This document shows positions 1 to 40,167 of a DNA stretch of 40,167 nucleotides, one piece after another. Source of the stretch: a virus. Both the position numbers and the translations under genes were made by a program. The notes under the pieces were generated by a model that worked only from the letters and a program-made list of their open reading frames with translations, was not told where the DNA came from and ran no database searches. The stretch is taken from IMG/VR virus record IMGVR_UViG_3300013093_000100, positions 1 through 40,167 of that record. One strand, given 5' to 3'. How positions within the stretch are numbered: the stretch's first letter is position 1; every line of letters starts with the position of its first letter.

Positions 1-1
1 T

Positions 2-526
2 ATTAAGCACCAACATTGGAGTCCTCTCGAAATGGTGTCCGCCTGCATCGAGATTACTACTACAAGAGATATCGCAAGACAAATCCTTAGACATAGAAGC
101 TTCAGTTTTCAAGAGTTCAGCCAACGTTATGCTGACCCAACAAAGGATCTCAACTTTGTATTTAGAGATGCTCGCCGGCAAGATACCAAAAATAGACAAA
201 ACAGTATAGAACTTGATATTCAAAATAACGATGCAGATCGATTCCTTGCTTATCAATGGGAACGTATGCAAGATCTTGTTATTAAACAAAGTCGTCAAGC
301 ATACGAATGGGCTGTAGAAAATGGTATTGCTAAAGAACAAGCTCGTGCTGTGTTACCAGAAGGACTTATTGAAAGTCGATTATATATGAATGGCACACTA
401 CGTAGCTGGATACATTTTATCGAACTACGTAGTGCAAATGGTACACAAAAAGAGCATCAGGAAGTTGCAATAGCTTGTGCAAAAGTTATTGCTGAAATCT
501 TTCCAATGACTACTTCTCTAGTTTAG
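2..526 (+). CDS. thyX: FAD-dependent thymidylate synthase ThyX, 5' end cut by window edge
   Basis: ThyX makes dTMP from dUMP using FAD, NADPH and methylene-tetrahydrofolate, supplying thymidine for phage DNA synthesis. The frame is open from base 2, and the residues before the Met at 32 (KHQHWSPLE) belong to the conserved ThyX box, so Met32 is not the real start; 174 residues are visible. The signature RHRxxSxxxxSxRY is intact at 89-130 (RHRSFSFQEFSQRY), and the C-terminal block with N-x-T-L-R-S-W-x-H-F-x-x-L-R and the following T-Q-K-E-H lies around 389-460. The His of the usual SPFEH-type box is Met here, while the earlier His (HW) that corresponds to His53 of the Thermotoga enzyme is kept. 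ThyX is common in marine T4-like phages. It converges with the structural block; the stop is TAG at 524-526. Confidence 0.95.
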   Translation: MKHQHWSPLEMVSACIEITTTRDIARQILRHRSFSFQEFSQRYADPTKDLNFVFRDARRQDTKNRQNSIELDIQNNDADRFLAYQWERMQDLVIKQSRQAYEWAVENGIAKEQARAVLPEGLIESRLYMNGTLRSWIHFIELRSANGTQKEHQEVAIACAKVIAEIFPMTTSLV

Positions 527-579
527 TCTCTACTGTAGTAATTTTGCTACCCGCTGCGTTCAATTTACTCTTAAATAAG

Positions 580-3500
580 TTAATTACCGTAATATTGTTT
601 ATGCACTAATGCACCAGATTCAGGTGTTATAGTAAATACCGTTGTTGGAGAAGATTCTGTTGAGCCGTTTGATGCTGTAAATCTAACATATACAGTTTGC
701 GGAATAGTCGACCATGAACTGAATGAAAAAGAGCTAGTACCTGAAGTTGTTGCCGGCGACCCGGGCGATTGCCAAGTTACATTATCCCAACTAGTATAAA
801 CATTAACTACGGTTGCGTTTGTTGTGCTATACGACCAAGTAACAGTTGGGTTTGTAGTATTATTAACATAGGCAACGGTATTACTTGGTTGATAATAATC
901 TGGATTATAATTGCCATATTGCCCGCGGCCAGTAGTTGATTGTCCTGATATACTCATAGTCGGGTATGATATTGTTGGAGAAGTAGAAAATACTGTATAC
1001 CCAACATTTTGAATATCCGATCCAGCAGAGTTAGTAGCTGTTACTGTTATTGTGTCTGTAGTAATCCCGCTTCCTGCGGTGCACGATACAGTATGAATTG
1101 TCCCGCCTCCTGTAACATTCGAATAATTAGTAGAAGACGGTGATCCTCCACTATCAACTGATACATTAACTGTACTATTTGATCCGGCAAGTGTATAGCT
1201 AAGAGTAAATGTAGATCCAGGCGCACCAGATGTTGGGCTTACACTAATAGCAGTTATGCTTGGAGCAGTGACTGGAGTTTGAGTTGTATAGCTTGCGGAT
1301 ATTTGTTGATAAAAACTACTAGTATACGGATTTCCGTTACCGTCATTTATATAAAATGTAGCTGTGTAACTATAAGTACTCGGTATGGTAGCAGCTCCAT
1401 GATATCCACTTGTGCCAACACCAACTTCAAAACTTAATGTACCTCCGGAACCGATAGTAAAATTATGACTGTTGCCATCATATGACGGATTATAACGGAT
1501 ATCTCCTACTGAATAAATGTTAACAGTATGGCCAGGTGCACCAGTAAAATTCATTGTTATAGGATCGTTTCCTTGTGGAGTAGTATTACTAAATGTAAAA
1601 CTGTTTGTAGCATTAGTTACCGTAACTGTAGTTCCTTGTTCGGTAATAGCAGTTGCACCGTACCAAACGCCGTTATACCATCCGTTTGCAGCTGTTTGCG
1701 GGCTGTACGGTAGTGCAATCGCAGCTACTACAATTGCATAAGTTCCGTTAGATTCATATGCTACTGGACCTAATCCAACAGCATTAATTGTTCCGCTACT
1801 AATTGCTAATGAATAAGCAAGAGGTTGACTGTTATAGGTAAGATCTGTGCCGCCTCCACTCCAATGACTTGTTAATCCTAATGTTGTTTCACCCGCATGA
1901 TTGACAAGATATGCAGCTGTGTTTATTGTAGGTACTGACACTGAAGCAGTAAGATTTATAGCATCGCTGTAAGTAGTCCCTGAAAATCTATAAAGATTTG
2001 TCTGAGATATTGAAAGTGCACTTAAGGTTGGTGCCGGATATGCGTTAACTGTCCAAGTACCAGTTTGTGCCGTGCTAGAGCCACCTGCTGCTACTGGGCT
2101 GGTTTGTCCATAATTATATTTTTGAGCATATGTAAATTGCACTGTCATTGTATATGGAACAGTCCCTCCAGTTATATAATTAGTCGTTGTTGAATAAGTT
2201 CCATTGCTGGCAAAAACGTTGTTATCGGTATGTGGAGTAAATCCTCCTGGATTAATGTTTGTTCCTGATATCACTATATTATAATAAGTAGGAAGAGCTG
2301 AACTTCCAGGCCCACCAGTGATAGAAATTGGAAACGATGCGTTCATGCCAACTGTGGTAGGTCCAGAGATGCTGCACGAGTAAACCGGATTGTTCAACCC
2401 AGTTACACTAGCTGTGCCGTTACCATACCCAGGAACATTAACTGGTGTCACTGTTGCAGTCACACTGCCACTTGTATACCCAGGCATAAGAAATAATTCA
2501 ATCGTCTGTGGCTCTGTGGGTAGTGCAGTATATCCAGTTATTGTATAAGTACTTCCTGATAATGATGTATTACCATAATACGATGTTGAATTATAACTTC
2601 CGCTTCCAAATGATCCAGCAGTAACGTTTCCAGATAAACCTCCTGTATAAAAAGAAGCGCCGTTGCTAGCTGATGCTGTTAAATTATATTGATAGCCGGC
2701 TTGTGCTGTAACTGTAATTTGTACACTTTGAAAACCATTCAAATCACCATTTGTTCCCGGAGTCGATGCCGAAATGGATATCGGAGTTGGTGTTGCTGGA
2801 TTAACCGTAATAGTAGGACCAGCAGTTGTATATCCCAAAGTACCGGTAGAATTATAAAGTAAGTACGCAACTTTGAATGCGTGTGTTGCAGTACTAGGTA
2901 CATTAATTGTAAATGTACAATTACCGCTACTATTTGTAGTTAACCCTGATATAGTTACAACACTTCCACTACCTGCCGAAATGCTAGGAGTGCCAGATCC
3001 AACAGTAACTGTGCCAGCTGTTATTTCTGCAACTACGTCACTAGCCGATGTGTCAAATCCAGTTCCCGATTCAGTAGCAAGCCATACTTGATATGCTCTA
3101 TTTTGAACTCCGACAAAACTAATAGTATATTGCTGTGCTACTCCTAAATACGAACTAGTAGGACTCGCCGATATTGAGTAACTAGGTGCAGCAACTATTG
3201 TTAGTGTACAACTACTAGATGCAGGAGTACCTTCAACGTTATATTGATTTAACGGTTTTATAATCAATGTTCCCGAAACTGGGCTTACTCCAGAAAAAGA
3301 AATATACGATTGATAATTACCGCCGCCAAGCGATGTTACACTAGTTGCTTTGACAATAAATGTAGTGTTTACATAAACATTAACATAATCACTAGTTCCC
3401 ATATTCATAGGATTGTTCCAAGCAATAGTTATACTGTCAACTCCATCGTTAATTACTGTAGCACTCGTAACAGCAGATCCGTTAAAGATTACCGAAGTAA

Positions 3501-6276
3501 CAGTACAAGATGGTAATACTGAATTAACTGTAACAATAGCTTGACTTTGATTGTTACCTGTAGTGATGGCAGAATTTGTACCTGTTGCTGTAATTGTATA
3601 GGATCCTGCCGACACAGGTGCTGTAAATGTTGCTGATCCATTTAGCGCTGCACTGCCTGTTTGAGTAACTGGTAATCCTGTTAATCCGTTATTATTTGCA
3701 AACGATAACGAAGTAACATTTAACATATTAGTAGTGCCAGTATTATTCCACGCAATAGTAACACCAGTTTGCCCGGCTTGTACTGTAGTAGAAGCGTTGC
3801 TTGTACTAGATGATACACCATTCACACTAAACACAACTTGAGGCTGTCCAGCTTGTCCCATTGTGTATGTTGCATTTGTCCCACTCAATGAAACTGTATA
3901 ATTTCCAGTATCATTGGCAGTATACTGAGTTGAATTTATTCCACTGATCCCAGGATATTGTGTACTAATAGTTCCGCCGGCTCCACCAGTAGCACCAGTT
4001 AATACTAAAGGATTAGGTGAAACAGTACCAGTTGCACTGCCGGAAGTAAATGTTACTTGAAAACTACCGCTATTAACACCACTAATACTACTCGTATAAG
4101 GTACAGATAGTATTACATTTCCTCCAGTGGCTGTACCTGTAGGACAGTCAAGTGATGCTGTTAGAATTGCGCCAGTTGTATTTTGATATGTACCAGTGTT
4201 CGGACTAAATCCCAAAGTTAATTTACTTGGAATTCGTGTGATAGTTATAGGTATAGAAATAGTATAAGTATTGCTACCAATAGAAGTGGCCGCTGTAGTG
4301 CTTCCTCCATTTAACGTATATATTCCTGCAAATGTTGCAGGTACAGTAAATGAAATAACTATATTACCAGTTGCACTATTGGCAGATGTAGATGTTATTG
4401 ATGCACTATAAGCAAAACCATCATTTCCACCATTAACAATTGTAGCTAATGGATTTCCTGTTCCTAAAGTTCCTGTTATTGATCCAGGAAATGCAACTGC
4501 GGTTATTGTAGTTGATGACACTCCATCCGATGCTGTTGCCAAAATACTTATTCCAACAGTTGGAAGCGACGATCCTTGTAATAAATTTGCAAATGTAACA
4601 GTTTTTCCGTCTGAGTTTAGTCCTGAGGTAGCAATTGCCAATGTAATAGTTGGCTGAGAACTCATTGTGTAAGTCGATATCGATGACCCACCACTATTAT
4701 AAGTTATTGGTTTCGCTGGAGAACTAGGAGTATATGTCTGAGGACTCCATGTAATCGATCCGCCTGTAGTAGCACTTGCACCACTAGGAGTCACACTACC
4801 TGTAGTCGATCCAGAATTAATTGTTATATTATAATTGCCGCTTGTTATTCCAGTAATTGTACTGGTATAAGCCACTGGAATCGTAGTACTCTGGACTGCT
4901 GCTGTATTCAATGTTGCAGACAATGTAAACATTGGATTCGATTCATAATGTGTGTTCGGTGAAGTTAATGCAAGTGTATAGCTTGTTGGATATGCTAATA
5001 CTTGTATCAATGCCATTGTAAGTACAATAGCTGTTCCGCTAACACTATCTGATAAGATTTGTATTTGCAAATTAGTGCTACTAGTAAATGCTGTAGCAGA
5101 AGTATTAACTGTAAAAGTTTGCGATCCTGCAACACCAACTGTACCCATGGACAACGAACCACTTACTATACTGTCTGTAGTATCTCCAGCTGTAAGTGGA
5201 TTACTTACTCCTGTTTGAGCTACTCTCCAATATAAAGTTGAATATGTATTAAATGGTGATATTGGAGTGCTTAGTGTAAATGTTAACGATGCACCTTGTA
5301 TAACTGAAGGGTTTGCACCGCCGGTGCCTCCGACAACACTACCAGGTTGTAAAACAGAATATATAGTATTTCCGCCACTTACTATGGTATATTGATAAGC
5401 ATTATTAACAGGAGTACCGCCAGAAAAATTAACAGAAGTAGTTGTCGGGCCGCTGATAGTTGTAGCAAACGTACCAGCAGGTGCATATGAATATGCTGTA
5501 ACTACTGTATTACCATCGATATTATCTAATAAAATATTATCTTCAAAATTCAAAACAATTGTCAATGTATATGTGCTAGAATTGTAAGATGCCTGCACTT
5601 GATAAGCATTTACAAGATATGTAGTAGAATTAACTGAAAATAATTGCACTAAACTGCCGCCAGTAATAGTAGCAAGATTAGCATGATTAATTACAATAGG
5701 ATTTTGTGAAAATAAATTTTGCCAGTCAATATCTTTTGGTGTTGCCCCGCTATTAGTAGAAACTACTGTAATTTTTCCGCCGCCATTAAAAAAGTAATTA
5801 GCAGCTAGCGCATTTGCAAAAGTAGCAGTTATAGTTGCTGTAAGCGTATTATTCCAAGGTGTAGATCTAGTAGCACTGTTTAAGGATGTTTGAGCTCCTA
5901 ACTGAGAATTGGCAATATTATATTTGTTTGTAGTAATTAAATTAATCATGTAGGCATATTGCCCACGAATATTATCAGTAATAATAGTTCCAGACGCTGG
6001 TTTTACTAAATTAGTACCGCTATACGAACCATTTACTTCTGCTGTTTGTCCTAGTGTATTTCCAGTTTGATGATAATAACAAGTAGCAATGTCTGTCCAT
6101 AATCCGTCCCATTCGTTATGAGAGATTGTTTCGGTGCCACTACCAGTAACTTGTGCGTCATACTGTGATAGTTGTTGCCCATATCCAGTCGATGCTGACC
6201 CTAATACCGCAGTTACCGCAGTTACAAAGGTATCAAAATCACTGGCAGGTATTAGTTGGCCAACTTCTGAAGTCAT
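580..6276 (-). CDS. Large Ig-like repeat virion protein (1898 aa), probable tail or fibre-associated adhesin
   Basis: Predicted structural protein; exact role unknown. Residues 1 to about 110 (starting MTSEVGQLIPASDFDTF, with the motif HNEWDGLWTDI) resemble the N-terminal domain of large structural proteins in T4-like cyanophages as I remember them. The rest is Thr/Ser/Gly/Asn-rich, nearly all predicted beta, and made of many Ig-like or PKD-like strands with few Cys or charged residues. Two copies of a 60-70 residue unit are visible at residues about 450-510 and 705-771. No signal peptide, membrane segment, catalytic motif or known tip domain is seen. The start is supported by AAGGAT a few bases upstream. 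It is last in the minus-strand series, 25 bases after the 677-aa gene and probably co-transcribed with it. Ig-like phage proteins often bind host surface glycans weakly; that role here is inference. Confidence 0.8.
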   Translation of the reverse strand: MTSEVGQLIPASDFDTFVTAVTAVLGSASTGYGQQLSQYDAQVTGSGTETISHNEWDGLWTDIATCYYHQTGNTLGQTAEVNGSYSGTNLVKPASGTIITDNIRGQYAYMINLITTNKYNIANSQLGAQTSLNSATRSTPWNNTLTATITATFANALAANYFFNGGGKITVVSTNSGATPKDIDWQNLFSQNPIVINHANLATITGGSLVQLFSVNSTTYLVNAYQVQASYNSSTYTLTIVLNFEDNILLDNIDGNTVVTAYSYAPAGTFATTISGPTTTSVNFSGGTPVNNAYQYTIVSGGNTIYSVLQPGSVVGGTGGANPSVIQGASLTFTLSTPISPFNTYSTLYWRVAQTGVSNPLTAGDTTDSIVSGSLSMGTVGVAGSQTFTVNTSATAFTSSTNLQIQILSDSVSGTAIVLTMALIQVLAYPTSYTLALTSPNTHYESNPMFTLSATLNTAAVQSTTIPVAYTSTITGITSGNYNITINSGSTTGSVTPSGASATTGGSITWSPQTYTPSSPAKPITYNSGGSSISTYTMSSQPTITLAIATSGLNSDGKTVTFANLLQGSSLPTVGISILATASDGVSSTTITAVAFPGSITGTLGTGNPLATIVNGGNDGFAYSASITSTSANSATGNIVISFTVPATFAGIYTLNGGSTTAATSIGSNTYTISIPITITRIPSKLTLGFSPNTGTYQNTTGAILTASLDCPTGTATGGNVILSVPYTSSISGVNSGSFQVTFTSGSATGTVSPNPLVLTGATGGAGGTISTQYPGISGINSTQYTANDTGNYTVSLSGTNATYTMGQAGQPQVVFSVNGVSSSTSNASTTVQAGQTGVTIAWNNTGTTNMLNVTSLSFANNNGLTGLPVTQTGSAALNGSATFTAPVSAGSYTITATGTNSAITTGNNQSQAIVTVNSVLPSCTVTSVIFNGSAVTSATVINDGVDSITIAWNNPMNMGTSDYVNVYVNTTFIVKATSVTSLGGGNYQSYISFSGVSPVSGTLIIKPLNQYNVEGTPASSSCTLTIVAAPSYSISASPTSSYLGVAQQYTISFVGVQNRAYQVWLATESGTGFDTSASDVVAEITAGTVTVGSGTPSISAGSGSVVTISGLTTNSSGNCTFTINVPSTATHAFKVAYLLYNSTGTLGYTTAGPTITVNPATPTPISISASTPGTNGDLNGFQSVQITVTAQAGYQYNLTASASNGASFYTGGLSGNVTAGSFGSGSYNSTSYYGNTSLSGSTYTITGYTALPTEPQTIELFLMPGYTSGSVTATVTPVNVPGYGNGTASVTGLNNPVYSCSISGPTTVGMNASFPISITGGPGSSALPTYYNIVISGTNINPGGFTPHTDNNVFASNGTYSTTTNYITGGTVPYTMTVQFTYAQKYNYGQTSPVAAGGSSTAQTGTWTVNAYPAPTLSALSISQTNLYRFSGTTYSDAINLTASVSVPTINTAAYLVNHAGETTLGLTSHWSGGGTDLTYNSQPLAYSLAISSGTINAVGLGPVAYESNGTYAIVVAAIALPYSPQTAANGWYNGVWYGATAITEQGTTVTVTNATNSFTFSNTTPQGNDPITMNFTGAPGHTVNIYSVGDIRYNPSYDGNSHNFTIGSGGTLSFEVGVGTSGYHGAATIPSTYSYTATFYINDGNGNPYTSSFYQQISASYTTQTPVTAPSITAISVSPTSGAPGSTFTLSYTLAGSNSTVNVSVDSGGSPSSTNYSNVTGGGTIHTVSCTAGSGITTDTITVTATNSAGSDIQNVGYTVFSTSPTISYPTMSISGQSTTGRGQYGNYNPDYYQPSNTVAYVNNTTNPTVTWSYSTTNATVVNVYTSWDNVTWQSPGSPATTSGTSSFSFSSWSTIPQTVYVRFTASNGSTESSPTTVFTITPESGALVHKQYYGN
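3964..4929 (-). repeat. Internal duplication inside the Ig-like protein
   Basis: Protein-level direct repeat. Copy 1 is at 4747-4929 and copy 2 at 3964-4164. Aligned cores: VAYTSTITGITSGNYNITI and VPYTSSISGVNSGSFQVTF, each followed by SGSTTGSVTPSG or SGSATGTVSPNP and then a GG-rich turn. The offset is about 255-260 residues, so the duplicated unit may be larger than the recognisable core. Confidence 0.75.
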
Positions 6277-6301
6277 GTTATATCCTTATTACCAATTTTT
6301 A

Positions 6302-8335
6302 TTATAGAATTACACATTCTACTAATTTAACATCTGGTTGATCATTTGATTCTAAAGCAATTGCAAATACGTCCGAGTTAGGACTATACGCTACTTGTGC
6401 TGTACCATTTGATCCAGCAACTAAACGCTGTCCTTTTAATATAGGTCCGGTTACTTTTACAGGTACACGACCTTTCAAAGCAATGAAAGTTCCGCCTTCT
6501 AATTCTGAATTCATCATATAAGCAGGATTAGCAGATACTGCTCCTAACGCTCTATCACCTATTGTGCATGCTGTTACTTCTTGCGCTCCGCCAACTGATA
6601 CTACTGTACCTACATCATAGTCGGCATCTGCAAGATATTTTTCTGCTAAGTCCGCATATTCTGCACTAGTTGCCGTACCATAAAATTTTCCAGTCATTGT
6701 AAGATTACCAAGACCGCCTGAATTACTAAAATAACCACTATAAACACCACCGTTAGCAACATTTATATTGCCGCTACCAGTTGATGCTTGATAAAATCCT
6801 GTGCCACTATCACCAATAAAACTAAAGCTAGGTGATGATGCAGCTCCAATACTAGCGCTATAAGTAGCTGCTTGCATAATATTAGTTGAAACATTTACTA
6901 AAATTGATCCAGAACTTAACCCGCCTGGACTACCTGTAGCTGAACTAATTACATTAACAGCTGAAGTAGAACCAGACCCGCTAAATGATCCTTGGAATGT
7001 ATTTGCATATACTGTAGCAAATGGGTGAGAAGAAGTACCAATTGTACCAGTTCCCGCAGCACCGACATTTAAGAAACTAGTAGCAGCAATTGCGCCACTT
7101 GAATCTCTTATTGCAACTGTACTTGCTGTTGCAGATTCTGATCCTGAAATGTATGTGCTTGTTGCTGGATCAAGTAAATGATTTGCATTTGTTGCAATAC
7201 CATTCATTTGTGTAACGTTTATGTTACCGGATGAATCTCTAGCAACTATAGTAGAAGATGATGGTGTATTTGCTACACTTGCACCAAGAAATACACCATT
7301 TGCATTTAATGTAGTTGCTTGTGTTGCAGTACCTACAAATGAATTGGCATAAACCATGTTCCAATATAATGGACCGCCTGATGGGCCTGCTGTTTGTGAA
7401 CCTAAATTACTTACTCCATTTACACCAGGCAATACATCATAATTTAATAATTGCATCGGTGTTACTGTACTTCCGTTACTTAATGTAGTTTGAAATACTG
7501 TAGGTAGGGCAGGTTGTGAATTTAAGAATGTAGGAGTACTTGCACCAACATTTGATACTGTTAATTTTGCGGGACTTCCAACTGTATATCCTGCATCACT
7601 AAAATTAACTTGACTAGAAAAACTAGCATTAGTAGTTTGAATATAATCAGCAGCCGGTAACCCACCTAATCTATCTGAATTAGTTGCTGTACCATAAAAC
7701 CGGTCTTGAGATTGAGTCTGTCCAGGCTGAGCTGAATTGTTTGTGTAACGTAAGTTAATACCAGGGTTAATTACAGTAAAACCCGTATATGTACTGTCTG
7801 CACTTCCACCTAACGTAAACACTGGGTCACTACTAATAATCGAAACTGTTTCGCCGTTAACTTGTGTTTGTATTACTGTATGTGAAACGTTTGTGTTATC
7901 TAATACAGTTGACGGAACAATTTGGGTTGATGCCGCTGTTGGGCTTCCGCCTATCAATGTAGAACTTGTTCCATTCCATGCATATAATTGATTATTACCA
8001 GTATCCCACCATAAATCGCCTATTGCTAAATTTAGTGGACTAACGTTAGTTGACGTTGTTGTAGAACTACCAACTGTGTGCCAAGAGTTATTTGTATCAT
8101 AAAATTTTAATTTATTATGAGTAGTATCGTACCAAATTTGTCCAGTTAACGGGCCGCTTGGTTGTGTTGCGCTGGCAAAATTTTGTGTTAAGTATACAAA
8201 ATTTTCATTTAATGCTTGTCCGTAACCAGCATAACTTTTTCCAATTAATGTAATGTCATACTGGGTGTTAATTGTTCCATCGGCCACTGTTGCTAATGTT
8301 GTTTGTCCATTGTATGTGCTAATTGTATATGACAT
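6302..8335 (-). CDS. Tail-fibre-like protein with a G2-peptidase/chaperone-like C-terminal domain (677 aa)
   Basis: One of four paralogues. Residues 1-130 form the shared N-terminal module: ADGTI, then G-K-S-Y-x-G-Y-G, NENFVYL and two WYD/WWD boxes (GQIWYDTTHNKLKFYD and GDLWWDTGNNQLYAW). Residues 144-228 form a second shared module (SHTV, GFTVINPGINL, RFYGTAT). The middle carries STIVARDSSGNIN-type repeats. Residues 556-677 (YADLAEKYLADADYDVGTVV, then GAVSANPAYMMN) match the C-terminal block common in marine T4-like fibres. It resembles the G2-type intramolecular chaperone/autoproteolysis domain, though I cannot confirm a cleavage site. An NATAAATA box lies 21 bases upstream of the ATG, and AAGGAA provides the ribosome site. 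Likely a trimeric host-binding fibre or its adaptor. Confidence 0.85.
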   Translation of the reverse strand: MSYTISTYNGQTTLATVADGTINTQYDITLIGKSYAGYGQALNENFVYLTQNFASATQPSGPLTGQIWYDTTHNKLKFYDTNNSWHTVGSSTTTSTNVSPLNLAIGDLWWDTGNNQLYAWNGTSSTLIGGSPTAASTQIVPSTVLDNTNVSHTVIQTQVNGETVSIISSDPVFTLGGSADSTYTGFTVINPGINLRYTNNSAQPGQTQSQDRFYGTATNSDRLGGLPAADYIQTTNASFSSQVNFSDAGYTVGSPAKLTVSNVGASTPTFLNSQPALPTVFQTTLSNGSTVTPMQLLNYDVLPGVNGVSNLGSQTAGPSGGPLYWNMVYANSFVGTATQATTLNANGVFLGASVANTPSSSTIVARDSSGNINVTQMNGIATNANHLLDPATSTYISGSESATASTVAIRDSSGAIAATSFLNVGAAGTGTIGTSSHPFATVYANTFQGSFSGSGSTSAVNVISSATGSPGGLSSGSILVNVSTNIMQAATYSASIGAASSPSFSFIGDSGTGFYQASTGSGNINVANGGVYSGYFSNSGGLGNLTMTGKFYGTATSAEYADLAEKYLADADYDVGTVVSVGGAQEVTACTIGDRALGAVSANPAYMMNSELEGGTFIALKGRVPVKVTGPILKGQRLVAGSNGTAQVAYSPNSDVFAIALESNDQPDVKLVECVIL

Positions 8336-8356
8336 CCCGTTTATTCCTTATTTTTA

Positions 8357-8364
8357 TATTTATC
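8357..8364 (-). promoter_or_regulatory. T4-type late promoter box (GATAAATA)
   Basis: The minus strand reads GATAAATA, 7 of 8 matches to the T4 late consensus TATAAATA. It ends 21 bases before the ATG of the 677-aa fibre gene, in the gap after the 394-aa gene. Expected to be read by RNA polymerase carrying gp55. Confidence 0.65.
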
Positions 8365-8369
8365 TTAAT

Positions 8370-9554
8370 TTATAGCTTAATAATGTAGTAGAGTGTACCA
8401 CCGGTAACAACCTGATTTTGCGCTGTTAAATTAGGTGTTCCATTTGTTCCATCGCATAATTGCCATCCACTAGGAATATTATTTGTTGTTCCAAACCATT
8501 GAGATATTAACCCAGACGGTACATATGACAAACTGGTCGTAGTATCCATGTTAACATTTGACGACCCATCGACAGATATCGTTCCAGTAACTGCACCAGT
8601 TAGTGTAATAGTTATCGGTACGGCCCATTTAGTTGAGCTTCCTGCATTTCCAGTAGAGTTTCCAACTAAATTTCCAGTAAATGTATTTGCATTTATATTT
8701 GCACTAGAATCCCTGATTACCACTGTACTTGCAGTAGCGGCGGTAGTTGGAAAGTATTGTAATCCGCCTATGTTAATAGTGTTTGCCTGTGTAGCAATAC
8801 CAGTAAATATATTAGCATATACATTATACCAAGGGCTAAGAGCACTACCTAATGTACTTGTCGCAGATCCTGGTATTGCATTTTGTCCTACTAAATTTAA
8901 TGCTAGCCCATCTGATGTTTCTAACGATAGTGTATTAGTATTAGGATTTTGTATAATTCCATTGTGACTGCTATCTGCTGTTAATCTTAAAGCAATTTGA
9001 CTAGTACCGATTGCAATTCCAACATCGGATACCGTTACTAATGTTGAGAAAAATGGACTAGAAAGAGGAGCATAAGTTGCATTTGCTGTAGAACTAGTCA
9101 AATAAGGAGTCAACGAAGTTGCTAAATTTGTACTTGTCACATAGTTGGATAGGTCAGGCGGTCCAACTAATGTATAACTTGTACCGTTATAAACTTTTAG
9201 TTGATTTGAAGTTTGATCATACCATAAATCTCCCGCTGTTGGATTAGATGGTTTTGAAGTGTTTCCAGGAGTAGTAACATATGCTGTGGCTAAACTTTTC
9301 CAATTTGTACCATCATACATATTCATCTTCAAATTAGCTGTAGTTATATCAAACCACATTTCTCCTGCAATAGGTTTCACTGGAGGATAAGTGTTTGCGA
9401 AGTTTTCTAACAAATACAGATAATTTTCATTTTGGGCAGTACCGTAATTAGGATAATTTTTACCTACTAACGTCAAATCGGTGTTATTGTTAATTGTTCC
9501 GTCGAGAATAACTATTCCCAAAGATCTGCTAGTATTAGATATATTGTATGACAT
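8370..9554 (-). CDS. Short tail-fibre-like paralogue with a collar-type tip (394 aa)
   Basis: Shares the N-terminal module of its neighbours over residues 1-130: LDGTI, LVGKNYPNYG, NENYLYLLENFA, GEMWFD and GDLWYDQTSNQLKVYNG. It lacks the second shared module (SHTV...GTAT) found in the 566-, 677- and 730-aa proteins, so it looks like a shortened version. The repeat ASTVVIRDSSANINANTFTG near the middle matches units in the 677-aa protein. The C-terminus (residues 343-394) contains IPSGWQLCDGTNGTPNL, the first half of a phage tail collar domain, and ends at GTLYYIIKL without the longer insert seen in the 730-aa protein. A perfect TATAAATA box lies upstream. Probably a minor fibre or a fibre tip protein. 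Confidence 0.85.
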   Translation of the reverse strand: MSYNISNTSRSLGIVILDGTINNNTDLTLVGKNYPNYGTAQNENYLYLLENFANTYPPVKPIAGEMWFDITTANLKMNMYDGTNWKSLATAYVTTPGNTSKPSNPTAGDLWYDQTSNQLKVYNGTSYTLVGPPDLSNYVTSTNLATSLTPYLTSSTANATYAPLSSPFFSTLVTVSDVGIAIGTSQIALRLTADSSHNGIIQNPNTNTLSLETSDGLALNLVGQNAIPGSATSTLGSALSPWYNVYANIFTGIATQANTINIGGLQYFPTTAATASTVVIRDSSANINANTFTGNLVGNSTGNAGSSTKWAVPITITLTGAVTGTISVDGSSNVNMDTTTSLSYVPSGLISQWFGTTNNIPSGWQLCDGTNGTPNLTAQNQVVTGGTLYYIIKL

Positions 9555-9577
9555 GTTGTTCTTCTTTAATATTCAAA

Positions 9578-9585
9578 TATTTATA
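9578..9585 (-). promoter_or_regulatory. Perfect T4-type late promoter box (TATAAATA)
   Basis: The minus strand reads TATAAATA, identical to the T4 late consensus, 23 bases before the ATG of the 394-aa gene. It overlaps the stop codon of the preceding 566-aa gene (9581-9583). Confidence 0.75.
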
Positions 9586-11281
9586 TAGGTCTTATCCAAC
9601 CACTTGATGTCAACGTCCAAAGATTAACTGTGCCGCCGCCATCGGGTTTAAGAACACGACAAACAGTACCGTTAACATGTTCTGTATTAGGAAAAACGTT
9701 AGTCAGAATAGTTCCTATTTGTGTATCACTTAATCCTGATGTAGGAATTGTTAACGCAAGTGGTATCCCTTTAAGTTGAGTAGATACAAAAGATACATTA
9801 GCTGCATCTGTTGCGGCTGGACTTACGTTCATTGCTAGATTTATAATCGGAGCAGAACTTACATTTACTGCTCCTGTTCCTTTTGGAACTATTGTTACAT
9901 TTCCATTTGAAGATGATGCATTGACATAGGAAATAGTATTGCTGGTAATTGTGATATAACCAGAAGTTAATGTTGATAAGTTACCAATACTGGTTAATCC
10001 AGGAGCACTACTGATACTAGAGCCTAATGCTGTAGCTGTAATAACAGCAGATCCGTTAATACTAAAAGATTTTCCTGCAGCTACATCAATACTTTCACTA
10101 CTAGTAAATGCCCCGCTATCAATAGTATTAGACCATAATATTGATTTATTTGTGGTACCGGCAATAATTAATCCAGCACCGTTAGCAGTATTATCGGACG
10201 GTGATTCCGTTTTTGCTAATGTAATTGTATAATCTTCAAGATTTACAGTAGCAGTATTATTGCTAGTTGTAGTACCATTAACTGTTAAATTACCTTCAAT
10301 AATAACACTTCCAGGGCGTGATGAATCGCCCGGTGTTCCTATATGTAATGTAGCTTGAGGGTTTGCATTGTATAATCCAACATGTCGAGTAGTCGAATTA
10401 ATAAACATCGACGGAATTGAAACTGGAGTTTCTAAATTAATTGTAAAATTTTCGCTAGCAGTTGCATTATTTTGTAAAGTAAACCCACCCGAATTAGTTA
10501 CTTCTACATTAAAATTAGCCGTAGGGCCAAGAATTAAAGGAGTTGCGTTTGCAATACTTAATGAACCACTGGCAGATATAATTCCTAAACTATTACCTGC
10601 AGATAATAATATATCTTCTGCTGTTTTCAAAGATCCATCAGATGCAACTAATGCGTTAGCTTCACTAGAAACTTGATTAAACACCATTCCAGATAATGTA
10701 CTAGAAGTAAATCCTTTATATATCTGTCCCGATATACCTGCAATAGTTGGACTAGCAAGTGTAAAAGCACCATCTTTATTAAAAACACCAATTAAAGTCT
10801 CTGCAACATATAAACATAACAAGGTATGAGAAATATTATTAGTATCTACAACTGTTAATGATTGAAAGCCAGTAAGACCTTGTTGTGCAGTATAAATTGG
10901 ACCAGCCAATATTGTGTTAGTACCATCGTTAAAAAATAATTGTTCTGTTAAATTGTTAATCCAAAAATCACCTGCAACTAGTACCGATGGTTGAGAATTC
11001 GCAACTTGTGCACTGCCTACAGAAATAAATCCATTCTGGGTAGTGTAAACGTTCAATTGCGATGTTGTGCTATTAAACCATAATTGCCCAGGAACAGGTT
11101 GCGTAGGTGCAACTGTGCCTGCAAAATTTTCTAACAGATAAACAAAATTTTCATTAAAGTATTGCCCATAACCTGTGGCATTTTTCCCCACCAATGTTAA
11201 ATTCGTTGCTGTTTGATCAATAGTTCCATCAGGAATTGAAACTAATTGAGTTCCGTCAAAAGAAGTAATAGTATAGCTCAT
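9581..11281 (-). CDS. Tail-fibre-like paralogue (566 aa) with a marine-phage repeat domain
   Basis: Residues 1-130 are the shared N-terminal module (PDGTI, LVGKNATGYG, NENFVYLLENFA, GQLWFN, GDFWINNLTEQLFF). Residues 144-210 correspond to the second shared module but lack its RFxGTAT end. From about residue 320 it has a block (GNLTVNGTTT, LEDYTITLAKTESPSDNTANGAGLII, ILWSN, AGKSFSINGSAVI) that I recognise from structural proteins of T4-like cyanophages. The last 70 residues (TDAANVSFVSTQLKGIPLAL to WTLTSSGWIRPI) have no tip domain that I know. Its ATG overlaps the stop of the 730-aa gene (TAATG), which implies translational coupling. The residues around WSN and AGKSFSINGS could form a beta-solenoid shaft. 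Role inferred: fibre or fibre adaptor. Confidence 0.83.
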   Translation of the reverse strand: MSYTITSFDGTQLVSIPDGTIDQTATNLTLVGKNATGYGQYFNENFVYLLENFAGTVAPTQPVPGQLWFNSTTSQLNVYTTQNGFISVGSAQVANSQPSVLVAGDFWINNLTEQLFFNDGTNTILAGPIYTAQQGLTGFQSLTVVDTNNISHTLLCLYVAETLIGVFNKDGAFTLASPTIAGISGQIYKGFTSSTLSGMVFNQVSSEANALVASDGSLKTAEDILLSAGNSLGIISASGSLSIANATPLILGPTANFNVEVTNSGGFTLQNNATASENFTINLETPVSIPSMFINSTTRHVGLYNANPQATLHIGTPGDSSRPGSVIIEGNLTVNGTTTSNNTATVNLEDYTITLAKTESPSDNTANGAGLIIAGTTNKSILWSNTIDSGAFTSSESIDVAAGKSFSINGSAVITATALGSSISSAPGLTSIGNLSTLTSGYITITSNTISYVNASSSNGNVTIVPKGTGAVNVSSAPIINLAMNVSPAATDAANVSFVSTQLKGIPLALTIPTSGLSDTQIGTILTNVFPNTEHVNGTVCRVLKPDGGGTVNLWTLTSSGWIRPI

Positions 11282-11284
11282 TAT
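11279..11284 (-). promoter_or_regulatory. TAATG stop/start overlap coupling two fibre genes
   Basis: On the minus strand the TAA stop of the 730-aa gene (11281-11283) shares its last A with the ATG of the 566-aa gene. No strong Shine-Dalgarno sequence is visible just upstream, only GGTG, so termination-reinitiation is the likely route and would tie the output of the two fibres together. Confidence 0.6.
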
Positions 11285-13473
11285 AGCACACCAGTAAAGA
11301 TTATGTAATTTATAGTCTGATAAGGATTCATAATTGTAACAGGTTGACTAGTTTGTGTTGCAATCACTCCTGAACTATTTGGTAATCCTTGCCCTTGACC
11401 TGAAGCATTTGTTGTAGTTAATCCAAGACCGCTATCGGCTGAATTATCAATTGCACTAGGATCAGGTAATCCTACAGCAAAATATTGTGTAGATCCTGTA
11501 TTCAAACTATGTCTGTGATCTGGCAAGTTGGCAATCTGTAGTGTAACCGTGTTAGTTCCTGAGCTTGCTCCGATGATATCACTACTAGGATCTGTTACTC
11601 GGCCAACTGCGCCGCCGCCTGCCGATATTTGTGTATTAGGATTACTTGATGCAGGAACAGTAAGATTATTGTTCATATTATCTGCACCTAATCCGAATCT
11701 TCCTCTTAAATCAGGTAATGCAAACGTGTTATTACCTTGTAACAATACTTGAGATTTATAATTAAAACCGATTGCAGTAAATAAAGACGAATATATTCCT
11801 TGAGGAACTTCACTACCATCGCAAAATAAGTATCCGGAAGGTGGCGTAGTTCCTGCATAAGGTAGTATAGTTCCCACAGGTATAGCATACATACCTGCAT
11901 CTTTAAGGAAACTAGCTTTAGTTTGTTTTAATAATGTACTATTTGTATTACCCGGACGATTAATAATTATTTCATCGGATCCATAAGTATCAGTTGCAGA
12001 TGTTTTATTATTAATAAAATCTGAACTTAATGATGTTGTAAAGGATACTGTACCAGTAGCTGTTTGTCCATTAAATGTAAATCCAGGACTAGTGACATCT
12101 CCAATCATATTAAATTGAGTTGAACTTGATAATTTTGCCGCGCCACCATTTACGTTACCAGATAATGATCCTGTAAAATTACCGTTAAATGTTCCGACAA
12201 AATTCTGAGCATAAATGTTTCTAAATTGCTGAGTAGCAGAACCAATATCATAAAGTTGATTAGCAGTTGTATCTGCACTATTTTGACCAGGCAATATAAC
12301 TGACCCAGCGGTCGGTGTTCCGGATACTAAATTATTAACAAATATTTTACCATAATTTGTTATGTTACCACCAAAATTACTGTTTAGTGATACGCTTAAT
12401 CCGCCTGTTGTTTTAATACTGCCAGTGCCAACACTTGTTGAATCAGTTGTTCCAAGAACATTAACTCCACCACTTGTAGTAGATGCAGTAATAACACCTT
12501 TAACATCTAAAATACTTGCAGGACTAAAATTATTAAGTCCAATTCCAACTTTTCCAGTTGGATCCATATAAACTACTGTACTTGCTGTACCTGCGTTAGT
12601 TAAACTAAAATTAACACTGCTTCCTGAATTAGTGCTGTTAAAAATAACTGCATTAGCATTTTTACCTATTGTAAAACTATTGTCACTACCAATTGTTAAT
12701 CCGATATTATTTTGAATTGTTAGTGGATAATTAGTTTTGCTTGCCTGGTCTGATCTTAAAAAATTGTTCGATGGAACAGCAACATTGTTAATTAACAAAG
12801 CGTCAGCTGATGTTGCTGTGCCCCAGAAACGACTTAAACTAGTTGTTGATGTAGAATCAATACTACTTAAATTTACACCTTCATTAATTGTTGTAAATCC
12901 TGCAATAGCAGTTTTAGGTGTAAATGTATCTTTACTTATAATACAAACTCTATAACCAGTTGATCCTGCTCCCGAAGAATACATAGACACTACAGAGTGA
13001 GAAATCGATGGGCTAGCATTATCTAAAATATCTTCGACAATAGGACCCGTCATTGCACCCTGGCTAAACTGTGGTCCGATTAGAATCCAAGAACTTCCTG
13101 AAAATAGATATAACTGACTGTTGGTAGTATCTACCCATAAATCTCCTGTTGTACTCGATTCAACGCTAGGAATATTTGACGCAGGCGCTTTTTTTAATGC
13201 ACCGGCTTCAACCCAGTTACTGCCGTCATATACTTTAAGTATACTAGCAAGATTATCATACCATAACTGACCTTGTACAGGATTAGATGGAGCAGTAGGA
13301 TTGGCAAAGTTTTCAAGAAGATGCAAAAAATCTCCAGCAATAACTGAACTGTAACCATTATAATTTTGTCCTACAAATGTAAGACTAGTTTGGTTATTCA
13401 AACTTTGATCTTGAACAGTAATTGGTGGTTTGCTAGGATTGGTTGATTCTGTATAATTTACTACATATGGCAT
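11281..13473 (-). CDS. Tail-fibre-like paralogue with a complete phage tail collar domain (730 aa)
   Basis: Residues 1-130 form the shared N-terminal module (LTFVGQNYNGY, HLLENFA, GQLWYD, GDLWVDTTNSQLYLFSG). Residues 147-230 form the second module ending RFWGTATSADAL. The C-terminal 205 residues (526-730) are a tail collar domain: IPVGTILPYAG, PSGYLFCDGSE, FALPDLRGRFGLGAD, LPDHRH at 650-655 and the terminal NPYQTINYIIFTGVL. Collar domains occur in T4 gp12-type short fibres and other adhesins; in gp12, paired His residues of the tip bind metal, so the HRH motif is a candidate metal site. Preceded by AAGGAGAG 5 bases before the ATG and separated by only 11 bases from the 202-aa gene. Best candidate here for a gp12-like receptor-binding protein. 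Confidence 0.88.
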   Translation of the reverse strand: MPYVVNYTESTNPSKPPITVQDQSLNNQTSLTFVGQNYNGYSSVIAGDFLHLLENFANPTAPSNPVQGQLWYDNLASILKVYDGSNWVEAGALKKAPASNIPSVESSTTGDLWVDTTNSQLYLFSGSSWILIGPQFSQGAMTGPIVEDILDNASPSISHSVVSMYSSGAGSTGYRVCIISKDTFTPKTAIAGFTTINEGVNLSSIDSTSTTSLSRFWGTATSADALLINNVAVPSNNFLRSDQASKTNYPLTIQNNIGLTIGSDNSFTIGKNANAVIFNSTNSGSSVNFSLTNAGTASTVVYMDPTGKVGIGLNNFSPASILDVKGVITASTTSGGVNVLGTTDSTSVGTGSIKTTGGLSVSLNSNFGGNITNYGKIFVNNLVSGTPTAGSVILPGQNSADTTANQLYDIGSATQQFRNIYAQNFVGTFNGNFTGSLSGNVNGGAAKLSSSTQFNMIGDVTSPGFTFNGQTATGTVSFTTSLSSDFINNKTSATDTYGSDEIIINRPGNTNSTLLKQTKASFLKDAGMYAIPVGTILPYAGTTPPSGYLFCDGSEVPQGIYSSLFTAIGFNYKSQVLLQGNNTFALPDLRGRFGLGADNMNNNLTVPASSNPNTQISAGGGAVGRVTDPSSDIIGASSGTNTVTLQIANLPDHRHSLNTGSTQYFAVGLPDPSAIDNSADSGLGLTTTNASGQGQGLPNSSGVIATQTSQPVTIMNPYQTINYIIFTGVL

Positions 13474-13484
13474 TTATTCTCTCC

Positions 13485-14093
13485 TTAAACTGACACTAGG
13501 CCAGTTAAACTTTGAATACGTACCGTGTAATCAATTTGAACTAAACGATTTAAGCTCTTTAATACAGGGTGAAAAATAACGTGTGTTAACAATAATGGTG
13601 TGCCATCTGCATTAAGGCTTTGTAATCCTAATTCATCAAACACATATGCAGTATCACCGTTTGCTGTAACATCATATGCTTCTTGGCCACTTGGCTCACC
13701 ATAATCAAGTAAACAGGTAACAAACACATCTGTATAGTTATTGCCAGTTGTATGGCGTGTTTCCATAAAATTTCTAGTAGGATCTAAATTAGTACTGGAA
13801 TTCTGATTTACTATTTTACTATAAGTTTGATTATACAAACTAGCATTAACACCCGATGTATTAGGTGTTAAGTAAGTAATAATTCCAGTAGGATCAATAC
13901 TAGTTCCGCCATTCCCAAAAGCCATATTGTAAATAAACCCTTGTCCGCTATTTGCAAGGCTGTTTGCTAATGCTACACTAATATTTTCATAATGAATAGC
14001 ATTACGTTTATTAATATAAACTTCTTTAGAAATTGGATCGTGAATCTTAATATGACCCTCGATATGAATTCCCGTTACGTCTTTAGTCTGCAT
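13485..14093 (-). CDS. Conserved T4-like virion structural protein, 202 aa, function unknown
   Basis: Residues 11-45 read like a conserved opening (EGHIKIHD, then KRNAIHYENISVALANSL), followed by FIYNMAFGNGG at 53-63 and a C-terminal block with YVFDELGLQSL and HVIFHPVLKSLNRLVQIDYTVRIQ. I recognise this pattern as an uncharacterised structural protein of T4-like marine phages, usually close to the fibre genes. There is no signal peptide, membrane segment or enzyme motif. It lies between the giant protein and the first fibre gene, so a connector between baseplate and fibres is a reasonable guess. An NATAAATA box lies 20 bases upstream, and AGAGAG precedes the ATG. Another possibility is a small wedge or fibre-attachment protein replacing T4 gp8 or gp9; sequence alone does not show this. 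Confidence 0.75.
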   Translation of the reverse strand: MQTKDVTGIHIEGHIKIHDPISKEVYINKRNAIHYENISVALANSLANSGQGFIYNMAFGNGGTSIDPTGIITYLTPNTSGVNASLYNQTYSKIVNQNSSTNLDPTRNFMETRHTTGNNYTDVFVTCLLDYGEPSGQEAYDVTANGDTAYVFDELGLQSLNADGTPLLLTHVIFHPVLKSLNRLVQIDYTVRIQSLTGLVSV

Positions 14094-14113
14094 AATAATC
14101 TCTCTTTATCTTA

Positions 14114-14121
14114 TATTTATC
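14114..14121 (-). promoter_or_regulatory. T4-type late promoter box (GATAAATA)
   Basis: The minus strand reads GATAAATA, 20 bases upstream of the ATG of the 202-aa gene, within the 36-base gap after the giant gene. It would start a unit containing the 202-, 730- and 566-aa genes. Confidence 0.65.
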
Positions 14122-14129
14122 AATGGATA

Positions 14130-17100
14130 TTAAGTGGTAGTTTTATAGCCAGAATACCAAATTCCCGGAACAGCTTTAATAAATTCTGCAATAATGCTAT
14201 TATCATACAAAATATTCACATTGCTATCCCATACTTGACCTGTTGTTGTTACAACTGTTACTTGTGTGCCTAGGGTCAATGGATTAGTTAACGTTATCAC
14301 AGGATTAACTTTATCAATACTAAAATCTGCTGAAAATTTAACATCGCCTGCAGGACTATACGGTGCGTTATTTACGTTAAACACGTAGTAATAAGGATCT
14401 AGTGCACCATCGTGCCATACTCCTTTCTTCAAACGTATATTTCCTACGAAGAAATGCCAATAACTACTATCTTCTGCAAATGTAGTTGAACTTGTATGAT
14501 CTTCAGTGCAACGATATGTATACTGTCCTACAATTACATTTGTGCCAGCAACATATGGTGTGTTAGGTAACCAAATACCAGAATTATCATAACCGCCTAC
14601 AAATATTTCCAACGCATTAACATCAGTTGGAACAAAATCAATTGTAACTGAATTACCGCCTAGTGATGTAATTGTCTGCGATGTTACTGTATCTTTGTAC
14701 GGAATAGTCTCACTTGCACCTATACCTTGTACATTAGTGCCAGCTTTATTCAAATTATAAATGCCTGTACCTAATGTACCTCTACGAAGTTGTCCTAATA
14801 CATTACCAACTTTTGTAAAGTATTCTATACGCTCTCCTCGGATTTCGACTACACCGGGTATATAATTATTATTTGTTAAATTTGGTATATCCAATTGACT
14901 TGCATCAACTACTGTAATTGTAGTATCATTCCAATGCAAATCTTGGGCTAATTTTGTTTGTTTATTAGCATTTAATCTCTTATAACTTACGCGATTTAAC
15001 ATGTCTTTGAATTGCATATATGCTATGCCAGACTGTAATATATTATTACCAAATGTTAGAATAGATATCTTATCTCCAGTTACTGGTGGTATTGCTAATT
15101 GAACCGTAATACGATCATCATTTAATTTATACTCAATAGTTGGCGTTAATAACGTATTATTCTTTATAACCCATACATAGTTTGTATCGATAACCGGTCT
15201 ATCCAGTGTTATTAACCCGCTTGTAATTTGTTTATATTCAAAGTATTTTATACTATTTGCTGCAGATGTGATAGTCGAGCCAACAGTTATCTCTGTTCTT
15301 TCAATATCTAAATATGTATGGTCGTATGAACTAATAACTTCTACAACATGAGTATTATCGTATGCTTGACTAAATGTTATTTGATTAGTTGTTGCATCGT
15401 AAGTATAACCATTTTCAGTTGTTATACTAATAATTAATTCATCTCCAACATATTTTTTATATACTAATTCATTAATAGTAACAGATATACCACTTAAATC
15501 TACTGTATAATCTTTTTGCACAGTTAGTATTACACCGTTAGCAATTACAACTATATTTGAAATAGGAATTGTAAATGGTTCTGCTCTTTCTGAATCAACT
15601 GAATAGACTAATTGATTATCTTCTATTGTAAAGTAACTGTTAATAGGTGCTGATAAAATTGTGTTGTCAACTCTTACAATTGTACTAGTCTCGTATGGCA
15701 AACTTACTCCTAACGGATAAGTTAAACTATAAGTAGTTCCACCGTTTGTAGAAATAGTTTGTGTACTTGTAACACTAAATGTTTTTTGATTGCCTGAAAC
15801 TATTATGTAATTAATTAAAGCATTGAACGATGGAGCTACAGAGAATCGAATACCGACTACATTTGCAGTTGCATATGTGCTATCAGTCTTAAACAATACC
15901 GGTGTCGACACAACACCGTCGACATATACCAACGATGTTAGAGTTGATTGCCATTCCGCTGTTGTGATAAACTCTGTTGTTGTTCCGTCACTAACAAAAT
16001 AATCTAAATCTAATAAATTGGCACCATTGAATCCAATACTATAAATTGTAATCTGTGTGCCAACTGCTGGAACTGAATTAAAAATAATAGATTTTAATCT
16101 ATAATCTATACTATAATCAGTACCGTACGTTTTAATTACTCCGTTTTCTTTTACAATAATAGCACGATTGCTATTTGGCTGTTGAGAAAGGATATACACA
16201 AATTTAGTACCATCGCCTATAAAGTTATCAACTTTAATTGCAGAACTACCAACATATGGTCTGTCAAATACTTTAATAGCAACAGCATCTACTACTTGTC
16301 CTGGTACAACTTCTTCCGGAGCTGGGCTTGTATTTTCAGTTACAAATCCGTCTCCATCAATATTAATATCATCGACAGCCAATCCCGTTGCTGTTGAATA
16401 AACTCCAGATGCATTTGCTGTTGTACCTCCAGATAAACTTGTATCATAATCAATATTAGATGGTATAGAACTTCCATCGCTAGTCGATTTACGAATAATA
16501 AATTGGTCGCCGTCGGATACCGTAAATCCATTTACACCAACTGGCAACGTAAATGTAAAAGGACTTGAACCAACAACTGGTGTTTCTATAATTGCATCAG
16601 GATTAGTAGGAGACCCAGACATTTCAGTATAATCAAGTGCATCTAATCTCACAGGATTTAGATATCCTGTTAAGTTTAATATTGTTCCTTCTGGTAAAGA
16701 AGACGTTAAGGTTGCTACACCTCCTGAAGATATGTTAACATCTATAGGCTGTATTAATGTTCTAGTAAAAGATACACTTGTGCCTAATGGCATATACGCA
16801 TAAACTATAGAGCTAATTTCAACTCTATAACTATCTATTATTTTTGTAACTGTAGTTCCATAAACAATAGTATCAGGCGTACTACAAGTTACAACATCAC
16901 CAAGATGTATATTTTCAGTGCTTGTTAATTTAAGTATATAACTACCTGCATAATTAAAATTAAACGCTAATGTTTCGCCGTTAGCAGGTGTACTATTAGG
17001 TGCGGCACTAAGTGTTAATGTGTTTCCATTCACAGATAATACTGTTTGATTGCCAGCAAATCCGTTACCAGTTACGGCCATGCCTGCTTGAATTCCAGTT

Positions 17101-20100
17101 GCATTATCAACAGTAAGTGTTGTAGAATAGCTGCCGGAAGATTGATACAATGCTGTCACTGAAGTTGTGTGAACAGTAGTAACTATAGTTGCTGTAACAG
17201 GCTCTGCAAAAATGCTATAATTAAAACTTAGTACATCATTATATGTGCCTGTGCTATTATCATAAGAATCTGTATGACTTTCAATATAATAAATGTTTAC
17301 GTTAGTGCCAGGTGTCCAGGTTGACGGAAATGCTATACCATTTACTGGAAATGTGTATGTCCCAGCAGCTACTGTAATATTATAGTCATCAAAATTAGAA
17401 TCAAAGTTATCCCATGACCCTGTAGAAAATGGTGCTGAGCCCCATCCGCTTGCTATATTAAATCCTAAACCGTTAACAACTACACCACCATAATCGATGC
17501 CAGTCATTAATTGTGCAAAATCTTTACCTAACATTCCAGAAGTCGGATTATAGTAATAATTAATTCTATCAATTGCATTTAATCTAGCAATGTCAATTAA
17601 GTATGTTACTACAATTGTTCCAGTAGGAGCAGATCCTGCTACAAAATTAAGATTTCCAGTATATTGTGTATACCCAGATATTTTCTTAGCGACCGTCGAT
17701 AATGTGTATAATTCCCTTAAAACTGGTATGCCATTAACTGTTACTTTAGATTGATTAACACGAATATCAGGAGCCCATGTCAAATTAAATTGTAATTGTT
17801 TTCCATTTCCAGTAAATGTCTGTACTTTTTGTAATTGTGTATTGTAAACAGAAGTAGTAATACGATCAAATGCTAATTCCACTGAGTTAGAACGAACAAC
17901 ACTATCGCCAATAATAGCAACAGCTCGCGCAGGTACTCCAATTGAATTTAGCCCGCCTTCTATAGTCACTGTTGGAGCCGACAAATATCCGCTACCTGGT
18001 GTCATCAATACAATACGATTAACAGATCCATTATAATAAAATACTTGTGCAGTTGCACCACTACCTGAATCGCTTGTTATAACTACCGTTGGCTCACTGA
18101 CATAGCCCGAACCGCCACTGACTAATATTAGTTCAGTTACACTAAATCCAACATTATCTAACCAGAATTTCCAAGGATATGTTTGAATAGCAGAATCGCC
18201 AGCAACAATTTTTCCATCAGATACTGTAGTCTGAATAAATGTTATTTTACCATTTTCGTAAATAGGCTGTAAATCAAAATCTGTAATCGGTAAAGATGCT
18301 GGATCTAAACTAGTATAATCATCAATGTATTCTCTAACTTTTGTTCGATACGGTTTAACTTCATTAACATAATCTTCAAAATTACTTAGATTATCAACAG
18401 GATACGTTACAGGTTGATTTAACGAACCGACATTATGTCTTGCTTTAACAAAACTAGTTTTGAATATCCAATCAACATAAATTTGTTCACTAAATGCATA
18501 TCTAACACTATCAAAGAATAAGTTTAAGTATGCTTGTACAAATGTAGTATTGCCTACAAAAATATTATTTTTAATAGTATTCAATATAATTCTTAATTCA
18601 ACACTAGAAGAATTATCATAACCAATGCCGTCAAAAATGTCAGAATCTAATCCTTCATTAGACCCTATCATTTCATATAATGAAGTGCTAAATTGTATAG
18701 TTCCGTTTTGTATTCCAACAATCTTATATGTTTGTGTCCAATCAACTGATGTTGAATTTGCATATTTTTCTAATAACAACCATCCTCCAGAATTGCCTGA
18801 AAGCACTTTTACAAGCTCGCCTATTGAAGGGGTTATAGAATTCAAATCAACAAATGTATTAACTAGATAATCTGCCGAAGTAAATTGACTGTACCCAGTT
18901 GCGTACCAATCTACATAACTCCAATATTTTCTAACATCATATGTTTGTGTTAATGTTCTATTCCATGAAGATGTAGTTGTATCGTACAAATATACACTCC
19001 AATTACCGTTTGCCTGACTATCGCTGTTCACTAATACTCTATAATTTGTTTGACCATATGTACTAATAAATGCTAAATCAGCATCAGTTGCTACTTCAAT
19101 ATTCCATAATCCTGACTCAAAGGTAGGTGGAGTATCATACGATTCTAAAGAAGATATATTATTTGAATATGCAATATCATATTGTATCATAAACTGATTA
19201 ACAGTTTCAATAACACATTTTAATGCTTCAAATCTATTAACAAACATGCTCTGACGTGGTCTATTTTCAACACCATACCAAAGTTTTGGAGGGAAAGATC
19301 TGTCCGGAACACTACGTCCATTAGAATCTACTCCGCATAAACTATCAATCCATTTCTGTTCGATTGCAGGAGGTAATGTTGTGTTTGGATCATTGCTAAT
19401 AATCTTCCATTGTGTATGAATATTCTGATCTGTTTTGTCAATGGTCCAGTATTCGATACTCAATACAACATTTGCGTCTACTAAGTAATTCGATGCATTA
19501 GTTAAACTAAACGAATTTGTGCCAGTGAGAGCAAGGTATGTATAATCTTGTCCGTGCGGATTTGCAATTAAACTAGCTACATCATTTGCAGACATGTGTC
19601 TTCCCGGAACATCAGGAATTATAACTTTATTTTTAACCCAGAAATAATATGTATATACTGTGGTATTAGTTGTTGTATTAATAAATGATGTTGTAGAATA
19701 TGCGGCATTTGAATACAAACTTTTGCCACTTATTCCTGCCGCTATGCCTGATGCAGTACCTGCTAATGTATCCCATTGAGTCGGTGTATATGATGTTTGA
19801 ACCCATTCGTAAATATCAATACTTGCACCTGTTGCCAATGTATTCCATGTGTTAGTTCTATAAACAACATCGCTATCATAACTATTTACAAACTTTGCAG
19901 TCGATAAATTCCACCACAATGTTCCCACTTGAGATGGTCCCCAACTATTACCTAAATCAACATTTACAGAAGAATTTCCTGTTGTATAAACCGCAGGGTC
20001 ATAATATGTTTTATATTTTATTTCTTCATCTGCTGGGCCTGGGATTTTTCCTTGTAACGGATCTACTACATCTAAATAAGTTACTAATGTTCCTAATGTT

Positions 20101-23100
20101 TTATTATATAAGAACGCTTTTTTAACTTTTGTAATGTCAGGAATTGCAATTTGTTGATTTTTAATTGTCCACGAATAAGTTCCGTTTGATTTTGTATAAT
20201 TCCAAATTTGTCCAACTTGTGTCGAAGACACGGTATAAAATGGCGCTCCTACAAAAATTTGGTTCGAACCTACTGCAAACCCATTACCATACCCGTCAAA
20301 TTCTTGATTAGTAGTCGGTAGTGTTTCACCGAATACCCAGTTATTAGCATAGCGATCATACACATCAACACGCCCTGTAACTGGATTGTTTGTTATAAAT
20401 CGAGTAGATTCTTTATCAAAAGTAGTCTTATTATCATCGAGTGTAGTATCAGTTGTTGTTGTACCGTTTTTACTATAAATGACTAGCGTACTCGAATTGT
20501 TCATAAAGGAAAGTTTGTTGCCAAATAGACCCCATTGTTCTGGTTTGTGGTCAACAATATGCTGATATACAGAGTATTGCGAATCTGCATAAGAATAAAC
20601 TGTAACTGCGCCCTGTCGTGGAACTATAGGATTAGTATTACTATACATATCGTCGGATATAGCAATATACATACCATCATCGGAAACTGCAATGCTTTGG
20701 CCAAAACTTGTATCAGTACCTGTTAAACTTGAAGAAACGACTGACTGAGCTATGCTTACATAATAAGTGCCAGATCCGCCAGAACCAGTACCAAGTCTAA
20801 CAATGTTTGTATTAGTAGCAACAGTTCCGCCGGTAATTAGCATACCGTTTTGTAGAGTTCCTGACGGAGTTCCAGTAACTGTTAAGATGGCAAACGCGGC
20901 AGTTAGTGCTTCAGATCCTACTGAGTTTGTTCCGCTAACTGTCCATGTACTACTTGCGCTTGTTCCTGTGCCAGTAAGATTTTCTGTAATATATGTTCCA
21001 GCATTAACACTAGTTCCACTAATTACTTGGCCAATAGCTAGTCCTGTGCCAGAAGGTGCAGATGTAACAGTTAGTGTTGATCCGCTGATACTACCCGTAA
21101 AAGTAACAGTAGTGCCGTTAGCAATGCTACCTGTAAAAGTAACAGTACCTGTGATAGTTTGTGTAGGAGAACTTAAATTAAATCCAGTTCCTGTATTTTT
21201 ATAAATTAATACTTGTCCATTTGTCGTGCCTGCACTGGCACTAATAACTAATGTAGAATTATCAGAACTTACATCTATATTATTTCCGTAATTACTTCCA
21301 GATATTCCGGCATTGCTAGTACCATATCCCCATCCATTAGACACAAAACTTATAAGACCACTAGGTGTACTATCCGGTGCTATATCAATTATTATTGTAG
21401 TTAAATTTAATACAGCATTAACAACTTGATTCGATGCAAATCCTGTTCCAACAACTGTCATTCCTGGATGTATATTTTCTGTAGAAGTCACCACTAATGT
21501 AGTACCAGAACTGCCAACAGGATTATATGCAGTAGTAGCATGCGTTATATAAGAATAATTTAAGGTGTAAACTGTATTAGTACCCGATGCACCGATAAAC
21601 AACGAATTATTTCCAAATGTTAAAGTAGATCCGAAATATTCATTATTTTGTGGCTGTGGACTTAATATAGAATCAACTAATTCAAAATTACCAACAGCAT
21701 CACGTTGATATAAAGTAATGACACCTTGATTAGTATAACTAGAATTAAATCCGTTAGGATCTACTGGAATATACAATGTTTTTTCCCAAGCAACGGACCC
21801 TAGAGAAGAAATGCTGGTAATACTAAAATTGCCGTCTGTCGAAACAGTTAATACTTTAATAATAATATCATTGCTAGAATCGGGGTTGACACCTGTTCCA
21901 CCTACATTATATCCAGATATCTTTAATACATCACCAGAAAAATAACCGCTACCTGCATTATTAATTGTTACATTGTAGCCAGTCAATGTTGTAGTTACAT
22001 TAAATGTTGCGTTCGATCCCAACGATAATTCTGGAGCAACATCGATGTAATTAATGTTTGGAACATATACAGTTGTTCCAGATGAATTTGTATAAGTTGG
22101 GTATGGCTGACTAGAACTTATTGATGTTATAGTTCCAACACCGTGAGCGTCTACTCCAGTAACTGTAACTTGTATATAATTTTCATCACTACCGCCTATC
22201 GATGTTCCAGGTATAATTAATACATTACCAGTTTTGTACCCAACACCTCCTTGAGCAATAATTACGTTGTAAGATCCGGCACTGATTACATTAATAGTAA
22301 ACACTGCACCAGAAGCTAAAGATTCTGTTGTTGCACTAGCAACATTTGTATAAGTCGGTGCTAATGAATAATTTTGATTAATGCCTATAATTGTGCCAGT
22401 AATCGATGGGACAGTTAATGAAGAATCGTAATTTGTATATTGAACATAAGAAGTTGTACAATTGGTTACTAAAAATATACCATTATATCCAGTATTTGAA
22501 ACAGTATTTCCTGAACCGGGAGTTTCAAATCCACTGATTGTAATTGCGGATCCCACTGCAAATGGTGCAGATGATAATGTATTAAAATATATTGTTACGG
22601 TATTAGTTGGATCGGGTGGTATTACCGATGTTGCTAGTAATGAAATATATCCTGTAGGAATTTGATAATAAGTTGCAGGTGATAATCCATCTGTAACAAC
22701 GTCTAACGCATGATAAGTTGTAGATGGATTATAAGTTCCTTTGTATTTAGAAACTACATTACTCGCAGACGGAGATCCTACTGCAAACCATTTATTATCG
22801 TCAGATATAGCTAATACTGTAGATAATACATTTCTTTGATTAGCATTTATAGATAACACACTTATAGAAAATCCGGATCCAGTTCCGCCAACATCAGAAC
22901 TGTTAACACTTAATGTATTACCTGTATGATATCCTACACCGCCAGACACTATCTGTGCAGATGTAACGTGACCGTTTACAACACTAATATTTGCAACTGC
23001 CCCTGAGCCAGATCCGCCAGTGAGAGGAACTTGATAATAATTTTTAGATCCAGATAATGGTGTGTAACCACTACCTGTTGAAACTGGAGATAATGTTAAA

Positions 23101-26100
23101 TCTATAATAGAACCGGACGTTGGATACGTTTGTGTAACATTAGATGTTATGGTTTCTGAAATATTAGGTGCTTGTATAATTTGTTTTTCAGTCCAAGGTG
23201 TCAACGCAAACGGTTTATAATACATTGACAATTGACCATCTGCTGTTGAAAATGCTGCCACTGTGCCATCTTTACTAACAGATATTGCTCTGCCACGATT
23301 TAATTGAGTAATTGTATTATTAAAATTAATATTAGATGCTGTATATGCAGGATTATATTTCCAAGTAGCCCATTTTCCATCTCCAGCATCATCAGTCCAT
23401 GCTAACTCGCCTGGGTTCAATTGTGTCAATGCTAAACTATCTAAGGCATCAATAGATCCTATACGCTGAGGCATAAAATTGTATACTGTAATAGTTGTAA
23501 GATCGGCAGCAACTAATGTTGGAAATCCCGTGATAGTTGCAGATAGTACAAACGAATTTAATGTTACACTAGAAACTTGATAAAAACCATTTATAACATT
23601 TTTTGTATTCGTTGTGGGTAAATTCATATTAACACCTACCCATGCTCCTGTTTGTAAAGGAACTAAAGAAGAAGATGTTATTGTAAGATTTCCAGGAGTA
23701 TAACTGAGTCCTGTAACTGTAATACCAGTGTCTGTATATCTATACACATTCCAAGAATATGGAAAAGCATCAAATACTGTCCAAACATATACACCATTAT
23801 TAAAAGACGTAATGGCAGGATATAATCGATTTCCACTACTATCTACATCATTAATATTTGACAATTGTTTTAGACTAATAAACACATCACCTGAATTAAC
23901 ATATCCTGCTGTACGTAATAATGGATTATAATATTCGAGTACAGGAAATGGAGTAGACTCGTATACAGGTGGTTTTGAATAAACATCAGAAGGAGTTTGT
24001 TGTATTACAAATGAATTTATATCGGCTTTGTGTTCTTGTGTAAGCAAATAACCTTGAGGATTAGTTTTAATTAAATTATTATCTATTACAAATTCTATTT
24101 GATCGTATGCTTTGTTAGCACCATACTGTCCAACACGAACAGCCCATTCTTCATAGAATGTTAAACTTTCTTCTGAATCAGATGTTAACACATTAAACAA
24201 ACTATTAAGAACATTTTGCGTTCCTTTATCACGAATCATTCCTTGATAAAATTTGAATTCACTTACTGGATCTTGTATAATATTATCTAAATATTGACGT
24301 TTTTGATATCCAATTAAATGTTGTGCAACTGCTTGTTGTTCGCTATCAAAACTATCGATATCAGTACTATAGAAATCTGTAAACTGAGTGGCAATATTTG
24401 TCCAGTTTGGTAAAATTTGTGATGTTGGTTTGTTCGATAGTTGAGTCCAATCAGAAGAAGTGAATACCGACGATCCTGGTAGGAATTCATTCGCACTATA
24501 ATAATATCCTTGAAAGGCTACAATATCTCCCATATTGTAATCTTGCCAAGCCTGCCAATTATTAATTTCAGCAGCATCGAAAATAAATCCAGGAATGTCT
24601 AATCCACCATACCAATTAGTAGTCACGTAACCTGAGACTTTGATTCGTTGTTGTCTATATCCGCTCGGTGGGTTATATATAACATCATTAAACATTGTTG
24701 TATTATTCATAATAATAACATGTTCATGCTGTATAAAATGGAATGTAGCTGAATAAATGCTTGAATTATCTGTAGTTGTGTAACTTACAGTATTACCGGA
24801 CCTATAAGAATCTAAATGTACAGGATCAACTGGCGTGCCATCTACTTTGAAAATTTCATATTGATAGAAACTATTTGTAACACTATCAACAACCGACAAC
24901 GGTGAGTAAAATTTCAATAACTTTGCTGCCGGACTTAAACTAATTACACTGCTACCGACATTACTTAACCCTGGTAACAATGTATATTTTGTTAAATCAA
25001 ACACATCTGCAGGAGGAAGATTGTAATTTGAACTATAATAACTTCCATTATAGCGTACTACTGCACCGTATAAAACAGGTTGATCTGGCGACCAATCAGT
25101 CCATTTATCTTGTCCTACACTCCAATTTTGTGTAGTCCAGAACAAAAATTCTCTGCCACTTTGATCCCAGTTAGATACAGACTGTAAATTTTCATTAAAT
25201 TCATCAAATCCAAATCCTTGATCTTTTAGCCATTCTCCATAACCAATTATAAAATCGAATGTAGATTGAATAGAGTTAAATTCTGTTCCGTAAGGAACAA
25301 CTACAGGATTTGAACGATCCCATGCTGTTCTTAATATTGCGTTTTGCCCGCCTGTAACAGGCAATTGCGGAATAGACTTAAAATAATTTGTTGCAAAGTC
25401 TTTTGTCGATGTATGCGCAGTTATTGTTGCATAAAATGAGCCTTGGTACTGAACTATAGATCCGATATTGTATATTTGATTACTAGCCCACACAGAATAT
25501 GCTTCTGAAATACCGCCAACATTAATAGTTGAACCAGATTGTGTTGCAGGATAAAATACAAAATATGGCTGTGTTTGACTATATCCAGATACTTGGAATC
25601 CGTCATTTAATTTTGTAATTATAATTCCGCTATACGTTATTTTTTTAACAGGACTAGAACTATTTAAGAATACAGTATAATCCTCTGCAGGTACAAATAC
25701 ATTTCCTGTACTTGCAGGTGTCTTGCTTTCTAATAATAAACTAAATTGATTTTGATTAGTAAACGCTCCTAATCGATAACTTAACTGAACATTCATTAAC
25801 TGAAGATCAGTTTGATAAGAAGTATAAGATTTTTGGTTGTTACTAAAAATTTGATTAAAAATTAAATCTACAATATAGTTAACAATACCAGCAGTTTGTA
25901 TTCTTGTAGAACTTGAATACGAACTTGGTATGACAAGATCTTGTGGTTTAACACGCAAATTAGTATCTGAGTAAACTAACTGTCCTGCAAGATTTCGTAC
26001 AATTCGAGATCTGTCAAACAAGACACCAATTGTATTTGCAGGTTTTAATAATAGTGTAGCTATCAAAACACTAAATGGATAATAACTACTACGTCTCCAC

Positions 26101-29100
26101 GATGCTTCTACAGGGCCAACATCTCCAAATATAAAATTAAAATCTATGCTAGGTGTAATTGTACCTGTTGATAATCCCGATTGTAATGGGCTGACTAGAT
26201 TACCAGATTCATCTACTGGAATGTGATTAGCAAGATATGGTCTTACATATCCTGTTTTAACAACTAACGGCACACCTGGTTCACGAACAATACCTTTGGT
26301 CAAATCATTCCATAACACCAAGTTATCACTGGTATAAGGAGCTGGGCCGTAAACACTCTGCCACCAATTTGGCTCAATACTAAACCCTAACATTTCCCAA
26401 GGACAAAGATTGGGTCGATCTGTATCTAACAACCAACGGTATACACCTCTCCAATAACCAGGTATTGCAGTACCATTAGGTCCTGAATTTTCCGAATAGT
26501 TATATGTAAATGTATTATTAATATCATAGTTAAGTTGCTCAGTAAAATCAACTCCAACTAAAGCTGCCCATCTATAAAAATTAGTCGACAATACAGAATT
26601 AAATTCTGTTAATGTATAGTCAGTTGTTCTAGAATAACTAGGAATTATATCATTAATATCAAAAATAGAAGGATTGTATTGGACTTTAATATTATTAAAA
26701 ATTCTTGTTTCTAATTCTAAAATTAATGCATCTCTATAATCATTATAAGCTAAAACTTGGCTACCATCATGTCCTTGAATCATTAATTGTGGCGAACTTA
26801 ATGTTGTATCTGTATAAATTTGCGGAACATAAGCAGGCCAAATACCTAATTTCGTAGGTGTTTCTGGGACGAAACATCCATCAGTACTATCATATTCTTT
26901 TGTTGTAATTATATCGCCAACTGTCAAAATAACATTTGATGTTATCACTACAAAACCTTGATTACTAAAAGTATAATCTCTTCCATATACTAACTGTGTT
27001 CGAACTCCACTCGAAGTATGATATACGTTTACTGCTTTATTAGATAGTTTATCTAATGTAAACACAGCAGACAACGGATAAGTCTTAATTCTACCATCGA
27101 CTACTGTAAGATCAGTTGTGACATTTGCACCGTAAGGCACCATGTCACTAAAATAATAAGGCGCTACATTTGGTTTGTTGGTATTAATTTTTTGTAAAAC
27201 TAAATTAACCATCGTAACTGGATCAGAATCTATTCCTAAATTACTTGCTACAGTTATGAATTCTTTCTTAAAATTATTATAATCATCTTGTGCCTGTTGA
27301 ACAGCTTTAACAACATTGTTTGTTTCTGATGTTATATGATAAGAAGATAAACTTACTGGTCCACTATGTTGTACAAACTTAGTACCATATTGAGTTATAT
27401 TACCTAAGTCTCTTAAGTTGCTTGTACCTGGAAATGATCCAATATATGTTGCACCGTTAATATCGTTAACAGATGGAGTATTATAAATGTTATCGATTAT
27501 ACTATTAACATGATCGATTACTTCGCCTAACGTAAAATTACCCATTGTATCATTTAATGGATTATTTTGTAAGTTTAGTGGTATCTCATAAAACCCTACG
27601 TTGTTCAAAACTGAACCTACTGGAGGATATATTTTAATTGTAACAATATCTGTTAATGCAACAGGTGTCTTAAACACCACTGTATAATATGCAATATTTT
27701 TCACTAATGACCAGTTATCAATTGCAACTCTAGAAGAGTTAATGTATACTCTAACATTGCTCTGATCTAAATTAAATGACGATGGCGATTCTGCAAAAAC
27801 ATCAATATTAAAATTGTTTGTTTTATTTGAGTTCTTAAAAATTCTAACAACACCTTGTGTATGTTCACTTGTACAAGTTTGCCATCCATTTACATAAACG
27901 GTATTTCCTAAATAATCTTGCGATCTTAAAAATCCAGTAGAAGCATTAACTGTTATTATGTTTGTTGATTCTTTGTATTGAAAAGTATCCGTAGCAAAAT
28001 TAAAATTAAAAACTATATCTCCAATATTTGTAACATTTTGATACGATAACGGAAATCCTAAAGCAATATCTGCATTACCCGAACCAATTTTATATGAAAA
28101 TAGTTGCGTTCCTTTGAATGTAGTACCATTAAAGGTTGTTGAATCGCTAAAACTAATACCATTTGAATCTACAAGATCAAATAATGGAGGTTGGTTAGTG
28201 GTTGTTTTTTGTTGTGCAAGAACCCATGTAGATCCATTAAACCAATACATCATACTTTGATTTGTTACGCCTTGCGTAATTAGTACAGTTTGACCTATTG
28301 TAGGAACTAGTGTTTCAACTAGATGTATTTGCAAATTACCAGTATCATCAACATCTATAAATTCAACAGTATATACATTGTTTGCAATTAATGAATTAGT
28401 ATCTGCTGTAAAAATTACTCGTTGGCCTTGAGATATTTGTATACCATCTATGTGGCTTTTTAATATTCCAGTTTTGGTATTAAAAACTTGAATTCCTTCA
28501 AAAGTTGAAAATGCATCTGTTGTAAATGTATCAATCAAATCAACATCTAAAATTGCATTTGTTCCGAAATTAAATAATTTCAAGTCTGGTTCAAATTCGA
28601 TAATAGGGCGAGTAGCTCTTGCTGTTTGATCTAAATTAGGTATATCACCGTTATAACTTGCACTAACATTAATAACATCTTGATGGAACCATCTATTATA
28701 TCTTGACCAAGGATTATGATCTCTACTTGCACGATTAATTACCAAGTAATCCTTAGTGCTAGCATATGCAATAGCTTCGCTATATGGTGTACTATCAAAT
28801 GCAGATAACCCGTATTCATCTAACTGATCTTCTGTATAAGGGTTTATTACTTCTAATATAGTAGTAGGAATTAATTTAATTGCAGATCCAACACCTTCGA
28901 CATAGTATTCACTTGTTGCATATTCAACTGGTGTTACGTTTCCTGCAAATGCAATTTTCATACCGTTACTTAATGATGTACCATCAGGAAGGGTATATGT
29001 CTGCTTGCCCAGCACATCGGTTGTTACATCAATAAATGTATCTTCTTTAATATCAAATATTTCAATTGAGCCGCCTAAATTAATATCACTATCGCTTTGA

Positions 29101-29858
29101 TAATATAATAAACTAGGAGCATTTAATGGTATAGTAAATGTGATACTTCCAGAAGTTACAGAATAACTAGTAATAGATGAATCACGATAAATTGTAGTAG
29201 GGCTTAAACTTCTAGAAGTTCTAAAATTAAAAGGATTACCAGGGGTAACAATATTAAAAGTATAAGTCTGACCTCTAAATAATTTTAAGGTTGGATTTGG
29301 TGTGGCCCCGTCTGGAGTAAAAATATATTGATTGTTTGTACCTTCATTTTGTAAACTTACATTATAAGTACTTGTTATTGCGTTTTGTTGGCCGACTATT
29401 GTAATAGTTTGCGGGCCGTATGGTAGCCAATAATAGTGTTGAAAATTTACAAATTTATCCCAATCGATATGAGGGTCCCATGAATAAAATTCTTGTTTAT
29501 TTAATCTAGCGTGATTAGTAGTATTACCACCAAACACCTTAATTTGATTTACATAGTCTTGATAATCTTTGAAGAAAGTTACATTATTCAAAGAATCTTG
29601 AATTACAACTCCTGGTTCTAATTGATAATGCTGACGTGCAGGAGTTGCTGCTGTAACGTATACATCTGTATTTTTTGCTGCCTTTGCATTAGTTTCTCCA
29701 ATATATCCAGTTACTTTAGTTAGTGTACCAGGCTGAAATAACTGATCGATAGTAGACTGTAAAAACTTTTTATTAGCCGTTGTTTGATAAAATTTAGGTA
29801 ATAAATTTGCACTAAGACCTGCATTACCTGCCGGATTATTGTTAACTGTGTTTGCCAT
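14130..29858 (-). CDS. Giant modular baseplate-region structural protein, 5242 aa
   Basis: Predicted giant virion protein directly after gp6, where T4 has the gp7 and gp8 wedge genes; I see no similarity to either. The N-terminus ([40 protein letters not shown]) and later blocks (IQGHDGS near residue 1025, [24 protein letters not shown] near 5040) resemble large structural proteins of T4-like cyanophages as I recall them. Modules in order: conserved N-terminal part to about 1400; four W-x-Y-x-x-G-x-x-V-x-(Y/F)-x-G-x-x-Y boxes resembling carbohydrate-binding modules between about 1455 and 2400; a propeller-like region 2186-3230 with inserted GSGY-type repeats; a conserved part to about 3900; GSGY repeats 3904-3970; several T7-fibre-like beta units about 4010-4960; a fifth carbohydrate-module-like box near 5092-5120. 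The frame is uninterrupted. The ATG is 5 bases after the gp6 stop, with GTGGAG inside the end of gp6. Probably co-transcribed with gp6. Confidence 0.85.
16962..17126 (-). repeat. Giant protein repeat family, copy B
   Basis: About 55 residues, [20 protein letters not shown] then NGFAGNQTV and APNSTPANG, matching copy A at 21345-21506 ([20 protein letters not shown], then TGFASNQVV and APDSTPSG). The copies lie about 1460 residues apart, which indicates module duplication or exchange within the gene. Confidence 0.75.
20168..23297 (-). repeat. Propeller-like (FG-GAP/WD-like) repeat region within the giant protein
   Basis: Blade-like units can be read in order: [100 protein letters not shown] and [17 protein letters not shown]. 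Most are followed by a strand such as [20 protein letters not shown] or [11 protein letters not shown]. The alternation (start of blade, D-G/N turn, hydrophobic strand ending in G/S-A, then x-V-x-x-Y) is typical of seven-bladed propellers with FG-GAP-like repeats. Long inserts of GSGY and SGT-type repeats separate several blades. Boundaries are approximate. Confidence 0.6.
21345..21506 (-). repeat. Giant protein repeat family, copy A
   Basis: About 54 residues related to copy B at 16962-17126. Just downstream in the protein, at about 20720-21110, two further degenerate units of a related kind follow ([20 protein letters not shown] and [20 protein letters not shown], the latter ending [13 protein letters not shown]). 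This SGT/GTYxVS repeat is widespread in phage tail and other adhesive proteins. Confidence 0.7.
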
Positions 29859-29863
29859 TAATT

Positions 29864-32800
29864 TTATACTCCACTAGGTGCACTAGTAATAATTTGTGAT
29901 ATTATTGCAGGATTGTTTAACGCATTGCCTGTTACTGTTTTAAGATTAGATGATGTTAAACTAGATACGATAACTATATCACTAGCTTGCGCACAACTAA
30001 TAAACAACTGATTGCTAGGACATTGAATTTCAAATAAACTACCAAAATATTGTGATGATTGTTTTGGCACTATAACAAAATTACTAACATTAGGTGCCAT
30101 TTGATTTATAACATATGTTGCCAACTCTGAAAAGTAAAATGTATCTCCAAAGTCCCAATTTTCTAATGCAAAGAAACGATTTATAGCCGCTAATACGCCT
30201 GCTTGAATTTCTGCGTTTGATATTGCCACAGTCGGATTTACTACTACATTAAATGTTGCTTGTAGCAACGGATCAGCTGCTGTACCAAATAATAATGTAT
30301 AACCTACAGGATGATATATTATTTCATCACTAATTGATTTAATTAAATCCAACGAAGGACTTAATAAACTATTCAATTGACTACTGCTAGGAGGCAATGG
30401 TTCAGACACATTTGCCCCATTAATCCACTGTCTAAATTGTGTATCATAATCAACTGTTAGTACATATATATCCACTATATTACTTGCACCTGGGTCGATT
30501 CTACTATCATAATCGGCACTATGAATATACTGAAATTTCAAATTGTCTCGGCCAATATATACTTTGTAATCCAATGTAGGAGTTAATGTTCCAGTTACTA
30601 AACTTAACTGATTAACTACTCCGGTATCTGTAAAGTAAAAATATTGTCCATCTGTATATTGCGAGTAAGAACCTATTCCACTACTTGTTGTAATTATAAC
30701 TGTATTATTATCATTGCTAATGTACTGATAATCTTCTTCTCCGTGGGAGAGTAAATATTTTTGTTGTATGATATATGTCGGAGTAGAACTACTACCATAT
30801 ACAATATCTAAAAATAGTTGCGGATTATCAACTATTCCATTGTTATCTGAATCATTAAAACTTATAACAACTTTTGTAGGATCTGTATATCCGTCTAATC
30901 CTGTATATTCTGAAACAATTTCCCAAGCCATATCTGTAGTGAATGGATATGTACTGAACGGTTGTGGATTTACGTTTAAGACTTTAATTATATCTGTTAT
31001 TGTTTGATTATTAACAATATCATACATTTTTGATGTTGAATCGAAATAGAATGTAAGTTCTTTATCACTTTCAAATATGTAACGAGTATATCGAGTTGTA
31101 ATAGTATATGTTTGATTAGTAATTGTAAACAGCAATATCCAACTAGCATCTTTTTGACTGTTAGATGTATCGCCAGCATATTCTAAACTAAATGACGAGT
31201 TGGCAGCTAAATTAGTCTGAAATATAATCTGCCATGATTGTGTTACAATATCATATCTTAATCCAAATTGTTGATTAGAAAATATAAGATCTATCATTGT
31301 AGTTTGCGTAGTAGATCCAATAGTTTTAACAAAATTTGGAATTACTTGAGAAATAACACAACCGGTAGGTATAGATTTGTTTAGAGAAATTGCACCTATA
31401 CCAGATGATAATATTCCAGTGTAACCACCGACTCCTAATGTACCTTGACCATTGCCAAATACACTAACAACTTCGGCCCACAAATAAGTAACCCCATTAA
31501 TTGGAACACCAGATGCTGGTATAGATACTAATATATTATTCTTTTTTGTATTAAAGTAATAGCCTGTTGGCGCTATAAATTTTAGCAATGCTCCTTCTGT
31601 TACGTATGCTAAATTTGATTGCGTAGTTGTTGAAGAATATGTACCAACTGCAATTGCTGTATTTGATATGCTTCCAGATAAACCGGGAGAAGCAATATAA
31701 CCGGTTGATGTATTGCTATCACTTGTAACTTGCCCCCACAGATATGATGTAGATCCTGAAGTAGTTACAGAATTAATATAATACAAATAATAGAAATTTC
31801 TTAAATCAGGATTATTTAAGATATTATAAATGTCTGTTAATATCACATTCTCTATATCAAGCTGTGTAAGATATGTAAAATCAATTTGTGATGTAAAATT
31901 ATCAAGATAAATTATTCCATCATCTGCAAACAAATTTGTAGAACTATATTTTCCAGTAGGATCAATTAAATCAAAATATCGACTAATGCCACTACTAGTA
32001 CGATTTATACTTTTAACTTTAGCAACTTGTAAATTGGCACTAAGGGGACTAATATTATAATCTTCTCCTGTAATCATTCTATTCTGTGTATAGTATGTTT
32101 GCGGAGCATTTAATTGTATACTAGCATTAGACTCAGTTGGTGAAGAATTTGATACAGTTGTAGATAAACCTAAGTACACTGTTAATGTTTGGCTTTGTCC
32201 TGTAACTGATTTATAAGGAATTGTAACAGAAATATTACGCAAATCAGCAGGATTAATTGTATAATTTAATCCATTACTAGACCTATAGTACACTCTAAAT
32301 GTGCCTAAAGGTAATTGACCAAAGGTACCGTCACCGAACGCAATACTAATTTGATCATTAACACGAGTAATGACTTGATATATTGTGTTTACTTTTCCAT
32401 TTAGATTGTTATAAATTATGTTATTGCCAGTCAACGCAGGAACTTGTGTCCACAATGTTGTTTCTACTCCATGTTGATCTAACTGATATAACCAAACATC
32501 TGTGCTGTTAATATTTTGAACAGGAACATCTACTTGTTGGTTACTACTAGGTTGCGTAATAGTAAATGTTGCAGTATTCAATGCGCCTTGTGTAAAATTA
32601 AAAAAGAATCCAGTTGCTGAACTACCTGCACCGTATCCATCATCTTGATAAACACATGCTATACTATTTGCAATTTTAGGAGGTTCTTCGTATATAAATG
32701 GCTGACCGCTAAAACTGGTACTAGTTACTTCAAAATTCATTGTAGTACCGTTAACTGGTTTTGTAAAACTATAAACAGGTACATCGTTGTTAGTAGCATT

Positions 32801-33367
32801 AAATCTATACTGAGCTGTTGCTACTCCATAGATAGACTCAGCAGCTACTGGATTTCCATATTGACTTGTATTAGGTAATGCAGCATTAATAATTCTAATA
32901 AACTGATCATACCAATTAGAATTCGAACCGTCATTCCAAGTAATCACCTGTCCTGCAAGATTTCTGCCGTTACTATCAATAACATTTTCAGTTGTAGTAA
33001 TTGTACTAAATTTTAATAAACCAGTAGCTGCTACATTTCTACTAGCATTATATCCAATCATACGTGCTAAACGCAATACACTATCACGACGGCTAGCAAG
33101 TTCTAAGAAGTTTTCACGAGCGTTTAAGTCAACTCTAAAAGCAATACTTTGACCAACATACGCAATAAGATCGATTAGAGCAAGATATTCACTAGACTCT
33201 ATATAATCGTTAAAATCTTCAGGAAAATTAGTACGGATGTAATCAATCATTGTACGGCGTAAATTATCAAAGTCATAACTTTGAAAGTTAGCGTTCTTAA
33301 ATGATTGATATATTTTTTGCCAGTCTTCGGATACTAGCAGGTTATTTTGTCTATCCGTTGAGCTCAT
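29864..33367 (-). CDS. gp6: Baseplate wedge protein gp6, enlarged (1167 aa)
   Basis: gp6 forms the wedge dimer ring of the T4-type baseplate that holds the inner baseplate together and rearranges on sheath contraction. Residues 1-120 are strongly gp6-like: [69 protein letters not shown] and [10 protein letters not shown]. The C-terminal part has the baseplate-J-like end ([27 protein letters not shown]). It is much longer than the 660 residues of T4 gp6. Extra length sits largely in a beta-rich, Ser/Thr/Gly-rich region at about residues 560-850, with two YLW(G/A)-E/Q-V units. Start: ATG preceded by AGGAA, with an NATAAATA box 17 bases upstream. Next on the same strand is the giant protein. Confidence 0.93.
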
Positions 33368-33384
33368 AATTGTTCCTAATATAG

Positions 33385-33392
33385 TATTTATT
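33385..33392 (-). promoter_or_regulatory. T4-type late promoter box (AATAAATA)
   Basis: The minus strand reads AATAAATA, 17 bases upstream of the gp6 ATG in the 46-base gap after gp25. It would head a unit of gp6 plus the giant protein, a transcript of about 19 kb unless it terminates early. Confidence 0.68.
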
Positions 33393-33413
33393 GATTCAAA
33401 ATATGTGCGTAGT

Positions 33414-33857
33414 TTACTGAGGTGTCGATGCTAAACCGTTTGCTTGATCGAACTGTAGCTGTAAATTTTGCTGTATATTGTAAATCAAATAAGTCAAAGT
33501 ACAGGCTATTTGTATACCTGTTTCGTACGGAGTGACTACTAAATTTGTTACAGATACTCGAGGATCTGCATTAAAAATTTGATTAACATTCTTTGTTATT
33601 AATACCTGCACTTCAGGGGTCATTGGTTCAAAAATTAAATCCCAAATTACCGTCCCGTAATCTGGATTCATTAATCGTTCACCTTGTCGTACATAAAAAG
33701 CATTAATAATATCTTGTTTAATTAATTCAAAATCGTATAAGGCAAAATTCTGTGAAGAGTTATTAACTGTACTAAAACCTCTATACATTTGTGGTTTAAC
33801 AGTACCAGATTTTCCAGTAATATTAACTTTAGGTGTATGATATAACGAATTTGCCAT
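33414..33857 (-). CDS. gp25: Baseplate wedge protein gp25 (147 aa)
   Basis: gp25 is the small conserved wedge protein that contacts gp6 and gp53 and nucleates sheath assembly; relatives are TssE of type VI secretion and the GPW_gp25 family. Residues 43-75 carry the signature FELIKQDIINAF, VRQGERLMNPDYGT and WDLIFEP. DPR at 98-100 stands where the family usually has EPR. The length is close to T4 gp25 (132 residues). The N-terminal 40 residues are a basic, poorly conserved extension. AAGGAG precedes the ATG, and the gene starts 9 bases after gp5 ends, so it shares the gp5 transcript. Confidence 0.95.
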   Translation of the reverse strand: MANSLYHTPKVNITGKSGTVKPQMYRGFSTVNNSSQNFALYDFELIKQDIINAFYVRQGERLMNPDYGTVIWDLIFEPMTPEVQVLITKNVNQIFNADPRVSVTNLVVTPYETGIQIACTLTYLIYNIQQNLQLQFDQANGLASTPQ

Positions 33858-33866
33858 AATAGCTCC

Positions 33867-35537
33867 TTATTGATTTTTCTTAAATGTATCAGTAGCCGTG
33901 CTATACGTTGACCAAGCTGAAGGTACTGCAATTGCTTCAGATATTGCTTCTCTATCTGTTTTGTCTGTTTTGAATGTAGTTGGATCTAAATTCTCATGAT
34001 GTGGATATGGTTCAATAGTAGGTATACGAGCCATGATACTAGTAATTGGTGTGCCAGTGATTGCAGGACTTGCAGCATTACTTTCTGGTGTTGGGTTATC
34101 AAATGTACTTAACGGGTCAGGAGCAGTTGCCGATGATGCACTAGCTGCACTAGCTGCACTTGGACCGTTCATGTGTATGTTAGATGCAGTTTCTATGTGA
34201 TTGCCACCGCTAAGAATATTTGTAGATCCTCCTGCTGTAAAATTATTATTACCACCCGAATTAAGGTCATAATCTTCAGTAGAAGTTAGTTTGGTTGTAC
34301 CTGTAACATTAATATCAGTATTTGAATTAATTGTAATTTTTGTGGCGCCATCTATTGTTTCATCATGTGTGCCTTTAACTTGTATAGTGTTATTTTCAGT
34401 AACAATTAGTACCTTGTTTCCGCCTATTTCTGTTTGATGACGCTCGGCAACTTTAAGATTAAAATTACGACCACATTCCATATTAATATCACGGTCAGCA
34501 TATAAATTCAAGTCGTTACCAGTGTGAATACTAATACTGTCTTGTGCAAATATATCAATTTTTCCATCACTTGTAAGTTCTATCCAACTTGTGCCACGAG
34601 CGTTACTAATATAAATTAAATCTTCAGTATTATGAAATAAAATCTGATGACCAGTGCGTGTCCGAATTCTAAATAATTCGTTATGTAATAGCGTTGGTTG
34701 ACCATCTGTTTCACCATTTTCAACACTAGCGTACTCCGGAGGGCCAGAACTTGCGTCAGTTTTTCTTAAAAATTTATCGTCGCCATCGTCCATTACGAAT
34801 GTTGTTCCACCTAATCTGCTAACATAAGCGTTAGGTATAGCCCATTCTTTCTTACCAATAGTTCCTTGTTTTGCACCGCTCTGTTTATCAATTGGGCCTG
34901 GTGTACTAATACCAAACACCATACTCGGTGCTTCTCGTCTTGCACTACTAGTTGTAATACCCCGTGCATCGTCAAACAACAATCCTTGATCTTGTAATAC
35001 TTTAGACAGTGGATGTTGAGGTTTTAAGTTTTGTGTAGGATCTTGTGCGGTATCATCTACTTTTTTATTATATTCTGCAACAGGAACACGACCAAGTTTT
35101 CCACTATTATCATTTTGTACATCTTCAACAACTGTTTGAGCTGACGCAATACCAGGTGTCATAAAATTAGTATTAGTGTCAGGTATACAACCTATCCAGT
35201 ATCCATATCTTGGATCACCATCTAAAAATATAACAACAACAGTTTGACCTACATCGGGTGGTATCATCCACATACCATAACTTTTTTGTGTATTGTTATA
35301 GTCGTTAGGATCTGTGCCGTTTAACGCTACATCTGTAATTCCATAAAACGGACTCATATATTTTACTTGATGCAATTCTCCTTCTGAAGCAGAATTACCA
35401 ACTGGCCTTAATAGCTCAACTTCTAAGATTCCCATATAAGTAGGATCAATATTGCTGATCACTTTAGCCATAAAGGGACCGGGACGTGGAGTAGGTTGTC
35501 CTGAACTTATTGCTGATTGATCATTTACATCTACCAT
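33867..35537 (-). CDS. gp5: Central spike protein gp5, lysozyme-less form (556 aa)
   Basis: gp5 forms the trimeric puncturing spike under the baseplate hub. Residues about 19-125 fit the OB-fold domain (GPFMAKVISNIDPTYMGILEV, then GDPRYGYWIGCIPD). Residues 140-300 are a linker region with RREAPSMVFGISTPGP and SRLGGTTFVMDDGDD. Residues 295-460 are a VgrG-like beta-helix needle (RTGHQILFHNTEDLIYI, GKIDIFAQDSISIHTGNDLN, then regular TxTxN repeats). The tail has ARIPTIEPYPHHENLDP at 503-519. T4 gp5 carries a lysozyme domain between OB-fold and needle; here that stretch is short and no lysozyme motif is visible. This matches what I know of marine T4-like gp5. ATG preceded by AAGGAA; 23 bases after the hub candidate. 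Confidence 0.9.
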   Translation of the reverse strand: MVDVNDQSAISSGQPTPRPGPFMAKVISNIDPTYMGILEVELLRPVGNSASEGELHQVKYMSPFYGITDVALNGTDPNDYNNTQKSYGMWMIPPDVGQTVVVIFLDGDPRYGYWIGCIPDTNTNFMTPGIASAQTVVEDVQNDNSGKLGRVPVAEYNKKVDDTAQDPTQNLKPQHPLSKVLQDQGLLFDDARGITTSSARREAPSMVFGISTPGPIDKQSGAKQGTIGKKEWAIPNAYVSRLGGTTFVMDDGDDKFLRKTDASSGPPEYASVENGETDGQPTLLHNELFRIRTRTGHQILFHNTEDLIYISNARGTSWIELTSDGKIDIFAQDSISIHTGNDLNLYADRDINMECGRNFNLKVAERHQTEIGGNKVLIVTENNTIQVKGTHDETIDGATKITINSNTDINVTGTTKLTSTEDYDLNSGGNNNFTAGGSTNILSGGNHIETASNIHMNGPSAASAASASSATAPDPLSTFDNPTPESNAASPAITGTPITSIMARIPTIEPYPHHENLDPTTFKTDKTDREAISEAIAVPSAWSTYSTATDTFKKNQ

Positions 35538-35560
35538 GTTATTCCTTAATTATGTTCCGC

Positions 35561-37858
35561 TCATTGACCTTCACTTGACCCAGTGTCGCCCGCATAGTTG
35601 ACATCGCCGGTAACATCATTGGGTTTTTTAACTTCTCTTGCACCGTTATATACTGTACTTGCATCTGTTTGTGCTTTAGATTCTTGCATTTGTCTTCTAT
35701 TGCCGATTAATGTTTGTTTGAACTCGCCTTTATTAAACGAACTTCTAACTTGATATATTCTATATAAGCCACTAAAAGCCATTACCGGAGTAGTTGCTCC
35801 TCCACCAAAATCGTATAGTCCAGTTGATTGATTAATATCTACAGGTGTTCTGAAATTTACTACACAATCAACTTCACCGCTTTGATAATTTACACTGCCA
35901 TCTGCATTAAGATTTGCATGTTCAGTTTGTTCCGATGAATAATTTCCTGTACCACTTTGTGCGATCCAATATGGATCTCCTATTATATCTAAACTTAATG
36001 TTTGCATGTCTGCACCATTAGCTTTAGTAATAGCATCATGAAAGACTCGAGCTGCACGTATACCTTGAGTCTCAGCTCCGCCACCACCATACTTGTCAGT
36101 ACTAGTTTTAGTTAATAACGGTCTATTAGTATTTGGGTTTTCTCCTAGCGCAGGCTTTGGAGGAGCTACATCAGGAGTAGGTGAAGATGAGAGCCCACCT
36201 TTAGGATCTGCTCCTCCACTATTAGCAGCTGTCTGATTACCTTGTGTACCCGAATTACCGTCAGCTGCTAATACATTAGTAAATGCAGCATTATATTTTA
36301 TTTCAAATTTCAATACATCTACATTTTTTCCTGTGTATATATAATCATAAACTTTTACAGCTTGTTTAATTAATTGATCATATCCGACTGGTTTATCTAC
36401 TATCGGGCCAGATTCATTATGTACAAAGTATGGCAATATTCTATAGACAATAATCTTTGGTTTTTGTCCTCCATTATCAGTATCGCCATTAAGATAAAAA
36501 TGTGTATCAATTGTCCACCAGCCCCTGTATCCTTCTGGCGTTAACTTAGATGGATCAAACGTATCTTGGCAAAATTTACTTTGTAAAATTACTTGATTAA
36601 TAGCATTAATAACATCAGTATCCTGACTAAACTTCATATCAGATTTATTAGAGTTTATTGTATTTTGACTCCTGTCCATAATTCCTGTATCAGAGTTATA
36701 AACTTTATTATCCTTGCCTACCGGAGCGTCTCCTTTTCTAGTTTCATCGAATCCCATTTTAGCTTTTCCGATATCATTACAATCCGAAGGATCTTGAACT
36801 AATCCATTTGTAGAACTTACATTAACTTTTAATTTAGTTAATATATCAGCCGATATTGTTGCACCATCTGAGGGCAATGTTGTCGGTGTTGGTGTTGATG
36901 AATCATCCGATGACGAACCTGTCGGTGCCGAGGAGGTGGATCCAGCTGTTGTGGCTGTTTTTGGAAATATTATTGCAATTTGGTCAGGAACTGCCCATCC
37001 CATTTTATCTGCTGTTTCTTTTAATTTTCTATTCATTACAATTTGAAGGCTTTTATCGCCTGTTTGTAACATTTCCTGTACAGTTGTTCCGGCAGCCGCA
37101 ACATCGCCTTTGAATTTAGCATATGCATCGGTTATAGCATCCTGATCCCACGCATTGGCTTTAACCTCGTATACTGCTCCTTGTTCGTTGACTGTCATTT
37201 CTATCTGAGACAAGTGAATAGGAATATATCTCGATGTATTAGGAATTGTTTCCATTGTACCATTTTCTTTATTGCCTTTGAATTCAATAGATAATACAAG
37301 TGGTGCATCTCTCCAGTTATCGTGGCCTGTGTTAAATCCAGCTTGTTGTAATGTTAAGAAAAATAAACCCATACTATATGGTTCAAGTATCTTGAAAGAC
37401 ATTGTTTTTACATTTGTGTTGGCACCTGCTTCAGCACCAATATTAGATTGTAATTGTAAATCATCTATATAAAATTCAAATTTTCCATAAGGTATTTGAA
37501 TTCTGTTAGCAGGATCTATACTTCCACTTTTACAAATTAAATGGTATGGTTTTCCTGCTCTGTACGTTGTATCAGGACTGTTTAATTCGTCTACTGTTAA
37601 GATTCCTAATCCTAAAATGCAATTATAACTTGCATAAGAAAACAATGGATTAGACAATGGTAAAGTGACTCCTGATTGAACTACACCCGGAGTTCCTGCA
37701 AGACCTGACAAACCACTTAACGATGGCAATCCTGATCCTATCTTTGCTGTAATAGATCCTAATGCGTTTTGGGCACCTGTGACTAAACCATTTGCAGCAG
37801 ATGATACTGTTGCACCAATGCTGGAAATTGTAGCACCTGGATCATCAAACATTCCCAT
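35561..37858 (-). CDS. Baseplate hub candidate / large structural protein (765 aa)
   Basis: Placed between gp53 and gp5, so a hub protein doing the job of T4 gp27 is the leading inference; no clear sequence match to gp27 is visible. Residues 10-65 are Ala/Gly/Ser-rich and flexible. Residues 75-250 are the best conserved part: YNCILGLGILTVDELN, KPYHLICKSG, IQIPYGKFEFYIDDLQLQSN, MSFKILEPYSMGLFFLTLQQ and IPIHLSQIEMTVNEQGAVYEV. Low-complexity Ser/Thr/Pro/Asp stretches (about 305-335 and 535-590) separate this from a second folded part that includes YRGWWTIDTHFYL, KIIVYRILPYFVHN and, near the end, GDPYWIAQSGTGNY and MAFSGLYRIYQVRSSFNKGEF. The last block looks like the tail-hub type that follows LysM-like proteins. 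It begins 1 base after the gp53 stop, with AGGA upstream. Confidence 0.7.
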   Translation of the reverse strand: MGMFDDPGATISSIGATVSSAANGLVTGAQNALGSITAKIGSGLPSLSGLSGLAGTPGVVQSGVTLPLSNPLFSYASYNCILGLGILTVDELNSPDTTYRAGKPYHLICKSGSIDPANRIQIPYGKFEFYIDDLQLQSNIGAEAGANTNVKTMSFKILEPYSMGLFFLTLQQAGFNTGHDNWRDAPLVLSIEFKGNKENGTMETIPNTSRYIPIHLSQIEMTVNEQGAVYEVKANAWDQDAITDAYAKFKGDVAAAGTTVQEMLQTGDKSLQIVMNRKLKETADKMGWAVPDQIAIIFPKTATTAGSTSSAPTGSSSDDSSTPTPTTLPSDGATISADILTKLKVNVSSTNGLVQDPSDCNDIGKAKMGFDETRKGDAPVGKDNKVYNSDTGIMDRSQNTINSNKSDMKFSQDTDVINAINQVILQSKFCQDTFDPSKLTPEGYRGWWTIDTHFYLNGDTDNGGQKPKIIVYRILPYFVHNESGPIVDKPVGYDQLIKQAVKVYDYIYTGKNVDVLKFEIKYNAAFTNVLAADGNSGTQGNQTAANSGGADPKGGLSSSPTPDVAPPKPALGENPNTNRPLLTKTSTDKYGGGGAETQGIRAARVFHDAITKANGADMQTLSLDIIGDPYWIAQSGTGNYSSEQTEHANLNADGSVNYQSGEVDCVVNFRTPVDINQSTGLYDFGGGATTPVMAFSGLYRIYQVRSSFNKGEFKQTLIGNRRQMQESKAQTDASTVYNGAREVKKPNDVTGDVNYAGDTGSSEGQ

Positions 37859-37859
37859 A

Positions 37860-38159
37860 TTATAATCCTAAAACTTTTGTTAAACCAGATTTTTTTGGAA
37901 TATAAATTTGTTTCCCAGGAACAAAATCAAGAATAGGATCTTGTATTACATCTAAATTACGTTGAATAAACACCCACCACAATTGTGATGTACCATACAG
38001 GTCAAACGCCAATAAATCCGGACGATATGTATATTGAGCTTCAATGGTATATAAAAAATCGTCAATATCGGCTGATACTGGTCTGATTGTTAACAGATCT
38101 AAATAAGTTGAGTTTAATTTTGTATTATACCAAGGACTGGTATTACCGTATGTAGCCAT
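37860..38159 (-). CDS. gp53: Baseplate wedge protein gp53 (99 aa, LysM-like)
   Basis: gp53 clamps neighbouring wedges and in T4 has a LysM-type fold. The core is clear: AQYTYRPDLLAFDLYGTSQLW at 41-61 (shared by gp53 family members), WVFIQRNLDVIQDPI at 62-76 and FVPGKQIYIPKK at 79-90. The protein is about half the length of T4 gp53 (196 residues), which is usual for the short marine form. It starts 2 bases after the end of the gp48-like gene (TAATCATG) with only a weak ribosome site, so translation probably depends on the upstream gene. Confidence 0.92.
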   Translation of the reverse strand: MATYGNTSPWYNTKLNSTYLDLLTIRPVSADIDDFLYTIEAQYTYRPDLLAFDLYGTSQLWWVFIQRNLDVIQDPILDFVPGKQIYIPKKSGLTKVLGL

Positions 38160-38161
38160 GA

Positions 38162-39133
38162 TTAGATATATCCAAATGAGTTGCCAAGATATCCACCATT
38201 AACAAACTTATCTAAACTAAAGTTACGTGAACTATCTCTACTATATATCGGTTGCAATGTAATACTAAACTCGCTCTTGGTTGGTACATGACTAGAAGAG
38301 TTACTAGGAGATATACCGCCTCCACTACCGCCTAATCCTCCTAAAGTTGATACTAAATTGGATACTGAATTTACAGCAGCACCTACTGCACCTATAGCGT
38401 TTGTTACACTAGATAATCCAGGTACAGCAGAACCAACCGCACTTAAAATACCACCAAGGCCGCCTAATCCGCTTGATGCAAAATTACTTCCGTGAACAGT
38501 AATATAATCACAATCATTAGGTAATGAACAAGTAAATTTTGTAACAATAACTGGTACATTTTCAAACACATAGTTACCGTATCCGTTTAAGAAAATAATA
38601 GGAGGAGGATTACCTGCTAATTGATCATTTCCAGTAAACATTTTGGTTAAACTTCTTAAATAATGCACCGAGGCTAACCAGTATGCTCCCTGTGTTGCAT
38701 CTTCTACGTTCATAGGAGCTGTAATAGATATATCGCCCGGGTCACTATTCTTAAAACTTTGAAACGTATAATTTGTGTGAATAGTTTCTATTGGGGCGTA
38801 TTTTGCAGCACTATTAATAGTAATAGTTGGTGTATAAGGAAATATTAATCCGCCAGCAGAAACTAAAGGAGCAAATACTGGACTGCTTTTGAAACTAGCC
38901 GCACTTGACATGCTTAATCTAACTCGCCAATCACTCGAGGAAGAATTGCTTCCACCAAATACTGCACTTGCTACTCCTAATGCAGCACCTACTGCGCCGG
39001 CGGCTGGTAAATTAATGCTTCTAAGTGCACTGGCAACATTACCGCTTGCAAGCGCCGAACCTAAATTTGCAACTGTATTAACTGCACTGGCCGCACCAAC
39101 AACGCTGAAAGCTGAACTCGATAAGTCACTCAT
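38162..39133 (-). CDS. Baseplate tail-tube-cap candidate, gp48-like (323 aa)
   Basis: The core, residues 68-215, contains DWRVRLSM, VSAGGLIFPYTPTITINSAA, HTNYTFQSFKNSDPGDISIT, YWLASVHYLRSLTKMFTGND, GNPPPIIFLNGYG and VFENVPVIVTKFTCSLPNDC. I recognise this as the marine T4-like protein usually named gp48, the cap joining baseplate and tail tube; gp54 is the alternative. Flanking it are an Ala/Gly-rich N-terminal segment (9-60) and a Gly/Ser-rich insert (216-280), then a conserved end (PTKSEFSITLQPIYSRD, FSLDKFVNGG). First gene of the minus-strand late block, with AATAAATA 22 bases upstream and AGGAA before the ATG. Confidence 0.65.
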   Translation of the reverse strand: MSDLSSSAFSVVGAASAVNTVANLGSALASGNVASALRSINLPAAGAVGAALGVASAVFGGSNSSSSDWRVRLSMSSAASFKSSPVFAPLVSAGGLIFPYTPTITINSAAKYAPIETIHTNYTFQSFKNSDPGDISITAPMNVEDATQGAYWLASVHYLRSLTKMFTGNDQLAGNPPPIIFLNGYGNYVFENVPVIVTKFTCSLPNDCDYITVHGSNFASSGLGGLGGILSAVGSAVPGLSSVTNAIGAVGAAVNSVSNLVSTLGGLGGSGGGISPSNSSSHVPTKSEFSITLQPIYSRDSSRNFSLDKFVNGGYLGNSFGYI

Positions 39134-39155
39134 ATAATTTCCTATTTTGGTATAT

Positions 39156-39163
39156 TATTTATT
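39156..39163 (-). promoter_or_regulatory. T4-type late promoter box (AATAAATA) for the first baseplate unit
   Basis: The minus strand reads AATAAATA, 22 bases upstream of the gp48-like ATG. Its first base on that strand is the first T of the opposing -35 element (39163), so late and sigma70-type promoters face away from each other and touch. Confidence 0.72.
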
Positions 39164-39191
39164 TGACTTTATTAAGTGCGTAGTTTATACT
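39163..39191 (+). promoter_or_regulatory. Sigma70-type promoter for gp55
   Basis: TTGACT at 39163-39168 and TATACT at 39186-39191, separated by exactly 17 bases; each hexamer matches 5 of 6 consensus bases. A start site would fall near 39198, leaving a leader of about 18 bases with AGAGGA at 39201-39206 before the gp55 ATG. Confidence 0.8.
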
Positions 39192-39215
39192 TAACTTATC
39201 AGAGGACTCTAAAGG

Positions 39216-40043
39216 ATGAATGTAAAAGTAAATTACCTAAACAACAAGGATATGTTGTTAGAAATACATAGATCAAAAAGCTCATACTGTAGCTTTACTA
39301 AACCAGAATATCACCAATACGATATAATTCTTCCAAGTGTAGATAAAATTAATATCAGAAGCATAGCCGAAGCTAAACGTAATCAAGCAAAACGGCTTGG
39401 AGACGCTGAATATGCTAAACGCAAAGCTGCTGGAGAAAAAGTTAAACAAGCAGATTGTGAAATTGACTATAAAAAGATACAAAAAACCGATTTAATCTTT
39501 CGGATCATGTCATATGATCATATTCCGTTAAACGGAGTACGTAAAAAAAATCCCAAAACACTAGCAGATCATAGAGACAAAGTTAACTTTCCACCTTTCC
39601 AGCACTGGAAATTTGACGAAGAAGACAAACTGATATGTGTGGGAAAAAGTCATTGGAAAGGCGATTTAGAAAAGGGACACTTTGATAAAGATGCGGGCCA
39701 AATAACTAACACCTTAGCTAAGATGATGTTAAAATTATGTGAGAGGTATGCTACTCGCGGCAACGTTCGTGGTTACACATATAATGACGAAATGAAAGGC
39801 CAAGCTATTTTACAGTTAACACAAATTGGTTTACAATTTGACGAAAGCAAATCGGATAACCCGTTTGCTTATTTTACCGCGGCTGTTACTAATAGTTTTG
39901 TTCGTGTTATTAATATAGAAAAACGAAATCAAAATATTCGCGATGATGTACTAGAAATGAATGGTATGAACCCAAGTTACAGCCGTACAGGTGCAGGTGA
40001 ACATGAAGCAGCTGTTAAACGTTTTGATGAGAGCAGTGAATGA
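39216..40043 (+). CDS. gp55: Late-transcription sigma factor gp55 (275 aa)
   Basis: gp55 is the phage sigma factor that directs host RNA polymerase to TATAAATA-type late promoters, together with the sliding clamp and a co-activator in T4. Residues 164-246 hold the conserved part: TNTLAKMMLKLCERYATRGN, VRGYTYNDEMKGQAILQLTQ, FDESKSDNPFAYFTAAVTNS and FVRVINIEKRNQNIRDDVL. This corresponds to the sigma region 2-like domain known from T4-like marine phages. The N-terminal 150 residues are basic and rich in Lys, typical of a nucleic-acid-binding part. Longer than T4 gp55 (185 residues). The C-terminal end of the protein is short and does not show an obvious clamp-binding motif. ATG at 39216 with AGAGGA 9 bases upstream; an overlapping ATGA joins it to gp47. 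Confidence 0.9.
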   Translation: MNVKVNYLNNKDMLLEIHRSKSSYCSFTKPEYHQYDIILPSVDKINIRSIAEAKRNQAKRLGDAEYAKRKAAGEKVKQADCEIDYKKIQKTDLIFRIMSYDHIPLNGVRKKNPKTLADHRDKVNFPPFQHWKFDEEDKLICVGKSHWKGDLEKGHFDKDAGQITNTLAKMMLKLCERYATRGNVRGYTYNDEMKGQAILQLTQIGLQFDESKSDNPFAYFTAAVTNSFVRVINIEKRNQNIRDDVLEMNGMNPSYSRTGAGEHEAAVKRFDESSE

Positions 40044-40167
40044 AAAATTTATTTAAGAAAGTAGCTTGTTTTACAGATATCCATTTTGGATTAAAGTCAA
40101 ACAGTAGTGTACATAATCAAGATTGTGAAGATTTTGTAGATTGGTATATTGCCAAAGCAAAGGAGGA
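40040..40167 (+). CDS. gp47: Recombination endonuclease subunit gp47 (SbcD/Mre11-like), 3' end cut by window edge
   Basis: Only the first 42 codons are present. Residues 9-17 read ACFTDIHFG, the first metallophosphoesterase motif (D-x-H-G), with Asp and His for the metal site; residues 25-42 (HNQDCEDFVDWYIAKAKE) match the family's usual continuation. gp47 and gp46 form the SbcCD/Rad50-Mre11-like complex that processes DNA ends for recombination-dependent replication. The ATG overlaps the gp55 stop (ATGA at 40040-40043), so the pair is probably translated together. Only the beginning can be judged. Confidence 0.85.
   Translation, partial: MKNLFKKVACFTDIHFGLKSNSSVHNQDCEDFVDWYIAKAKE

Follow-up and report, generated by a model that had tools for sequence, protein, structure and literature searches.

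BW3 wedge proteins, among them T4 gp7, P2 gpI, XM1 gp17 and A511 gp104, are encoded after gp6-type genes. BW3 carries the receptor-binding proteins of T4, A511, pyocin and others (PMC10811340), and in XM1 it is loops of gp17 that hold the spikes (PMC10457771). Host-facing propellers are also known from phage tails, in the seven-bladed gp131 at the baseplate periphery of phiKZ and in the propeller platform of the phi11 receptor-binding protein (PMC4901313). Cyanophage S-SSM7 has a 3,007-aa protein, S-SSM7_101, annotated as gp7 (phrog_2885/phrog_4406), directly after gp25-gp6. A further family, phrog_10938, has members of 3,313-4,555 aa in the jumbo phages PA5oct, CBB, RaK2, Atu_ph07, Phosso, Vibrio 2.275.O and XacN1, annotated merely as "virion structural" or "hypothetical". 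One member, CBB_236, was found in virions by mass spectrometry (21 peptides, 7.72% coverage; PMC5259590), and PA5oct EST35_0128 is annotated as a virion protein by ESI-MS/MS; these detections cover the two homologues and give presence in the virion rather than a location in the baseplate.

Our analysis used a metagenomic fragment of 40,167 nt (IMG/VR record IMGVR_UViG_3300013093_000100; "the window"). A first-pass annotation had described one uninterrupted frame after gp6, and the gene has exactly that extent, on the minus strand (Table 1). It starts with ATG five bases after the gp6 stop, with GGAG within the final gp6 codons, and runs for 5,242 aa with zero internal stops; a chance open frame is excluded. 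The frame is single and open in all 28 further contigs (about 4,520-5,659 aa, counted over the C-terminal match) and was read completely in 20 of them. Frameshifts, which had been named as a reason to doubt the gene, do not occur as a rule: L012 is the sole locus with a break among the ~80 that the first scan gave.

Table 1. Features of the giant gene and its neighbours; positions refer to the window.
Feature	Residues (aa)	Position	Strand	Basis or remark
gp25, BW1-type wedge protein		33414..33857	minus	precedes gp6
gp6, BW2-type wedge protein, phrog_10646		29864..33367	minus	precedes giant ORF
Giant ORF, phrog_10938	5,242 in total	14130..29858	minus	family annotated "virion structural protein"
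N-terminal frame	1-2000	23859..29858	minus	~30% identity to PA5oct, Atu_ph07, Phosso
N-terminal helix pair	15-44	29727..29816	minus	LLP-x-helix pattern in most homologues; putative first part of BW3/gpI-like core
Cupredoxin-like beta-sandwich	160-272	29043..29381	minus	phrog_677 match aa 156-269; range from strands 151-268
CBM5/12-like box 1	1453-1501	25356..25502	minus	Pfam CBM_5_12 E=2.6e-8 near aa 1457
CBM5/12-like box 2	1583-1633	24960..25112	minus	clean insertion vs isolates; frame-profile gap hmm 638-691
CBM5/12-like box 3	1765-1815	24414..24566	minus	clean insertion vs isolates; hmm 819-869 skipped
Helix-KGT-helix	1864-1891	24186..24269	minus	among the most conserved blocks; putative second part of BW3/gp7 core
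Beta-propeller-like region, seven motifs and inserts	2190-3240	20139..23291	minus	fastest-evolving part
Second conserved frame block	3241-4150	17409..20138	minus	conservation and profile comparison
GxGY unit pair	3905-3965	17964..18146	minus	also in Phosso, Atu_ph07, cyanophage S-SSM7 gp7
C-terminal region	4151-5242	14133..17408	minus	variable
Small beta module with QLRRGTLGT	4957-5046	14721..14990	minus	related to module within cyanophage gp7
CBM5/12-like box 4	5088-5143	14430..14597	minus	Pfam CBM_5_12 E 0.0014 near aa 5096
Conserved 202-aa partner, phrog_11259		13485..14093	minus	directly downstream of giant ORF

By profile comparison, the giant protein is a member of the existing but unnamed and uncharacterised family phrog_10938, whose profile matches it in colinear pieces along the frame (E 2e-109, 2e-108 and 1.5e-85). 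N-terminal scans of aquatic viral metagenomes returned 366 and at least 595 relatives. The order gp25-gp6-giant is shared by the window and all seven jumbo phages named above, and the homologue lies immediately after gp6 in every isolate examined except SCTP-2. This order parallels W-J-I of P2 and gp6-gp7 of T4, and gene-order comparison agrees with the earlier remark that T4 has gp6-gp7-gp8 at the slot where the window has the giant gene after gp25-gp6. The gp8 family (phrog_977), present in T4 and S-SSM7, is absent from the window, and in the jumbo relatives it gave only one 28-position match (Atu_ph07, E 0.008). The 202-aa partner is 39-84% identical among relatives, and its PA5oct homologue is marked ESI-MS/MS; searches gave it no Pfam match and no PDB match, including to a connector of the gp8/A511 gp105 type. 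Four fibre paralogues with a shared N-terminal domain also adjoin the giant gene.

The suggestion that conserved blocks lie near both ends proved correct, with a third block at aa 3241-4150, and there is good support for the proposed fixed frame with accreted domains: among relatives, frame segments are nearly constant in length, inserts vary, and two of the CBM boxes are clean insertions when compared with every isolate. Frame profiles are colinear between the giant protein and the phrog_10938 isolates (RaK2 ORF070, CBB_236, PA5oct EST35_0128, Atu_ph07 AUZ94962). In these isolates, which occupy the same post-gp6 slot, the C-terminus is shorter and neither the propeller region nor CBM boxes 2 and 3 are present. 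An AlphaFold model of aa 1-1180 is beta-rich (mean pLDDT 75.6) and aligns over its full length with an Atu_ph07 structural protein in BFVD; a model of aa 1640-2170 is also beta-rich. Another BFVD entry, A0A6J5L0K2, a "YHYH domain-containing protein" of an uncultured Caudovirales phage, resembles aa 1-1180 in fold and sequence (60% identity) and is a deposited family member with no function assigned.

Within the frame, the N-terminal helix pair is modelled with low confidence as helices 15-19 and 27-40. The helix-KGT-helix lies in a bin (aa 1851-1900) with a conservation of 0.89; its KGT motif occurs in seven of seven isolates, with a KGS variant in RaK2, and its helices (1864-1876 and 1881-1891) are modelled with modest confidence. 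Cupredoxins and multicopper oxidases were the top PDB matches of the aa 1-1180 model in Foldseek, and a cupredoxin-like module also occurs in cyanophage tail-fibre proteins. We rejected the idea that this domain is a type-1 copper protein, since aa 160-272 contain no Cys, His or Met and thus no copper site.

Most of the repeat families proposed by the first-pass annotation were recovered. Its propeller-like blades correspond to seven blade-like motifs at aa 2192-3194; Pfam support comes from relatives (FG-GAP_2 in the propeller region of 7/18 family members, WD40-type matches in others), the window's own copy having no Pfam match alone, and the propeller profile had no significant match in any isolate. 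The carbohydrate-module-like boxes are four CBM5/12-like copies, counted with a model seeded on the two Pfam matches. Box 1 (34.2 bits against a gathering cut-off of 26.2) is found at the same place in Atu_ph07, Phosso and PA5oct, box 3 is modelled with high confidence, and box 4 is below the cut-off at 19.1 bits, with CBM_5_12 matches in the C-terminal region of 12 of the 18 family members; these boxes may be structural. The GSGY repeats are six GxGY units (aa 2262, 2307, 2538, 2636, 3916 and 3955). T7-fibre-like beta units fared less well, with Phage_T7_tail matched by 2 of the 18 members (best E 5e-6). The C-terminal region measures 901-1,653 aa in environmental relatives and 301-677 aa in isolates. 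In the frame, dN/dS is 0.042-0.089, as compared with 0.054-0.171 in the propeller region, which exceeds the frame in all eight independent pairs, about twofold in most. Together with the module content, this faster evolution makes the proposed role as a distal adhesin plausible.

We infer that the giant protein is probably a tail-baseplate structural protein of a T4-superfamily jumbo-type phage, in the BW3 slot and with built-in modules for adhesion or docking. The earlier label "wedge component" is favoured by gene position, by the lack of another gp7 and by the presence of two homologues in virions; for homology to gp7 itself the evidence is no more than suggestive. T4 gp7 and S-SSM7 gp7 are related to each other at the KGT motif (E 4e-10), and the giant's KGT resembles both. 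By hhalign, however, its KGT region matches cyanophage gp7 weakly (E 0.0018, Prob 15%) and T4 gp7 more weakly still (E 0.15). This region was the second-best scan window against cyanophage gp7; the best, against the gp7 N-terminus, was aa 4957-5046 (E 1.5e-4, Prob 51%). No relation of the N-terminal helix pair to gp7 was supported by hhalign. S-SSM7 gp7 has GxGY units and a small RG-type beta module in common with the giant protein, and a similar helix-KGT-helix, but is not homologous to the frame in its overall sequence, and its KGT motif lies at aa ~200 rather than ~1880. The known BW3 proteins resemble the giant in gene position and in a KGT-like motif; its size is about 5 times that of T4 gp7 and about 30 times that of P2 gpI, and it has no significant profile or fold match to them.

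Other searches for a wedge relationship were negative. HMMER comparison of the frame profiles with T4 gp5-gp12 and gp53 gave no match, and in a search of the KGT region against T4, P2 and S-SSM7 ORFs a frame from the P2 region ranked first without significance (E 0.42). Neither the T4-gp7 profile phrog_964 nor Tail_P2_I (PF09684) matches the giant protein; the Tail_P2_I result is uninformative since this profile missed T4 and S-SSM7 too, and no useful P2 gpI profile could be built because the gpI relatives in viral_contigs are almost identical to each other. Comparison of five segment profiles with PDB sequences returned CBM5/12, weak WD40, a tailspike piece and chance matches, and no wedge protein. 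Foldseek found no wedge protein among the best 50 of more than 1000 PDB matches to aa 1-1180, a list swamped by the cupredoxin-like domain, and no match below 0.001 for aa 1640-2170.

A variant that is compatible with the BW3 reading is a purely scaffolding protein that would touch no host receptor itself, its propeller and CBM5/12-like boxes serving to dock the 202-aa partner and the fibres encoded nearby. The four adjoining fibre paralogues with their common N-terminal domain fit this arrangement, which we consider possible while leaning against it; the propeller evolves faster than the frame, as expected of a host-facing surface, although a fibre-facing surface could co-vary too. We think it rather unlikely that the giant protein is instead an adhesin, or a scaffold for a fibre network, at the baseplate periphery and wholly outside the gp6 core, with BW3 encoded by another, unrecognised gene. 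Consistent with such a role, it consists mostly of beta modules of types found in tail fibres and spikes, including the cupredoxin-like module of cyanophage tail-fibre proteins, and neither hhalign nor HMMER demonstrated homology with gp7. Against it stand the slot straight after gp6 (SCTP-2 excepted), the conserved KGT motif and a 2,900-aa frame that is much more conserved than one would expect of an adhesin. In addition, no other gp7-like gene was found; the T4-gp7 family (phrog_964) had no match in the records of PA5oct, RaK2, XacN1, Atu_ph07, Phosso and Vibrio 2.275.O, a search that would miss diverged genes.

We give almost no credence to the two remaining explanations. A tape measure, or another known single-function protein, would account for the great length, but profile searches matched none, the models of parts of the chain are beta-rich, and module content and length change by domain gain argue against it, so we rejected it. 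Lastly, a chimeric metagenome contig joining several genes, conceivable for a metagenomic window, is refuted by independent assemblies: given the same single frame in the 28 further contigs and seven isolate genomes, and purifying selection along the tested length (dN/dS 0.04-0.17), the giant gene cannot be put down to an artefact or to misassembled genes fused together.

If the giant protein fills the BW3 slot, it would pair with the gp6 dimer and stand at the position to which receptor-binding proteins usually attach. Binding to the wedge would fall to the conserved frame (aa 1-2000 and 3241-4150), in which the helix-KGT-helix is most like BW3 and is perhaps completed by the N-terminal helix pair. 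The propeller, CBM5/12-like boxes and C-terminal beta units would protrude peripherally, to contact the cell surface or dock separate fibres encoded nearby. A single chain, probably in six copies per tail, would thus combine a wedge scaffold with a peripheral receptor-contact or docking surface, and surface contact would be relayed to the sheath via gp6 and gp25. This differs from phiKZ gp131 and the phi11 receptor-binding protein, where the propeller belongs to a separate peripheral or receptor-binding protein rather than being inserted in a putative wedge protein. A more specific arrangement, which we put forward tentatively and regard as unlikely, is a split BW3 core: aa 15-44 and 1864-1891, ~1,800 residues apart, would be separated by several domains inserted at the loop that holds the spikes in XM1 gp17, with the propeller and C-terminal adhesin-like modules following the core, so that wedge and receptor-contact device are one chain. 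Were this true, host recognition would be wired into the sheath trigger with no separate attachment protein, in a chain that reaches about 5,660 residues at its longest.

Members of phrog_10938 are common in viral metagenomes from aquatic sites. A CBM match in a phage protein may point to a docking module instead of sugar binding. If the giant protein is BW3, the wedge and a receptor-contact or docking layer have become one in a large class of jumbo phages, and host range would map partly to the variable region at aa ~2190-3240.

The window is an IMG/VR fragment of 40,167 bases. Its minus strand carries T4-type baseplate genes (gp53, a gp5-type spike, gp25 and gp6), whereas its plus strand encodes a gp55-type sigma factor. 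Immediately behind gp6 lies a single frame of 5,242 codons with an ATG start, running from 29858 down to 14130 on the minus strand, at exactly the coordinates and length of the first-pass annotation; 5 bases separate the gp6 stop from this start, with GGAG just upstream of the latter. Relatives of this giant gene among viral contigs numbered 366 in a scan with aa 1-1000 and at least 595 in a profile scan. The frame is open in all 28 contigs searched further (4,521-5,659 codons), and 20 complete genes (4,520-5,658 aa) were extracted. Across eight independent pairs, dN/dS was 0.042-0.079 for aa 1-2000, 0.054-0.171 for aa 2001-3240 and 0.042-0.089 for aa 3241-4150. Because the frame is intact in relatives and dN/dS is this low, we conclude that the gene is real; the same observations rule out a chance open frame and a chimeric assembly. 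The sole frame-broken homologue among first-scan loci (locus L012, 18961-19053) is interrupted late in the propeller region, which may reflect a sequencing error or a real split.

By PHROGs, most of the protein belongs to a family of 3,324 positions, phrog_10938 ("virion structural protein"), of which RaK2 ORF070 is a member. Homologues directly follow gp6 in seven jumbo phage isolates (see table), and two are virion proteins by experiment: PA5oct EST35_0128 (record note ESI-MS/MS) and CBB_236 (21 unique peptides, 7.72% coverage; PMC5259590). Linkage to gp6 is not universal, since in Salicola phage SCTP-2 a small gene follows gp6 and the giant-like match (MF360958.1:137823-139169) lies ~90 kb away.

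CBM5/12-like boxes in the giant protein, and homologues directly after gp6
Feature	Position (aa)	Length (aa)	Remark
Box 1	1453-1501		Also in Atu_ph07, Phosso, PA5oct
Box 2	1583-1633		Skipped in isolates; hmm 638-691 of frame profile
Box 3	1765-1815		Skipped in isolates; hmm 819-869 of frame profile
Box 4	5088-5143		
PA5oct		3,857	
RaK2		3,326	
CBB		3,340	
XacN1		3,313	
Vibrio 2.275.O		3,771	
Atu_ph07		4,449	
Phosso		4,555	

A comparison of 21 environmental sequences gave good support to the proposal of a fixed frame with accreted modules: conservation and a near-constant length mark both aa 1-2000 (1,963-2,013 aa) and aa 3241-4150 (910-1,004 aa), whereas aa 2001-3240 (652-1,240 aa) and the C-terminal part (901-1,653 aa) vary. 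Frame profiles are colinear with the homologues of all seven isolates, none of which was significantly matched by the propeller-region profile. An AlphaFold model of aa 1-1180 (pLDDT 75.6, 67 sequences) consists of beta-rich domains; in BFVD it matches an Atu_ph07 structural protein from end to end, and a protein of an uncultured phage with 60% identity. In the PDB, cupredoxins rank first among its matches, and the predicted strands and a phrog_677 match would place a cupredoxin-like domain at aa 160-272, a segment that lacks Cys, His and Met. Four boxes were found by a model built from the CBM5/12 matches; boxes 2 and 3 coincide with skips in the frame-profile alignment to isolates, and are therefore clean insertions. 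Seven blade-like motifs occupy aa 2192-3194, and FG-GAP_2 or WD40-type Pfam models match several family members. GxGY units occur at six places, and also in Phosso, Atu_ph07 and S-SSM7 gp7.

In every pair, propeller-region dN/dS is ~1.3 to 3 times that of the frame, as a surface turned towards the host or the fibres would be expected to show; propellers are known from the phi11 RBP and from the periphery of the phiKZ baseplate (PMC4901313). The CBM5/12 boxes suggest putative glycan binding, although docking is an equal possibility, given that a box of similar kind has a match in the Milano tail spike, in its tail-binding module.

Several neighbouring genes deserve mention. Directly after the giant gene, 13485-14093 (minus) encodes a 202-aa phrog_11259 protein, very highly conserved across relatives (39% identity to PA5oct) and with no Pfam or PDB match; it is a candidate connector between wedge and fibre network. 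Four consecutive fibre genes at 6302-13473 (minus) have in common an N-terminal domain of ~130 aa, in which the others are 34-40% identical to the first, and diverge beyond it; they are paralogous fibres with a common dock. A 1,898-aa frame at 580-6276 (minus) looks like a run of numerous Ig/PKD-like beta repeats, and at E 0.01 it matched no PHROG. The gp5-type spike gene (33867-35537, minus) encodes 556 aa, whereas those of RaK2, CBB and Vibrio 2.275.O encode ~880-895 aa with annotated lysozyme domains.

The order gp25-gp6-giant is that of W-J-I in P2, and of gp6-gp7 in T4. Baseplate wedge subunit 3 (BW3; T4 gp7, P2 gpI, XM1 gp17, A511 gp104) joins two gp6-type chains in a heterotrimer. It is the attachment site of receptor-binding proteins in several systems, T4, A511 and pyocin among them (PMC10811340); in XM1 gp17 they attach to loops that lie inside the first domain and behind it (PMC10457771). 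No T4-gp7 family match was found elsewhere in six jumbo relatives, a search that a diverged gp7 would escape. Among the giant's most conserved blocks is a helix-KGT-helix (aa 1864-1891), which each of the seven isolates has, RaK2 with KGS, and which resembles the motif DFY..KG..SY..LF common to T4 and cyanophage gp7 (E 4e-10); in P2 gpI, KGT is followed by TEWW, and in the giant by YEEWA. Matches of this block by hhalign are weak (cyanophage gp7, E 0.0018, Prob 15%; T4 gp7, E 0.15), it ranks second to a module at 4957-5046 (E 1.5e-4) in a scan along the giant against cyanophage gp7, and HMMER and Foldseek gave no support for a gp7/BW3 relation. For these reasons, the claim that the giant sits in the BW3 slot and probably acts as BW3 does is stronger than the claim that it is a demonstrated gp7 homologue. 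Cyanophage S-SSM7 has two genes of ~3,000 aa that each bear the label gp7, on either side of a gp9-type connector (L210:21861-40333); the T4-gp7 KGT motif is only in the first (L210:21861-30884).

Jumbo phages and cyanophages were already known to have giant proteins in the slot after gp6 (phrog_10938, phrog_2885; phrog_701 has 6,136 positions), and literature searches by title or abstract turned up no paper on this one. It is a structural protein, real, widespread and very large, and its family is known but uncharacterised. New here are the dissection into frame and inserts, the contrast in rates, and the hypothesis, with its KGT motif, that the giant would be BW3, chain X of gp25-gp6-X.
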